A DNA stretch of 64,000 nt from Hoylesella pleuritidis JCM 14110 (lineage in GTDB: Bacteria; Bacteroidota; Bacteroidia; Bacteroidales; Bacteroidaceae): assembly GCF_000613725.1 (NCBI RefSeq), contig NZ_BAJN01000007.1, positions 1 through 64,000 of the forward strand, written 5' to 3'. Both the position numbers and the translations under genes were made by a program. Positions 1-64,000 of this stretch are shown here, one piece after another (positions within the stretch are counted from its first letter, which is position 1; every line of letters begins with the position of its first letter). Below the pieces are notes generated by a model. The model saw nothing but the letters and a program-made list of their open reading frames with translations, did not search any database and had not been told where the DNA came from.

Positions 1-144
1 CATCAAGCCGGCGTGGAAACAAAAAAAGAGAAAACCTCAAACAACTTCTTGAAGTCTCCTCTGCACATTCGAAAGACAGTCTTGCTCTTGGAAGAAGAGG
101 AGGAATTGCAATCCGTTGTCTTCGAAAGCAAAGATAGAGATTAA
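1..144 (+). CDS. 3' end of an unidentified protein (partial)
   Basis: Frame 1 is open from the first base to a TAA at 142-144 and gives 47 residues. The tail is charged and acidic, with a run of five Glu near residue 31, and ends in SKDRD. Open reading from the window edge and ordinary codon use suggest the C-terminus of a real gene. No domain can be recognised from this tail. Confidence 0.4.
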   Translation, partial: HQAGVETKKEKTSNNFLKSPLHIRKTVLLLEEEEELQSVVFESKDRD

Positions 145-274
145 TATGCAAACAACAAAGAAAAAGAAAACACATCTTCCGGGAATTAATGATATTTAAT
201 AATATCTCACTAATTCATTGCAAAAAATAGGGTAATTCGTACTTCGCCACTCCAAGTTCATCACTTCATCATCT

Positions 275-395
275 AAGAAGCACGATGAGAGGTCGTATAC
301 TTCTCGACCACTCCTATACGACTGTTGCCCCACTGGGCGTATACTGCTCGAAATGATACATCATTTATTACTTTTATACTTCTTATCAACATTGT
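275..395. repeat. Degenerate copy of a dispersed intergenic repeat
   Basis: This stretch contains GGTCGTATAC, CTATACGAC and TGCCCCACT in an arrangement resembling the clean copies at 38720-38787 and 57058-57125. It is bounded by AAGAAG on the left and CTTCTTATC on the right. It is clearly less conserved than the other two, so it is either an old copy or a chance partial match. Confidence 0.4.
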
Positions 396-416
396 GTTTT
401 TCCTTGTTTAGATGAA

Positions 417-611
417 TTAGATAGGAGTGGATAAACGATAGAAATCGGAAACTGCATCATCGCCTAATTCAAAGTGATGACAGCCCCGATCTATCAGGTA
501 ATTGACAACAACATGGCATGTCCATTCCAAAGTGCGACGGAGAGCTGTTGGGAAATCTTCCGAACGAGAAAAATATAGGCTATCCCGACTCAAATCCCCC
601 AGTCTATATGC
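417..611 (-). pseudogene. Possible protein-gene remnant, 64 codons
   Basis: Read on the minus strand, this segment runs 64 codons between two in-frame TAA codons, with protein-like composition (for example RLGDLSRDSLYF and FELGDDAVSDFY). It has no start codon. The rest of 145-851 shows no other gene. The family is not recognised and the stretch could be open by chance. Confidence 0.2.
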
Positions 612-851
612 TTATTGAGGCGTGTGTCGTAATGAATACCGGATGTTGTGGACTCTCCGCCGATTTCAGCAAATAGACACTACTTCCATTGTGTAACGGT
701 GGGGTAATACACAAATAATAAGAAGAGCCATAAATAAAGTTTTTATATCATTGCTATTCTATATTTCAACAGAATTGCCAGCTTCTCTATTTATCATTCC
801 CCCAAGATTTTCTACAGCTCATTTATAAAACAATGCTCTGCACTAAATATG

Positions 852-3122
852 TCATTCTCCTATCAACTCACGTAATGCGCTTTCCTCACCGACGACCCAA
901 ATGATATCGCCTTGCTCAAAACGACGGGCGGGATCAATAAGAGCAAGATTCTCTTGGCCTTCTTCTACGCCTATCACCATACAATTATATCGATCTCGGA
1001 TGCCGCTTTCGCGAAGTGTCTTGCCGATAAACGGACTGGCAGCTGTGAGAATCAACTGGCGCAATTTCATCTCACGCTTCTCGATGTCAGGATCTTCAGC
1101 AACCTGCTCGCCTTTGAGTGCCTCACCAAAAGCACGCAACTGGTCATCATCACCAATGATTTGAATCTTGTCATTAGGAAAGATCACGTTGCTGCCATTA
1201 GGTATATTGATGCGCTGTCTACCGCGAAGAATACTACTGATATGCACGCCGAAGCGATTGCGAAACTGTAAGTCACGAAGTGTTTTACCAGTCCACGCCG
1301 AGTCTTCGGGCACATCGAAATCTGAGATATGAATGTCTCGATCTAAAAGATGCCCCTCAAAAAGCGGTTTCTTACGACCTTTGACCTGCGCTGCAATATC
1401 TCGCGAACGAAGATTCTGTACGAAAACACGCTCGAGCATTATACTGCGACGTTTCAATCCACGCGAAAGCACCATCACGATGATGGCTGCCGCAGCGATA
1501 CTGATCATCAGTGCATTGGTAAATCGCGTAAGGAAATTGCATATATAGAAAACGAATGCCACAGCGATGGCTATACGTACGAGAATGGTAAAAGTCAATG
1601 GGAGACGATTAAGACGGCTTTGCGTCCAAAGAGACTTAAACTCTTCACTATGATTCTTCTTCATTATCATCGCCCGAAGAAACGGAGCGATGAGCCCGAC
1701 GGTCAACACACCGCACACGCCATTGGCCCACCAATGCGGAAGAATATGCCGAATGAATGGCAGAAAGAAAGTAAACATCAATGCAATCACGGCCGCGCTC
1801 AGAATGGAAAAGACCATAACATAAAGCAATAATTGACGAAGAAGTATGCGCCAATTGTTGACTTCCGCCGCCGAAGAATGATGGGCAACGCCGAGATGAT
1901 TTAGTCTGCGCGTCCATTTTTTTGGCAAGCGTCGCTCAATCTGATTGTAACAAGGCTCCGCAAAACGTATCATATAAGGTGTGAGAAACGTAGTAATGAC
2001 CGAGACGGCCACCACCACTGGATAAAGAAACCGCCCTATGACACCGAGCGAGAGTCCGAGTGAGGCGATAATAAAGGCAAACTCGCCAATCTGTGCCATC
2101 GAAAAGCCACACTTCATCGATGTTTTCAGCGGTTGACCACTTAGCATAAAACCTGCCGTTCCGAATACTCCTTGCCCTAAAAGAATCGTGAGTACGATGA
2201 TACCGATGGGAAGTGCGTATACTACAAGAATCTTCGGGTCGACCAACATACCAACAGACACGAAGAAAATAGCACCGAAGAAGTTCTTTACCGGCTCTAC
2301 AAGACGCGTGATCTTATCAGCTTCGATCGTCTCTGCAAGAATACTTCCCATCACAAAAGCGCCGAAAGCACTACTGAATCCGACAGCTGATGAGAAGACA
2401 GCCATTGCGCAGCAAAGACCTAAGGAAACAATAATCATTGTCTCATCGCTCATCAGTCGACGTGTACGTCGGAAAAGAATGGGAATAAGGAAAATGCCGA
2501 TAACAAACCAAAGAACAAGGAAGAAAACGATTTTCAAAACGATACCGGCCATCTGACCGCCATCGGGACTTGATCCGTCGGCTACAGCACTCAGCATCAC
2601 CATCATCACAATAGCCAGCACATCTTCGAGAATAAGCACGCTCATCACCAATCCTGCAAACCGCTGCTGGCGTAATCCCATATCATCGAAAGCCTTATAG
2701 ATAATGGTAGTAGACGACATTGCCAACATACCTCCAAGGAAAATACAGTCCATTCGCCCCCACCCAAAAGCATGTCCGACGCTTGTTCCCAGCGTCATCA
2801 TACAAAAGATGATTGTGAGTGCAGCTATCACGGGGGACATCCCCATCCTGATAATCTTCTTGAAAGAGAAATCCAGTCCGAGCGAAAACAGCAAGAAGAT
2901 TACGCCGATGTCTGCCCATGTCTGTATATCTGCCTCATCAACGACCGACATCGTATAAGGCATATGAGGCGAAACGACAAATCCTGCAACAATATACCCC
3001 AGCACCAACGGCTGCTTGAGACGCTTGAAAATAAGCGTTACGATTCCCGCAACGACCAAAATCAGTGCAAGATCTTTGACCAGGTTTGGCAATTCGGCCA
3101 TAGAAGAAAGTATAAAGGCCAC
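852..3122 (-). CDS. KefB-type monovalent cation:proton antiporter (CPA2)
   Basis: An integral membrane antiporter of 756 residues, expected to exchange K+ or Na+ for H+ at the inner membrane. Residues about 15-390 form the Na+/H+ exchanger core, a dense series of hydrophobic segments with FLLFSLGLDF and the STTIIYKAF stretch. A further group of membrane segments follows at about 420-560. The C-terminal cytosolic part carries two TrkA-C/RCK_C-type regulatory domains (about 590-670 and 675-756); no Rossmann-type TrkA-N domain is visible. It lies 27 bp after pepT on the same strand, so cotranscription is likely. The start could be Met8 (3101). The ion is not known. Confidence 0.85.
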   Translation of the reverse strand: MAFILSSMAELPNLVKDLALILVVAGIVTLIFKRLKQPLVLGYIVAGFVVSPHMPYTMSVVDEADIQTWADIGVIFLLFSLGLDFSFKKIIRMGMSPVIAALTIIFCMMTLGTSVGHAFGWGRMDCIFLGGMLAMSSTTIIYKAFDDMGLRQQRFAGLVMSVLILEDVLAIVMMVMLSAVADGSSPDGGQMAGIVLKIVFFLVLWFVIGIFLIPILFRRTRRLMSDETMIIVSLGLCCAMAVFSSAVGFSSAFGAFVMGSILAETIEADKITRLVEPVKNFFGAIFFVSVGMLVDPKILVVYALPIGIIVLTILLGQGVFGTAGFMLSGQPLKTSMKCGFSMAQIGEFAFIIASLGLSLGVIGRFLYPVVVAVSVITTFLTPYMIRFAEPCYNQIERRLPKKWTRRLNHLGVAHHSSAAEVNNWRILLRQLLLYVMVFSILSAAVIALMFTFFLPFIRHILPHWWANGVCGVLTVGLIAPFLRAMIMKKNHSEEFKSLWTQSRLNRLPLTFTILVRIAIAVAFVFYICNFLTRFTNALMISIAAAAIIVMVLSRGLKRRSIMLERVFVQNLRSRDIAAQVKGRKKPLFEGHLLDRDIHISDFDVPEDSAWTGKTLRDLQFRNRFGVHISSILRGRQRINIPNGSNVIFPNDKIQIIGDDDQLRAFGEALKGEQVAEDPDIEKREMKLRQLILTAASPFIGKTLRESGIRDRYNCMVIGVEEGQENLALIDPARRFEQGDIIWVVGEESALRELIGE

Positions 3123-3149
3123 AGACCGAAGTGTCCGTGGCCGAATGAA

Positions 3150-4373
3150 TTAATCGTTATAAGCAGCGGTGATTTCGCAAATCTTCGTAATTACCTGTAC
3201 TGCTTTCTCCATCACTTGAATGGAAACAAATTCGTAAGGACCGTGGAAATTCACACCGCCGGCAAAGATATTGGGACAGGGAAGCCCCTTGAAACTGAGC
3301 TGCGCACCGTCAGTTCCACCGCGAATCGGTTCCACTTTCGGCGGAACCCCACACTCTTGCATCGCCTGCAACACGATTTCGATGACGTGCATATTGGGAT
3401 CAATCTTTTCTTTCATATTATAATACTGATCTTTCAGCTCAACTTTTACTGTTCCTTCGCCATATTTCCCATTCATCTTACGGGCACATTCTTCAATGAA
3501 ATCCTTGCGATCTTCAAACCGTTCACGGTCGTGATCACGAATAATATAGGTAAGTTTGGCCTCTTCTGTGCGACTTTCAATGCCCAAGAGATGATAGAAT
3601 CCCTCGTAACCTTCGGTCGACTCTGGAATCTCCGTATCAGGAATAAGTGCATTAAACTCGCAAGCCAGTCGGTTGGCATTCATCATCTTACCTTTGGCAT
3701 AGCCCGTATGAACACTCACACCTTTAATATATACCTTAGCACCGGCTGCATTGAAGTTCTCGTATTCTAAGTCTCCAAGATCTCCTCCATCGATAGTATA
3801 AGCCCATTGGCAACCGAATCGCTCGACATCGAAATGGTGAGCGCCGCGCCCGATCTCCTCATCGGGATTGAAACCAATGCGTATATCGCCATGTTTTACC
3901 TCGTTGTGGTCGCGCAACCAACACATAGCCTGTACGATTTCTGCAATTCCTGCCTTATCATCGGCACCTAAAAGCGTAGTCCCGTCAGTAACGATGAGAT
4001 CTTCGCCCACGTGCGACAGTAATTCAGGAAACTTCTCCGGAGACGACACAATACCCGGAGATAACTCGATATCACCGCCGTCATAGGCTTTCACAATGCG
4101 CGGTCGGATATTTGCTCCGCTGCAATCGGGACTCGTATCATAGTGAGAAATAAATCCAATCGTAGGTATTTCTTTCTTAGTATTGGCTTTAAGTGTAGCA
4201 TAAATATAGCCCATCTCGTCCATCTCTACATCACTGAAGCCCTCCATTTCGAGCTCCTTTTTGAGATATTCGGCAAAAATCAACTGTTTTGAAGTACTGG
4301 GTATACTCTCCGATTCGTCGTTCGACTGTGTGTCGAATCGCGTGTAATTGATGAATCTTTCTGATAATTCCAT
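3150..4373 (-). CDS. pepT: Peptidase T (tripeptide aminopeptidase)
   Basis: A cytosolic M20B zinc aminopeptidase that removes the N-terminal residue of tripeptides. The zinc and catalytic motifs are present: SHYDTS (His and Asp), LLGADDKAG (bridging Asp) and NPDEEIGRG (catalytic and zinc Glu), plus the C-terminal [12 protein letters not shown] stretch. The chosen start gives 407 residues beginning [17 protein letters not shown], which matches the usual length. An in-frame ATG at 4481 would add 36 residues of atypical sequence. It is the first protein gene after the tRNA-Arg gene and precedes the antiporter. Confidence 0.93.
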
Positions 4374-4529
4374 AAAGTATTCGTATTTGTTGGTTCTGAA
4401 ATTCGGTTCAGACACACGTCCTGTTTCACCCGACTCCGATAGCGTCCGGACAAAAGCTGAATTAAAATTTGATTTCGACATTCTTTTGTTCTTCGGCCGG
4501 AAGAAAGGAAGAACCTATGTCAAAGAGAG

Positions 4530-4603
4530 TGACCTCGGCGGGATTCAAACCCGCGATCTCAGGAACCGGAATCCTGCATTCTATTCAGCTGAACTACGAG
4601 GCC
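4530..4603 (-). tRNA. tRNA-Arg (anticodon CCG)
   Basis: A full cloverleaf can be folded by eye. The acceptor stem GGCCTCG pairs with CGAGGTC (one G-U), the D stem is GTTC/GAAT, the anticodon stem CAGGA/TCCTG encloses the loop TTCCGGT with anticodon CCG, and the T arm is GCGGG-TTTGAAT-CCCGC. It is 74 nt including discriminator A, and no CCA is encoded. It reads the codon CGG. Confidence 0.95.
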
Positions 4604-4613
4604 TTAGTGTTTG

Positions 4614-4645
4614 CAAATTTAAGAATAAAAAATGACATGAGCAAA
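4614..4645 (-). promoter_or_regulatory. Promoter of tRNA-Arg
   Basis: On the minus strand a TTTG (4642-4645) and a TAAATTTG (4614-4621) are separated by 20 bp. This matches the Bacteroidota primary-sigma consensus TTTG-N19/20-TAnnTTTG. The -7 element ends 10 bp before the mature tRNA 5' end. Confidence 0.75.
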
Positions 4646-4774
4646 TCTTTCTACTAAAATATCGATTCTGTGTAAAGAGAAGCCCAGTGGACAGCAAGGA
4701 CAAGTAATATTATATATAATTGAGAACCAAACAGATACTAAGAATCTTGTAAAAGGTCATCAAATGCATTTCAA

Positions 4775-4840
4775 TTAACCGTTAGTCACCGCACATTTAA
4801 CTATTAATCGCAATGCATTCAATCGTTTACAGACCGTTTA
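4775..4840. repeat. Three diverged 22-bp tandem units in a gene-free spacer
   Basis: Units at 4775-4796 and 4797-4818 match at 15 of 22 positions (TTAAC..TTA.TC.C....CAT), and a weaker third unit covers 4819-4840. They lie in the 4604-5002 spacer between dnaX and the tRNA gene, which otherwise holds nothing recognisable. Similar TTAAA/C-headed 22-bp units occur at 11934 and 18338. Confidence 0.5.
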
Positions 4841-5002
4841 TCAAGAGTATCTACCCATATTAAACACAACATCCAGTTTGCAGCTAAATAATCAGTTACC
4901 CATTCACGAGCTGTGAGCATATCAACGTATTTACTACAATCTCAACAAGAACTGATGTTGTTCCCCTCTCCATAAGAGAAAGATTAGGAAGTGAAATCAC
5001 TA

Positions 5003-6721
5003 TCAAGACAATTCTAAACTAAGCAACTCGCTCAACTTTCCGATAGCAGGATTTTTCTGTTTCATCTCTTCAAAGAGTTCGCGTTTGGTCAAAACCTTGC
5101 GTACCTCATTTCCTTTGGCCAATCGGATATTTAGCTGAATGTCATCATTATGTAAATTTTTGATCAGCGTCGACCGTATGTCGCCTTTGATTTTATTGAT
5201 TCCGTCAAGTATCAAATCATTATCCACGACCACTTCCACGTGTGGAAAGGTAGTGATTCGCAGCATCATATTCTTCATTCGAGCTGCAAGACCGGTCATT
5301 TCCTGTGGCATTCGGTTGCACATCATCATCCATTGTAATTCCAAAGCATCCTGTGTAAAGGTCTGATGCTCACCCGTGGTGGTGTCATCTACCGTCTCTT
5401 GGGGGTTGACCGCAGTGGAACGCCGACGCAGATCGCTGAAAGTCATTCCCATAGAGCCTAATTTCAGACGCGATCTGGTGGCTAACGACGGTGCAGACGC
5501 CGCTGTCTCTGAATGGGATTTCTCAACTCCAGCTACCTGTATAGCCGGTTTCGGTTGAGGAATGACAAGGTTTTTGAACAGGGATTTCAATCGTTTGGGG
5601 CTATGCCCCGCGCTTTCGTCATCGTCGGGTTGCGTGATCTGCACGACCTGAATCAGCGTCAGCTCCACCAACAGGCGCTTGTTACTGCTCTGCCGATAGT
5701 TAATGTCGCAACGATTCATTATTTCCAAAGCCTTATAAAGGAATTGAGTAGGACACTTCTCAGCCTGTTCTCGGTAACGAGCACGTTGTCTTTCGCTCAC
5801 TTCAAGCAGCGGAAGCGTAGCTGAATCCTTAGCCATCAGCACGTTACGAACGTGCGTTGCGAGTCCGTTAATCAGATTCCCACCATCGAATCCTTTACCT
5901 ATCACGGTGTTTAGGAGCACCATTGTATCACTCACTCGGTTTTGAAGAGCCAGGTCGATGATGCGAAAATAATTGTCACTGTCCAACACATTGAGATCTT
6001 CTATCACCTTCTGATAAGTAATATTGCCCTGGCTGAAACTCGCAACTTGATCGAATATCGACAGCGCATCACGCATTCCGCCATCCGCTTTTTCAGCAAT
6101 CACGTTAAGTGCTTCCTCTTCACAGGCAATACCTTCGCGTTCAGCCACCGTTTTAAGATGATTGATGATGCCCTGAACGGTCATCCGCTCAAAGTCGTAA
6201 ATCTGACAACGGGAGATAATTGTAGGCAAAATCTTGTGCTTCTCAGTTGTTGCGAGAATGAAAATAACGTGTGCTGGCGGTTCTTCAAGTGTTTTCAGAA
6301 AAGCGTTGAATGCCGCCGTAGACAGCATATGCACCTCATCGATGATGAAAACTTTATACTTCCCCACTTGCGGTGGTATGCGAGTCTGGTCCATCAGGGC
6401 CTTGATGTTCTCGACAGAATTATTACTTGCGGCATCGAGTTCGAAGATGTTGTAAGACCGCTGTTCATTAAATGCCCGGCAACTCTCGCAATGATTGCAA
6501 GCCTCTCCGTCTTCGGTGGGTATCAAGCAGTTGATAGCCTTGGCGAAAATACGGGCACAAGTGGTCTTACCTACACCTCTGGGACCGCAGAAAAGATAAG
6601 CGTGCGCCAGCTTACCACTCGTTACCGCATTCTTCAAAGTCGTCGTCAGAGCCGACTGACCGACAACAGTGTCGAACGACATAGGGCGATATTTGCGCGC
6701 AGAAACAATGTATTCGTTCAT
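5003..6721 (-). CDS. dnaX: DNA polymerase III subunit gamma/tau
   Basis: The clamp-loader ATPase of the replicative polymerase. The start at 6721 gives 572 residues beginning MNEYIVSARKYRP, the usual N-terminus of the family. The AAA+ core has the Walker A motif GPRGVGKTT, a zinc module (Cys near CNHCESC) and the Walker B motif IDEVHML, with a sensor arginine region around PTIISRCQIYDF. The middle region is polar and the last 150 residues are the variable tau-like tail. It is transcribed divergently from the DivIC-type gene, with a promoter box 20 bp upstream of the ATG. Confidence 0.95.
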   Translation of the reverse strand: MNEYIVSARKYRPMSFDTVVGQSALTTTLKNAVTSGKLAHAYLFCGPRGVGKTTCARIFAKAINCLIPTEDGEACNHCESCRAFNEQRSYNIFELDAASNNSVENIKALMDQTRIPPQVGKYKVFIIDEVHMLSTAAFNAFLKTLEEPPAHVIFILATTEKHKILPTIISRCQIYDFERMTVQGIINHLKTVAEREGIACEEEALNVIAEKADGGMRDALSIFDQVASFSQGNITYQKVIEDLNVLDSDNYFRIIDLALQNRVSDTMVLLNTVIGKGFDGGNLINGLATHVRNVLMAKDSATLPLLEVSERQRARYREQAEKCPTQFLYKALEIMNRCDINYRQSSNKRLLVELTLIQVVQITQPDDDESAGHSPKRLKSLFKNLVIPQPKPAIQVAGVEKSHSETAASAPSLATRSRLKLGSMGMTFSDLRRRSTAVNPQETVDDTTTGEHQTFTQDALELQWMMMCNRMPQEMTGLAARMKNMMLRITTFPHVEVVVDNDLILDGINKIKGDIRSTLIKNLHNDDIQLNIRLAKGNEVRKVLTKRELFEEMKQKNPAIGKLSELLSLELS

Positions 6722-6740
6722 ATAGAAATGAATTTTTCGA

Positions 6741-6791
6741 GGCAAAAGTACGTAAAAAAGTCGAGAATCTCGATATTATTTCCTACTTTTG
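6741..6791. promoter_or_regulatory. Divergent promoters flanking a 13-bp palindrome
   Basis: A minus-strand TACTTTTG box sits at 6742-6750 for dnaX and a plus-strand TACTTTTG box at 6784-6791 for the DivIC-type gene. Between them is the palindrome TCGAGAATCTCGA (6761-6773). The two boxes fit the Bacteroidota -7 consensus; the palindrome could be an operator shared by both promoters, which is inference. Confidence 0.6.
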
Positions 6792-6810
6792 CAACCATAA
6801 ATCAATCAGA

Positions 6811-7149
6811 ATGAACAATCGTTTTGGCTTTATATGGAGGTTCATCAGTCGTCACAAATACTTGATTGTAGTGATAATCGGTGTGCTCGTCGTGGGATTT
6901 CTCGATGAGAACAGTTTTATGAAACGCATACAATACGAATTACAGATCAATGAATTGGAAGATCAAATCAGCAAATATAAAACGCAACACGAGGCCGATT
7001 CCAAGAAACTCAGAGAACTGAGATGCAATCCGAAAGCCATTGAAAAGATTGCACGTGAGCGCTATTTTATGAAAGCTGACAATGAAGACATTTATGTTTT
7101 AGATGACGACGAACAACAAACAGATAAGAATGATGAGACAACAGAGTAA
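6811..7149 (+). CDS. DivIC/FtsB-type septum formation protein
   Basis: A small bitopic membrane protein of 112 residues. A short cytosolic N-terminus is followed by a hydrophobic segment at about 17-32 (YLIVVIIGVLVVGFL) and then by a coiled coil at about 40-70. The NPKAIEKIARERYFM stretch is the family signature. Members scaffold the divisome with FtsL/FtsQ-like partners. It is followed with overlap by a membrane protein gene, so the two are probably translated together. Confidence 0.85.
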   Translation: MNNRFGFIWRFISRHKYLIVVIIGVLVVGFLDENSFMKRIQYELQINELEDQISKYKTQHEADSKKLRELRCNPKAIEKIARERYFMKADNEDIYVLDDDEQQTDKNDETTE

Positions 7150-7561
7150 TATTCAGAGTGCCATTTTCCTGATCGGAGGTCTGCTGATGGTGATCGGAGC
7201 AGGCTGTTATGTATTTATGTGGCAACAAAAGGTAGTATGCTGGTTTTTCGCCGCAGGCACATTGATGTTTACTTTAATCCAGGCTATGCAGCTGTATGAA
7301 GGCAACAACTTCGTGATCAAACGCTTGAAACGCATCCAAGCAGTAGCTGACATCTTCTTTGTTCTATCTGCCATTCTGATGATTGATTCTGCCTATCAGT
7401 TTCTTTTGCCGCTTTTCGGAGGGCGCGGAGGCACCGGTTATATGGATTATATACAATATGTGTATAACAAATGGGTATTGTTGCTACTCATTGCAGCCCT
7501 TCTCGAGATTTACACTACACATCGAATCGGCAACGAATTGAAGAAAGAAGTTGATCAATAA
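7130..7561 (+). CDS. Four-helix membrane protein of unknown function
   Basis: About 143 residues from the ATG at 7130, with four hydrophobic segments (about 12-32, 40-58, 72-92 and 115-135) and a lysine-rich C-terminus. The start at 7130 overlaps the end of the DivIC-type gene by 20 bp and fits better than the further-upstream codon at 7103. The family is not recognised by name. Position next to a division gene suggests an envelope role, which is inference only. Confidence 0.75.
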   Translation: MMRQQSNIQSAIFLIGGLLMVIGAGCYVFMWQQKVVCWFFAAGTLMFTLIQAMQLYEGNNFVIKRLKRIQAVADIFFVLSAILMIDSAYQFLLPLFGGRGGTGYMDYIQYVYNKWVLLLLIAALLEIYTTHRIGNELKKEVDQ

Positions 7562-7697
7562 GCCTGTGTTGCGTATCTCAAACTTACTTTCATAAAAAAT
7601 ACTTAAATGCAAGCAGGAATCAATTAAATAGCATAAAAATCTTTTCTGACATCAATTTTACACATTACCTTTGTGTAGAAGAAGAAGAAAATTGTTT

Positions 7698-8513
7698 ATG
7701 AATAAAGTCTTTTACGCTTTTATCTCTTTGCTGACTTTTACCTCCTGCGCGAGTTCTTACAACATACAGGGCTCCTCGAATGTTGCGACATTGGACGGAC
7801 AGAAGTTGTATTTGAAAGTCCTCAAAGACAATGACTTCAAGAAGATAGACTCTTGCGAGGTGGTTCACGGCATCTTTAGCTTCACCGGTTCGATTGATTC
7901 GGCACGTATAGCGAGTATCTTTATGGATGAAGAAAGCGTGCTACCCGTAGTCTTAGAACGTGGAGACATCGTTATCAAGATAGACAACACCCAACAGATT
8001 GTAAGCGGAACACCGCTGAACGACAAACTGTTTAAGTTCCTGAACAAATACAATCAGTTGAAGAATCAGGAAGCAGAGCTTGTTCATAAACACGATCAGG
8101 CAATTATGGACGGCCTCAATATGGAAGTGGTGAACGCCCGACTAAGTGCCGAGAGCATTGCCATCTCGCAGCAAGAAGACAGCTTAATCACCGGATTCGT
8201 CACCGAAAACTTCGATAATGTACTTGGTCCTGGCGTATTTCTAATGGTGACCATCGGTTATCGTTACCCTGAATTGACACCTTGGATAGAAGATATTATG
8301 AGTAAAGCAACCGACCGTTTCAAGAACGATCCATACGTAAAGGACTATTATAAGAAAGCTCAAGAGAATCAACAGATCATGAACGGAATGAAAGAAGTAC
8401 CCTCTTCATCTTCCGAACAGACTGTTCCCGGAGCTTATCCAGACCGTTCCGTATCGCCACAAGCTGCCCCGACACCTAACGAATTGGCCAAACCTGCCGG
8501 CGAAGCACAATAA
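7698..8513 (+). CDS. DUF4369-type lipoprotein
   Basis: A secreted lipoprotein of 271 residues. The signal peptide ends in a lipobox (LLTFTSC, Cys near residue 17). The N-terminal half is the beta-rich DUF4369 domain often found in front of thioredoxins in Bacteroidota (DGQKLYLKVL, SCEVVHGIFSFTG). Here no thioredoxin follows; instead there is a helical part and a Ser/Pro-rich tail. The start at 7698 places the signal peptide at the N-terminus. It lies 17 bp before pyrC. Confidence 0.8.
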   Translation: MNKVFYAFISLLTFTSCASSYNIQGSSNVATLDGQKLYLKVLKDNDFKKIDSCEVVHGIFSFTGSIDSARIASIFMDEESVLPVVLERGDIVIKIDNTQQIVSGTPLNDKLFKFLNKYNQLKNQEAELVHKHDQAIMDGLNMEVVNARLSAESIAISQQEDSLITGFVTENFDNVLGPGVFLMVTIGYRYPELTPWIEDIMSKATDRFKNDPYVKDYYKKAQENQQIMNGMKEVPSSSSEQTVPGAYPDRSVSPQAAPTPNELAKPAGEAQ

Positions 8514-8530
8514 CCTAACAAGCCGATCGG

Positions 8531-9862
8531 ATGTCAACACTCATTTATGGCGGCACGATTATCAATGAAGGTAGAGCTTTCGAAGGTTCTATCGAGATTG
8601 ATAATGACCGCATAATAGCTGTTATGGAAAACGTAAAAACACCCCGTGGTCATTACGATAAATGTGTAGATGCCACGGGATGTTTCGTTCTTCCGGGTAT
8701 CATCGATGACCATGTGCACTTCCGCGAGCCTGGACTTACATCCAAAGCAGATATCGAGAGCGAGAGCAGAGCTGCTGCCTACGGCGGTGTAACATCATAT
8801 TTCGAAATGCCGAATACTGTTCCGCAGACAACAACTATTGAGCATTGGGAACACAAAACAGCTTTGGGCAAGAAGAAAAGTTATGTAAATTATGCTTTCT
8901 TCTTCGGTGCGACGAATGACAATTCACTGCTTTTTGAACGCTTAGATCGCCATCGCACACCGGGAATCAAGCTCTTTATGGGTGCAAGTACAGGCAATAT
9001 GCTTGTAGATCGGCGTGAATCATTGGCTCAAATATTTGAAACAGCTGCCCGAATAGATCTTCCCATAATGACGCATTGCGAAGACACAGAGCTCATTAAT
9101 CGCAATATGACGGCAATGAAAGCCGTTTATGGCGATGATCCTGAGGTCTTTCTACATCCACAGATACGCTCGGTCGAAGCTTGTTATCAATCTTCTTCTT
9201 GGGCCGTTGAACTTGCCAAGACTTACGGTACACGACTGCACGTGGCCCATCTCACCACAGCCAAGGAGTTGGAACTCTTCGGATCAGACAACCGAATCAC
9301 CGCAGAAGTTGTAATAGCACACCTCAATTTCACCGCCGAAGACTATCTATCAAAAGGTGCTTTGATTAAATGTAACCCAGCAGTGAAATCTACTGCCGAC
9401 CGCGAAGCACTTCGGCAGGCCCTTACCGATGGTCGGATTACCGTTGTCGGGACCGATCACGCACCGCATTCGATGCAAGACAAGCAGGGTGGATGCTGTA
9501 AAGCAGCATCGGGAATGCCGATGATCCAATTCTCATTGGTCACAATGTTGGAATTGGTCGACGGCGGCATACTTTCTATCGAGCGATTAGTCGAATTGAT
9601 GTGCCACAATCCAGCCCGCTTATTCGAGGTGCGCGAGCGTGGGTATCTGCGCCCAAACTACAAGGCAGATATTACCATCGTACAGCCAAATAGGCCGTGG
9701 ACTGTAAGTGAAGAGATAATTCAGAGTAAATGTAAATGGAGTCCTATGACCGGGCATTGCTATCAATGGCAAGTGCGACAGACGTTTTGCAACGGTCGAT
9801 TGCTTTACAACGACGGCATATTTGATACCAATTGCCGCGGAGAGGAGATTGCATTCAGATGA
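8531..9862 (+). CDS. pyrC: Dihydroorotase
   Basis: Catalyses cyclisation of carbamoyl aspartate to dihydroorotate in pyrimidine synthesis. The 443-residue amidohydrolase shows the metal ligands DDHVHFREPG, the carboxylated-lysine region GIKLFMGAST, THCED, HVAHLTT and the catalytic GTDHAPH. The length is typical of the Bacteroidota multi-domain-type enzyme. Its TGA overlaps the ATG of the next gene, indicating translational coupling. Confidence 0.93.
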   Translation: MSTLIYGGTIINEGRAFEGSIEIDNDRIIAVMENVKTPRGHYDKCVDATGCFVLPGIIDDHVHFREPGLTSKADIESESRAAAYGGVTSYFEMPNTVPQTTTIEHWEHKTALGKKKSYVNYAFFFGATNDNSLLFERLDRHRTPGIKLFMGASTGNMLVDRRESLAQIFETAARIDLPIMTHCEDTELINRNMTAMKAVYGDDPEVFLHPQIRSVEACYQSSSWAVELAKTYGTRLHVAHLTTAKELELFGSDNRITAEVVIAHLNFTAEDYLSKGALIKCNPAVKSTADREALRQALTDGRITVVGTDHAPHSMQDKQGGCCKAASGMPMIQFSLVTMLELVDGGILSIERLVELMCHNPARLFEVRERGYLRPNYKADITIVQPNRPWTVSEEIIQSKCKWSPMTGHCYQWQVRQTFCNGRLLYNDGIFDTNCRGEEIAFR

Positions 9863-11026
9863 TTGCACGAATTTTCATACCGATAATATTGGCTATTGTA
9901 TTGCCGGATTTGTATTTCGATCTCCATTATCTGCGCCGTTCCTCGTGGCGAATTTGGTGGAAACGGCTGTTGTGGTGGCTGCCTTCGATAGGTCTTTTGG
10001 GATATACCGTGGCATTGGCATCCATCCGCAACTTCGCACCTGATGATCTTTTTTGGCTTAATCTCTATCTGTTTCTCGTCGGATCGATCGTTACCCCCAA
10101 AGCCATTTTTGCCTTTTGCTCCGGTCTCGGACTGCTATACTGCCGGCTGACACATACGCGCAACAATTGGGGTAACCTCGTTGCACCACCGCTCTGTCTC
10201 TTTTCTCTATACATATTAATATATGGATCCACACTCGGTTTCCGCAAATTGGAAGTCCGCCACATAGACATCTATTCGCGGGAACTGCCCAAAGCTTTCG
10301 ACGGTTATCGTATTGCGCAGTTCACCGATGCCCATGTGGGCACACTGACGGGCAACAGATACAAGATGCTTACGCGTGTTATCGACAGCCTTAACGCGCA
10401 AAATGCAGACGCAATCGTCTTTACCGGCGACTTGCAGAATATGCAACCGTCTGAGCTTTACCCCGTTCAAGACCTTCTGAAATCACTACACGCCAAAGAC
10501 GGTGTATTTTCCGTGCTCGGCAATCACGATTACAGCCAATATATCAAAGCCGATCCGGCTGTGAAAGCGGCCAACGAACGAGAAGTGATTTCGCGTGAAC
10601 GACAGTTCGGTTGGACAGTGCTCTTGAACGAACACCATACGATACGCCGCGGGAAAGACTCTCTCGTGATAGCCGGAGAAGAGAATGACGCTTACCGCCG
10701 TTCCCGATCGGGGCGACATTAACAAGACTTTAGAAGGCATTTCACCCTCAGCTTATGTCGTAATGTTGCAACACGACCCCTCGGCTTGGCGTCGCTCAAT
10801 TCTCCCCAAATCGCAAGTGCAGCTCACATTGAGCGGTCATACCCACGGCGGCCAAATCCAATTGTTCGGTCTCAGACCCACAATGCTAACCAGTAAAGAA
10901 GACTACGGACTCTATCTCGACGGCAACCGCGCACTTTATGTGTCGGCAGGCATCGGCGGACTGATTCCTTTTCGCTTCGGCATTCCGGGCGAAATCGCCG
11001 TCATTACGTTGCATAAACTCCAATAA
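9859..11026 (+). CDS. Membrane-anchored metallophosphoesterase, frameshifted
   Basis: A calcineurin-like phosphoesterase behind four N-terminal membrane segments (about residues 1-130). The metal motifs are FTDAHVG, FTGDLQN, GNHD and SGHTHGGQ. The reading frame is broken between about 10689 and 10707. Restoring one base near 10690 (GACGGCTTA) and one near 10706 (CCCGGAT) gives the expected END-G-LPPFP-DRGD sequence and a 389-residue protein. The start at 9859 overlaps the pyrC stop as ATGA. The substrate is unknown; related enzymes act on lipid-linked phosphates. Confidence 0.85.
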
Positions 11027-11047
11027 CCCGTACCAAATCTTCCGACA

Positions 11048-11806
11048 ATGAGATACCTCTATCGCATTTATCAGCTTTTTTTTGCTTTCCCCGTTATCAT
11101 TCTTTACACTATCTTCACAGCCTTGATCGTGGTTATCGGGTGTACGATCGGCAGCGGACACTTCTGGGGTTACTATCCCGGTAAGTGGTGGGCGTGGCTC
11201 ATTGTGCGCGTTCTGCTGTTACCGGTGACGGTAGAGGGGCGCGAGAATTTGGTCAAAGGACAGTCGTATGTCTTTGTGAGTAACCACCAGGGAGCTTTCG
11301 ACATCTTCCTGATTTACGGTTTCTTAGGACGTAACTTCAAATGGATGATGAAGCGCCAGCTACGCAACGTGCCTTTTGTGGGCATCGCCTGTCAGGCCGC
11401 CCACCACATTTTCGTAGACAAACGAGGCCCGAGCAAGATTAGACAAACCTACGAACAAGCACGCAAAACATTGAAGAACGGAATGTCTTTGGTTGTTTTC
11501 CCCGAGGGGGCACGCACCTTTACAGGTCATATGGGTACCTTCCGCCGCGGCGCTTTTATGTTGGCCGACGAGCTGCAATTGCCCGTTGTTCCCATTACCA
11601 TCAACGGTTCGTTCGACGTAATGCCTCGAACACGCGACCTGAAATGGGTAATTCGGCATCCGCTCAGGCTCACCATTCACCGTCCTATTCCTCCTATCGG
11701 ACAGGGAATCGATAATATCAAGAATACCGAAAACCGCAGTTACGCTGCCATTATGTCCGGTCTCGTTCCCGAATATCAAGGCTTCGAGAAGAATCCTGAC
11801 CAATAA
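11048..11806 (+). CDS. plsC: 1-acyl-sn-glycerol-3-phosphate acyltransferase
   Basis: Transfers an acyl chain to lysophosphatidic acid in phospholipid synthesis at the inner membrane. The 252-residue protein has an N-terminal hydrophobic anchor, the acyltransferase motif NHQGAFD (NHx4D) near residue 78, and the glycerol-phosphate-binding FPEGART near 153, followed by PVVPITINGSF. It follows the phosphoesterase by 21 bp on the same strand. Confidence 0.9.
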   Translation: MRYLYRIYQLFFAFPVIILYTIFTALIVVIGCTIGSGHFWGYYPGKWWAWLIVRVLLLPVTVEGRENLVKGQSYVFVSNHQGAFDIFLIYGFLGRNFKWMMKRQLRNVPFVGIACQAAHHIFVDKRGPSKIRQTYEQARKTLKNGMSLVVFPEGARTFTGHMGTFRRGAFMLADELQLPVVPITINGSFDVMPRTRDLKWVIRHPLRLTIHRPIPPIGQGIDNIKNTENRSYAAIMSGLVPEYQGFEKNPDQ

Positions 11807-11933
11807 CAACAACACTCTTTACAAGAGTTGTCTGACACTCTAAATTCTTTTGCAAAAAGGAAAAAGCAAAAAATGAAATTCATTTGTATTTCATTGAAAA
11901 TCAACTATATATAAATTTTGTCACGAAAAGCCA

Positions 11934-12000
11934 TTAAACGCATCGCATTTAAACGGTTAAATACTTCGCGTTTAATCGTTAAATACACAACGATTCACCA
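11934..12000. repeat. Three tandem 22/23-bp units headed TTAAA
   Basis: Units at 11934-11956, 11957-11978 and 11979-12000 begin TTAAACG, TTAAATAC and TTAAATAC; the first two end in CGG and CG. They occupy the 11807-12114 spacer between the convergent plsC and TPR genes, just left of the perfect hairpin. Confidence 0.55.
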
Positions 12001-12028
12001 TTACTTGCAAAGCAAGTAATGGTGAATC
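11992..12028. repeat. Perfect 17-bp inverted repeat with a 3-nt loop
   Basis: GATTCACCATTACTTGC (11992-12008), loop AAA, then its exact complement (12012-12028). No T run follows on either strand, so it does not look like a simple intrinsic terminator, although it sits between convergent genes where a bidirectional terminator would be expected. Confidence 0.8.
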
Positions 12029-12114
12029 ATAATATAAACAATAAATTATTGATAGTCAATAAGATATAAAACCAATGACGTTTTTCTTTCCTTTGCTCCT
12101 CAATCCCTATGAAA

Positions 12115-14306
12115 CTATGAATCAACAATATCTTCCATTAACCTGATATCGGTATCGGAAATATTGTTGCGGGTAAGCAACGGGAGGTCATCGGCAAAGG
12201 CAGCGGCGATCGTTACAACACTGACCGAATCACGAGTAACTGTTTTTTGCACATACATTTTAAACAAATCGGCAGCAGCAGAAACTTTTCCGACAAACCA
12301 TTTGCAGTAACCGGCATTCAGATAATCGGCGTCTTCTGCCTCGGCAGACGCCAGAAGGTCATCGTAAATGGGCTCAGCTTGAGACGGTTTGCATAGAAAC
12401 ATCTGCCCCCAAGCTATCGCCCGACGAATATTTTTATCGTCGGGGAAGTCAAGATTCAGGCGAAACAGTCCGTTGACTCCTTGTTCGGCAGCCCCACTGT
12501 TGATTTGAGAGATGGCAAGATTCAGCGCGTAATGCTTATTGTCTGGCTGTTTCTCCAACAAAGCAGAATAGCCTTTCACGGCCGACTCGAAGTCACCGCA
12601 ATGGAAATCTGCCTGCGCCAGTCCTCGCAAAGCCCGCAAATTGTCGGGCTCTTTATCGAGAATCTGCGCATAAAAAGCCTGTGCATCCGTATAATGTCCA
12701 TAATGAACGGCCAACGTCGCACGTATGAAAATGTCTTCAACAACGCCTGGTTCCACATAGCGGTCACACACTTCCGAGGCCGCCTCATAGTGTTTCCGCT
12801 TCAAAAGAAAGCCTTTCAGCTGACGTGCTTCACATAAAAGAACATCTCGATTGAAAGCATCGTTGAGAAAAAAGAGGGCATTCCACGTGGGTGACTCGCA
12901 TTCAAAAGGATTCCGAAAGTCATCTCGATAAGGGTAAACACGAAAAAAACGGTAGAGATCTTGCAGATAAGTGCGCCGGATATAAGCTGCGCTACCAGTG
13001 TCTAAACCACTGTCGACAGCCCCATCGTCTCTCCGCTATTAAGCATTTCGCGTACATTAGCAGGCAGTTTGTCGATAATGGTAGACAGAGCGAGTGCAAA
13101 CGAGTATTTATCCGAGTCGCAAAAAGGTCCTTTGAGCAGCAAAACGGCCATAAATTTATAATCTTTCAGCTGTTCATTCACACTCTGCAAGGCGGGATGA
13201 TCGACATAAAACGGACAAAACCAATTGCTTAACGTGCCAAAAAACGGGAATCGCTTCATCTGCGAAAAACCGCCGAAATAGATGTCGGCACCGGCTCTTT
13301 GCATATCGGCCATACGTTTGAAGCTGCCTTCCACTTCCTCCATTGCACGATCGGCAGCCCCGGGATCAAGAATGTCCTGCATCGGATCTTCTTCTTTCTC
13401 TTTGATTCCGAAACGCGTAATCTGCAAATGATTGTTCTTCATTAAATTCGGAATGATGTCGTGTTGCAGTTCGTCGTTGTCGCGTTCAGCATTGAGGCAA
13501 TGAAATACTTGCATCTGCAACTCCAGCAAGTCGCGGCGAACAGCCTCGTCCTTACAAAGCTCCGATACCTTATCCCATAGTGGGCGGAACACCCGATGCA
13601 GCTTTTCAGGCAAGGAAAATACCCACCCCACAAGCGCGCGCTGGCGTATATGCTCGTCGGAAGTATTGCAATATACTGCCATCAAAGTCATCACCTTCCG
13701 AATATCGAAGACGTTCATTGCCGACAACATCACAGCACTCACCAACAGTTGGGCATCATTTGCGTCAATGGTCGGCGACAGAAGAAGCTGCTCGAAACCC
13801 TCGGCCGTATCGCTATCCCATTGCGGTGAGACGAGAACGGCATTAAACAACCCTTCGATATACGTTTGATGGGTCGAGTAGATATCGTTTTTCGTCGATT
13901 GACCGACAGCTTCCGGTTCCAGTGATAACATCGTTACATCTTGCACGAAACCTTCAAGTCGGCGGCGGATGTCATCAGGATGCAGACTGACAGGTGGCAC
14001 AACAGTAGCAGCCAAACGATAAGCCTGACTCTCTTGAACCTTGACTGACACACGCAGATATCCCCACACACGATACAACTTGCGCAACATACCCTCGTAA
14101 AGCATCGCCCGTTTATCGTCGTGATAACCTTTCAGCATAAAGTCTTTCATCAATTCATAATCCTGACTCACACTTTCCAATACGCCGGAAACAGCAGGAT
14201 CGGGTCTGTCGGTTATGAACTGTTGCAGCAAACGCAATGCTTTGCCTACATTCTCGCCATCGAGTAAGGCAGCTTCTATCCTTTTCAGAGATTCCGTTTC
14301 ACTCAT
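12115..14306 (-). CDS. Large TPR-type helical protein, frameshifted
   Basis: The gene reads as two pieces, 14306-13002 and the frame ending at 12115. The second frame is open continuously back to about 13020, and restoring one base in the C4 run at 13020-13023 fuses them into about 730 residues. The N-terminal two thirds are alpha-helical with the conserved-looking FPFFGTLSNWFCPF near residue 340; the C-terminal third carries TPR units (LRALRGLAQADFHCGDFESA). No signal peptide. It overlaps the preceding binding-protein gene by 4 bp. Function unknown. Confidence 0.75.
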
Positions 14307-15211
14307 TGTTTATCTTTCTGTGCACGTAAAATATCTTGGGAGCGAGGCTTTACCGCGTGTTCAAAACGCATCTTCGGTAAAGCCTTTATAGTCTTCTTAT
14401 CGGCGCCACAATACTTCATTACCAAATCAGAATAATGTTGCAACCCTTTCTCATTAAGCGAATCGCAGGCCATATTATACGCTTTGATGAAAGCCTGAAT
14501 CTGTTTTCGGCGGCGCACATCGCGCATTGCTGCTGTCCGGAAAGCAATAACACCGAAGCGAAGCCCCTTATCTCTGCTGTCCATCAACACGGGATGGCGG
14601 TATAATCGGGCGGTAGTGGCCTGCGGTTCGGTAAGCAACATCGCGTCCATCTCATTGTTGAGCAACATTCGCAAGCGGATATGCACATCGTTGATTTGCA
14701 CACGAAAGACATCGTATTTGGGTTTGGCGCTGTCTATGGCAAGGTCGGCTAAATAATCGGTAGCCGAAAAACGGGTCATCGCAATCATCTTATCCGATAA
14801 CTGCTTCAGTTCTTTCACACGCGCCAGACGATTACTCACCAATTGCCAATAAGCATTTGTGGCAGCAACATACGTCAACGGCGTTCCCCGTTTCTTTATA
14901 CGCTCAGCGCGAACAAGGTCGGTCACCGAGCCTTCTATACTGCTTCCGATGAGCGCCGTATCGCAATCCATCTGCGCATTCCAACGTCGCAGTCGGACAT
15001 CTACGTTCAACGTATCGAACAATCGGCGCTCTTTGGCCAAGAAAATCGGCATCCCATCCAAGGTGGGTAGCACCGCCACTTTCAACGCCAACGAATCTTC
15101 GGTTTTCAGTCTTGCCTTTTCTGCCTTCGAGAGTCGCTGCTTTTCGTCATACGACTGACCGCAAGACGCAATGAGAACAAGCGCTGTGAAGAGTGTGCAA
15201 AGATATTTCAT
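14303..15211 (-). CDS. ABC-type substrate-binding-like lipoprotein
   Basis: A 302-residue lipoprotein (signal peptide with lipobox VLIASCGQ). The mature part has the two-lobe binding-protein pattern of the NrtA/SsuA/ThiY group: KVAVLPTLDGMPIFLA at the start, VTDLVRAERI, and NNEMDAMLLTEPQATTA. No ABC permease or ATPase lies nearby; the gene is coupled instead to the TPR protein by a 4-bp overlap. The ligand cannot be told. Confidence 0.75.
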   Translation of the reverse strand: MKYLCTLFTALVLIASCGQSYDEKQRLSKAEKARLKTEDSLALKVAVLPTLDGMPIFLAKERRLFDTLNVDVRLRRWNAQMDCDTALIGSSIEGSVTDLVRAERIKKRGTPLTYVAATNAYWQLVSNRLARVKELKQLSDKMIAMTRFSATDYLADLAIDSAKPKYDVFRVQINDVHIRLRMLLNNEMDAMLLTEPQATTARLYRHPVLMDSRDKGLRFGVIAFRTAAMRDVRRRKQIQAFIKAYNMACDSLNEKGLQHYSDLVMKYCGADKKTIKALPKMRFEHAVKPRSQDILRAQKDKQ

Positions 15212-15307
15212 CCGCTTTTATTTATCCAAAGAAGGGCGCCCAGCGTATTGAAAACACGAGTCGCCCTTCCGAGTTTCTATTCATTAAATGTGCAATATTA
15301 GCATCTG

Positions 15308-15356
15308 CAAAAGTACGAATTCTTTTTTGTGTTACAAAAATTTATTCGTACTTTTG
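15308..15356. promoter_or_regulatory. Divergent promoter boxes between the binding protein gene and radA
   Basis: A minus-strand TACTTTTG (15308-15315) faces the binding-protein gene and a plus-strand TACTTTTG (15349-15356) lies 7 bp before the radA ATG. Both match the Bacteroidota -7 box; the -33 elements are weaker. The short leader supports the radA start at 15364 rather than the in-frame upstream codon. Confidence 0.55.
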
Positions 15357-15363
15357 TCTCGTT

Positions 15364-16782
15364 ATGGCAAAAGACAAGATTGCTTATGTCTGCTCGAATT
15401 GCGGACAAGAATCGCCCAAATGGATAGGAAAATGCCCGAGTTGCGGCCAATGGAACACTTTCAAAGAGATTCGCATAGCCGGCGACACGGGCTCGATGGC
15501 GGCCAAGACAGCTGCTCACTCGGTGTTGAGCCACGCCGAATCAGCGCACAAAAACCGTCCGACAGCGCTCCGTAATATCTCAGCACAAGACGAACCACGC
15601 ATAGATATGCACGACGAAGAGCTGAATCGTGTTCTCGGAGGCGGCTTGGTACACGGTTCCATCGTGCTTTTGGGAGGCGAACCGGGTATCGGAAAGAGTA
15701 CGCTTACGCTGCAAACGATTCTCCATTTACCCGAAAAGCGAATCCTATATGTAAGCGGCGAGGAGAGTGCTCACCAACTAAAGTTGCGCGCCGACCGCAT
15801 TACCGCACATTTGCCACAGGCCGACAACGCAGCGACAGACAATGTATTGATACTCTGCGAGACATCGTTGGAGCGCATTTTCGAACACATCCGCGACGTC
15901 AAACCTGAACTTCTCATCATCGACAGCATTCAGACCATTGCTACGGAAGATGTGGATAGTTCGCCGGGAAGCATCACCCAAGTGCGCGAATGTGCTTCGG
16001 CACTACTCCGTTTTGCTAAAACGAGTGGCATCCCGGTGCTGCTCATCGGCCATATCACCAAAGAAGGGACCCTGGCCGGTCCCAAAATCTTAGAACATAT
16101 CGTAGATACAGTCATCCAATTCGAGGGCGATCAGCATTATATGTACCGCATTCTGCGCAGCATCAAGAATCGATTTGGCTCTACTTCGGAGTTAGGCATC
16201 TATGAAATGCAGCAGACCGGCCTGCGCCAAGTAAACAATCCGAGCGAACTTCTGCTCACGCCTGACCGCGAAGAGGGACTCAGCGGCATTGCTATCAGCA
16301 GTGCCATCGAGGGTGTCAGACCGTTCTTAGTGGAAACACAAGCTTTAGTTTCGTCAGCGGCTTACGGTACGCCGCAGCGCTCGGCAACAGGTTTCGATCA
16401 GCGAAGACTCAATATGCTGCTCGCAGTTCTCGAAAAACGCGTGGGCTTCAAGCTGATGCAGAAAGATGTTTTCATCAACATCGCCGGCGGACTACGCGTA
16501 ACCGATCTCGCGATGGACCTCAGTATCATCGCCGCCGTGTTGTCGAGCAACGTCGATACAGCCATTGAAGCGGGCTGGTGTATGGCTGGTGAGGTTGGAC
16601 TCAGCGGCGAAGTACGTCCCGTTAACCGCATTGAGCAACGCGTGGCAGAAGCCGAAAAGTTAGGATTTACCGATATGATTATCCCGAAATACAATCTCGG
16701 CGGATTCGATTCCAAGAAATACAACATCCATCTCCACCCCGTTCGCAAAGTGGAAGAAGCTCTACGCATACTTTTCGGATAA
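15364..16782 (+). CDS. radA: DNA repair/recombination protein RadA
   Basis: A 472-residue ATP-dependent branch-migration protein. It has the N-terminal four-Cys zinc finger (CSNCGQ...CPSCGQW), the Walker A motif GEPGIGKST, the RadA-specific KNRFGSTSELG motif, and a C-terminal Lon-protease-like domain (GLRVTDLAMDLSIIAAVLSS, GEVGLSGEVR). The frame is open 57 codons upstream but the zinc finger and the promoter place the start at 15364. Confidence 0.95.
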   Translation: MAKDKIAYVCSNCGQESPKWIGKCPSCGQWNTFKEIRIAGDTGSMAAKTAAHSVLSHAESAHKNRPTALRNISAQDEPRIDMHDEELNRVLGGGLVHGSIVLLGGEPGIGKSTLTLQTILHLPEKRILYVSGEESAHQLKLRADRITAHLPQADNAATDNVLILCETSLERIFEHIRDVKPELLIIDSIQTIATEDVDSSPGSITQVRECASALLRFAKTSGIPVLLIGHITKEGTLAGPKILEHIVDTVIQFEGDQHYMYRILRSIKNRFGSTSELGIYEMQQTGLRQVNNPSELLLTPDREEGLSGIAISSAIEGVRPFLVETQALVSSAAYGTPQRSATGFDQRRLNMLLAVLEKRVGFKLMQKDVFINIAGGLRVTDLAMDLSIIAAVLSSNVDTAIEAGWCMAGEVGLSGEVRPVNRIEQRVAEAEKLGFTDMIIPKYNLGGFDSKKYNIHLHPVRKVEEALRILFG

Positions 16783-16886
16783 CCGACACGCGGGCATATA
16801 GCCTCATTCGACGACAGTCAACACGCCATTCGGGACAAAAAACAAAAATTCCCTGCCTCAGAAACCGCAATCTCTCATCTTTTTCG

Positions 16887-16894
16887 TAATTTTG
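16887..16894 (+). promoter_or_regulatory. -7 box of the pgk promoter
   Basis: TAATTTTG followed by CAGATG, 47 bp before the pgk start codon. It matches TAnnTTTG. No clear -33 TTTG is seen at the expected distance. Confidence 0.5.
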
Positions 16895-16941
16895 CAGATG
16901 ATTAAAGCGTATTTTTCAAATTTATAAATCAATAAGTTTAT

Positions 16942-18191
16942 ATGAAGATCGATCAATTCAACTTTGCCGGAAAAAAGGCAATCGTCCGCGTAGATTTCAA
17001 TGTTCCCTTGGACGAAAATGGTAATGTGACAGATGATACCCGCATCCGTGGTGCATTACCTACACTGAAAAAGATTCTGTCTGACGGCGGTTCGGTGATT
17101 ATGATGAGCCATATGGGCAAGCCGAAAGGCAAAGTTAACCCCAAATTTTCACTCTCACAGATCGTCGGAAAAGTGTCCGAGCGTCTCGGTGTCGACGTCA
17201 AATTCGCTGACGATTGCGCCAATGCCTCTGCCGCAGCAGCCGCATTGAAGCTTGGCGAAGCGTTGCTGCTCGAAAACTTACGGTTCTATGCCGAAGAGGA
17301 AGGCAAGCCCATAGGCGTCGAAAAAGGCACACCCGAATACGATGCCGCCAAGAAAGAGATGAAAGAGAAACAAAAAGCATTTGCCCAAAAGCTCGCATCC
17401 TATGCCGATGTTTATGTAAACGATGCCTTCGGGACGCTCACCGCAAACACGCTTCAACTGCGGTCATCGCCGATTTCTTCACTCCCGACGCTAAAATGTT
17501 GGGCTTCCTGATGGAAAAAGAAGTAACAGCCATCAATAATGTGTTGAAGAACGCACAGCATCCTTTCACCGCAATCATCGGTGGAAGCAAAGTAAGCTCG
17601 AAGTTGGGCGTAATTAAAAACCTGCTCGACAAGGTGGATAACCTCATCATCGGAGGCGGAATGGGCTATACATTCGTCAAAGCTCAGGGCGGCCATATCG
17701 GCAATTCTCTCCACGAAGACGACCTGATGCCCGAGGCTCTTAATGTTATCGCCGCAGCCAAAGAGAAAGGCGTGAACCTCAGTTTGTCTGTGGCTACGGT
17801 GGCAGCCGACCGCTTTGCCAACGACGCCAACCGCAAGGTGGTACCCATCGAAAACATCCCCGACGGCTGGGAAGGTATGGATGCCTCTGAGCAATCACTC
17901 GAAATCTGGAAGAAAATCATCCTCGAGTCCAAGACAATCCTATGGAATGGTCCCGTGGGTGTATTCGAGTTTGAGAACTTCGCACACGGAACGGGCGAAA
18001 TAGCCAAGTATGTTGCCTCGGCAACACAGCAAAACGGTGCCTACTCTTTGGTAGGTGGCGGCGATTCGGTAGCGGCTGTCAACAAGTTCGGTTTGGCCGA
18101 TAAGGTTTCTTATGTGTCCACAGGCGGCGGTGCAATGCTTGAAGCCATTGAAGGAAAGGTGCTTCCCGGCGTTGCAGCTATTGAAAAATAA
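16942..18191 (+). CDS. pgk: Phosphoglycerate kinase, frameshifted
   Basis: Glycolytic enzyme making ATP and 3-phosphoglycerate from 1,3-bisphosphoglycerate. N-terminal motifs ([31 protein letters not shown]) lie in one frame and the C-terminal half ([43 protein letters not shown]) in another. Restoring one G near 17436 (ACGGCT for ACGCT) gives [18 protein letters not shown] and a normal 416-residue protein. Because pgk is normally essential in such organisms, an error in the sequence is the most likely cause. Confidence 0.93.
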
Positions 18192-18213
18192 CCTCGTCAT
18201 CAGATAAGAAAAT

Positions 18214-18248
18214 TAAGGAGGAAGATTCAAAAGTCTTCCTCCTTTTTT
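18214..18248 (+). terminator. Intrinsic terminator of pgk
   Basis: GGAGGAAGA, an 8-nt loop, TCTTCCTCC, then TTTTTT, beginning 27 bp after the pgk stop codon. Confidence 0.9.
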
Positions 18249-18337
18249 CGTTTCCGCCCAATCCTCCGCCCTCACTCACTACGCCCCTCCTGACGATTCC
18301 CTTTCCAATTAACCTCTTTCGGTGCTGCGAAAAGTCG

Positions 18338-18381
18338 TTAAACGGCGCACGAGTAAGCGTTAAATACAAAGTAAAAAGCAT
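18338..18381. repeat. Two 22-bp units headed TTAAAC/T
   Basis: TTAAACGGCGCACGAGTAAGCG (18338-18359) is followed directly by a second TTAAATAC-headed unit. They match the head sequence and period of the units at 11934-12000. A single further TTAAATAC, preceded by CCG, occurs near 19600. Confidence 0.4.
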
Positions 18382-18496
18382 CTAATTGTAGAACGAATTA
18401 TACCTTACTGATTTTCAAGCGAATGTAACCTCAACTTTCCTAAATCTTTTTCGACAAAAAAAAATTACGAAAATTTAGAAGTAATTCATTTTTTAC

Positions 18497-18504
18497 TATA
18501 TTTG
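18497..18504 (+). promoter_or_regulatory. -7 box for the 18547 lipoprotein gene
   Basis: TATATTTG followed by CAACATC, 42 bp before the ATG, matching TAnnTTTG. The upstream region is A/T-rich with no clear TTTG at the right distance. Confidence 0.5.
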
Positions 18505-18546
18505 CAACATCAACGATCGCCTGCATATTAAAGAAAGAACTAACAA

Positions 18547-18993
18547 ATGAAAAAATTTATCTTGTTAATGGTATGCACTTGTATTGCAACCCTAAGCTTT
18601 ATCAGTTGTTCGGATAGTGATAAAGACAAAGTGCCCGAAGAACTCACCGAATGGTTTTGGAGACTAAACGCTTACGCTTATAAAGACAACGATCCCAATA
18701 CTGCCCAATGGGTCAACTGGCAAGAAGAAAAATACACGCTCACACTCCATCGTGACGGAACGATGGAAGGAAAATGCCTTGACCACCAAATATCAGGAAG
18801 ATTCAGCGTCAGCGGTAACAAAATTCGGTTTTATGACATAAAAGGAATCGTAGAGAACAATACCGATAAACCCGGCCATTATTTTGAATCTCACTTGAAA
18901 GATATGTATACTTATAAAACAGAAGGGTATTATTTAAAACTTTACTATTCGGATAATGAGTGTTTATATTTCATTACAGGTTTTCTAAAATAG
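18547..18993 (+). CDS. Small lipoprotein, possibly lipocalin-like
   Basis: 148 residues with a signal peptide and lipobox (TLSFISCSDS, Cys near residue 21). The mature domain alternates short hydrophobic strands (KYTLTLHRDGTM, ISGRFSVSGNKIRFYD), a pattern common in small beta-barrel lipocalin-like lipoproteins of Bacteroidota. Assignment to a family is tentative. It has its own promoter and stands alone. Confidence 0.7.
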   Translation: MKKFILLMVCTCIATLSFISCSDSDKDKVPEELTEWFWRLNAYAYKDNDPNTAQWVNWQEEKYTLTLHRDGTMEGKCLDHQISGRFSVSGNKIRFYDIKGIVENNTDKPGHYFESHLKDMYTYKTEGYYLKLYYSDNECLYFITGFLK

Positions 18994-19001
18994 CTAACAT
19001 T

Positions 19002-19100
19002 ATGAGATTGTTACGAATAACTACTTTATGTCTCAGTTTGTCAATCTGTGTTTTTGGGAAAACATATTCACAGATTTCCCAACCATCAATTCTCAACTGA
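19002..19100 (+). pseudogene. Orphan signal-peptide ORF, 32 codons
   Basis: ATG at 19002 encodes a strong signal peptide (MRLLRITTLCLSLSICVFG) and then only about a dozen residues before a TGA at 19098-19100. It begins 8 bp after the preceding lipoprotein stop and its 3' end overlaps the convergent folK gene by 15 bp. It looks like the N-terminus of a lost exported protein, or a very small secreted peptide. Confidence 0.4.
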
Positions 19101-19484
19101 CGTTTTCTCTCCCATTCGCTCCAAAAGCCGGCGCACATAATTGCGTTGCCAATCATCGATGTGATAACGGCTGTCGCCGAACAGCAGAATATCGATGTCC
19201 ATTTTTACCACTCCCCGCTTACGTTCAGCCCGCAAACTACCGAGCGAACGCTCTATTTGCTTCAATGCTCGATGCAACTGCGTAAAGCTATGATGTGTAT
19301 GTGCCACAGCCAAACAGTTCAAGAACCGATCGGAGTCAATGCCGATCGGAGTCGTCCACATCATTTCCGAGAAAATTACTTGATTACTCAAAAGGCGTTC
19401 AAGCTTGTATTGCGCCAGCTGCATATTCGATTCCTGATTTTCGTTCGCCCCCAAGGACAATATCACCTTTTGTTTTTTACCCAT
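19086..19484 (-). CDS. folK: HPPK (6-hydroxymethyl-dihydropterin pyrophosphokinase)
   Basis: Transfers pyrophosphate from ATP to 6-hydroxymethyl-7,8-dihydropterin in folate synthesis. The 132-residue protein has the family pattern: VILSLGANE at the start, WTTPIGIDSDRFLN, LKQIERSLG and the Mg-binding KMDIDILLFGD. It is a little shorter than many homologues because the C-terminal substrate-loop region is trimmed. It is convergent with the small lipoprotein gene. Confidence 0.88.
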   Translation of the reverse strand: MGKKQKVILSLGANENQESNMQLAQYKLERLLSNQVIFSEMMWTTPIGIDSDRFLNCLAVAHTHHSFTQLHRALKQIERSLGSLRAERKRGVVKMDIDILLFGDSRYHIDDWQRNYVRRLLERMGEKTSVEN

Positions 19485-19663
19485 CTAATAAACACTCTAT
19501 CCAAACATTATATGAATTATTCTTTTTGCTATTAAGCCGTTACAAAATTAATAAAAACCTGAACCTGTTACGCAACTTTCACCTTTTTTATTATAAACCG
19601 TTAAATACCTGCACTCCATTTGAAAATCTAAACCTCTCCTTTCCATATCTCGACATTATTCCG

Positions 19664-19671
19664 TAAATTTG
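19664..19671 (+). promoter_or_regulatory. -7 box for the glucosaminidase gene
   Basis: TAAATTTG followed by CGTCC, 13 bp before the ATG at 19685. It fits TAnnTTTG and implies a very short leader. Confidence 0.55.
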
Positions 19672-19684
19672 CGTCCAAATAATA

Positions 19685-20608
19685 ATGTCAATGAAAAAAC
19701 TCACAGTCCTGTCGCTCATTATCTTATTGGCACTGCCTATCAGTGCCCAAATGAAATGGAATCGGCAATACCAGACCTATATCAATCAATACAAAGATTT
19801 GGCCATTGAGCAAATGAAGCGGTATCACATACCTGCCAGCATCACTTTAGCCCAAGGGCTGTTCGAGAGCAGAGCTGGACAGAGCGAGTTCGCTTTGCGC
19901 AGCAACAATCACTTCGGCATCAAATGTCACGGTTGGAGCGGCAAAACCGTTTATCATGACGACGATGCTACAAACGAATGTTTCAGAGCCTATGACAATG
20001 TTTTCGACAGTTTTGAAGATCACAGCAAGTTCTTAGCTAAGAGTTCTCGTTACAAACGATTGTTCGCTCTTAAAGAAACCGACTACCGCGGTTGGGCTTA
20101 CGGACTGAAAGAGTGTGGCTATGCAACAAATCCGCAATATGCCATAAAACTGATTCAAATCATCGAACTTTATAAACTATATCAATACGACACAGCCCGC
20201 AGTTACGACCGGTTTATGGCCGAGCGAGCAGGTCACGACAAGCCAGCCGGCCCCAGTCAACGATTACATCCGATACGCATCTATAATAAAAACTATTATC
20301 TGCAAGCTCGTGAGGGTGATACATTCCGCTCGATTGGCGAGGAAGTGGGTATCTCTTACCGAGCACTCGCACGTTATAACGAACGCGACAAACGAGACGT
20401 GTTGCACCAGGGAGATATCATCTACCTAAAAAAGAAGCGCAGAAAAGCCGACAAGGCCTATAAAAACCGGCCACACGTAGTCAAAACAGGAGAGAGTATG
20501 TACAGCATTTCACAGCTTTACGGTATGCGACTAAAATCGCTGTAACAAAAAAATCACCTGCCGGAAGACTATCAAATATGCGTCGGAGATACACTCAAAG
20601 TTTACTAA
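19685..20608 (+). CDS. LysM-containing N-acetylglucosaminidase with internal stop
   Basis: An exported peptidoglycan hydrolase. A signal peptide (residues 1-21) is followed by a glucosaminidase domain at about 30-165 with the catalytic Glu in AQGLFESRAGQSEFA, then a LysM domain at about 195-245 and a second at 265-307. A TAA at 20543-20545 interrupts the second LysM; the same frame continues for 20 sense codons (QKNHLPEDYQICVGDTLKVY) to a TAA at 20606-20608. The position is normally a Tyr after LKSL, so one substitution (TAT or TAC to TAA) explains it. The truncated 286-residue form probably still hydrolyses but binds wall less well. Confidence 0.88.
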
Positions 20609-20611
20609 GAT

Positions 20612-21883
20612 ATGAGAAAAACATTTTTAATGAGCCTGCTTTTATGCGGAATAATGTGTGCAAATGCACAGACCTTTGAAGACTATTTTGAAGACAGAAC
20701 ACTGCGTTTAGATTACAACTTCGCAGGAAATATCCGAGAGCAAACCATCTCTTTGGATGAGCTTTCAGTGATACCGCATTGGTATGGCAAACATCAACAC
20801 TTGTCGGAGTTGCCTGTTGAAGGAAACGGACAAATCACCGTGCGCGACCATAAAACAGGAAACGTAATTTATCGGAACAGCTTCTCTACCTTATTTCAGG
20901 AATGGTTATCGTATCCCGAAGCCCAAAAGACACGACGTTCTTTTGAAAACGTGTTCCTCATCCCGATGCCGAAAGACACCATAGACATCACACTCGACCT
21001 CCGAAACAATCGCCGTGAAATAATGACTTCATTCAGTCATCAAGTCGATCCGACCGACATCCTCATCCGACATATTGGCAAAAAAAACGTCACTCCATAT
21101 ATCACACTTCAAAAGGCGACCGATTCGACACGTTGTATCCATATTGCTTATATCGCCGAAGGATATAAAAACGAAGAGATGCAGACATTCGTCGACGATG
21201 CCAAGGCAGCAATGGAGGCACTGTTTGCACACGAACCATTCAAATCTATGCGCGATCGCTTCAACATAATAGCTGTAAAATCGCCCTCCACAGACAGTGG
21301 AACAAGTTATCCATCGAAAGGAGTCTGGAAGAACACGGCCCTTCACTCTCATTTCGATACCTTTTATAGTAACCGTTATCTAACCACACTCAGTCTGAAA
21401 GACCTCCATAACTGGTTGGCGGGTACACCTTATGAGCATATCATCGTGTTAGTAAATACTGACGAATACGGTGGCGGTGGTATCCTAAACTCCTATAATT
21501 TGTCAATGACCCACCACAGAATGTTCCGTCCGGTAGTCGTTCACGAGTTCGGACACAGCTTTGCTGGCTTGGCAGACGAATACGCTTACGAAGCCGAACA
21601 GATTCCAATGTATCCACACGATATAGAACCGTGGGAACAAAACATCACGACGCTGAAAAACTTTCACGGAAAATGGGAAAGCCTCATCAAGAAAAAGACA
21701 CCCACCCCTACCCCACTCGGTAAAGACAAGACCCTCGTCGGCGCTTTCGAGGGAGCCGGTTACAGCCTAAAAGGCGTGTATCGCCCGATGCAAGACTGTC
21801 GTATGCGCACCAATGATACCCCTGAATTCTGTGCAGCGTGTCGCTTGGCCCTCACCAAGCTCATCGACTTTTATACAAAATGA
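20612..21883 (+). CDS. M64-family metallopeptidase
   Basis: A secreted zinc peptidase of 423 residues related to the M64 (IgA-peptidase-like) family. Signal peptide 1-20, a beta-rich N-terminal domain to about 165, then the catalytic domain with HEFGHSFAGLADEY near residue 308 (HExxH and the downstream acidic ligand). A Cys-containing C-terminal stretch (DCRMRTN...CAACR) is typical. It begins 3 bp after the restored end of the glucosaminidase gene, so the two are one operon. The substrate is not known; some members cleave immunoglobulin A. Confidence 0.85.
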   Translation: MRKTFLMSLLLCGIMCANAQTFEDYFEDRTLRLDYNFAGNIREQTISLDELSVIPHWYGKHQHLSELPVEGNGQITVRDHKTGNVIYRNSFSTLFQEWLSYPEAQKTRRSFENVFLIPMPKDTIDITLDLRNNRREIMTSFSHQVDPTDILIRHIGKKNVTPYITLQKATDSTRCIHIAYIAEGYKNEEMQTFVDDAKAAMEALFAHEPFKSMRDRFNIIAVKSPSTDSGTSYPSKGVWKNTALHSHFDTFYSNRYLTTLSLKDLHNWLAGTPYEHIIVLVNTDEYGGGGILNSYNLSMTHHRMFRPVVVHEFGHSFAGLADEYAYEAEQIPMYPHDIEPWEQNITTLKNFHGKWESLIKKKTPTPTPLGKDKTLVGAFEGAGYSLKGVYRPMQDCRMRTNDTPEFCAACRLALTKLIDFYTK

Positions 21884-21949
21884 CTCGTAAATAAAAAATT
21901 GGTAATCGAGAATGATTAATCTGAATTCTCAATTACCAATTCTCAATCC

Positions 21950-23338
21950 TCAATTGGTTTGCATATCATAAACCACTTGCATAAGTGTCTTTCCTAACGC
22001 ATCGGCTTCTTCGGGAGTTGCAGCCTCACTGTAAACACGGATAATCGGCTCTGTATTACTCTTGCGGAGGTGTACCCACTTGTCTGCAAAATCAATCTTA
22101 ACACCGTCTATATCGTTCACCGTCTCATTTTTATAAAGGTCTTTCACCTTTGCAAGAATGTCATCTACATCCGTAGATGGAGTAAGATCAATACGATTCT
22201 TGGCAATAAAATAAGTAGGGAACGACTTGCGAAGTTCACTTGCCGTACAGCCTTTATGCGCCAAACTCGACAAGAACAGTGCAATACCCACCAAAGCATC
22301 ACGGCCGTAATGGCTCTCAGGATAGATCACACCACCGTTTCCTTCACCACCGATAACCGCATGGACAGCCTTCATCTGTGTGGTGACATTCACCTCACCT
22401 ACGGCCGAAGCCATATATTTACCTCCATACTTCTCGGTTACGTCACGCAAAGCACGCGTCGAACTAAGATTGGAAACCGTATTGCCGGGTGTGTGAGAGA
22501 GTACATAATCAGCCACGCTCACCAATGTATATTCCTCTCCAAACATCGTTCCGTTTTCGCAGATAAAAGCCAAACGATCCACATCTGGGTCAACTACGAT
22601 ACCGAGATCATATTTTCCAACGGCCATTTCATCCATAATACCGCCGAGATTCTTCTCTAACGGTTCAGGATTATGTGCAAAGTCACCATTCGGTTCACTA
22701 TTCAGGAACTTGTATTCTACACCCAGCGCTTTCAGTAAATCGGGCAAGATAACACCACCCACACTATTAATGCTGTCTACAACAACCTTGAAATGTGCAT
22801 TGCGAATAGCCTCAACATCTACTAATTTCAAGGCAAGCACACTATCGATATGGCGCTGATTGAACGAAGCATCATCCGAATAACAGCCTAAATGATCTAC
22901 ATCCGCATAATCAAAGTCTTCTCTTTCAGCAATATCCAACACCTCCGCACCTTCTGAAGCAGTCAGGAACTCACCTTCATTATTTAAAAGCTTGAGTGCA
23001 TTCCAATGTCTCGGGTTATGGCTTGCAGTAATAATGATACCGCCGTCTGCTCCCGACCAGCGTACGGCCAATTCTGTTGTGGGAGTTGTTGCGAGACCGA
23101 TGTTGATGACATCATAGCCCATTCCCATCAGTGTTCCACACACAACATTCTTCACCATATAGCCGGATATACGTGCATCACGCCCTACAACAATCTTATT
23201 TGAGCCGTTCGGACGGTTCTTTCGAATAAAAGTAGCATATGCCGACGTAAATTTCACGATGTCAAGTGGGTTTAACGTGTCGCCCGCACGTCCGCCGATC
23301 GTACCGCGGATACCTGAAATAGATTTGATTAATGTCAT
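21950..23338 (-). CDS. glmM: Phosphoglucosamine mutase
   Basis: Interconverts glucosamine-6- and glucosamine-1-phosphate for UDP-GlcNAc synthesis. The 462-residue alpha-D-phosphohexomutase has the active-site Ser in ITASHNPRHWNALKL, the Mg-binding loop DPDVDRLAF, the sugar-binding GEGNGGVIYP, and the phosphate-binding RKSNTEPIIRVY. Phosphomannomutase activity cannot be excluded. It lies 23 bp after the DUF4827 gene on the same strand. Confidence 0.85.
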   Translation of the reverse strand: MTLIKSISGIRGTIGGRAGDTLNPLDIVKFTSAYATFIRKNRPNGSNKIVVGRDARISGYMVKNVVCGTLMGMGYDVINIGLATTPTTELAVRWSGADGGIIITASHNPRHWNALKLLNNEGEFLTASEGAEVLDIAEREDFDYADVDHLGCYSDDASFNQRHIDSVLALKLVDVEAIRNAHFKVVVDSINSVGGVILPDLLKALGVEYKFLNSEPNGDFAHNPEPLEKNLGGIMDEMAVGKYDLGIVVDPDVDRLAFICENGTMFGEEYTLVSVADYVLSHTPGNTVSNLSSTRALRDVTEKYGGKYMASAVGEVNVTTQMKAVHAVIGGEGNGGVIYPESHYGRDALVGIALFLSSLAHKGCTASELRKSFPTYFIAKNRIDLTPSTDVDDILAKVKDLYKNETVNDIDGVKIDFADKWVHLRKSNTEPIIRVYSEAATPEEADALGKTLMQVVYDMQTN

Positions 23339-23361
23339 TATATCTTAGTTAATGATACTGT

Positions 23362-24006
23362 TTACAATCCCCGTTGGAACGTCAGTACATAAAGTGTAGG
23401 ATACACCCGCCGTGTAGCAACAGTAGTTCCTTTATCGTGAGGAACTATCAACTTTACTTTCGCCAACTCCTCATCGGCCTTTGAAGGACGACCGATGTTG
23501 ACATAACTGAATGCAGCCAACCAACCTGTCGGTACTGCCGTGCTTCGATAAGCCGTGTGCATTACACTAAAACCGGGAATAAACGATCCTTGAAATGTAC
23601 CCGAATTATTAATTACAGTCATTTTATCGTCAAAGAAAGCAAACCGAAGCACATTATTAGTAAGCTGCACTGTGTCCGGATTTGCCAGCAGATTATATTC
23701 CGAGAAACGGCAAAGCACGGTTGCAGTCTCACCGTCTGCAATTTTCTTTCCGCAGCCCTTGCGAACGATCTGCATATAGACACCCGAACTCTCAAATAAA
23801 ACGAACTCGTTTTTAGCCGTATCTGTGGTCTCTCCTGCGGCCTTGAAAGTTGCTTCAGAAATCACTTTGATTCCCTTATCGCGAATATATGAACTGATGG
23901 CTTTACGCTCTTTCTTCTTCTGCTCAGCATAAGTCTCCGAGTCGCTGCACGCTGCTAAAAGTAAAGCTACGTCCAATATAAGAAATAAAAAGGATAATTT
24001 TCTCAC
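23362..24006 (-). CDS. DUF4827-type lipoprotein
   Basis: A 214-residue lipoprotein (lipobox LLLAACSDS). The charged stretch after the anchor (AEQKKKERKAISSYI) and the later GKKIADGETATVLCRFSEY resemble the DUF4827 family, whose fold is related to FKBP-type peptidyl-prolyl isomerases. Upstream of glmM. A minus-strand TATTTTTG box at 24031-24038 lies 25 bp before the start codon. Confidence 0.75.
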   Translation of the reverse strand: MRKLSFLFLILDVALLLAACSDSETYAEQKKKERKAISSYIRDKGIKVISEATFKAAGETTDTAKNEFVLFESSGVYMQIVRKGCGKKIADGETATVLCRFSEYNLLANPDTVQLTNNVLRFAFFDDKMTVINNSGTFQGSFIPGFSVMHTAYRSTAVPTGWLAAFSYVNIGRPSKADEELAKVKLIVPHDKGTTVATRRVYPTLYVLTFQRGL

Positions 24007-24030
24007 GTGAACAATATTTGATTATAGGTG

Positions 24031-24038
24031 CAAAAATA
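24031..24038 (-). promoter_or_regulatory. -7 box for the DUF4827-glmM operon
   Basis: Minus-strand TATTTTTG followed by CACC, matching TAnnTTTG, about 25 bp before the start codon at 24006. Confidence 0.5.
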
Positions 24039-24076
24039 AGCAATAATATCGAGACACACGCATCTTTTTCAATTTA

Positions 24077-25114
24077 TTAGGATTTTAACAACTTCTCATA
24101 ATATATAATAGCATCCCGCACAACACGCTCGGCATCAGCCATACTGCATTGCAACTTACCACCGCTGGCATTGAGATGCCCACCACCATTGAAAAATTCT
24201 TCAGCCATACGATTGCAAGGAAAGTCGTCGACAGAACGCAGGCTGACCCAAATCAGATGATCCTTTCGATCATCTTCGCGCAAGGAGATAGACAATTTCA
24301 TCCCTTTAATTTTCAAAGGCTCGTTGACCAATCCTTCGGCATCACCTTTAATGAAGTGGAAATGTTTCATTTCCTGCCTCGTGATAGTAAAATATGAGGC
24401 CTGAAAACCGTCAATCACATTGAGTTTCTGATACATCATATACCCACGGAAACGAATAGCCCACGGGCTATAAGTATTAAAAACATTGCGATAAATCTTG
24501 TCTTTGTCAAGACCCTTGATGAGCAATTGACCGATGATAAAGTAAATCTCGGAGCGAGAAGAATTGTAAGTGAAACCTCCAGTGTCTGTCATCATTCCAC
24601 AGTAAATGTCCACCGCACACCTGCGCGACATCTGCTCGAATCCGCCTAACTGCCAAATGATACGGAAAACGATTTCACTGGTACTGCACATCTCCGTATG
24701 CGACACCGTAAGGACAGTCTCCATAGACGGCGAAAGATGATGGTCGAACATAATCTTAGGTGCGGTAGACTTGTCCAAAACACCTTGCATATCTTCTACC
24801 CTACTCGAAGTATTGAAATCCAAACAAAAGATCAGGTCGGCCTCAGCCCAAAGGCGGTCAGCTTCAGCTGCGCGTTTGTCATATCGGACAATTTTTTCCG
24901 TATTGGGAAGCCATTGCAAAAAATCAGGATAGGCATCCGGAATAATCACTGTCGGGTTCTTGCCCTGTCCTTCAAGATAGTCGGCCCACGCCAACGAAGA
25001 ACCCAATGCATCTCCATCTGGCGATTTATGGCAACAGATCACAATATGTTCTGACTGATTGATATACTGTTTGAGCAAGGCCAACTCAGCCTCATTGAGA
25101 ATATTAATATTCAT
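24077..25114 (-). CDS. nrnA: Bifunctional oligoribonuclease / pAp phosphatase (DHH family)
   Basis: A cytosolic Mn-dependent DHH/DHHA1 enzyme that degrades nanoRNA and 3'-phosphoadenosine 5'-phosphate. Motifs: CHKSPDGDALGSSLA, FCLDFNTSSR, MFDHHLSP (the DHH signature) and the C-terminal GGGHLNASGG of DHHA1. The start at 25114 gives 345 residues and lies 9 bp after a TATCTTTG promoter box, which argues against the upstream in-frame codon at 25165. Confidence 0.87.
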   Translation of the reverse strand: MNINILNEAELALLKQYINQSEHIVICCHKSPDGDALGSSLAWADYLEGQGKNPTVIIPDAYPDFLQWLPNTEKIVRYDKRAAEADRLWAEADLIFCLDFNTSSRVEDMQGVLDKSTAPKIMFDHHLSPSMETVLTVSHTEMCSTSEIVFRIIWQLGGFEQMSRRCAVDIYCGMMTDTGGFTYNSSRSEIYFIIGQLLIKGLDKDKIYRNVFNTYSPWAIRFRGYMMYQKLNVIDGFQASYFTITRQEMKHFHFIKGDAEGLVNEPLKIKGMKLSISLREDDRKDHLIWVSLRSVDDFPCNRMAEEFFNGGGHLNASGGKLQCSMADAERVVRDAIIYYEKLLKS

Positions 25115-25123
25115 AACCGAGTG

Positions 25124-25131
25124 CAAAGATA
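25124..25131 (-). promoter_or_regulatory. -7 box for nrnA
   Basis: Minus-strand TATCTTTG followed by CACTCGG, matching TAnnTTTG, directly before the ATG at 25114. Confidence 0.55.
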
Positions 25132-25216
25132 AAGAAATTTTCTTCGTCAACAAAATTCTGAACATTCTACATCTAAAAAATCAAGGATAATAAATCATTG
25201 ATTTATTCAGTCAAAC

Positions 25217-25813
25217 TTATCGCAGGCCTCCCATAAAAGACAACTTATTATTAACATCTATTTTAAAAGTTTTTGTCAATGTAAACTTTCTGATAAAAGT
25301 AATTTCTATATACAAATCCTTTGCATTCAACACCAGGTCCCTATTGCTATGTCTTTTCTTATAGTCACAACGAAATGGTTTTGGAATTAACCAATCAAAA
25401 TTAAGAGTTAGAAGCGACTCCAACTCTTCTTTGTAATCGGCGATGTGTTCGAAGAAATTCATCACCGCTCGCCTGAACTCCTCCTTCGTCCTGTAAAATC
25501 TCGTGTTGATGACTTTCTTCCTAAGCATTTTCCAAAGGCGTTCGATGAGGTTGAGGTTTGGTGAATACGGAGGTAGGAGTAGACCATCACAATTTCTCTT
25601 TTCTATATACATGTTAATATACAGAACAAATTCCATCAATGGCATAAATACATATATACATAAGACATAGCTGGATTCTCTTATTATCATAACTTTTGAT
25701 AAATCGAAACATTCCCTTCTATCAGCTTTTCTATGTGGTACACATTTAATGCCGTAGCTCTCGAATATATCAAGAGAGTCAACTGTTGTCAAGGATAGCC
25801 ACTCATTGAGCAA
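25217..25813 (-). pseudogene. IS630-type transposase remnant
   Basis: The middle of this 198-codon frame has the C-terminal signature of IS630/DDE_3 transposases: LPPYSPNLNLIERLWKML, including the third catalytic acidic residue. The segment before it is scrambled (a stretch of Met/Tyr/Ile-rich sequence replaces the second catalytic Asp region), and the last 50 or so residues look like read-through into flanking DNA. The N-terminal helix-turn-helix part is absent and no terminal inverted repeats can be defined. The spacer 25814-26097 shows nothing else. Confidence 0.75.
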
Positions 25814-26097
25814 ATGACAGATATTTCCTTTCTTATTGATCTAGGGGGCCAAGACTTAGACCAGTATCTGATGATATTTCATACACAATACAAAGTTGAT
25901 TAATCTCAGGGAGACTTCGGCCTCCATTTTCTCTTTTTTATATTGCTACTGAAATCTTTTGTCTCGTCGGAGCTTTCAGCCCCTTGCTGACAGCGTTCCC
26001 CAAGTGTTTTTCATAGTCGTGTTTTACTCTATAGACTATTGGTACTTCTTAATGGAACTTATGAAGGCCAAAATCGGTATCTATTTTTTTGATGAAG

Positions 26098-26129
26098 TTT
26101 GCTAATTTATAGATTTATCACTATCTTTG
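26098..26129 (+). promoter_or_regulatory. Promoter of the ECF sigma gene
   Basis: TTTG (26098-26101), a 20-bp spacer and TATCTTTG (26122-26129) exactly match the Bacteroidota housekeeping consensus, 32 bp before the sigma ATG. It implies that the regulator pair is made constitutively by the primary sigma factor. Confidence 0.75.
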
Positions 26130-26161
26130 TAAATGTATTTTAGTTAAGAAAGAGCATAGTT

Positions 26162-26695
26162 ATGGGAGTATGTGATCGGGAACGCGCATTTGAAAAATTA
26201 TTCAAAGAAAATTATTCCCCATTATATTATAATGCCCTTTATATAGTGCATGATTCAGAAGTGGCCCGAGATGTGGTAAACGATGTCTTTACTCGTGCGT
26301 GGGAAGATTTCTCCTACTCACATAATCGATATGGCGCTTCTTATCTGCGGCAGTGTGTCTATAATCGCTGCCTGGACTATTTGAAACATTCCAAGGTAGA
26401 GTCGGCCTATGTAAAGTTCTTCCTCGATATGAGCCGGCACAGCATAGAATGGGATTCGGATAAGCAGGAGGAATACCTGGAATTGATAGATCGAGTGATG
26501 GAAAGAATGCCTGCACGTACACGTTTTGTAATAGATCAATGTTTTTATGAGGGACATACTTATAAGGAAGTTGCTTCTATCCTGGGAATTTCAGTCAGCG
26601 GCGTGAAGCAGCATGTGATGAAAGCTCTCAGGCTCTTACGGGAATCATTTTCTTTAGAATATGCTGAACGGAGAATAACCAAAAGACGCTTATAA
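26162..26695 (+). CDS. ECF RNA polymerase sigma factor
   Basis: 177 residues with sigma region 2 at about 10-80 (FEKLFKENYSPLYYNALY, VNDVFTRAWEDF) and region 4 at about 120-170 (GHTYKEVASILGISVSGVKQHVMKALRLL, a helix-turn-helix). Together with the following FecR gene and an STN-bearing SusC it forms a trans-envelope signalling set: substrate binding outside would free this sigma factor to raise transcription of the downstream genes. Confidence 0.9.
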   Translation: MGVCDRERAFEKLFKENYSPLYYNALYIVHDSEVARDVVNDVFTRAWEDFSYSHNRYGASYLRQCVYNRCLDYLKHSKVESAYVKFFLDMSRHSIEWDSDKQEEYLELIDRVMERMPARTRFVIDQCFYEGHTYKEVASILGISVSGVKQHVMKALRLLRESFSLEYAERRITKRRL

Positions 26696-26712
26696 TCGTT
26701 ATTATATTATAT

Positions 26713-27879
26713 ATGGATATAGAAATTGACTATTTACACCAGAATAAAGAGGCTGCCGAAAAGGATGAAGCAGTGGACAAGATAGGAAAATGGGATAAGT
26801 TGACAGACAAAGAAATCGACATGTTGCTGTCTGACGACGACTCAAAAGAGGTTTGTCAATTGCTATGGGATTATCATTGTGCAAGGTTTAGGAAAAACAG
26901 TCCCACTCCTGATGTTGCAAAAGTATGGAAGATTTTTTACGATACGAATCTTGCCCCTCGCCGTTTGAGGAGCCTGTATCGTAAAAGACTACTGTTTGTT
27001 GCAGCCACAGCTGTTGTCGCATTGGTATGGGGAGCCTATTCCTATTTTCAGGCTCGTCCAGCTGACAATCATCTGATGGCTTTCGTAGCAGAAGACCGGC
27101 CACAGAAAGTATTATTGGGTAAGGCCGAGGAACAGATGAAAGAAATAGAACTTGCCTATCACGATGAAGGAACAGTAATCAACAGCGAGCATGCCGATTT
27201 TTCGCATGCTTCGGCCAATGCAGCAGGATTGCGTATGCTGTCTACACCTCGCGGAAAAGCTTACAAGCTTATTCTTTCCGACGGCACGAGAGTCATGCTC
27301 AATGCCGAGAGCCAATTGATTTTTCCGGTTCATTTTTCAGGTGACATCAGACAGGTGAAATTGAAAGGCGAAGCCTATTTCAAGGTCAAAAAAAATGCCA
27401 AGCACCCTTTCATCGTAGAGACCGACAGGCTCCTGACCCGTGTTTTGGGAACGGAGTTCAACCTGAAAGCATATCCTGGGGCGGAGAATCATGTGACTCT
27501 GGTATCCGGTTCTGTAGCAATACGTAATAAGGCCAATAGCAGGGAAGTCGTTCTAAAGCCAGGTGAGGACGCCTTTTTGAGCGAGAACGAAAGATTCAAT
27601 GTGACCTGTATTGATACGGAGTATTACGTCCAGTGGAAAGACGGCTATTTCTACTTCGACAATCTGCCATTAGTAGACATCTTGAAAGAAATCGGCAGAT
27701 GGTATAATGTGAGCATAGAGATATGCGATAATTCGTTGATGAGTTATCGCCTGCACTTTATTGCCGATCGTAACGCCGGCATATCTCATGTCGTGAAAAA
27801 CCTGAACGCTTTCAGCTATCTTAAAGCAGAACTGAAAGGCAACAAAATCATTCTCTCCCCAAAAAGAGAAGAAAATTAA
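26713..27879 (+). CDS. FecR-type anti-sigma factor
   Basis: A 388-residue inner-membrane regulator. The cytosolic N-terminus (about 1-90) would bind the sigma factor; one membrane segment lies at about 96-116 (LLFVAATAVVALVWGAYSYF). The periplasmic FecR domain spans about 175-290 (TPRGKAYKLILSDGTRVMLN, GEAYFKVKKNAKHPFIVET), followed by a DUF4974 C-terminal domain that contacts the STN domain of the receptor. It starts 17 bp after the sigma stop. Confidence 0.9.
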   Translation: MDIEIDYLHQNKEAAEKDEAVDKIGKWDKLTDKEIDMLLSDDDSKEVCQLLWDYHCARFRKNSPTPDVAKVWKIFYDTNLAPRRLRSLYRKRLLFVAATAVVALVWGAYSYFQARPADNHLMAFVAEDRPQKVLLGKAEEQMKEIELAYHDEGTVINSEHADFSHASANAAGLRMLSTPRGKAYKLILSDGTRVMLNAESQLIFPVHFSGDIRQVKLKGEAYFKVKKNAKHPFIVETDRLLTRVLGTEFNLKAYPGAENHVTLVSGSVAIRNKANSREVVLKPGEDAFLSENERFNVTCIDTEYYVQWKDGYFYFDNLPLVDILKEIGRWYNVSIEICDNSLMSYRLHFIADRNAGISHVVKNLNAFSYLKAELKGNKIILSPKREEN

Positions 27880-27940
27880 TGCCCGAAATATAGTTAGGAT
27901 CGTTATATTTAATAAGTGATACCTTAAAAATATATCATTT

Positions 27941-30900
27941 ATGGAATATAAAATAAAAAAGTGGCAGATATGTAGTAGGTTTGCGTGCAAAAATTGTAGT
28001 GATATTGTTTGCTCTTTTGGGGAGTATCAGAGTAGTCGAGGCCCAATCGCTGACTGACAGAGTTACGGTAGAGTGCCATAACGAGCCTTTAGCCAGTGCT
28101 CTTAAAAAAGTAGAAAAGGCATCCAGATTCAAGGTATTGTTCACTTACGACGAAGTACAAGGATATACGGTCAGCATCCAAATCAAGAACAAGACCATAG
28201 AGAAAGCCCTCTCCCTTTTACTGCAAAACAAGCCTTTTAAGTATTCTGTAAATGGTAAATTCATCCATATCACGCAGACACATACCCAAGCAAGTTGTAT
28301 CTCCGATAATCAATCCCAGGATGTTTTTTCAGGAAATCAGCTTTCGGGGAGAAATAAGGTCGTGATCCAGGGAAAAGTCTTGTCCAAAACAATGAAAGAT
28401 CCCTTGCCGGGTGTCACTGTCTTTATCAAAGGAACCTCTGAGGGTGCACAAACTAATCTGGAAGGGATTTTCAGGATAGAAACCTCCACCAAGCATCCCG
28501 TTCTTCAATTTACTTATGCCGGAATGAAGCCCTTGACTATGATATGGCGTGGAGAAGAGATGCTTCGCGTGATGATGGAAGATGATGTTTCGCTCATTGA
28601 TGAGGTCGTAGTTACTGGGTATCAGCGTATTCGAAAAAGCGAAATGGTAGGTTCTGCAAATACAGTACAGATAGAAGATCTTTTCTATGACGGCCACAGG
28701 AGCATAGAACAAATGTTGCAGGGAAAACTATCAGGAACAAGTGTCCTGAATACCAGTGGATTGGTAGGTGCCACACAGCGTGTGCGTGTGCGTGGAACTT
28801 CTACCCTACTTGGCAATCAAGAACCGGTATGGGTAGTCGACGGTATCATTCAGGAAGATCCTCTCCCGTTCAAGACGAGAGACCTCGATGCTTTAGGCAA
28901 TATCACGCAAGATAATTTCGATATGATCAAGAATTTTGTTGGCAATTCTATTTCTTGGTTAAGTCCGAATGATATTAAGACGATTTCTGTATTAAAAGAT
29001 GCTTCGGCAACTGTGATGTATGGTGTAAAGGCTGCTAACGGTGTCATTGTCATTACGACCAAACAAGGTAAGAGCGGACGTGTTTCCATCAATTACAGCG
29101 GCGGATTCTCCATATCACCCCGTATACATTACAGTCAAATGAACTTGATGAACTCCTCGGAACGTATCGATGTGTCAAGCGAAATTTATCGGAGGGGACT
29201 TATCAGTGAGGCCAACCGCCCGCTCGAACGAATTGGGTATGAAGGACTTTTGGGACAGTATTTGCGTAAGGAGATCAATTATCAGCAATTTGCAGATGGG
29301 GTCAGGAAAGCACGTTCCAACAATACAGACTGGTTTAAGGAATTATTTCGCAATTCAATCAGCTATAATCATAGTGTGAGTATCAGTGGAGGTTCGGACA
29401 ACATAAATTATTATGCTTCGCTCAATGGCTCGTTCACCAATGGTATATCCAAAGGCAATGATTCCAAAAACTATAGCGCTTCGGTAAGCATCGATACCAA
29501 ATTCAGCAATAAAGTGAGCTTAAGTGTGCGCCTAAATGCGGCATCTCATGAGACCCACGGATTTTTTCGCGTAAACCCTTACTATTATGCCAGAACGATA
29601 AATCGGGCCATTCCTGCATACAACGATGACGGATCATTGTTTTATTATACCAAGACACAGGATACTAATCGCAGGAAATATAATATAATCAACGAACTTA
29701 ATTGCAGCGGAAATATCAATACGACAAACACGATGGCTCTTTCTGCCAACTTGAGATGGATGATCTTTGAAGGCTTGAGATTCGAAGGTCTGCTAGGTTA
29801 TAACACATCCAATGTGGTTGGAGAGTCGTATGCCGATGAGCAGAGTTTTTTTATTACCAATCTGCGGGGCTATGAATTTGGTCTTTATGGGCCAGGAGAT
29901 CTGGAATACAAGAAATCTCGCTTGCCACATGGAGGTGAATTGAACACGACAGAAAGCCGCAATAAGAATTACACTTTGCGTGCAACCTTGTCATACAATA
30001 AGATATTAAATAATGTCCATCGACTGAGTTTTATGGCTGGAGGTGAGATGCGCAGCAATAAGTATGATGGATACAATACTACCGTTTACGGTTATTTTCG
30101 CCAGCGCGGAAAATCGATTATGCTACCTCCGCGCCAAGTTGTAGACCCATTGAACAGCTCACATTTGATAGCCAATGATCTGTATGACAACTTTTCCAAC
30201 TCTATTATCGATCGTAAAATCAATAATGTAGGCATATTTGCTACCAGCATGTATAGTTATGACGAACGTTATATCCTCTCTGCCAGTATCCGTTCGGATG
30301 CATCCAATCGTTTCGGACAAGACGAACGAAACAGATTCCTGCCTGTATGGTCTGTTGGCGCCCGTTGGAATATCATCAACGAGCCTTGGATGAAAAATGT
30401 ATCTTGGATTAGCGACTTTAATGTGCGTGCCTCTTATGGGTGGCAGGGAAATGTAGTTGAAAACTATGGACCTGACTTGATTGCTGAATTGGGGCGTGGA
30501 CGTGATTTTATTGATACACGAACAGGGCGCTATATCTTGAAAATAAAGTCATTGCCTTATGATAATCTTCGCTGGGAAAAGACGAAAAGCATCAATCTCG
30601 GTATAGACTTCGGTGTCTTGAAAAACCGTATCGCTTTCAGTGCAGAGTATTACTTGAAACATACATCGGATATGATCGTATCTAAAGCTGTGCCCTATGA
30701 ATACGGTGTCTTGTTCATGCCTATCAACGGGGGCAGCATGACGAACCGAGGATTTGAGTTCACGGCAAGCATTACTCCTATCAGAACCAAAGATTGGGTG
30801 TGGAGTTTTTCGATGAACACTGCAAAGAATTTCAATGAGATACAATCCACCATAGCTGAGAATCAGAACTGGAGAGCAGCTGCGGGAGGATCCGTTCATA

Positions 30901-31583
30901 AGAAAGGTTATCCAGTAGGATCCTTCTGGGCATGGAATTTTGCGGGACTTGACCCTCAAGGCGGTTACCCTTTATTCAATATTCCTACAAAGGAGGAGGG
31001 AGCCAATCCGCTGGATGCCACAACATATATGACATATGCCGGAACGACGGAGCCTGATTTTTCCGGCGGTATGTCGACTGTGCTGCGTTGGAAGACATTG
31101 ACCTTATCAGCATCGTTTAGCATAGCTCTTGGAGGCAAGCGTTTTCTTACCGACCTATTCGATGAAGATTACCTGAACAATAGTACGCCGTCGGCCTATT
31201 CCAATTTGTCTAAAGACATGGTGAAGCGGTGGCAGAAACCTGGCGACGAATTGCATACCCAGATCCCTACTATCCCCCATCGTAATATACCATTGGTAGA
31301 CTTGCCGAACGGATCAACAGAGTATCGTCATCGAATGTACAATTATTCTACGGCACGGGTGGTAAATGCTTCTTTCTTACGATGCAACAATATCTCTTTG
31401 TCTTATACAGTACCTGCAAAGATCGTGAACAAGATGGCATTGAAAAACCTTTCGATAAATGGTTCTGTCAGCAATCCATTTATCGTCGTCAGCAAAGATT
31501 ATAATGGAGTAGACCCAGAAGTAGCTACCGGTTCTCAACCGATTACTCCGAGTTATAGTCTTACTTTGAATTTTAGTTTGTAA
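27941..31583 (+). CDS. SusC/RagA-type TonB-linked outer-membrane transporter with STN domain
   Basis: About 1,200 residues. Order: signal peptide, STN domain (LTDRVTVECHNEPLASALKK through FKYSVNGKFIHIT), carboxypeptidase-like beta-sandwich (IQGKVLSKTMKDPLPGVTVF), TonB box (DEVVVTGYQ), plug with the SusC motif GVKAANGVIVITTK, and a 22-strand barrel ending in LNFSL. The main frame opens with a TTG at 27981. An ATG at 27941 begins a longer signal sequence (MEYKIKKWQICSRFACK) that would join the main frame if the A5 run at 27989-27993 were A4. It forms an import complex with the SusD gene 17 bp downstream. Confidence 0.9.
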
Positions 31584-31600
31584 TTTTAATTGTGGCTTCA

Positions 31601-33099
31601 ATGAAAAATATTATATTCTTAGGCGCAGTATTGATAACCTTGTCGTTTATAAGTTGCGACGATTTCCTTACGGAAAGCAGTCAGGACGAAGTAAGACCGA
31701 ATACTACAACGGATTTGGAAGAACTTCTATTGGGTGAAGGATATGCTTCTCGTACACCTATTTTCCCCTATCTTGAGCTGTTGACGGATAATGTGGAGAG
31801 CAACTACTCCAATGCAACTGGGCAAGAGACAATGCTCCTTAACGGCGCTCCTGTGTTTACTTGGGCTGAAGATATGTATGAACAGCTGCAAAAGAATAAC
31901 GTGCCATGGTATAATTCATGGCAAAATCTCTATCATTGGATCAATGGCTGTAACGTGGTCATCGATCAGTTACCTTTGGTTACAGGTTCCAAACAGGCCA
32001 AAGAAAGACTAAAAGCCGAAGCTTTAGGCCTACGTTCTTTTTATTATTTTATGCTTGTTAATGCCTATGCAGTTCCCTATAACACAGAAGATTCTGGTGC
32101 TAACACGGCTCCTGGAATACCTCTCATCTTGAAATCTACGGTAAAAGATGAGTTCCCGAAGCGCAATAGTGTGGCCGAGGTATATGAACAAATCGTAAAG
32201 GATCTTCTAGAAGCACGAAATCTTTTTGCCAAGAACGGTGTGGTAAATCATAGTGTATATACTGTGTCACCATTGTTTATCGATATGTTGTTGGCACGTG
32301 TATATCTCTACGAGGGAAAGTGGGATGAAGTTATCAAGTATAGCTCTTCCGTCATAGAACAGAAGCCTGCTCTCTTGAAACTCCGCCAGTTTTACACGTA
32401 TGATGAATGGCAGGGTGTGGTAATGTATGATATAGCAAAAGGCGGAATATATAATAGTAGCAGCCGGAATTAATTTGGGGTTACTCGATTAACGGTGAAT
32501 ACTCAGCATATTTTATGGGGGTAAACTTGTATATCGACCCAGGAAAGCTGCCAGCCTTTACTGTAAGCAAGGAATTGGAAACTATGTATACCTCTAACGA
32601 TATTCGCCGTGAAGCATATTATAACGCTTATCTTGTTATGAATGGATTCATACCGGAGAAACATTTGTTGGTAGGTCGTAAGAGCGAAAATGTTGTTCAG
32701 AATTCTACAAAGGGTATGCGTGTCTCGGAAGCATATCTAAACAGAGCAGAGGCTTACGCTCGTAAATATCTGCTCACTAAAGATGAACAAATGCGTATGG
32801 CGGCGTTGAGCGACCTCAACATACTGCGTGAAGCACGATTTACCGAACCGTATGTGAAGCTGGAAATAATGAATGGCGATGAATTGTTGAAATCCTGCTT
32901 GGATGAGCGAAGACGCGAACTCAGTTTTGAAGATCATCGTTGGTTCGACTTGCGACGGCTGGGAATGCCTGCTATCCAACACACTTTCTCTATTACAAAT
33001 GGGCAAATACGGACTTACCATTTGGAAAAGGGAAGCAGCAAATATGTACTGCCCATTGCCCGAGAAGTAAAAGACCGTAATCCGGAATTGGAAAAATAA
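31601..33099 (+). CDS. SusD/RagB-type surface lipoprotein, frameshifted
   Basis: Substrate-binding lid of the SusC transporter, a TPR-based lipoprotein (lipobox LSFISCDDF). The frame is broken near 32466: restoring one G in CCGGAATT (CCGGGAATT) joins the N-terminal part (to SSSR) with ELIWGYSINGEYSAYF and the C-terminal SusD domain (VSEAYLNRAEAYARKY, LDERRRELSFEDHRWFDLRR), giving 499 residues. The upstream in-frame GTG at 31592 is less likely than the ATG at 31601. Confidence 0.88.
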
Positions 33100-33113
33100 A
33101 GATTAAATATCGT

Positions 33114-34001
33114 ATGAAACAAATGATTTTATGTGTGGGGTTGCTATTGACTTTGACAGCCTGTGGAAATGAAGACCCCATTAATCCTGATAACAATTCA
33201 GAAAAGATTGTAGGCCCGCATACATTACCCCAAGGCACACACCCATATGATAAAATTATTCAGGAAGTGTATAGCAAAACGAGTACATTCCTACTCTATA
33301 AGTTTACCGATACCGACTTTGCATGGGGAGTCACACAAAACTTTTTGTGGAGCAAGGATAGAATGAAAGACGAAGGCTATCTTTACGAATTGCCGGACGA
33401 GAGATATGTAGGGAAGCAGGTGGAATTGTTGGAAACACAGTTTTTAAATTTATTCCCGACAGAGTTCTTGAAAAAACATCTGCCCTTGCGTATTCTACTT
33501 TGCGGAAAGCTCTATTATCTTGAAGGCGGTTATACAGAAATGCCTGCAGAAACAGATTATAAGCGCATCAATGCCTTTGAAGGATACGAATACTTTGCAG
33601 TAAATTGGGGAAATGGCGAACTGTCACAGATAACCAAAGAACAGAAAGACCAATTCAGAAAAGATATGTGTCTTCTCTTTCTCCGCCGCATCTACCCCTA
33701 CATAAATAAAGGCACCACCCGTGAAGTTATTCCTGAAGCCTTTATTTCAGTGTCTGCTTATGGTCCAAAAGCAGATGGTTCTTTGAAAGAAGGATTCTTG
33801 GATGCAAGCCATAAAAGTAGTGAACGTGAAGACTGGTTCGACTATTTGCAGACAATCGTATCTACTCCGTTGACAAAACTTGAGGCCTCGGATGGTATTC
33901 TGACCCATGAGTTGGTTAGGCGGAAGTATGATATCGTAATCCGATATTTCAAAGAACAATTCAATGTAGACCTACAAAATATTGGCAATATGAGTGAGTG
34001 A
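33114..34001 (+). CDS. Mx1-type metallopeptidase-like lipoprotein lacking HExxH
   Basis: A 295-residue lipoprotein (lipobox LTLTACGNE). Its position after SusD and its layout resemble the SusCD-associated zinc metallohydrolase lipoproteins of Bacteroidota (Mx1-type): a short N-terminal linker, about 110 residues of alpha/beta sequence, and the C-terminal RRKYDIVIRYFKEQFNVDLQ that ends those proteins. Where they carry HExxHxxH, this protein reads RKDMCLLFLRRIYPYINK, with no HExxH anywhere. It is therefore probably a non-catalytic, peptide-binding relative. The family link rests on memory of the pattern. Confidence 0.7.
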   Translation: MKQMILCVGLLLTLTACGNEDPINPDNNSEKIVGPHTLPQGTHPYDKIIQEVYSKTSTFLLYKFTDTDFAWGVTQNFLWSKDRMKDEGYLYELPDERYVGKQVELLETQFLNLFPTEFLKKHLPLRILLCGKLYYLEGGYTEMPAETDYKRINAFEGYEYFAVNWGNGELSQITKEQKDQFRKDMCLLFLRRIYPYINKGTTREVIPEAFISVSAYGPKADGSLKEGFLDASHKSSEREDWFDYLQTIVSTPLTKLEASDGILTHELVRRKYDIVIRYFKEQFNVDLQNIGNMSE

Positions 34002-34072
34002 ACCAAAACAGAAAACAAAAGAAGAATAAATAAATATAAAAGGGAATCCGATCAGATTTTCAAGATAAAACT

Positions 34073-35785
34073 ATGAAATATATGAAAGTAAAGAACACAA
34101 TTACGTCGGCCGTATTTTTGTTGCTTGCATCTTCTATGCTACAGGCTACGACTGCACAGGAATACAAACAGCGTGACCTCGACTGGTATAACCTGTCTCC
34201 TGCTACGGATACAATCTATGGGGTTAGTGCGAACGAAGCCTACAAGTTACTGAAAGGACGCAAAGCTAAACGTACCATCGTAGCCCTCATCGGCTCTGGG
34301 CTGGATGTGAAACACACCGATTTGAGGGGAAATATGTGGGAAAATCAAAGAGAGAAAGCCAACGGGCGTGATGATGATGGCAACGGGCTGATAGATGATA
34401 TCAATGGTTGGAACTTTTTAGGAAATAAGAAAAAGGAAAGTACCGTCCGTTCGATGAACTTTACTTTAAATCAAGGTGACCGAGAATATTTCAGATTGAA
34501 GGAGAAATATGCCGATTATGTATCCGACGGTAAGCGGTTTTATAAGTTCTTTGGTGACGAAATGGTGCAAGTAGAGGCACCTCAGGACATAAACGAATAC
34601 AAGTATTATCGTGATACAATCGTGTATGAGTCTCCCCTTGCTTCGCGTTATGCGGGTATATTGGCAGCAAAAATCGTACGCCATTATTCCAAGATATTCG
34701 ACGAAAGACTTCGTAAACGTTACCCTGATCAAGAGATAACCCAAAAAGAGTTTGAAACGCTTTATGATAAAAACGCTCCTAAAGATTCGTTATCGGATAT
34801 GTCTTTTATGATATTAGCTTACAGTTTTCCTGTTGCTAAAACGGAATCATGGAAAAAGATATATGACGTAGAAATGCAAGGTACGCCCATCCGACAAGCT
34901 CAGCAGGAGTATGAAATATATCTTAAAGCTAACGGCAACGACTACCGCAATGAAATAATAGGCGATGATCCGAATGATATCCATGATAACTGCTATGGAA
35001 ATGGGAATCTATTGACAGAAGATGCCAACATCGGAACAATGGAAGCTGGCATTATTGCTGGAGTGAGGAATAATCGGATCGGTATCGACGGTATTTGCAA
35101 CGAAGCGCTTATTATGCCCTTGCGTGCTTCTACCGCAGGCGACCCCTACCTTAAAGATATTGCGTTGGCCATAAAGTATGCAGTTGACCATGAAGCTAAA
35201 ATCATCGTTCTTCCTTCACAAAATACCCTTTATCCGGCTATTGAGCGGAAATGGATAGAAGATGCTTTGCTTTATGCAGAACAAAAAGACGCACTTGTAA
35301 TAGCACCCGTCACCGAGAGTTCTCAAGATATGGCACATACCTTATATTATCCTAACCGTTTTATGATACCAGAACATGAGCTTACAAACCTGATGATTGT
35401 AGCACCCAGTGATAAGGAAGGACGACCTTCTCTACGTGCGAATTTTGGTCGGAAGGAATTGGACATACATGCCCCAGGAAAAGAAATCTATACTGCTGGA
35501 GTGGGAAATACTTATGGATTGGCTACTGGAACAGGTATGGCTGCAGCATCATTGGCAGGAGTAGCTGCTTTAGTAAGAGCTTATTTCCCTACAATGAAAG
35601 CTGCTGAAGTGCGTCGGTTGCTCAATACAACCGCAACCCAAATGGATGATATGGAAGTGGAAAAAGCAATGATCGTAAACGAGCGTAAGGTGCAAGACCT
35701 TTTCTTTTATTCGGATATCTGTCTTTCGGGAGGTATCGTCAATGCAGCCAACGCCGTAAAAGAAGCCATCAAGCAGACAAAATAA
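34073..35785 (+). CDS. Subtilisin-fold (S8) pseudoprotease, exported
   Basis: 570 residues with a signal peptide (to about residue 29). The subtilase scaffold is clear: VALIGSGLDVKHTDLRGNMW, the Ca-loop-like DDDGNGLIDDINGWNF, NIGTMEAGIIAG and TGTGMAAASLAGVAALV. Each catalytic position is changed: Asp to Gly in IGSG (usually IDSG), His to Ile in NIGT (usually HGT), Ser to Gly in GTGMAA (usually GTSMAA). The oxyanion Asn region is also altered (APVTESS). An insertion of about 220 residues separates the first two motifs, as in intact Bacteroidota relatives. It cannot hydrolyse peptides by the usual mechanism; a binding or chaperone role is inferred. Confidence 0.85.
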   Translation: MKYMKVKNTITSAVFLLLASSMLQATTAQEYKQRDLDWYNLSPATDTIYGVSANEAYKLLKGRKAKRTIVALIGSGLDVKHTDLRGNMWENQREKANGRDDDGNGLIDDINGWNFLGNKKKESTVRSMNFTLNQGDREYFRLKEKYADYVSDGKRFYKFFGDEMVQVEAPQDINEYKYYRDTIVYESPLASRYAGILAAKIVRHYSKIFDERLRKRYPDQEITQKEFETLYDKNAPKDSLSDMSFMILAYSFPVAKTESWKKIYDVEMQGTPIRQAQQEYEIYLKANGNDYRNEIIGDDPNDIHDNCYGNGNLLTEDANIGTMEAGIIAGVRNNRIGIDGICNEALIMPLRASTAGDPYLKDIALAIKYAVDHEAKIIVLPSQNTLYPAIERKWIEDALLYAEQKDALVIAPVTESSQDMAHTLYYPNRFMIPEHELTNLMIVAPSDKEGRPSLRANFGRKELDIHAPGKEIYTAGVGNTYGLATGTGMAAASLAGVAALVRAYFPTMKAAEVRRLLNTTATQMDDMEVEKAMIVNERKVQDLFFYSDICLSGGIVNAANAVKEAIKQTK

Positions 35786-35851
35786 GAGAGAATTACGGAC
35801 TGACAGGCCTGAAGTCTTTGACTGCAAAGTAAAGATCTAAGCATTCAGAAT

Positions 35852-37015
35852 ATGAAAAATCATAACTATATTCTCTCCGGTTTCTTGCTATTACTGCCAT
35901 TGCGGATCACCGCACAGGAGTTTACCGCTAAACGGTACGTCGACACGATACGATACGAAATAAAATATGGACGTATCATAATTCCAGTTACGGTCAATCA
36001 AATGCAATGCAAATACATTTTGGATACCGGAGGACAGACAGCTACCATTTGGGAAGAGGCAAAGACAATGGGAGGAAAGCTGACCGGAGCTAATAAAGTA
36101 ACGGCAGACATGAACGGTAAAGCCAACATGTATTCGATGGGAAAACTGCCCAAAGTAAAGATTGGCAACCATCTGATACAGCCAGAACTCACTACTATTG
36201 CTTTGCCCAACATCAAAGGCTTTCGAGATTTAGGAGTGGTCGGCATCTTGGGAGGAGATGCTTTCAAAGATGTGGTGATGTCTTTAGTAAGTTCAAGCCG
36301 TGAAATCCATATTCATTATCCATATCGTCCGAAAGGCTTGAAACTGAATGACGGAATCCCACTGGCTGATTCCGAAACATGGCAAGTAAACTTTCCCTTG
36401 TCATTTTCAGGTACACCCGTGCAAGTCATGTTTGACACAGGTGTGCCCGAACTGCTGACGATGAATGAAAAGGATTATCTCTTATTGGCACAGATCTACG
36501 CAGCAACAGTCGTTCACAAAGGAAAGGGAACATTAGGTGCAGGACTTGAAGGACTGGCCGAACCTAAACATTTGAAGCAAGTTCGGTTAGATAAGTTTAC
36601 ATTAGGTGGCAAGTCTTTCAAAAATCCAACGTGTCTTGTAGCCTCTGATGTACCGACTATACTTGGTGCAGAGGTGCTGAGATACGGTATCGTAACGATC
36701 GATTATCCACGTGGAAGATTCTATTTCCAACCCTACAAACAATCTCCCGTAGACCTTTCAAAGGCAGCACCGATTTGGAGTGTGAGCATTCTCCCCGCTC
36801 GCGGAAAGTTTGAAATAGCTACCGTTTGGGAACCTCTTATAGACCGTGTCGATATAGGCGACGAGGTGATAGCCGTCAATGGAAAAGACATTACCCGTCT
36901 ACCTTTAAGCGAAATAGCTGTTTCCGATATCTTCGACCAGATCACTTCTTCCGAAGCTACGATTACAATTCGGCGTAAAAAGCGGAAATTCGATATTAAC
37001 ATTTATCGGCGTTAA
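35852..37015 (+). CDS. Retropepsin-like aspartyl protease with PDZ domain, exported
   Basis: 387 residues with a signal peptide (to about 22). Two retropepsin-like lobes each keep an aspartyl motif: YILDTGGQTATIW near residue 55 and VMFDTGVPELLTM near 193. A PDZ domain forms the C-terminus (about 315-387; VDIGDEVIAVNGKDI). It is the only protein of the secreted set in this locus that keeps complete catalytic motifs. It is followed 9 bp later by a paralogue with a different C-terminus. Confidence 0.83.
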   Translation: MKNHNYILSGFLLLLPLRITAQEFTAKRYVDTIRYEIKYGRIIIPVTVNQMQCKYILDTGGQTATIWEEAKTMGGKLTGANKVTADMNGKANMYSMGKLPKVKIGNHLIQPELTTIALPNIKGFRDLGVVGILGGDAFKDVVMSLVSSSREIHIHYPYRPKGLKLNDGIPLADSETWQVNFPLSFSGTPVQVMFDTGVPELLTMNEKDYLLLAQIYAATVVHKGKGTLGAGLEGLAEPKHLKQVRLDKFTLGGKSFKNPTCLVASDVPTILGAEVLRYGIVTIDYPRGRFYFQPYKQSPVDLSKAAPIWSVSILPARGKFEIATVWEPLIDRVDIGDEVIAVNGKDITRLPLSEIAVSDIFDQITSSEATITIRRKKRKFDINIYRR

Positions 37016-37024
37016 AATACTATT

Positions 37025-38173
37025 ATGCATATCCTCAACTCTTTTCTATTCTTATTTCTTCTTTTATTGTCGGCTCATTCAAGTCTGTTTGCCCAATCGG
37101 TCAACTCACTGCAAGAAACTTTCGACTACCAAGAATTAGCCGATGGCTCCATAGCCGTCACCTTACAAATGGATTCTCAGAATGCTTTGTTTGTATTAAG
37201 TGTTTCCAACAAAACAGCTCTGTTCAGCGAAACGTGCTCGAAAGAAGCTACGCCCGACATTCCTCATACCCTTGTTTTGGGGAAAAGCTTATATGCCGAC
37301 AGACGAATTTTCCCATATGTAAAACGACCATCAAGCTTCCAACCATATAAGATTGTCGGAATCTTAGGTCTCGATATGTTGCGGAATGTAATTTTGACAA
37401 TAGATTCCAGACTTCGGAAACTGACCTTTTCCAGTCCTTACAGACCTGATTTCATAAAATTATCCAACCGGATCAGGTTACAGACGGAACCCGAAGAGGA
37501 AGTGAGGATACCTCTTTCTATTAACGGTAAGAATTTCTCTTTACCCGTTTTACTTCATCTTCCTTCGCTTCTTTATCTAACTCCCAATGACCGAAAAAGC
37601 ATCGAAAGCACAGATTCTTGCACGGTACGCATTGCCAATACCACGATTCAGGGCGTAGCATTCAAGTCGGATCAGCCAGCCCGATCATATTTGGGGCACA
37701 ACCTATTGCATTATGGACTGCTTTCGATAGACTTTACCAAGTCGGCTGTTTATTTTCAGCCATTCGACGAAAATCCCGTCTCTTACAGCTCATCTGCCAA
37801 AAAACAACTGCTTACTTTGAGCGGAAAAGTAGCGGAGATAGGCCGGACCTATTTTTTAGATCATATTTGGGAATACACTACCCATCGTGAATTTGTCTAT
37901 AAAGATACAATTCCTGCTGTGATAGATTTTTGGGCTACCTGGTGTATTCCCTGCAAACGGCTCTCTCCCTTGCTCAACCAGTTAGCAGAAAAGTATAAGG
38001 GAAAGATTCGATTCTTCAAAGTCAATTACGATACAGAACAACAATTATCCAAGGATTTGGGCATCGGAGCTTTACCTACTTTATATATGATTCCCGCAAA
38101 GGGATTGCCACAACAGGTCGTGGGACCTAAATCCGAAGAGCTGGAATTGATGATTCAAAAGATGATAAAATAA
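37025..38173 (+). CDS. Degenerate retropepsin fold fused to thioredoxin, exported
   Basis: 382 residues with a signal peptide (to about 24). Residues about 30-260 align with the preceding aspartyl protease (KIVGILGLDMLRNVILTID and HYGLLSIDFTKSAVYFQPF match its counterparts), but the first DTG region reads LFVLSVSNKTALF and the second VLLHLPSLLYLT, so no catalytic Asp remains. Residues about 285-382 are a thioredoxin domain with intact WCIPCK, so periplasmic disulfide exchange is likely. It looks like a tandem duplicate in which the PDZ was replaced by thioredoxin. It ends the locus. Confidence 0.85.
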   Translation: MHILNSFLFLFLLLLSAHSSLFAQSVNSLQETFDYQELADGSIAVTLQMDSQNALFVLSVSNKTALFSETCSKEATPDIPHTLVLGKSLYADRRIFPYVKRPSSFQPYKIVGILGLDMLRNVILTIDSRLRKLTFSSPYRPDFIKLSNRIRLQTEPEEEVRIPLSINGKNFSLPVLLHLPSLLYLTPNDRKSIESTDSCTVRIANTTIQGVAFKSDQPARSYLGHNLLHYGLLSIDFTKSAVYFQPFDENPVSYSSSAKKQLLTLSGKVAEIGRTYFLDHIWEYTTHREFVYKDTIPAVIDFWATWCIPCKRLSPLLNQLAEKYKGKIRFFKVNYDTEQQLSKDLGIGALPTLYMIPAKGLPQQVVGPKSEELELMIQKMIK

Positions 38174-38208
38174 GTATTTCCAAACTTTCAGAATTATTAT
38201 AGAAATAC

Positions 38209-38600
38209 TTATTGTATGAGGTGATAGCTTCCGCCAGCTATCGACTTGACAATACCTTCCATTTCCAGTTTGAAAAGAATTGGAGCAAGGCGATTGATAG
38301 CTCATCCCATTGCTTTCACAAAATCTTCTGCAAAAGTGATGAGAGCGGCTACATTATCGCGAATCATATTGTTGCAATCTTCGCTGTATTTCGTCCCACT
38401 GCACCCGGGAATGCAAAAACGTCGTGGTTGCAGTCGCTTGACAGCCTTGCAGTAATAAGTCCGCCGCTATACGCTACACTTTCCATAAGGATGCAGACGT
38501 CGCTCATATCGGCTACGATACGGTTTCGCCGCACGAAATTGGCTTTATCAGCATTGGTGCGGATGAAAATCGGTAAGCAATCCGCCACGTGAAACCATCT
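38209..38600 (-). pseudogene. dprA: C-terminal fragment of DNA-processing protein DprA
   Basis: Minus-strand reading gives the DprA core tail: FVRRNRIVADMSDVCILMES, GGLITARLSSD and VFAFPGAVG, then after a one-base shift near 38398 KYSEDCNNMIRDNVAALITF and the C-terminal winged-helix part ending GGSYHLIQ. A TGA replaces a Trp in AMGW. Only the last 130 or so residues remain; the N-terminal Rossmann part is missing. DprA loads RecA on incoming DNA, so this copy is dead; a full copy may exist elsewhere. Confidence 0.85.
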
Positions 38601-38635
38601 GTTTTCAGAAATACTTGTCATATTAATTGTTCTAA
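38598..38635 (+). repeat. 38-bp direct repeat, copy 1
   Basis: TCTGTTTTCAGAAATACTTG continues to TTAATTGTTCTAA. The same sequence with one change (CATATT versus CGTATT) recurs at 38825-38862. Copy 1 abuts the broken 5' edge of the dprA fragment. Confidence 0.9.
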
Positions 38636-38719
38636 TAAAGATGCCCAATAACCTTTGGATATGTCGGAATTTGGCATAGAGAGTTTTCTTCTGTCATTTT
38701 TTAAGGCATATTTCTGTTA

Positions 38720-38787
38720 AATGAGAAGTCGTATAGTACTGCTCGGCAAGTCGTATAGAGCTGCCCCACTACTATGGGACTTGTTAT
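38720..38787. repeat. Dispersed 65-bp intergenic repeat, copy A
   Basis: Bounded by GAGAAGTC and GGGACTTGTTA, which are near-inverse ends; inside are two GTCGTATAG units and CTGCCCCACTACTATGGGAC. It is nearly identical, in opposite orientation, to 57058-57125. The terminal inverted ends suggest a small mobile or REP-like element. Confidence 0.85.
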
Positions 38788-38824
38788 TAGTTAATATAGA
38801 GAGATGTTATCGCTGTTTTCGTGT

Positions 38825-38862
38825 CTGTTTTCAGAAATACTTGTCGTATTAATTGTTCTAAA
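38825..38862 (+). repeat. 38-bp direct repeat, copy 2
   Basis: Second copy of the 38598-38635 sequence. The 189 bp between the copies contain dispersed repeat copy A. Confidence 0.9.
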
Positions 38863-38965
38863 TATGATGTACAAAGTTAATACTTCTTTCCGGAAAGAAA
38901 CAAGGTGTCTGTTTTTTACAAGTAAAAAGATGAGATAGAAAGACCGTTTTCTCGGTTAAAACTAT

Positions 38966-38973
38966 TACTTTTG
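38966..38973 (+). promoter_or_regulatory. -7 box for the nucleotidyltransferase gene
   Basis: TACTTTTG followed by CAATATG, 30 bp before the ATG at 39004, matching TAnnTTTG. Confidence 0.5.
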
Positions 38974-39003
38974 CAATATGAATTTTTAATCATAAAAAAC
39001 AGA

Positions 39004-39921
39004 ATGGATATGAAACCTACATTATTACTTCTTGCTGCGGGGATGGGAAGCCGATATGGTGGACTGAAACAGTTGGACGGATTGGGACCCAACGGAGAGA
39101 CCATTATGGATTATTCGATTTATGACGCGATTAAAGCCGGATTCGGAAAGATCGTTTTCGTGATCCGAAAAGATTTTGAAGAGGATTTCCGAAAGAAAGT
39201 CTTGTCTAAGTATGAGGGGCACATTCCTGCCGAGATTTGTTTCCAGTCGCTTGACAGTCTTCCTGCGGGCTTTTCCGTTCCCGAGGGGCGTCAGAAGCCG
39301 TGGGGCACCAATCACGCCGTGATGATGGCCGAAAATCTCATCCGTGAACCGTTTTGTGTAATCAACTGCGATGATTTTTATAATCGCGATGCATTTATGG
39401 TCATCGGCCGATTTTTAGCAGAACTGCCCGAAGGAAGTACCGATCGATATGCGATGGTGGGTTTCCGTGTAGGCAATACATTGAGTGAGAATGGCACGGT
39501 GGCGCGTGGCGTGTGCTCTACGGATGCCGCAGGTAATCTCTCGACGGTGGTAGAGCGTACGGAGATAATGCGTGTCAATGGTATCGTTTCATATAAAGAC
39601 GAACGGGGCGAGTGGGTTGGTATTGATGACAATACACCTGTATCGATGAATATGTGGGGCTTTACACCCGACTATTTCGCACATAGTGATGCCTATTTCA
39701 AAGAATTTCTGTCCGATCCGAAGAATATGGAAAATCTGAAAGCTGAGTTCTTTATCCCTCTGATGGTTAACAAATTGGTGAACGAAAAGACTTCAACGGT
39801 TAAAGTACTCGATACTACCAGTAAGTGGTTTGGTGTAACCTATGCCGCCGATCGTGAGGGAACGGTGGCGCGTATCAGGCAACTGGTTGATGAGGGAGTC
39901 TATCCCGAGAAATTGTTCTAA
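39004..39921 (+). CDS. Sugar-phosphate nucleotidyltransferase family protein
   Basis: A 305-residue GT-A-fold nucleotidyltransferase. The N-terminal nucleotide-binding signature LLAAGMGSRYGGLKQLDGLG is intact, followed by MDYSIYDAIKAG, PWGTNHAVMMAENL and the metal-binding INCDDFYN. Family members make NDP-sugars or related activated headgroups; the substrate here is not evident. The ATG at 39004 is preferred over an upstream ATG at 38971 because it directly precedes the signature and follows the promoter. Confidence 0.83.
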   Translation: MDMKPTLLLLAAGMGSRYGGLKQLDGLGPNGETIMDYSIYDAIKAGFGKIVFVIRKDFEEDFRKKVLSKYEGHIPAEICFQSLDSLPAGFSVPEGRQKPWGTNHAVMMAENLIREPFCVINCDDFYNRDAFMVIGRFLAELPEGSTDRYAMVGFRVGNTLSENGTVARGVCSTDAAGNLSTVVERTEIMRVNGIVSYKDERGEWVGIDDNTPVSMNMWGFTPDYFAHSDAYFKEFLSDPKNMENLKAEFFIPLMVNKLVNEKTSTVKVLDTTSKWFGVTYAADREGTVARIRQLVDEGVYPEKLF

Positions 39922-39935
39922 GTAAAGCATTTAGT

Positions 39936-39965
39936 AAAAAGGCGCATCTCCGGTGCGCCTTTTTA
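39936..39965. terminator. Intrinsic terminator after the nucleotidyltransferase
   Basis: AAAAAGGCGCA, a 7-nt loop, TGCGCCTTTTT, beginning 14 bp after the stop codon. Being A/T-flanked on both sides it could act in both directions. Confidence 0.9.
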
Positions 39966-40035
39966 CGTATTTTTGATGCAATCAATAGTTATTTCTTTGA
40001 CTACCATTAAGTAAAAAGAACTTTTCGATACGAGT

Positions 40036-40190
40036 ATGCGCGAGATCGACAGCTACTTTGAGCGGGAGTTCAACACAAGGCTATTACTTCCATTGCATTG
40101 GAGGAATTCCTCTATCAGACTTACCCATACATCTATCAAGAAATGGGGGTTATGTCGTCGGCCGATCGGCCACTTGTTAAAAACTCTTTT
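40036..40190 (+). pseudogene. Fragment of an unidentified protein at the island edge
   Basis: An ATG at 40036 opens MREIDSYFEREFN; after a one-base shift the neighbouring frame reads KAITSIALEEFLYQTYPYIY and MGVMSSADRPLVKN, which looks like genuine protein. It then passes into very T-rich sequence. The family is not recognised. The rest of the spacer to 40344 is A/T-rich without a clear gene. Confidence 0.35.
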
Positions 40191-40344
40191 TTTGTTATAT
40201 TTTTCCTATTATTTTTTTGGCGATATCTTTTTTTGTCTATTTTTGGAATCAAAACTGACAAGGCTTTGTGTTTTCTTTCTCTTTCCTTACAAAGTTTGTC
40301 AATTTTGTTTTTGTATGATTATTGAATAAAGAAAGCTAAAATAT

Positions 40345-42128
40345 ATGGGGGAATTAGTGGATAAAAAATCTCTGTCAGCATAGATGGCCGGCGACTTTTT
40401 TCTTTCAAATCGCTCAAACTTCATCAGCCCATCAATGAGCATCATCGTTTCGAGTTGCTAATCGATCTCGAGACTGGAGGCAACCGGTACGTGCATAACC
40501 TTAAAGACAGTGCAGAATGGCTTGGCAAGAAGATATCAGTCCATATGAAAAAGCCTTTCCTCAGAGTTGTCACCAATGTAAGTCTGCACCGTAAAAACAG
40601 CGATTACGGATATATTCTCGTGTCGGGTTATTCTACAACTTATCTGTTGGAAACCGGTCGGAACTGTCATTCGTGGAATGACCGTAGCTTGGGCGACATC
40701 GTGAACGAGCTGTGCTCTAACGCCGGTGTGCGTGCTCAGGTCAATCCCGAACATACAGCATCTCTCGGCTATATCTGCCAGTACAACGAGTCGGACTTTA
40801 TGTTTATCCGTCGACTTGCTTGCCAGTATAATGAATGGCTCTACTATAATGGTACGGAGCTTGTCTTCGGGCGTCCGAAACGCCCCGCCCCCGTGAGTCT
40901 TGAGTTCGGTACGAGTCTTTCTTCTCTTGATATCGGGGTGCAGACCTTGGCCCGTCCGGCTAAGGTGTTCTCCTATCTTTCTATGAATGACCAACGTATC
41001 GCAGAGGATACACCGAACAAGCCTGCTGGACAGGATATGTTAGGGTACAAAGCCTTTCAGGCTTCGATGGAGATGTTCAAGAAACCTGCTTATCAGTATG
41101 CGCAGTCTCGTGTTCGCTATATGCAGGAGATGGAGATGTATGTTAGGAAGAAACAGGAGGCAGAGACAGCCGAATCTCACTATGTCATCGGTACGAGCGA
41201 GAATACGGAACTCACAGTCGGATGCGCCGTGAAGTTGACGAGTTCTTTCCTTGAACGACGACGCAGTATCACGAGCGAATCTCTGGGCGAGTTCATCATC
41301 ATTGAGATTTCCCATACTGTTGATGAGGCCAGCTACTACGTCAACAAATTCAAAGCCATTCCCGCGGTCACGCACACGCTCCCCGCTCCTGATATAGCTA
41401 TGCCGATGGCAGAAACTCAAATGGCACGGATCGTCAACAATACTGATCCTCGTGGTAAGGGGCGGGTACAAGTACAGATGAACTGGCAGACGGAGGGAAT
41501 GCATACGGACTGGATACGGGTGATGACGCCCGACGGCGGTAGTAGCGATGACGTAAAGAGCAACCGCGGTTTTGTTTTCATTCCCGAAGTGGGCGACCAG
41601 GTTTTGGTAGGTTTCCGCTACAACGATCCCAACAGGCCGTATGTGATGGGAAGCCTGTTTAATGGGACCACGGGTGGTGGCGGAGGACAAGGAAACAAGT
41701 GTAAAAGCATTACGACCAGAAGCGGGAGTACACTGATGTTGGATGATGCTTTGGGAAGTGTTCATCTCTCTGATCCTGGTAATTCAAAACTGGATATGGA
41801 CGGGTCCGGAAACGCAACGATAGATTCTGCGGAAACAATTAAACTCGTATGCGGGGAAGCATCGCTCGAACTCAGGAAAGACGGTACCATCCTCATCAAC
41901 GGAAAACAAATAGAAGTCGGTGCAACCGATAGTGTAGATATAGGTGTAGGGTCAGACGGAGATGCAAGTTCCGGAATAGGAATGACTAAAGAGGAATTGC
42001 AAGCGACTTCTCAGAAAATGGTCATCAACGGTTCCTCTTCCCTCAATGTAGGATCCAGTGACGGAACAACAACTCTTGCGGCAAAGGGCGATGTGACGGT
42101 CGGCGGTAGCAAAGTATCTTTAAATTGA
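40345..42128 (+). CDS. vgrG: Type VI secretion spike protein VgrG, frameshifted at the N-terminus
   Basis: The T6SS puncturing spike that carries effectors. The long frame covers the gp27-like base (LVSGYSTTYLLETGRNCHSW, YICQYNESDFMFIRRLACQY), the gp5 OB fold (ARIVNNTDPRGKGRVQVQMN, PEVGDQVLVGF) and the C-terminal beta-spike (SGNATIDSAETIKLV). The open frame extends upstream to IDGRRLFSFKSLKLHQPINE, and ATG 40345 (MGELVDKKSLSA) joins it if one base is restored near 40380. That gives 594 residues. No structural tss genes are in the window. Confidence 0.9.
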
Positions 42129-42131
42129 CGA

Positions 42132-43430
42132 ATGATGAATTCCGTAGAATTAGAGTTACTCAAAATCGACAAGCAATGGTATCGGCAGGTAAAAGAAAAT
42201 GCAGATGTCCGCTTGTTCGTCTGTTTAGGCGAGAAGCATACATTGAAACTGTTTGATGGCTATTTCAGAAGTCACGGGGCGGAGGAAGTCGAGACAAAAG
42301 ATTTGTTTCTTGTCCACTATCGCCCGTTTGAGGATGCTTTGCAATACGGACATACATTAATTGAAGATTTGCAATTGGCTTACGGTTTATGGAGAGAAGA
42401 GCATACCTCCTCTGTCGGGTGTTCGGCGTGGCTACCGGATGCCGACGACGGAAACACAACCTTTAAGACTGATGCTCGGTTTACGGCAAAATCATTGACA
42501 AGACTCTATGAAATTTTTCCCCCGTTGCAGGGACATAAGATCTTTATTCTCCTTTCTCCGCATACTATTAGCGACATATCTATCTTTGAAATTTGGTTGC
42601 AGGAATGGTGCGTCAGTTTACCGACAGACGACATTAAATTGATTTTGTCGGAACAGCCTGGGAGCAGACTGTTCCATCATCTTCCCGACGACAGAAATGA
42701 GTTTGAACTTGAAGAAACGGATATTGCCTCATTGATGAACAATGTCGCTGCTCAAACGGCTCAAGACCCCAACGATGACGAAAGTCGGCTGCAACAGCAA
42801 ATGCTTTTGGCCAACCTTCATTTCAGTAAAAGAGAATTCGACGCTGCCGATGTTGCTTTGGACAATGCCATCAGGATTGCGAAAAGACATGGGCACGTAG
42901 AAGCCGAGTGTACCGCTCATCTGCTCAAAGCCTATATCCTGCTCATTCAGGGAAAGACTGCTGAAGCTGACGACCGATTCCAATGTTTGCAGGAGCTTGC
43001 AGGTAAAAACTCCTTATTCGGTGCGCAAATGCATATGAATTACGGCGGTTTTCTGCTTTCGATCAGAAAAAAGGAACAAGCAGTCAAAGCATTCGAGCAA
43101 GCGGCCGAAATCGGAGAAAAGATTCAAAATCCGATGATAGAGATAGAATGCTATCGTATCATCGGCCAATTGAAAGATAATCTCCTGAATGACAAGGACG
43201 CCCTTTCCTATTATGAAAAATGTATCCTTATCGGCGATCGGCTCGATAATACCGAGTTTCGCCAAAGTTCTATAAGCTATGTGGCAGTGTTGCTACTGAA
43301 AAAGTATGGCAATACGGAAAAAGCTACTTTGCTCCGTGAGAAAATGGAACTGCGGCTCGGGAATGCTTGGGAGCAAAGCGTTAATATCCCCGATTTCGAT
43401 AGACAGAACCCTTATTCTTCCCTTTTATGA
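42132..43430 (+). CDS. TPR protein between VgrG and Rhs, likely effector adaptor
   Basis: 432 residues, no signal peptide. The N-terminal 210 residues form an unrecognised alpha/beta domain with several Trp and Asp/Glu clusters; residues about 225-400 are TPR-like helices (LLANLHFSKREFDAADVALD, GGFLLSIRKKEQAVKAFEQA). It sits 3 bp after vgrG and overlaps the rhs start as ATGA, which is the usual place for a chaperone or adaptor loading an Rhs effector on its VgrG. That role is inferred from position. Confidence 0.75.
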   Translation: MMNSVELELLKIDKQWYRQVKENADVRLFVCLGEKHTLKLFDGYFRSHGAEEVETKDLFLVHYRPFEDALQYGHTLIEDLQLAYGLWREEHTSSVGCSAWLPDADDGNTTFKTDARFTAKSLTRLYEIFPPLQGHKIFILLSPHTISDISIFEIWLQEWCVSLPTDDIKLILSEQPGSRLFHHLPDDRNEFELEETDIASLMNNVAAQTAQDPNDDESRLQQQMLLANLHFSKREFDAADVALDNAIRIAKRHGHVEAECTAHLLKAYILLIQGKTAEADDRFQCLQELAGKNSLFGAQMHMNYGGFLLSIRKKEQAVKAFEQAAEIGEKIQNPMIEIECYRIIGQLKDNLLNDKDALSYYEKCILIGDRLDNTEFRQSSISYVAVLLLKKYGNTEKATLLREKMELRLGNAWEQSVNIPDFDRQNPYSSLL

Positions 43431-46400
43431 AAGTCGTTTCTATAGTTCCTGATATTCATAGTACCGCCGTTGAACACGTCGGTAAGCACTTTGATTTGGT
43501 CCTTGGTGTTGATATACATTGGACAAAGTTGCCTTTTCCTCCTTTTCCATTGCCTCTTCCTCATCCTTTCATCGGTTTTATTTTCGATCCGATGGAATAT
43601 GTTCATTTTGAGATCTGCGTTCCTGGAATTTTGCAACAATTGTTGAAATTGCCCGCCAAGCTTCCTATGGGTGCTTCTGTCTATGTGCACGGTCGCATCA
43701 AGGCCACGACGACGACGACTGTTTTCGGTTTCGGTTGTACGATTAAGCCCAAGAATGCCGGTCCTTTGGCTGCGGCTTGTATGGTTGGCAAGGTAATCCC
43801 GATCAAACACATCACTGGCGGTCTTCCTTTTTACAAGATTTTCTTCGGCGATTTGGAAGGTCCTCACGACGGTGAGATTTACATCGGTTCCGATAGCGTT
43901 ATTCTCAACGGCAGCAAGTGCAGCGGTTCATCTGCCGGGCAGGTTCTTACTTGTTGGGGTGCCCCTTTCGGTCACCAGTATTTCCCCCCTGCTTGGCTTT
44001 CCCTTTATCAGCACATTCTGACGCTGTACGTACAGCTAAACTTCAAGCCTCCTGTTTTGGTTGGCGGTAGGTTCGTTCCGCACCAGTACAGCTTATCAGA
44101 CATCCTGATGCGTGCCGCCGCCGTTTTCCTGATGAAGGGTCTGACCATCCTGGCCAGAAAGGGTCTGACGAGATTCAACCACCTGTTGCAAGGCAAGTTC
44201 GGCAGTCGCAATCCCGTCTCCCGGGCCCTTTGCTTCTTCGGTCTCGAACCGGTTAACTTCGTCACCGGAGCAATGAACTTCTGCTGGGACGACTTCGAAC
44301 TTCTGGGCGACCACACCATCCGTTGGACCAGCGCTTGGCAGAGCGACATCTCCTATTGCGGTATTCTTGGCAACGGCGTTCTCTGCAACTATGATCTCTT
44401 CATCATCCCGCAGTTCGTAGACGGCGTTGCTGCCTATAACAATCCCTTGGAAAATCAGGTTTTCCCTATTCCCATCGTTGAGGTCGGTTCTCCTGAGGAA
44501 TACTACCGACCTCTTCACCTTTGGCAGCACCGGCCTGACGCCCGTACCTGGATTATCAGGACAGTCTCTGCAACTTACACCTACCGTGCTTTCCCCGACA
44601 GAGTATGGCCTTGTGTACCGTGCTGTTCGTATCGCTTATGCTGCCGGCGGTTTCATCGTTCTTGACTACGACCGCGATACCCACCTTCTCTCTACGCTTT
44701 CTGACCACGTTGGTCGGTTACTCGTCTTCGGTCAGGACACTGAGCGCGGTCTTATCCTCTCGGCTACGTATAAGTATGAGGATATCTCCGATCTTCTTGT
44801 TGTGTACGAATACGACGAGAGCCGGAACCTTCGGTCAGTTTCCGACCGCTTCGGCAAGAGCATCTCCTTTACCTATGATGAGCATAACCGGGTTGTTCGC
44901 CGTCAGAATCGCAACGGTATGAGCTACACTTGGTCGTACGACGACGCAGGCCGGGTTGTTCACACCTCTGGTGATGGTGGTGTTCAGGAAGGACGCATCA
45001 CCTACCTCGAAGGCTGTAACGAGGTGATCTATCCCGGTACTGGCGGTCGCGAACGCTACTACTACGATGAGCACGACCTTGTCTACAAGAAGGTGGATGC
45101 CTTAGGCGGTGAGACTTGGTACGGCTACAATGCCTGGCAGGAGCGCACGCTTGTTGGCACGGCCGAGGGAAAAGTCTCGAAACATGAGTACGATACCCGC
45201 GGCAACTTAGTAAAGTTTACGGCCTCTGACGGCTCCGAATATACCTCCGAATATGATGCCCATAACCGTCTGATGGCGCGTACCTCTCCCTTGGGCAACC
45301 GCGAAGAGTGGGGATATGATGCCGAGTTCGGTCGCCTTGTCTTTCGCAAGGAGTCCGACGGCACTGTTATTCGGTATACCTACGAAGCAGATAATGGACG
45401 CCCCTCGGCTATCGAATACGGCGATGGCCTTCGGGTAGAACTTCAATACAACGCCCTTGGTTTGTTGTCAGTCATCAAGGATAGCTTCGGTGTTCAGCAA
45501 ACCCGTACTTACGACGCTTATGGTCGCCCTCTGACATACAGCCACGGCGACGGGACTCATACCCAGTGGCGTCGTGACCGCCTTGGTCGCGTCACCCGCT
45601 ATGCCGCCCCCGGACAGCGGGTGCTGCATATCACCTACGACGCTTACGACCTTCCTGTTGAATTGACAAGCGGCAACGAGTGCTGGAATCTGGAATACAC
45701 AGCTCTTGGCAGCCTTCTTAGTCAGACTCGCCGTACGCGCAGCCTTCGTAAGGTCAGCTCTGTGCACTACACTTACGATGCCTACGACCGGCTGCGTAGC
45801 GTTGAGAACGAGCTCGGCGAACGGTACCTCTTCGGGCGCGACCTCAATGGTTCGGTGATTCTTGAAAAGGGTTTCGATGGTTCGGAACGTCGCTATGACC
45901 GGGACCTCGACGGTACTGTCATTAAGACACACCTTCCCGACGGCACGATCGTACACCACCAGCACGACCAGGCAGGCCGTCTGACCTACAACCGCTACGC
46001 CGACGGCAGCTGGGAGGCGTGGGAGTACGACAAGGGTGGGCTTCTTACCAAGGCTTATAATGCTGACAGCGTGACGGAGTTCGTGCACAATGCCATAGGA
46101 CAGGTTGTGAAGGAAACGCAGGACGGCCAGAGCGTTGAGCACGTTTACGACGCCCGCTCTCGACTCGCCCGTACGATTAGCGGACTGGGCGCTGACCTTG
46201 GCTACGGCTATGATTTGATGGGGCTTTCCGACAGCATAACAGCCCGCTCCTCAGGTTCTCATCGTCCCTGGGAAGTCCGTATAGAACGCGACCGCCTTGG
46301 CCGCGAGACCCATCGGAGAATGACAGGCGGTGTAGAAAGCGCATATTTCTATGATACTGTCGGTCGCCCTTGTCGACAACGAGTGATGCGCGGTGAGCAT

Positions 46401-47738
46401 CGTTTATACAATCGTTCCTACCGCTGGGGAGATGATTTTCGTCTTTTAGAAACACTCAATACAATAACGGGCGCCCGTGTTCGTTATGACTATGACGCCT
46501 TCGGGCGTCTGTCTGAGGCAGAGTACGGTGCCGGCTTCCGGCAATACCGCACGACCGACGCAATGGGTAACGTCTATGCCAGCTCAGAGTGTACGGACAG
46601 GACCTACGGCCGTGGCGGCCAACTTCGCCAAGACGGTACTTGGCACTACCACTACGACGCCCAGGGCAATCTCGTCTTAAAGACCAAACGCAGAATTGAT
46701 CCGTCTTGTGGTTTTGAGGCTGTTTTGTGGCACAAAGGCGACTACGCCTATGTCTGGCAGGCCAACGGTATGCTCAGGAGCGTGACGCGTCCCGACGGCA
46801 AGACCGTTACTTTCAAGTATGATGCCTTAGGCCGGAGAAAGGAAAAGAGGTTCGACGGAAGAATCCACCGTTATCTTTGGGACGGCAATGTCGTCCTGCA
46901 CGAGTGGGCATATGCCGAGACGGACAGCCCCCAAGAAATCATTACCGAAGACGGGAGGATAACGTTTGACAGATCTGAGCCTGCGGACAATGTCATTACC
47001 TGGGTTTACGACACAGACAGTTATGTACCCACGGCCAAGATAGAGAACGGTAAAACGTATAGTATTGTCAGTGATTACATCGGCCGCCCTGTACAGGCTT
47101 ACGACGAATGCGGAACGGTTGTCTGGCAAGCCGACTATGATATCTACGGCAACCTGCGCAACCTAAGGGGCGACAGAGAGTTCATTCCGTTTAGGCAATT
47201 GGGACAGTATGAGGATGCTGAGACGGGATTGTATTACAACCGATTCCGTTATTATGACCCGAATATTGGTAATTATATCAGTCAGGACCCAATTGGATTG
47301 GCAGGGAATAACCCGACGCTGTATGGGTATGTAAGAGATATTAATACTTGTATAGATCTATTAGGATTAGATATTATAGAAGATGCTTGGAAAGTAGTTC
47401 AATCCCATATGAATGATTCAGGAAAGACTGTACTTGGACATTTTCCAAGACTAGGAGAAACTTTTGAATCATACATAGAAAAAGCGCAAAGAGTAAATGC
47501 AAGCTATTTTGATATGGGCAACTCCTTGTGGAACAAACTTATAGATGCGGGAAAAGATCCCTGGGAATTAAATAAGAGATTTCTAGATGAGATAATCAAT
47601 AAAGGTGACGATGTCTTTTTAAATGTTCCGAAGAATGGCATTAGACCAAATTCTTATTTGGAACGAGAAATAGAACATTTACAAAAAAATGGTTATAAGT
47701 GGGTAAATCAATGGTCTCTCAAAAAAAGCTATCAGTAA
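43427..47738 (+). CDS. rhs: Rhs polymorphic toxin with PAAR-like N-terminus, frameshifted
   Basis: About 1,436 residues once a frame change near 44507 (net loss of one base or gain of two) is corrected. The N-terminal 200 residues are Pro/Phe-rich with a PAAR-like segment (SDSVILNGSKCSGSS); then VNFVTGAMNFCWDDFELLGD leads into the Rhs shell with many YD repeats (YEYDESRNLRSVSDRFGKS). The core ends with [36 protein letters not shown]. After it comes a toxin tip of about 125 residues (GKTVLGHFPRLGETFESYIE, YFDMGNSLWNKL, NGIRPNSYLEREIEHL), of a type seen on other Rhs proteins but with activity unknown to me. Its immunity gene follows by 1 bp. Confidence 0.9.
47181..47332 (+). repeat. Rhs core-end repeat, copy 1 (inside rhs)
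   Basis: Encodes [20 protein letters not shown] through NPTLYGYV. Nearly identical DNA recurs at 48443-48603 and 49808-49960, each time followed by a different tail. Confidence 0.92.
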
Positions 47739-47739
47739 G

Positions 47740-48156
47740 ATGGAAATAAAAAATAAAATAATGAAGAAATATTCTTTTCTTGCAAGAGAAGGTTTTATTA
47801 TCGCTAATTGTAATGATGATTCTATTACATATAAGTATCCAAATTCATCTAAAATTATGCTTAATTTTATGATCGACAGAGATGCATTATCCCTTGCAAT
47901 ATCTACAGAAGAAATTCTAAACAATAATAAATATAATAAATATAATAAATACTTTGATTTTTTTTATGTCGTTAAATTGTTGGAACCTCAACTTGACTTT
48001 AAAGATATTCATACGGATATGTATCCAAATCTTCTTGAGAAGAATATTGTCACAATAAACAACTTGTTTAATAAGGAGAATGAGTATAGTACTATTTCTC
48101 ATTTACAAAGAATCATTAGAGATTATAATAAAATAAGGTGGCTGGATAACAAATAA
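47740..48156 (+). CDS. Probable immunity protein to the first Rhs tip
   Basis: 138 residues, markedly A/T-rich, rich in Asn, Lys, Ile and Tyr. It starts 1 bp after the rhs stop codon, the normal place of a cognate immunity gene. No family is recognised. It contains a 9-bp DNA unit repeated three times (about 47925-47952) that encodes NKYNKYNKY. The activity it blocks is unknown. Confidence 0.65.
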   Translation: MEIKNKIMKKYSFLAREGFIIANCNDDSITYKYPNSSKIMLNFMIDRDALSLAISTEEILNNNKYNKYNKYFDFFYVVKLLEPQLDFKDIHTDMYPNLLEKNIVTINNLFNKENEYSTISHLQRIIRDYNKIRWLDNK

Positions 48157-48383
48157 AAGATATCAGAAACTATTTATAATGCGAGGTTAAAGATAATAAT
48201 GCCAATACCCTATGCAATAAGCAATGATATTGTTATATATAAATCTATTGTAGAGTTTTAAGGATAAGTCCATCATTATAGATTCTGAGAATTTAAATAA
48301 ACTAACAATTGACATAATGAATTTAGTATATGTAAAATGAGGTCATTATTCAAACAATACAGAAATTTGCGAAAATATGCATA

Positions 48384-49009
48384 CTTGTTTGGCAGGTAAA
48401 CTATAATTACGGGAACCTTCGTAATCTGCAAGGCAACAGGGATTTTATTCCGTTCAGGCAATTGGGACAGTACAAAGATGCTGAGACGGGATTGTATTAC
48501 AACCGATTCCGTTATTATGACCCGAATATTGGTAATTATATCAGTCAGGACCCGATTGGATTGGCAGGGAATAACCCGACGCTGTATGAGTATGTTTTTG
48601 ATAGCAATACGGAGGTTGACCCATTGGGTTTAAACAATGTAAAAACTGGAGCGGGAAGAACTCATGTAACATATCAGGGTGTAAAAAATGGACTTCCTTA
48701 TACAGGTTATGCAAGCGCCCCTTCACATCTTGGATTATCTCCTGATGAAATTATAGCAATAGATATAATGGAAACTTTGATGATTTTGGAGGAGTTGCTC
48801 CCAAACATGTTTATGTTGGTGAGGGAGTAAAAGGAAAACAAACAGCAAGAGGTCTTGAACAAAGATTATATGAAGCCGATTTAAAAGCAGCAGGGGGTGA
48901 TAAAACTAAAGTTGCCAATAAGCAAAATCCAGTTGGGGAGAATAATCTAAACAGGAAAAAATATTTAGCAGCAGCAGACGAACATCTGAAAACAAAAGGA
49001 TGTTACTAA
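48384..49009 (+). pseudogene. Displaced Rhs C-terminal cassette 2, frameshifted toxin tip
   Basis: No start codon of its own. It resumes the Rhs core at VWQVNYNYGNLRNLQGNRDF, repeats the core end to NPTLYEYV, and then carries a different tip (KTGAGRTHVTYQGVKNGLPY, SAPSHLGLSPDEII). The tip is broken near 48759; restoring one A gives ANRYNGNFDDFGGVAPKHVY, GKQTARGLEQRLYEADL and ends LKTKGCY at 49009. This is a stored alternative warhead that could reach the main rhs gene by recombination at the shared core. The spacer 48157-48383 shows nothing. Confidence 0.85.
48443..48603 (+). repeat. Rhs core-end repeat, copy 2
   Basis: Almost identical at the DNA level to 47181-47332, including silent positions, so the duplication is recent or kept uniform by conversion. 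Confidence 0.92.
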
Positions 49010-49026
49010 TAAAAATACGAAATAAA

Positions 49027-49649
49027 ATGACAAAAATAATGTGGAAAACTAATCAGGTGATTAGTATAGAAACAAAACGCAAAGATGAAAATAGAGAAGT
49101 CAATATTTATGTATTGGCACAGATGATAGGTAAAGCAGAACTACTTGTTTTTAATATGTTCAATACTGATAATAATTGGAAAGGGATAGATTTAAAAAAA
49201 ATTCCTATTCTTTTTTGTACCACTGTTACAAGACAATTCATAAAAAATAGCAATATTTTTAAGCAGAACCTTAAAGGATTAGCAAACTATGAACCGCCAA
49301 GGTGTAAAATAGATTCTTTAGGAACTGGAAGCAGATATGTTACAGTTTGGGAAGGAACACCTGAAGAAAAAAAATACTTATATTGGGACAAGGAGGAGGA
49401 AGATTAATTGAAAAAGGTATATCTTCTGGAGGGTATGTCGAGAAAATTATTATTCCCTCAATAGATAAAACAGATTTGGAAACAATAAATAAATACGAAT
49501 TGACCAATGTGCGAATTTATGCAGAGTTTAATGAAAGACTGTACCTTTGCTATAAGATGAAGAAGAATGTTGACCCAATGAAAGATTTGATTTTTGATTT
49601 GCCAATTCCCTTAGAATATAAAGAATACATTGATATTATATCCTCTTAA
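49027..49649 (+). CDS. Imm26-like immunity protein for cassette 2, frameshifted
   Basis: Two frames join if one A is restored near 49381 (TTAATATTGGGACAA), giving about 207 residues: KIMWKTNQVISIETKRKDEN, LFNMFNTDNNWKGIDL-type text, then EEKKYL-ILGQGGGRLIEKGI and YAEFNERLYLCYKM, KNVDPMKDLIFDLPIPLEY. The layout resembles Imm26-type immunity proteins; that name is from memory of the pattern. It lies 17 bp after cassette 2 and is A/T-rich like the other immunity gene. Confidence 0.6.
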
Positions 49650-49662
49650 AATAATACACCCG

Positions 49663-49696
49663 CGCCTCAATCGAGGCGAGTTATTTTTGCTTTTTT
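49663..49696 (+). terminator. Probable terminator after the second immunity gene
   Basis: CGCCTC-AATC-GAGGCG followed by AGTTATTTTTGCTTTTTT. It begins 13 bp after the stop codon at 49649. Confidence 0.65.
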
Positions 49697-49697
49697 C

Positions 49698-49740
49698 TCC
49701 GCCTTTGGCGGAACATTGGCGGGTGTTTTTGGCGGGTGCC
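49698..49740. repeat. Short hairpin and GGCGGGTG repeats
   Basis: TCCGCC-TTT-GGCGGA (49698-49712) is followed by two GGCGGGTG copies, and the first is complementary to ACACCCGC at about 49656-49663. The set could fold as a larger structure enclosing the terminator hairpin. A TTGTAATTTCGCAA segment near 49768 could be a weak promoter. Confidence 0.4.
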
Positions 49741-49807
49741 ACAGAAAAAAATGACTTTTTGTCGGAAAAGTTGTAATTTCGCAATACGCGTTCTTTGAGG
49801 TAATTGT

Positions 49808-49960
49808 CCGTTCAGGCAATTGGGACAGTACGAAGATGCTGAGACGGGATTGTATTACAACCGGTTCAGGTATTATGACCCGAATATTGGTAATTATATC
49901 AGTCAGGATCCGATTGGATTGGCGGGGAACAATCCTACATTATACGGATACGTTTTTGAC
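49808..49960 (+). repeat. Rhs core-end repeat, copy 3
   Basis: Third copy of the core end ([20 protein letters not shown] through [10 protein letters not shown]), slightly more diverged in silent positions than copies 1 and 2. Confidence 0.9.
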
Positions 49961-50104
49961 AACGTACAGGATAAAAGAAATTATATATTATCATTGCGGA
50001 TAATGGCAAAACGATTTACGGAAGCTATATCGGCAAAAATTACTTATCAGAAGTTACCTGTTTATTTCCAAATCTTAAAAAGAATGCGTATCTCTTGCGA
50101 ATAA
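49961..50104 (+). pseudogene. Displaced Rhs tip 3, short remnant
   Basis: The core copy runs into about 48 further codons ending at 50104. A neighbouring frame here reads [20 protein letters not shown] and is equally protein-like, so the tip may be frameshifted as well as truncated. No immunity gene follows. The last bases overlap a terminator-like hairpin. Confidence 0.55.
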
Positions 50105-50128
50105 CTGAGAGATACGCATTCTTATTTT
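50080..50128. terminator. Strong inverted repeat at the island end
   Basis: AAGAATGCGTATCTCT (50080-50095), a 12-nt loop, AGAGATACGCATTCTT (50108-50123), then ATTTTC. It is 16 bp of perfect pairing placed between the convergent Rhs remnant and the DUF4876 gene, suitable as a two-way terminator. Confidence 0.75.
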
Positions 50129-50172
50129 CTGATATTCTCGGCAATCGTTATTTGCCAGCTGCCAACTCTTCC

Positions 50173-51252
50173 TTACTTAATAATCTTTCCGCTTTCGTCT
50201 TTTCTTGACAAAGCGGCAACCTTTACGCCGAAATCCGATGTAGAGTTGTTGTCGTCAACAAACTTCTTTCCATCCCATCTACGGGTCAACGCCAGCCCCG
50301 AATAAGTGGGATAGTCGCTCTTTTTGACACTGACAAAGGGGATATCGGTCACGGCGTTATAGCCCTTATCCAACTTGCTCGGCCGCATCTGGAATTGACT
50401 TCTCGGACAAATCGTCATACAGTCTATGACGTCTTTAAAAGGAATCTCAATAGCTTCAAAGTCAGCAAAACTACTGCTGGTGACAGTGATATAATGCAGA
50501 TACCCCTTTTTGCCTTTTGTATCTTTGTAATTCTGTTTGAAATCTTCGGGCGTCCACGGCAAGCTTATCAAAGCAATTCCGCCGTGCTCGGTGAGTTCCT
50601 GAAAATTATAAGACGGAACGGTTTTCCCTTTCTTGTCTTTCCACGTCATAATGGCTTTCATATCAGGTATGGCAGGATTGTTCTTATGATCAGGTTCATA
50701 CTCGATGTTAGTCCATTCAAAGTCGGCCTTGCTCAAATCTAAAAAGGCATCGATACCTTTGTACAAAGAGAGGTCCTCGCCTTCAAGTTCTTTTAGGAAC
50801 CGCGCCTTATGGTCGACGGCATATTTGGCGATGACGACAGACTGTTTTGGATTCACGGGATGATCGTGCCCACTACCAGGGAAATAGGACAGAGAAACGA
50901 CACCGTAGTATCGATTAACGAAATCGTCTTTCGGTGCAAACTTAATTGCTTTCGTCGGGTCGATAGCATTAGCGCACAAAGCCAGTCCGTCGAGGTATTT
51001 CACCTCATCTGTGGGGTTATAGATAACGATGTATTGGTCATCGTTGTACATCTGGGTTGAACGCCCCATATTCCATTTCCGCAGATCTTTCATCCAATAA
51101 TGCCCTATGTAAAACACCTCTTTGATGATGAGGTGGTCTACCTTTGTCCTTGAATTGGATTGCTTTTGGGGCATCTCGTTACGAGTGCAGCTTGTCAAGG
51201 CAGCAAGTGCAGCAAGGACTGCAAAGAGTCGAAGTTTCTTTATTTTTTCCAT
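50173..51252 (-). CDS. DUF4876-type surface lipoprotein
   Basis: 359 residues with a lipobox (LAALTSCTRN). The mature start VDHLIIKEVFYIGHYW and YIVIYNPTDEVKYLDGLAL form a lamin-tail-like beta domain typical of DUF4876 proteins, which are found next to TonB receptors in Bacteroidota. Conserved His (GSGHDHPVNPKQS) may bind metal. It is the last gene of the four-gene minus-strand operon, 21 bp after the His-rich lipoprotein gene. Confidence 0.75.
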   Translation of the reverse strand: MEKIKKLRLFAVLAALAALTSCTRNEMPQKQSNSRTKVDHLIIKEVFYIGHYWMKDLRKWNMGRSTQMYNDDQYIVIYNPTDEVKYLDGLALCANAIDPTKAIKFAPKDDFVNRYYGVVSLSYFPGSGHDHPVNPKQSVVIAKYAVDHKARFLKELEGEDLSLYKGIDAFLDLSKADFEWTNIEYEPDHKNNPAIPDMKAIMTWKDKKGKTVPSYNFQELTEHGGIALISLPWTPEDFKQNYKDTKGKKGYLHYITVTSSSFADFEAIEIPFKDVIDCMTICPRSQFQMRPSKLDKGYNAVTDIPFVSVKKSDYPTYSGLALTRRWDGKKFVDDNNSTSDFGVKVAALSRKDESGKIIK

Positions 51253-51273
51253 TGTCTTCTATTATTTTATGTT

Positions 51274-52680
51274 TTACAAGAACCAGTTGCCGAAGCCAGA
51301 ACCACCACCGATACCGTGAGTCTGGACATTCTGCGCCGCTTCCAAAGCATCTTCGGACGACAATCCGATCTCCTTTCCCAAATAGAAATAGAAAGGATCG
51401 TTAGGGTCGATGGCTGTGGGGTCGGTATCGAAACTGCTGCAAAATATCTTAATGGGAATATTGAAGCGCACGATTTCTTTCCATTCCGAGTCTCCACCAT
51501 ACTCTTTGGGTTCATCAGGATTATAGGCTTCGGCACAGATGAACTTACTGATGAACTCATAGGTTGAATGACGACTGAGATATTCATCACGCGGGATGAT
51601 GGCTTTCTTGCCTTTCGGGCATTTCATCACCCGAATCGAGAGATAGAATTTGGGCAGCAGATACGAGGGACGGGTATATCTGCCGCTCTCGCCCGTTGCG
51701 GGGTCTACCCGCTTGGTTATCTCAAATGGCCATTCCTCGTGCAACTTATCGTTTTCGTCGGCATCAATATCAAAGTTGAAATGTCCTTTCAAGCCTACAC
51801 GGTCTTGGTCGTACGGCGCTACCGCCCAATCGGCGTCATTACGTGTCAACGGCGGCAGCAGTCTTTGGTTGAACAGCTCGCGTGCTCCGTCGCCCATCGC
51901 ATCCTGTATCCACGTGTCGCGATAAGTATACTCAAATATCTTCGGTGTAGCATCCGCTCTTTCTTTCCATTTCGTCTTGTCGGCAAAAAACGGGGACGGG
52001 ACGGGTGTCGTGTCTACCGTTCCGCCTTTCTTCCACTCTCCGTATTTATCTTTATTGGGTTTCCACGTGCCACGGCAATCCATCACCTCATAGGGATTGC
52101 CCTTGTCATCTACCTCGCTCACGGTGAAGAAGATCTGATACTGGTCCGAATGTTCCAAGATATCATCATTCAGCAGTTTTCCGTCTTTATCGAAAAAATA
52201 GAGACACAGTCCCCACCGTTTCAGCTTACCACCGATAATACGGATATAGTCGGGCCCTTGCTTTCCCTCATTCTGTTCGAGGTAAGTTACCGTACTCTGC
52301 CGTTGCACATCGACAGTAGGCCATTTACCGGCATTATTATGGATAATGACAAACTCTTCCTGTTTCCAGGGCGCATTTTGATATACGAAATTACCGTGCA
52401 TCATCGCATCTCCGTGTGAGTGGCCTTCCTTAAACATCGCCAGACAGGTTGCCCAATTGTTGAAAGCTCCATCAGGGTCGGGATTAGCAAGACTACCATC
52501 CACTTTTACTTTTTTCAGACTATCCACATAACGGTCTGCGCCGCTATGGGGTACGGATTTCGACGTCAAGGGATTGTCATTATAATCCACGTTCACATTG
52601 CCGAACACGAAATCGTCGCACGACGTACAAAGGGCGATGAATGCCGCCGTAACCGATATGTATTTTATTGTTTTATTCAT
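51274..52680 (-). CDS. His-rich lipoprotein of the TonB operon
   Basis: 468 residues with a lipobox (ALCTSCDDF). A distinct His/Met cluster, FKEGHSHGDAMMHGNF, lies near residue 85 and resembles a metal site. The C-terminal half shares patterns with the neighbouring 52886-54328 protein (KIFEYTYRDT versus EIFTYEYRDT; DRVGLKGHFNF versus DRLGFKGLLQF), so the two are diverged paralogues. No named family is recognised. Metal binding is inference. Confidence 0.7.
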   Translation of the reverse strand: MNKTIKYISVTAAFIALCTSCDDFVFGNVNVDYNDNPLTSKSVPHSGADRYVDSLKKVKVDGSLANPDPDGAFNNWATCLAMFKEGHSHGDAMMHGNFVYQNAPWKQEEFVIIHNNAGKWPTVDVQRQSTVTYLEQNEGKQGPDYIRIIGGKLKRWGLCLYFFDKDGKLLNDDILEHSDQYQIFFTVSEVDDKGNPYEVMDCRGTWKPNKDKYGEWKKGGTVDTTPVPSPFFADKTKWKERADATPKIFEYTYRDTWIQDAMGDGARELFNQRLLPPLTRNDADWAVAPYDQDRVGLKGHFNFDIDADENDKLHEEWPFEITKRVDPATGESGRYTRPSYLLPKFYLSIRVMKCPKGKKAIIPRDEYLSRHSTYEFISKFICAEAYNPDEPKEYGGDSEWKEIVRFNIPIKIFCSSFDTDPTAIDPNDPFYFYLGKEIGLSSEDALEAAQNVQTHGIGGGSGFGNWFL

Positions 52681-52738
52681 TCTATAATCTCCTTATCATT
52701 ACTACTGTTATTTGTGAGATTCGTATCAATTGATATCG

Positions 52739-52876
52739 TTTCGCCGACCCTCCCAAGGGATATCAATCTCCATCCCTAAGGGAAGGCTGTTATTACCCCT
52801 AAGGGTAGACCATCGTTTACCCCTGGGGATGGCAGTCGTTTACCCTAAGGGTAGACCATTGTCATCCCTAAGGGGA
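52739..52876 (-). repeat. Tandem array of six 23-bp units with a CCCTTAGGG core
   Basis: Exact 23-bp period: units at 52739, 52762, 52785, 52808, 52831 and 52854. On the minus strand each reads nnCCCTTAGGG(G)-TA/TG-A.CGA..G.C; cores vary as CCCTTAGGG, CCCCAGGGG and CCCTTGGGA but stay nearly self-complementary. The array fills the spacer between two lipoprotein genes of one operon, starting 10 bp after the stop of the upstream gene. The period is not a multiple of three and no ORF follows it. Confidence 0.93.
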
Positions 52877-52885
52877 GAATGTGCG

Positions 52886-54328
52886 CTACATCAATACGAT
52901 ATTCCTTCTATACTGCCGGAAGAAGCTACCAGGGGCAGATAACATCTGCCATAGTTGGTCTTTATTCACATTGGGATAAAAGCGCTTTACATCTCGGTAA
53001 CACTTCTCCGCTCCATCTTTGGCATTGGCTATCACCCGAACGGGTATAGGATAATCGATGTCGAAACTGTCCCAACCGGGTTGTATCTGGTTGAAATCCC
53101 ACAGATAACCGTTTTCGCTGTTATTAGTATTGCAATATTTAGCCGGTTTCTCGGGTTCGCCTACGTGTTGCTGACCTTTATTGAGGATATGGCAGATCTT
53201 CACTTGCAATTGGAAAGCCAAGTCGGCCTTATGAAACTGCAACAGTCCCTTAAAACCAAGACGATCTCTTTCCGTTCCTTTATCAAGACTTCGATTCTGC
53301 CGTAAGAAGCCTACGGTCTCGCCATAGCGTTGGCGTGGTGCATCGGTATCAGGGTCGATAAAGTCGTCATTATAAGAGTCTACGAACAACTTGCCCAACT
53401 CTTCTTCCACGGGATCAGTATCGCGATACTCGTAGGTGAATATCTCGGGTGTTATCTTGTTCAACTTCATTAAGTCGATTGTTCTATAAAGGCGATAAGT
53501 TTTACCGTCTTTGGCTGTATAAGGCAGCAGAGCCTCGGGCTTTCCCGAGAGCTCGATAGACTTCCAGGCCAGTTCCGTATCGTAAACCACCTTGTTCTGC
53601 CCCAAGGTAAAGCCTTCGGGAGCAAAGATATTGGATGCCGAGAATTTCGTTGCCGGTTCAGGGCTTCCACCTTTCTCTCTGAACGTGTACCTATCATAAT
53701 AAGTAGGCCTCTCATCCAATGAGCGCGGATAAGCCAACTGCATACTCTTCTGCCCACTACCCGTATCTTTTGCTTCTTTATTAAGCGATGAGTTGCCGAT
53801 GCCGAAGAAATGCTGGTGCACCAAAAGCGTAGAGTTGTTCTCATCAGGAACGTTTACCCCATCTTTGTCTTTCATAAAAGGATAGCCCGAGAACTGATGG
53901 TTGATAAGCATTCCGTTCTGATCGTAATACTTCAATTCTAAGCCGTAATAGATGTCATCAGATGCCACCACATCGAAATGATCGCGCTCCGTTGTTACCG
54001 TCATTTGTCCGTCATCGTCTTTGGCTATGTCTATTTCCTGCATAATGGGGATGGAAGTGGTGTCGCCTATTACGTGGTAGGTGTTGTAGGCCAGAACCGA
54101 ATCCGTTCCGTTAGGACCTACACCAATAAGTCCGCCCTTATATCCCATCCTCAAAATGGCATGAACGGCATAAATCTGATCGTGCCCTTTCACGTCACGC
54201 TCAATAGAAGAAGCCGGAGCCTTAATGAACTTTTTGAAAAAGTCGTCTACCTGATCATTCGTACAGCTTGAAAACAACATCGCTGCACAGGAAATGAGTC
54301 CTATAAATTTGGTATATATCGATTTCAT
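52886..54328 (-). CDS. Lipoprotein of the TonB operon, paralogue of the His-rich protein
   Basis: 480 residues with a lipobox (AMLFSSCTND). Beta-rich; LRMGYKGGLIGVGPNGTDS near residue 58 and STLLVHQHFFGIGN near 165 are the most distinctive parts. Its C-terminal half resembles the 51274 protein. It starts 12 bp after the TonB receptor stop codon. Probably a surface partner of the receptor; no named family is recognised. Confidence 0.7.
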   Translation of the reverse strand: MKSIYTKFIGLISCAAMLFSSCTNDQVDDFFKKFIKAPASSIERDVKGHDQIYAVHAILRMGYKGGLIGVGPNGTDSVLAYNTYHVIGDTTSIPIMQEIDIAKDDDGQMTVTTERDHFDVVASDDIYYGLELKYYDQNGMLINHQFSGYPFMKDKDGVNVPDENNSTLLVHQHFFGIGNSSLNKEAKDTGSGQKSMQLAYPRSLDERPTYYDRYTFREKGGSPEPATKFSASNIFAPEGFTLGQNKVVYDTELAWKSIELSGKPEALLPYTAKDGKTYRLYRTIDLMKLNKITPEIFTYEYRDTDPVEEELGKLFVDSYNDDFIDPDTDAPRQRYGETVGFLRQNRSLDKGTERDRLGFKGLLQFHKADLAFQLQVKICHILNKGQQHVGEPEKPAKYCNTNNSENGYLWDFNQIQPGWDSFDIDYPIPVRVIANAKDGAEKCYRDVKRFYPNVNKDQLWQMLSAPGSFFRQYRRNIVLM

Positions 54329-54340
54329 TTTTCTGTGTGT

Positions 54341-56767
54341 TTAGAATTTAAATAATGTTCTGACAGAATAGTTCGCACCTCGTTCGTGGGCATAGTACCT
54401 GAAACGGTCGGTATACTCTTTATATAAAGCGTTAAGAATATTCTCACCGACTATCATAAACTTCACCTCTCTATGCTGCGGCAACTTGATGCTGAATTCT
54501 GCCGTACCATTGAGCAGGAAATAAGGATCGGGAGAGTCGGGCACGAGATCTTTATCCGGATCGAAACGTGTCTGCTTGGTGACATAAATGCTCGATAGTG
54601 AAACCGAAGCAGCGTATTTCTTGTCCTGCTTGAACGACAGGTTGTAAGTACCCGACAGTCCATACCTATCTGAGGGCATAAAGGGCAGCCAGTCGTTGCG
54701 CGTGATATTGCGAGCAAACATCCATTCGCCCTTACCCACAAAGGTAAGTCCTTTGATGGGCGTAACCGTAGCTTCGATATCACCACCATAGAGCTTCACG
54801 TCATCCTGATCGTAGATAAACTTAGGATACTTGCCACTGGGATGATTATGGAACCTGTCCTTACCCGTACCAATATGGTCGTAAATATAGCTGTTGATAC
54901 GTTGGAAGAATGCACTCGGCTCTATGGACAGCCATGTGTTGCGGTATCTGGCACCAATCACCGACTTATAGCCTCGTTCGCTTGCCAGATGTCTGTTGCC
55001 TACCACCCAATAAGAGCCGTCTTGCAAACCAATGGCATACAGCTCGTTAATATCGGGCGGACGCCACGACCATCCGATATTGGCACGCATATCCCAGTTA
55101 TCGTTAAACTGATAGTGCGCGGCAAAACTGGAAGTGAAATTGCTATACAGCTTGAAGTCGTCGTAATAGGTATAATTGCTCAAACTGGTATAACCATTGA
55201 CCGACATCACTCGGAAATCGTAGCGCATTCCCAGTGCGCATTGCAGCTTGCCGAACTGTGCCTTATGCAGGAAGTAACCGCCCATAGACAGCGCCGCAAA
55301 GTTGGGCACGAAAGCTGGCTGTTTCGTTCCAGGATAGTTATAGTTGGTTTGATAAGTGTTGGATATGCCGGCATCCGTAGACATATTCCATAATTTCCAT
55401 TTGGCGTGCCACAACGCATCGAACTTATATGTTTTCAATATCAAGTCCTGCACGGGTATCCAACTCCACTGCGTCTTCTTACGATTCTCAAATTCCTGTC
55501 GCAGGTTCTCCTGAAACGATACCGTTATATCGAGCTTATGATTCTCGTTGATATCCCATTTTACCTCGCCTTTCAGCGTTACGTGTTGTGACTGCTGAAA
55601 CGGCGGTTTGATTGTATACGAAAAAGGGAAGAACGTATCAGGATCTGGCCGACCATACTCAAAACGTTTAATCAACTGGTCTAAATCGGAAATCTTGCTG
55701 GCATAATAGATACCGCTACGCTGGTAATACAAACTGGTAAAGAGTGTAGCCGTAATCTTCTTACCCTGCCAACCTCCCATTGCAGACAGACTAATCGTGT
55801 TATAACCTGTATTATTGAGCAAATATTCGGCTGTACGATAATCGCCACCTTTGGTGTACATACCGTGCAGCCGTAGCCCGAACTGCTTATATCCTGCTTC
55901 AATACTACCGCTACCGCTTCCACCGCGTGCATTAGTATCATAGCCCATATTCACACTGCCGTTTACTTTCACTTTCTTGGGTCCGTAAGGCAACGGAGCG
56001 TCATTCAGCAAAACGACACCTCCCATTGCACCGAAACCGTAACGGATGCACTCAGCACCTTTCACGACTTCCACCATACTCGACCCAGTATAATCCAACT
56101 CCGGTGCGTGGTCGGCTCCCCAGCTCTGACTTTCTAAACGCACACCATTATTCATCAACAAAATTCTGCTGCTGTGCATACCCTGTATAACGGGTTTTGC
56201 AATCGTGTTACCCGTACTGATGGAGCTGACCCCCGGTACCGTCTCCAACATTTTGGCGAGCGATGTAGCGCCACCTTTCTCAAGTACGTCGGAACTGATC
56301 ATTGCAGACTGTTGTAATACCGTTGTGTGATGTTTCTGTGCCGTCACAACAACATCCCCTAACGTTTTGGTATCATCGCGCATCTGTAAAGTCACTATCT
56401 TACCCGAGATTATCGGCAAACTTCTTGACATCTTTTTATACCCGATATAAGAAACATCCACCTTAACCCTGTTCACCACGCTTTTAAATCGAATGACGCA
56501 TTTGCCGTCAGTATCCGTAACAGCCGGATTGACAGCACCATCACAGCGAACAATCGCCCCGACAATAGGCTCTTGCGAACGTTCACTGAGAACAAGAAAG
56601 GTGACTTGCATTCCATCATCTTTATTTATCGTAAGATGATCATTGCTAATTGTTGCCGACATCGGAAAGATGTGAATAAACATCAATAACAAGATCAGTA
56701 AATACTCTTTCAGTCGTAAGTGTCTATTCCATAAGACACCTTCCGATTGCAAACTCATTATAAACAT
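54341..56767 (-). CDS. TonB-dependent outer-membrane receptor
   Basis: 808 residues. After the signal region there is a carboxypeptidase-like domain (VLSERSQEPIVGAIVRCDGA), a TonB box-like DVVVTAQKHH, a plug (SLAKMLETVPGVSSISTG, NGVRLESQSWGADHAPELD, VEVVKGAECIRYGFGAMGG) and a beta barrel ending in Phe (YSVRTLFKF). The WGADHAPE plug motif is shared with zinc/copper-type receptors such as the ZnuD group, so metal uptake is possible. The exact start among the first Met codons is uncertain. First gene of the operon. Confidence 0.88.
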   Translation of the reverse strand: MFIMSLQSEGVLWNRHLRLKEYLLILLLMFIHIFPMSATISNDHLTINKDDGMQVTFLVLSERSQEPIVGAIVRCDGAVNPAVTDTDGKCVIRFKSVVNRVKVDVSYIGYKKMSRSLPIISGKIVTLQMRDDTKTLGDVVVTAQKHHTTVLQQSAMISSDVLEKGGATSLAKMLETVPGVSSISTGNTIAKPVIQGMHSSRILLMNNGVRLESQSWGADHAPELDYTGSSMVEVVKGAECIRYGFGAMGGVVLLNDAPLPYGPKKVKVNGSVNMGYDTNARGGSGSGSIEAGYKQFGLRLHGMYTKGGDYRTAEYLLNNTGYNTISLSAMGGWQGKKITATLFTSLYYQRSGIYYASKISDLDQLIKRFEYGRPDPDTFFPFSYTIKPPFQQSQHVTLKGEVKWDINENHKLDITVSFQENLRQEFENRKKTQWSWIPVQDLILKTYKFDALWHAKWKLWNMSTDAGISNTYQTNYNYPGTKQPAFVPNFAALSMGGYFLHKAQFGKLQCALGMRYDFRVMSVNGYTSLSNYTYYDDFKLYSNFTSSFAAHYQFNDNWDMRANIGWSWRPPDINELYAIGLQDGSYWVVGNRHLASERGYKSVIGARYRNTWLSIEPSAFFQRINSYIYDHIGTGKDRFHNHPSGKYPKFIYDQDDVKLYGGDIEATVTPIKGLTFVGKGEWMFARNITRNDWLPFMPSDRYGLSGTYNLSFKQDKKYAASVSLSSIYVTKQTRFDPDKDLVPDSPDPYFLLNGTAEFSIKLPQHREVKFMIVGENILNALYKEYTDRFRYYAHERGANYSVRTLFKF

Positions 56768-57057
56768 AAATCCATATTATTATAATTATAAAAACATTCA
56801 CTCCTAACTCTATAAAAAGGTCACAAGTAAATTAAATCTGTAAACTTTTTTCGGTGCAAAGGTCTAAATTCTCAACAAAATGAGCAATACTCAAAAATAG
56901 GTAAATTTTCAGATATTTTTAACAACGAATAATTCTGCTTCATAATATTATTGGCAACAAGCATTTTGAAGCATCTTCGTAAATCGATGATTTACTGATA
57001 ACTAAACCTTAAAACATATTGCGTGAATCTGAACACAGCCCCTCCCCATATCTATTG

Positions 57058-57125
57058 ATAAGAAGTCCCATAGTAGTGGGGCAGCACTATACGACTTGCC
57101 GGGCAGCTTTATACGACTTCTTATT
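57058..57125. repeat. Dispersed 65-bp intergenic repeat, copy B
   Basis: TAAGAAGTC at one end and GACTTCTTA at the other form perfect 9-bp inverted ends. The inside reads CCCATAGTAGTGGGGCAGCA, CTATACGACTTGCCGGGCAG and TTTATACGAC. Copy A at 38720-38787 is its inverse with few differences. The remaining 56768-57278 spacer is A/T-rich without a gene. Confidence 0.88.
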
Positions 57126-57278
57126 TAACACAAACAGAGCCATAAAAACAACAGAGCAAAACGAACAGCATACAAGATTAACGACTTTGCTGTTTATTTT
57201 GCTCTTTTTCTTTCAGATTTCAACGTATTTTATTCTTCAACAGCTAACAAAGAGAAGAAAAAGTCAAACATTAAAATA

Positions 57279-59909
57279 TTATTTGCCGCCTGATAGACTC
57301 TTCTCCGTTTCTTTCAGCGATACAACCCGTTTCTCCATATACGGGCATCCATTCTCGATCCACGAAGGTGCTGTTTCTCCTTTCAGATAAGTTGAGAAAA
57401 ACTGTATAAATCTCCTTGTCTGATCCTTTTCATTATCAATCTCTCCGATAGTATGTCCCTCATTAGGATAGGCCAGCAGAATACAAGGCTTGCGGAGCCT
57501 TCGCATCGTGAGATATAATTCGAGTCCTTGACGCCAATCCACGGCCCTATCTTCCATTCCAAAAGACATCAACAACGGTCGATTGATTTTGTCGGCAAAA
57601 AAGACAGGAGAATTCTGACGGTAATGTTCGGGAATCTCCCACCACGGTTGGCGCAGACGAGCCTGTCCCGTCTCAAAAAGTTCTTGATTAGACTTACCAT
57701 TTTCCCAATACACACTGTTGTACATACTAATCATATTCGTCAGCGGCGCTCCGGCGATGCAAGCAGCAAATAAGGACGTACGGGCTGCTAAATAAACGGC
57801 TTGGTAGGCTCCCCAACTGTGCCCGATGATTCCGATACGCGTAGGGTCTATATCCCGACAGAGGGATTCTACACTTCTGACAGCGTTGGTCACACAAGCA
57901 ACAGCCGATTCGCCGGGATAGTTTCTCTCATAAGTAACGTCCGGTAAGAAGACAAAATAGCCCTGCAATATATAATTCATCGAGTTATAGGCATCGCGTG
58001 AAGACGGATAGACAAAACAGTCAAGTTGTTGCGACAGTTTCTCGTAAAGTTTCACCACCATCGGATATTTGCGCCCGGGCTGATAATTCGCAGGAAAGAA
58101 CAGCGCCCCCTGCAACTTATTCCCACGGTTATCGGTATAAGAGACCAACACACTTTTCTCTATTTTGGGTTGATTACAATTCTTAAACGTCGTTGCTAAA
58201 ACACGTTTCACCTTGCAATTGTCCGATGCATAATAAAGAATCGGCGGGGCAGTATTGTCTTCTTGTGCAAAAAGACAGCTTTTCTTCTTAACGTCCCAAA
58301 TCAAACGAGAATACATATTCCGACCGTAAAGCAGGCGAATATGGCTTCCGTTAGTCGAATATCTGTAAATGCCGATTTCTCCACTGTCACTCTTTCCGAT
58401 CAACAACTGACTGCCATTCCATACGAATGATTCTTTGCCCATCTTCCTAAACCGAATTCCGGCCTCCCTACCATGAGTTAGTCGTTTATATTTCAACGCA
58501 GGAAGCGTAACACTCCAAATATCGTATTCATCATAAAACAGAAATTCCCTGTCGCCATTGACAATCCCCAAACTTCCCCACGAAGGAACGGCATCACTGG
58601 CTCCGTCGTATGTTTTATCGGCAAGCGGTCTGTTTGCTCCTAAGGAAACGCTTACCGTCTGTCCTGTGGCAACATCCGTTATCCTCCACAAACTGTCCCG
58701 GAAATAATAAACATACTTACCTCCGACAGAGAACCGAGGATACAATACGGTACTGTCTAATATCGGCCGAATAGCTCCCGTACGAGTATTTTTGAGAAAG
58801 ACATCGCGTACCGGCTCACGGAAATGCGGCCGATATTTCCTGTCATCGGAACAGAGAACGTAAGTTCCATCAGCAGACGCTGCGAGTATACCCGTCATCG
58901 TCGAATCTTCTATCAGCATCCATTCATTTTCGGCAGGTCTCCACGCACACAACCGACTTTGAGCAATATTCTCGTAATATCGATCTTTCTGTCGGGACAT
59001 TATCTCCTGATCTTTCCAATGCCATATTTCTACTTTGTTTTCAGCTTCGGTCATTGTTCCCCGCTTACGGGAAAGACCAAAGAACAGAACTTTCCCATCT
59101 GACGACCATACAGGCGTATATCCGAGACTGATCTCCATTTCTGGCGGCAACAGCTGTTTTATCGTTTCGGACAACACTTTCAATCGTTTTCGGACAGGTT
59201 CCCAGATAACAACGTCTGCCTCCGGTTTCGACTTCATCAAGAGGATACCATACGGCGTCCATTTGAGCTTCGTATATCGACCTTTCGGAATGTCGGGAAA
59301 GGTTGTCCGGAAATCTGTCAGGTCAGCAATCTCTATCTGCGACAGGCGATCAGATTCGGGTGCATCCATTGCATAAACTAAGTATCTGTCATCAGGACTG
59401 AACGCGTATTCACCGATTCCGACAAACGATTTACTTCGTCCGGAAGCAAGCTCGCGCAACGTGATGCTCAATGCCTGGCTCCCACTCGATGAGAGCACAA
59501 TGAATCTGCCGTTAGGTGAGAAAGAGAAACGCTCTATCCCCGTAAAAACCTTCTCGCATCCGGTAGCAAGTTCGACGAGCTTAATCTGATAAGAAAGTGT
59601 ACTCTCTCCCGATGTCTGCGGCACAGGAACAGAGAAAGCAATCCACTTTCCGTCTTTGGAGAATTCGGGTATCGATGCCGACGCATACTTATAAATTTTC
59701 GTTCCTTTCGTACTCCGAATAAACAGCGAGTCGACATTATCTCCATACTGCAATCTCCAAAAGGCCCAGTTGCCATCGGAAGACAAATCGTAACCCAACA
59801 ATTTGTTCCAATACTCAAACTCGTGAAACTCGATATTTTTATCGGTTGTTGCACCGTTACTCACGAAAATGAGTAACAGAAAGATTTGCAGGAAAAACGC
59901 TCGTTTCAT
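57279..59909 (-). CDS. S9-family serine peptidase, exported
   Basis: 876 residues with a signal peptide (to about 19). The N-terminal 600 residues look like a beta-propeller (repeated short blades such as FSPNGRFIVLSSSG, FSPDDRYLVYAMDA). The C-terminal alpha/beta-hydrolase carries the nucleophile GHSWGAYQAVYLAA, Asp in SFGMEDRAVDW and His in YPNEGHTIG. It probably trims peptides in the periplasm. Its ATG overlaps the TlpA stop by 4 bp. Confidence 0.88.
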   Translation of the reverse strand: MKRAFFLQIFLLLIFVSNGATTDKNIEFHEFEYWNKLLGYDLSSDGNWAFWRLQYGDNVDSLFIRSTKGTKIYKYASASIPEFSKDGKWIAFSVPVPQTSGESTLSYQIKLVELATGCEKVFTGIERFSFSPNGRFIVLSSSGSQALSITLRELASGRSKSFVGIGEYAFSPDDRYLVYAMDAPESDRLSQIEIADLTDFRTTFPDIPKGRYTKLKWTPYGILLMKSKPEADVVIWEPVRKRLKVLSETIKQLLPPEMEISLGYTPVWSSDGKVLFFGLSRKRGTMTEAENKVEIWHWKDQEIMSRQKDRYYENIAQSRLCAWRPAENEWMLIEDSTMTGILAASADGTYVLCSDDRKYRPHFREPVRDVFLKNTRTGAIRPILDSTVLYPRFSVGGKYVYYFRDSLWRITDVATGQTVSVSLGANRPLADKTYDGASDAVPSWGSLGIVNGDREFLFYDEYDIWSVTLPALKYKRLTHGREAGIRFRKMGKESFVWNGSQLLIGKSDSGEIGIYRYSTNGSHIRLLYGRNMYSRLIWDVKKKSCLFAQEDNTAPPILYYASDNCKVKRVLATTFKNCNQPKIEKSVLVSYTDNRGNKLQGALFFPANYQPGRKYPMVVKLYEKLSQQLDCFVYPSSRDAYNSMNYILQGYFVFLPDVTYERNYPGESAVACVTNAVRSVESLCRDIDPTRIGIIGHSWGAYQAVYLAARTSLFAACIAGAPLTNMISMYNSVYWENGKSNQELFETGQARLRQPWWEIPEHYRQNSPVFFADKINRPLLMSFGMEDRAVDWRQGLELYLTMRRLRKPCILLAYPNEGHTIGEIDNEKDQTRRFIQFFSTYLKGETAPSWIENGCPYMEKRVVSLKETEKSLSGGK

Positions 59910-61237
59910 TTCTTTTTCGATAAGCTCGTCAACATTTCAGCCAATCGTGCATCAGAGGGGCGGGCTGCATTGGGGGCCACCCAGTTACCGTCGGGATCTA
60001 TCAACAGAAAACGAGGAACAGAGCCTAAATCCATCTCTTTGGGCAACGCGGTCCAATCACCGGCCCACAATTGTACGCCTCCTAATCGCCTGTCTTTGAC
60101 AAATCGCTTCCAGACCGCGTTGTTCTTATCAATCGAGATACTGACAAAAACGATATTATTGTCGGCGAATCTCTTTTCAAGTTGCTTGAGGTGCGGAATC
60201 TCAGCCTTGCACGGAGCACACCACGTAGCCCAAATGTCTACGTAGACATACTTGCCGCGAAACTCAGACAGCGAGCGCAGCCGGCCGACAGAATCGGGAT
60301 AAATCAGATTGGGCGCAGGACTCCCGGGCACCAGTTCAGACAACGGACGCGGCACATCGTTGCGTAATCTGCCGCGATTATCAGCCGACAGATGAGGCAG
60401 ATACGTGTCCTCAAACTTACGATAGTCGGCATAGTCGGTGTTGGGCACCCGACTCAGAATGTATTCCTCGCGAAGGGCTTTGTTATCGATTTCTCCTAAT
60501 TGCTGCTCAAGCGTGAAGGATTGCTGTCTGTAAACATACGTCTGCTTATAATCAAAATAGGCTTTCATCAGTGCAATACCATAAGGCTGCAAGAGCAGTC
60601 GACCCGTTGTTTCGGGGAAACGGGGCATTATCATTTGGAAGTAAGTCGACTTTTGTTCGTCCGAGTCATATACCTGCTGATTTTTGCTGATATAAGTAAC
60701 GAAGCGATAGAACAGATCCGTTTGGATAATGCTCTTGATCTGTGCAGCAAAAGGGTTATTCGTCTTTTGCAGCTGACCGATCAACAGATCTGCCTCCGTC
60801 TTTACCGAATCGAAAACAGCAAAAAAGGCGGCATAATCTTGCGTCTTCCCCTGCGGTAAACGACTCTCGATGCGATTCCAGCGCTGCAAGACCTCATTCT
60901 CGGGATTTCCCGGATCAGAGAACGAGAATTTGCCGGCACGCCAGCCAACCTTTACGGTATTTCCCGCGTGCAAGAAGATTCTGAAATAGCGGCTTCCGTC
61001 GTACAGATAGAAAAACTGCGGCGGCAACGGATCGGTAACGAAGCCGAATGTTCCACCGGGCGAAACTGTTGTAACGGCATAATTGGCAGGTCGTCCACGA
61101 TCTGCCGTGACAAGGCTCACCTGCCGCGGAAGATTCTCGCCTTCCACCCGGCACAGAATCTGTGCAAAAGATTGGGCAGCAAGATTCGTTACGCCCAAGA
61201 AAGATAAAATAACCAACAAAATGGTGTTTCGTTTCAT
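59906..61237 (-). CDS. TlpA-type thioredoxin, exported
   Basis: 443 residues with a signal peptide (to about 21). The first 300 residues are the beta and helical region usual in front of Bacteroidota TlpA domains. The thioredoxin domain (about 310-443) has YVDIWATWCAPCKAEIPHL with an intact WCAPC motif. A periplasmic disulfide reductase acting with the neighbouring peptidase and import genes is likely. Confidence 0.88.
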   Translation of the reverse strand: MKRNTILLVILSFLGVTNLAAQSFAQILCRVEGENLPRQVSLVTADRGRPANYAVTTVSPGGTFGFVTDPLPPQFFYLYDGSRYFRIFLHAGNTVKVGWRAGKFSFSDPGNPENEVLQRWNRIESRLPQGKTQDYAAFFAVFDSVKTEADLLIGQLQKTNNPFAAQIKSIIQTDLFYRFVTYISKNQQVYDSDEQKSTYFQMIMPRFPETTGRLLLQPYGIALMKAYFDYKQTYVYRQQSFTLEQQLGEIDNKALREEYILSRVPNTDYADYRKFEDTYLPHLSADNRGRLRNDVPRPLSELVPGSPAPNLIYPDSVGRLRSLSEFRGKYVYVDIWATWCAPCKAEIPHLKQLEKRFADNNIVFVSISIDKNNAVWKRFVKDRRLGGVQLWAGDWTALPKEMDLGSVPRFLLIDPDGNWVAPNAARPSDARLAEMLTSLSKKK

Positions 61238-61257
61238 ATGTTCGTATTTAATGTAAG

Positions 61258-61372
61258 TTAGACGAAGGCCCTCTTCGGAATAACTGCCGAAATCGCTACG
61301 GGGTTACGGCAATCAGAGCAACGGAGTTACGACAATTACCGCTACGGAACAGCGATAAACACCGCTGTTCCG
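61258..61372 (-). repeat. Tandem array of five 23-bp units with a CCGTAGCGGTAATTG core
   Basis: Units at 61258, 61281, 61304, 61327 and 61350, exactly 23 bp each. Minus-strand consensus YYCCGTWGCGNNNATTGYCGTAA. Sequence differs from the 52739 array, but period, orientation and placement (a spacer between two lipoprotein or exported-protein genes of one operon) are the same. It fills almost the entire gap between the PKD-like gene stop and the tlpA start. Confidence 0.88.
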
Positions 61373-61392
61373 ATGCCGTAAATGCTGATATT

Positions 61393-62934
61393 TCAATAGC
61401 AAACGAAAACATCTCCAAAATAGGGACTCATATAGAGAATCTGCTTGGGATTGCCCGTTCCTTCATAAACGATGGGCGCATTTTTCACCTTGTTGGCAAC
61501 AGTCTCAAACAGATAAAGTTTATAAGTATTACCCTTGTTCGTAACAATGGCTAAGCGATCGACATTCTCCTTGACATTGGGGTCTTGGTAGTCCTGATAG
61601 TCGAACACCACGTGTTTCATCATCGTGATATGCTCGCCAACAGGAATGGCCGGCTGTCCGTCTTCACGCTTCACCTCATATTCCAGTGCGTTGGCCAGGT
61701 CGTAGCAATAGAGCTTATCATTTACACCGAAATACATCATCTCGAACTTGCGATTCTGAGCAAAACAGTTTGCTTTGTTCATCATCAATGCGGCATCTAA
61801 TCGGGCGATTTTGGTGATGCCGTTAGTTAGGAATGACGGCTCATAATATACGAGACTCTTACCGTCGATATATACAATGACGTGCGACCTGTCGGCTTGT
61901 TTTCTAAGCACAGCATATATCTTTCCGCCTTCCCACATTCCCTCGTCCAAGAATCCGAAATAAACAGGCTCGTAACCGACGAAATCGTTCTTGTAGAGAG
62001 AGTTTGCTTCGTCTTTGAGAATAATGACATTATCGGGTGTTTTAAACGATGTACAGAATCGGCCGAGTTTCAAATCGAAGAGCAACGGCGACATCGTGGC
62101 ATTCTTGGTAAAGACACTGCTGATAGCATTTCCGCCGTCCTTAGGATAGGCAAACTTAGAGAGTCCCAGTTCGCCGTTACGCTCGGTATAGGTATACAGA
62201 GCACCGTCGTTAACGAAGCCGTTCTCCTCAGATCCTGAGAACCACAAACTGGGGTTGCAGTTGGGCGCAGTCTCGAAGAACAGATCCTTGAATCCGGCCA
62301 ACCGCTTCATATCTGAGATTCGGATAACAGACAGGTCTTTGCTCGTCAATACGGTAAAGCACTTATTGTGGTCGGACAGTTCGCCCGTTTCCTGATTCAG
62401 CCAGGTATATTTGGTAAAGCCCAGGTATCGCGGCGTACCGCTGAGCGGCTGACCGGTGACATTGGCCAAAACATTCGCCGTCTTTTTACTACCGATAAAA
62501 AGATCGAGATCAGTGGAGCCGTCGATCTCTTTCAAGACATACCAGCCACGTGAAAAGCTCGATTGTACGACGAGACTGCTATAAGTATACTTCGTTACTC
62601 GCGTCTGTTTATGTCGGCAGGCAAAAATCAATCGATAGGATGAGAGCGGGAGATTCATCTTATACGACAAGTGTTTCTGGGTAGACAGCGTATCAATCTT
62701 CTTCCGCAGATTATCTTTATCATAACACATCCACATATAATCGTACTCGGCATCCGTGATATTCTCTGAAAGGCGGGGCGTGATGTCAAGCATTTCAGAG
62801 AGGTTGCAGATATAAACACTGTCTATTCCACTGATCTCGATCGAGCGAGGGTCGGTATAATCGTAGCTGCCTTTGTCTTCAAAACAGGCGGCCAACAGCG
62901 GCAGTATCAAGAAGAAATAAATTATTCGTTTCAT
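61393..62934 (-). CDS. PKD-like family lipoprotein
   Basis: 513 residues with a lipobox (LPLLAACFEDKGSYDY). The text after the Cys (DKGSYDYTD.RSIEISGID) and the later beta-propeller-like region fit the PKD-like (PF16407) lipoproteins that accompany SusCD pairs. Surface substrate binding is expected. It lies 18 bp after the DUF4843 gene. Confidence 0.82.
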   Translation of the reverse strand: MKRIIYFFLILPLLAACFEDKGSYDYTDPRSIEISGIDSVYICNLSEMLDITPRLSENITDAEYDYMWMCYDKDNLRKKIDTLSTQKHLSYKMNLPLSSYRLIFACRHKQTRVTKYTYSSLVVQSSFSRGWYVLKEIDGSTDLDLFIGSKKTANVLANVTGQPLSGTPRYLGFTKYTWLNQETGELSDHNKCFTVLTSKDLSVIRISDMKRLAGFKDLFFETAPNCNPSLWFSGSEENGFVNDGALYTYTERNGELGLSKFAYPKDGGNAISSVFTKNATMSPLLFDLKLGRFCTSFKTPDNVIILKDEANSLYKNDFVGYEPVYFGFLDEGMWEGGKIYAVLRKQADRSHVIVYIDGKSLVYYEPSFLTNGITKIARLDAALMMNKANCFAQNRKFEMMYFGVNDKLYCYDLANALEYEVKREDGQPAIPVGEHITMMKHVVFDYQDYQDPNVKENVDRLAIVTNKGNTYKLYLFETVANKVKNAPIVYEGTGNPKQILYMSPYFGDVFVCY

Positions 62935-62952
62935 CGTTACAGTTTTTAATCA

Positions 62953-63762
62953 TTAGGGGAACACTACATTCTTTCCATTCTCATCTTTGAGCGGCGGATT
63001 ATTCTTGGGATCTGCATTATAGGCATTCAAGGCTTTTTTGATTTTGGTCAGGAAATAGTCTCGGAGGGGTCTGTCGTTCGATTCGCGGATATAATGCTTA
63101 ATGAACTCATCATCCCATTTCCGTCCGGTCACATTGATCATAAAGCGATGCTTTACCTCAGACCAATCACCGAGGTAAAGATTACAGAAGTAATTCTTGT
63201 TCGACCACAAGCGCGGCTTCTCCAACTTGTCAGACAGCGTGATCTTTTTCAACCCATATCGCGGTGAGGGAATCGTGAAATCGCCGTTAGGCAGCAAACG
63301 CAGATACAGCTCGCGAGCATTTTTCTGTAAATCAGTATCTTCCCGTTTGACAATCACGCGCACCGTAATACCATTGGCATTGGCAGGAACGGTCAATGTC
63401 CCGTCGTGTGCGTCAAGAATCTCGAAATGTTTTCCCTGCTCTGCAGGATAATCCATATCAACATACGACGAATCGATGATCTTATTGGCATCATCCTCTG
63501 CGTATTTATATTTCCATTTTTTCTTTACCTGCTCATAATGTACAGTGCGTGGATGATTCGTGACCTCACCGATCGTCATCAATTTGATTTTAAGCGTATC
63601 TGCCCGTTTCTCATTCGAATAATAGGCAAACGTATATACGTCGTCGGCATTGTCTACAAAACGAATCATATTGTCGCCGTTATATGAATCAAGATCTGTC
63701 GAACAGCTTAGTAAAATCGACAACGGCAAGAACAGTATTGCCGATAAATCTATTCTTTTCAT
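62953..63762 (-). CDS. DUF4843-type lipoprotein
   Basis: 269 residues from the ATG at 63762, which follows a clear AAAGGAGG ribosome-binding site and begins a signal peptide with lipobox (SILLSCSTD). The frame is open upstream to 63966 but that overlaps the SusD gene. The DNMIRFVDN and LTVPANANGITVRVIVKRED stretches fit DUF4843 proteins, which regularly stand between SusD and the PKD-like lipoprotein. Confidence 0.82.
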   Translation of the reverse strand: MKRIDLSAILFLPLSILLSCSTDLDSYNGDNMIRFVDNADDVYTFAYYSNEKRADTLKIKLMTIGEVTNHPRTVHYEQVKKKWKYKYAEDDANKIIDSSYVDMDYPAEQGKHFEILDAHDGTLTVPANANGITVRVIVKREDTDLQKNARELYLRLLPNGDFTIPSPRYGLKKITLSDKLEKPRLWSNKNYFCNLYLGDWSEVKHRFMINVTGRKWDDEFIKHYIRESNDRPLRDYFLTKIKKALNAYNADPKNNPPLKDENGKNVVFP

Positions 63763-63778
63763 ACTCAACCTCCTTTGT

Positions 63779-64000
63779 TTACTGGTATTTGATTTCTGTT
63801 TTGGGTATAGGCAAGACATATACGCTTTTTGTCCCTTCCTTATTCGTCCATAAGATATTCCGGTCTCCCCGACGCTTATATTGGAAGAACTGCTGTCCCT
63901 CACCATAAAACTCTTTATTATATTCAGTCGCAACAAAAGCCTTCTTGCCTTCCTGTGTCTCGACATTCACTTGTTGCGACACATTCCGGGCTTTCAGCAA
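63779..64000 (-). CDS. SusD/RagB-type lipoprotein, C-terminal end (partial)
   Basis: The last 73 residues of a SusD homologue, cut by the window edge. EYNKEFYGEGQQFFQYKRRG and the final VYVLPIPKTEIKYQ are the family's C-terminal signature. It stops 16 bp before the DUF4843 start and would be preceded by a SusC gene outside the window. Confidence 0.9.
   Translation of the reverse strand: MLKARNVSQQVNVETQEGKKAFVATEYNKEFYGEGQQFFQYKRRGDRNILWTNKEGTKSVYVLPIPKTEIKYQ

Follow-up and report, generated by a model that had tools for sequence, protein, structure and literature searches.

A SusCD locus of Bacteroidales with conserved pseudoproteases, linked to an ECF sigma factor and FecR

RESULTS

The window analyzed here, a 64,000-nucleotide stretch from Hoylesella pleuritidis JCM 14110, holds at positions 26162 to 38173 a run of genes that all lie on the plus strand. 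Their order is ECF sigma factor, FecR anti-sigma factor, SusC with an STN domain, SusD, zincin-fold lipoprotein, subtilase-fold (family S8) protein, aspartyl protease (AP), and a pseudo-aspartyl-protease domain fused to thioredoxin (AP-Trx). Profile matches bore out the gene content, strand, and order proposed in an earlier reading of the letters alone (the sequence-only reading). No CAZyme family was found among the proteins of this locus in profile searches. Scans for promoter-like sites (35 versus 31.3 expected) and terminator-like sites (6 versus 11.1 expected) yielded nothing usable.

The sigma factor (26162..26695, +) matches TIGR02985 at 127.6 bits, against a cutoff of 126.4, and is 93% identical to its ortholog in genome G146 and 83% identical to those in G012 and G317. 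The anti-sigma factor (26713..27879, +) carries FecR (PF04773) and FecR_C (PF16344) domains and is 75% identical to three orthologs. The SusC/RagA TonB-dependent transporter (27981..31583, +) scores 686 bits against TIGR04056 (cutoff, 368) and 31.9 bits for its STN domain (cutoff, 28.4). The adjacent sigma factor, the FecR protein with its FecR_C domain, and the STN domain on the transporter are together the predicted parts of a cell-surface signaling system. In the 12 of 18 related loci in which this linkage was judged, an STN-like match on SusC and the sigma/FecR pair were both present in eight and both absent in four, the STN match falling slightly below the Pfam cutoff in two of the eight (L058 and L100); the linkage, 8/8 and 4/4, supports the sigma/FecR control suggested earlier.

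SusD was expected to be a single gene, but in this assembly it is split into an N-terminal lipoprotein fragment (31592..32473, +; PF14322) and a C-terminal fragment in another frame (32515..33099, +; PF07980) by a one-base deletion near position 32464; in five close relatives it is undivided, at 498 to 503 amino acids. The TIGR04056 barrel and the adjacent SusD identify the pair as a SusC/SusD importer. When the start region of SusC was compared with those of three relatives, the ATG at 27941 aligned with their start but lay one base out of frame, the shift falling in an A-run, leaving TTG at 27981 as the sole in-frame start. Because SusD is split, the copy of the locus in this genome may be nonfunctional.

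The gene set recurs in at least 18 loci, in Prevotella, Segatella, Hoylesella, Bacteroides, Butyricimonas, metagenome-assembled genomes (MAGs), and further genomes, which is far beyond chance. All 18 have the PF15890-type (zincin-fold) protein, the dead S8 protein described below, and the AP together, and the S8 and AP genes are always adjacent, with gaps of less than 100 bases or small overlaps. SusD was seen in 16 loci and AP-Trx in 14 (it was not found at L061 or L063), and one locus, L101, has no adjacent SusCD. The number of loci is a lower bound, as the best three candidates per genome were scored in some genome searches and the best six in another; the genomes searched were samples from larger groups, in which more dead S8 or AP-Trx proteins may exist. 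One S8 search, covering 30 loci, returned 13 dead S8 proteins, 9 of active type (L065 to L073), and 8 weak matches (L074 to L081) that were left out; weak matches in G356, G362, and G050 were likewise kept outside the 18-locus set. The locus is spread over Prevotella and other Bacteroidales bacteria, and complete copies occur in Bacteroides congonensis and Butyricimonas synergistica.

The subtilase-fold protein (34073..35785, +) has a signal peptide and matches PF00082 at 88 bits. Its structural model (pLDDT, 86) shows a complete subtilase fold, with a Z score of 41.6 to 3vv3 over 314 residues at 2.3 Å, and yet the catalytic triad and the oxyanion Asn are all replaced: Gly stands at the Asp position (74), Ile at the His position (320), Glu at the Asn position (415), and Gly at the Ser position (488). 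To place this protein, we used a tree and column counts over 82 rows (18 dead and 64 active type, pieces of fewer than 440 amino acids being left out; two active-type rows, L024 and L147, are one locus). The 18 dead proteins form one clade (SH-aLRT, 100) in which Asp, His, and Ser are each kept in 0/18 and Asn in 1/18, and an acidic residue takes the place of the oxyanion Asn in 17/18. All 64 active-type rows, which keep Asp, His, Asn, and Ser, fall outside this clade, so the dead S8 group appears as an old clade with one apparent origin. Those active Bacteroidota S8 proteins with a similarly long Asp-His spacer share the domain plan at 28 to 37% identity, and the dead form retains their DxDxNG-type loop near residue 100; 6 of the 64 adjoin SusCD pairs, of a different lineage.

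The zincin-fold lipoprotein (33114..34001, +) belongs to PF15890 by score (26.6 bits; cutoff, 25.6) and by fold. It is TIGR04549-like but lies outside that family, at 25.5 bits against a cutoff of 75. Its model is closest to 4l7a, a solved member of the TIGR04549/PF15890 loci (Z score of 14.0 over 215 residues at 4.3 Å); the next entries on the structural list (Foldseek/VIA), at Z scores of 7.4 and below, were not used. The HExxH motif, present in 29 of 35 TIGR04549 relatives, occurs in none of the 18 loci. We considered whether HELVR at residue 265 could be a decayed HExxH and rejected this, since in the alignment it falls on the C-terminal part of 4l7a (chain 193 to 253), well beyond the HHEFAH motif of 4l7a near residue 142. 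In the model, helix 175 to 192 is probably the equivalent of the metal site.

Other loci, too, have a zincin-fold lipoprotein without the metal motif next to SusCD. The TIGR04549 sample comprised 35 of 48 rows, namely, 30 loci plus five lower-scoring full-length rows, and the six members without HExxH (L188 and those five) constitute a second dead group that adjoins other SusCD pairs and still scores above the family cutoff. Eleven TIGR04549 loci, five with and six without HExxH, were read more widely; they share the SusC-SusD-PF15890 order, but no protein in them matched the window S8, AP, or AP-Trx at an E value of 1e-3. Catalytic loss in the zincin-fold protein therefore need not belong to this system, and the second dead group speaks neither for nor against a peptide ligand.

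The aspartyl protease (35852..37015, +) matches PF13650 in two stretches and is predicted to be a two-lobed clan AA enzyme, with DTG at residues 58 to 60 and 195 to 197. DTG stands in both lobes in 18/18 loci, with one instance of DSG (18 aligned rows came from 15 loci, and the remaining three loci were read separately). At its C terminus is a very weak PDZ-like match (13 bits versus 27). AP-Trx (37025..38173, +) has an N-terminal half without DTG at either site and a predicted thioredoxin domain (PF00085, 77 bits; WCIPC) that keeps WCxPC and the cis-Pro in 14/14 proteins; DTG is lost in the same 14. The two proteins are homologous, a relative's AP-Trx matching the window AP at an E value of 5e-13. 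Six AP-Trx relatives retain both Asp residues in altered motifs, and the domain is therefore not proven dead everywhere. Electrons might be supplied by a DsbD_TM protein, which the genome also encodes.

For the locus in the window, the protease assignments of the sequence-only reading held: the dead S8 protein, with no triad restored in any of the 18 loci, the metalloprotease-like protein without its motif, the intact AP, and the pseudoprotease fused to thioredoxin. It had also named two outcomes that would count against it. Orthologs with intact residues were found for neither the S8 nor the zincin-fold protein in the 18 loci, and the genes proved to be conserved together.

Substitution rates suggest that the dead proteins are maintained. 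Between the window and G146, dN/dS was 0.05 for S8, 0.07 for AP, and 0.06 for the zincin-fold protein, rough values given that dS is near saturation (pS, 0.55 to 0.72); in a less saturated pair (L054 and L056), it was 0.06 for S8, 0.13 for AP, 0.14 for AP-Trx, and 0.38 for the zincin-fold protein. These estimates indicate that the dead subtilase and the zincin-fold protein are under purifying selection, the subtilase on a par with the intact AP. Over seven lineages, median identity was 41% for dead S8, 39% for SusC, and 32% for AP. Protein distances correlated at r values of 0.91 to 1.00; near-identical loci and common ancestry contribute to these values, which are not taken as proof.

All four accessory proteins had been described as exported, and signal sequences agree with this, but not with a single compartment. 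Judged by eye, a lipobox Cys is present in SusD and the PF15890 protein, and an ordinary signal peptide is present in the subtilase, AP, and AP-Trx. As the lipobox is limited to the first two, the remaining proteins probably do their work on imported material in the periplasm. Capture at the surface by dead proteases would fit at most the zincin-fold lipoprotein; the subtilase, AP, and AP-Trx look periplasmic.

DISCUSSION

Our interpretation, tentative and with slightly less than an even chance, is that this SusCD locus is induced by the ligand it imports, most likely a polypeptide, and that two protease folds in it have been turned into permanent binding modules. The dead folds have probably been kept to do the binding in a device that imports peptides, which are the best inference for the ligand. 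In such a device, the dead zincin-fold lipoprotein would capture a polypeptide at the cell surface beside SusD, and SusCD would import it. In the periplasm, the dead subtilase would hold the chain and act as the docking subunit of AP, which is encoded next to it; the thioredoxin-fused pseudoprotease would reduce disulfides and present the chain, and AP would cut it. With ligand bound, SusC would switch the locus on by a signal that runs via STN and FecR to the sigma factor. A more specific version, possible but doubtful, is a two-compartment polypeptide importer found across Bacteroidales, with noncutting peptide readers on both sides of the outer membrane: a surface dead zincin that selects, and a periplasmic dead subtilase that takes over the chain and passes it to a single AP, which a fused reductase assists.

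The nearest known systems each share part of this arrangement. RagAB of Porphyromonas gingivalis and Bt2261-64 of Bacteroides thetaiotaomicron hold oligopeptides in structures, according to PMC7782687 and PMC11817032. A SusC/SusD pair, BT2263-BT2264 in B. thetaiotaomicron, is common to them and to our locus, but the SusC proteins are only distantly related: the closest solved relatives of the window SusC are, in order, 8ypu/8ypt, for which we found no function in the literature searched, levan SusC (254 bits), RagA (222 bits), and BT2264 (137 bits). Attempts to infer the ligand from the sequence of the transporter were uninformative. As SusC is nearer to levan SusC than to RagA or BT2264, the SusC and SusD sequences appear neutral and do not favor peptides. 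In SusCD utilisomes, as described in PMC7618045, surface lipoproteins next to SusCD bind substrate, the partners there being a glycoside hydrolase and a glycan binder, in contrast to the protease folds here. CspC and CspA of Clostridioides difficile are likewise catalytically dead subtilase folds kept for another job, but that job is spore germination, and the window protein scores far below the CspC_non_triad cutoff (30 versus 675 bits). In the literature searched, a scope outside which most subscription-journal papers fall, no description of the present system appeared among the matches listed.

Pseudoenzymes often regulate an active paralog. The dead subtilase and pseudo-AP-Trx could accordingly be regulators or chaperones of AP that keep it inactive, assist its folding, or direct it to a single target, rather than ligand binders. 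The invariable adjacency of the pseudo-subtilase and AP genes and the homology of AP to pseudo-AP fit this idea, and regulatory subtilase pseudoproteases exist, CspC being an example (PMC6636752). Such roles would leave the dead zincin-fold lipoprotein and the link to SusCD unexplained, and we consider this alternative unlikely.

Rather improbable, in our view, is iron piracy, in which the protein or peptide taken up would carry a metal or cofactor and not serve as food, the periplasmic set stripping the carrier. Iron uptake is a classic setting for ECF/FecR/STN control, although the same type of control serves glycans in Bacteroides. A table in PMC5429918 of genes that change when iron is limiting lists, at values of 3.1 to 3.8, a Riemerella cluster of SusC, RagB, and a "substrate import-associated zinc metallohydrolase" (B739_0101 to 0103); the last of these carries the name of the canonical family. 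A SusCD locus of the ordinary kind, for a glycan or glycopeptide and with unrelated housekeeping proteins as accessories, would suit the resemblance to levan SusC and the GH20 gene that follows the B. congonensis locus, but this has a low probability given that the window locus lacks CAZyme families and that the protease folds are its constant part. Strain decay or sequencing error, suggested by the one-base indels that split SusD and shift the SusC start, was rejected as the cause of the catalytic losses and has next to no likelihood, since these are common to all 18 loci, fall in one clade, and persist under purifying selection.

If the two-compartment importer is correct, the acidic side chain in place of the oxyanion Asn would be part of a new binding site, and the use of zincin-fold lipoproteins as binders would be a wider SusCD habit, as the second dead group suggests. 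To our knowledge, many SusCD pairs still lack an assigned ligand, and the routes by which gut and oral Bacteroidales import peptides have been charted poorly. As a conserved locus in which two unrelated protease folds may have given up catalysis for binding, the present one offers a marker for candidate non-glycan SusCD systems. It also supplies a clear example of bacterial pseudoproteases that make up a clade of apparently single origin, and a short list of proteins to take into a direct ligand search.

Results

Pfam and NCBIfam assigned the genes at 26162-38173 of the window (plus strand) to an ECF sigma factor (TIGR02985), FecR, a SusC with an STN domain, SusD, a PF15890 protein, an S8 subtilase, an aspartyl protease (AP) and a thioredoxin domain, bearing out the single-strand import locus described in the sequence-only reading. 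In the thioredoxin protein (AP-Trx), the N-terminal half resembles AP and was classed as a pseudo-AP on that ground. The locus is flanked by a transposase remnant on one side and a dprA remnant on the other. Compared with G146, one of two whole-locus relatives, DNA similarity extends over 26103-38173, and compared with the other whole-locus relative, Prevotella illustrans, over 26126-38161; beyond those limits, the 22-42 kb stretch compared shows no DNA similarity except a 287-base dprA piece. Because similarity ends at the locus borders, the locus is a discrete unit present in differing surroundings.

The upstream remnant is of a DDE transposase (25217-25813, minus strand). Directly past the locus, pieces of the dprA remnant (38215-38561) are 63 to 74% identical to the dprA adjoining the orthologous Segatella baroniae locus, against 59% between the remnant and the genome's own intact dprA (C35), a possible trace of horizontal transfer. 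The sigma factor (26162-26695) is 93% identical to that of G146 but 83% to those of two other sampled genomes, G012 and G317, and FecR is 75% identical to all three. For AP-Trx (37025-38173), synonymous divergence to G146 is lower than for the inner genes; by these measures, both ends of the locus may be mosaic. Further downstream (40455-47738) lie a VgrG-like gene and then TPR and RHS genes.

Both transporter genes of the earlier reading are present, but it overlooked two frame breaks. A one-base deletion near 32464, outside any homopolymer, splits SusD (31592-33099), which is whole in five relatives. The SusC ATG at 27941, aligned with the relatives' start, is one base out of frame in an A-run (27941-27985), leaving a TTG at 27981 as the sole in-frame start. 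Neither break is present in the relatives compared. Downstream, the RHS gene likewise seems to be divided between two overlapping frames (43427-44665 and 44427-47738), which makes assembly error a plausible explanation for breaks that could otherwise be real.

Sampling 299 genomes of the genus gave six with a full-length AP-Trx relative, and each of these carries SusC-SusD-zincin-S8-AP-AP-Trx; other matches in this search were lone thioredoxin domains or fell outside the matches listed. Among the 30 loci that came from scanning named genomes, 13 have an S8 protein lacking catalytic residues (dead S8): Segatella baroniae, Prevotella illustrans, Prevotella sp. BV3P1, Hoylesella buccalis, two Butyricimonas, Bacteroides congonensis, and the MAGs SUG2085 (Prevotellaceae), four others filed as Prevotellaceae or Prevotella, and one Rikenellaceae. 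Four of the 13 are the same as those of G317, G012, G070 and G215. Searches across the order contributed G366, G404 and G522, which belong to three families that do not include the window's and may overlap with the named genomes. The distinct loci total 18. With searches scoring at most three candidates per genome, a dead-S8 profile reached 769.7 to 902.6 bits in 4 of 393 genomes sampled from the order (next best, 368.5), and among 395 sampled from the phylum only the window's own genome scored that high (next best, 380 bits).

The PF15890-type lipoprotein, S8 and AP each occur in all 18 loci, so the proposed co-conservation of the pseudoprotease set holds. SusD is encoded in 16; of the exceptions, L063 is cut by a contig end and L101 has no SusCD within 5 kb upstream. 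AP-Trx is present in 14 and was not found in L061 or L063, while the contigs of L060 and L062 end 0.6 to 0.75 kb past AP. Downstream of AP, L061 encodes a stand-alone protein of the thioredoxin family, and extra thioredoxin-like proteins occur in the Butyricimonas, B. congonensis, L100 and L101 loci. L101 has a zincin-thioredoxin-S8-AP-AP-Trx set with no SusCD upstream, preceded by a recombinase-like gene (by eye) and followed by an M16 protease.

The catalytic loss read in two of the window's proteins is shared across these loci. In the subtilase columns, Asp (Gly in every case), His and Ser are kept in 0/18 and Asn in 1/18, compared with all four in 64/64 active-type rows; the residues are likewise kept in 29/29 and 25/25 S8 loci outside the clade (two genome searches, inspected separately). 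In 17 of the 18 dead subtilases (window protein, 34073-35785), Glu or Asp takes the place of the oxyanion Asn. In a maximum-likelihood tree of 82 rows (quick method, midpoint root), the 18 dead S8 proteins form one side of a branch with an SH-aLRT of 100, which fits a single origin of the loss. Among the labelled rows, six active S8 proteins located next to a different SusCD lineage group as a separate clade; that lineage (L022, L025 and L068 to L071, from Prevotella and relatives) encodes an S8 protein with an intact triad, usually alongside a secreted protein of ~750 amino acids. HExxH is absent from the PF15890-type protein (33114-34001) in 18/18 loci and present in 29 of 35 TIGR04549 relatives read. 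The six relatives without it (L198 and L200 to L204, including G000:C37:64859-65746 from the window's own genome) are all from Prevotella-genus genomes, share 43 to 98% identity, adjoin SusD and SusC in 6/6 cases, and make up a second dead group. A dead zincin beside SusCD is thus not peculiar to this locus, unlike the dead subtilase, which was seen here only.

The model of the dead S8 (pLDDT 86) aligns with subtilases across the entire fold (3vv3; Z 41.6, 314 residues, 2.3 Å). The zincin-fold model (pLDDT 76.5) best matches 4l7a (Z 14.0, 215 residues, 4.3 Å), the next row reaching only Z 7.4. Such fold likeness does not demonstrate function.

AP (35852-37015) is intact, as had been proposed, with DTG in both lobes at every locus apart from one DSG. 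AP-Trx has lost DTG from both sites in 14/14; its reading as a stripped protease applies to the window protein, in which both Asp are absent, but six relatives keep both in altered motifs. Pairwise dN/dS against G146, with dS near saturation, was 0.05 for the dead S8, 0.06 for the zincin-fold protein, 0.07 for AP, 0.16 for AP-Trx and 0.04 for SusC. Across seven lineage representatives, the dead S8 (median identity, 41%) is on a par with SusC (39%) in conservation and surpasses SusD (37%), AP and AP-Trx (both 32%) and the zincin-fold protein (23%).

Regulation could be judged in 12 of the 18 loci. An STN-like match on SusC accompanies upstream sigma/FecR genes in 8/8 (the window, L048, L052, L053, L057, L058, L059 and L100; slightly below the Pfam cutoff in L058 and L100, and with SusC split in L057), and both are missing in 4/4 (L054, L055, L062, with only 0.75 kb of upstream sequence, and L064). 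This tracking fits a working STN-FecR-sigma relay and agrees with the control originally proposed.

Discussion

SusCD import, sigma/FecR/STN control and the PF15890-SusCD link are already known. We found no description of the dead-subtilase clade or of this gene composition in the literature searched, whose coverage omits many journals.

The proposal that dead proteases capture peptides at the surface suits the zincin-fold protein at most, which in most loci carries, on visual inspection, a lipobox-like Cys with acidic residues after it (a simple pattern missed 3/18). S8, AP and AP-Trx mostly begin with ordinary signal peptides, although some called starts, such as that of the L064 S8, are ambiguous, and no window protein matched a secretion-tail family in Pfam or NCBIfam; for these three, a periplasmic role following import is most likely. 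The genome encodes a DsbD_TM protein that could supply electrons to the thioredoxin domain.

The pseudoproteases might instead regulate AP, or the locus might capture a metal-loaded protein or import a glycan; the transporter sequence neither supports nor excludes a peptide ligand. We infer the peptide step from the accessory proteins and from the peptide-binding SusCD pairs RagAB and BT2263-64. Our preferred reading is a ligand-induced importer, most likely for polypeptides, in which the dead zincin and dead subtilase would serve as binding modules and AP and the thioredoxin would be the working enzymes.
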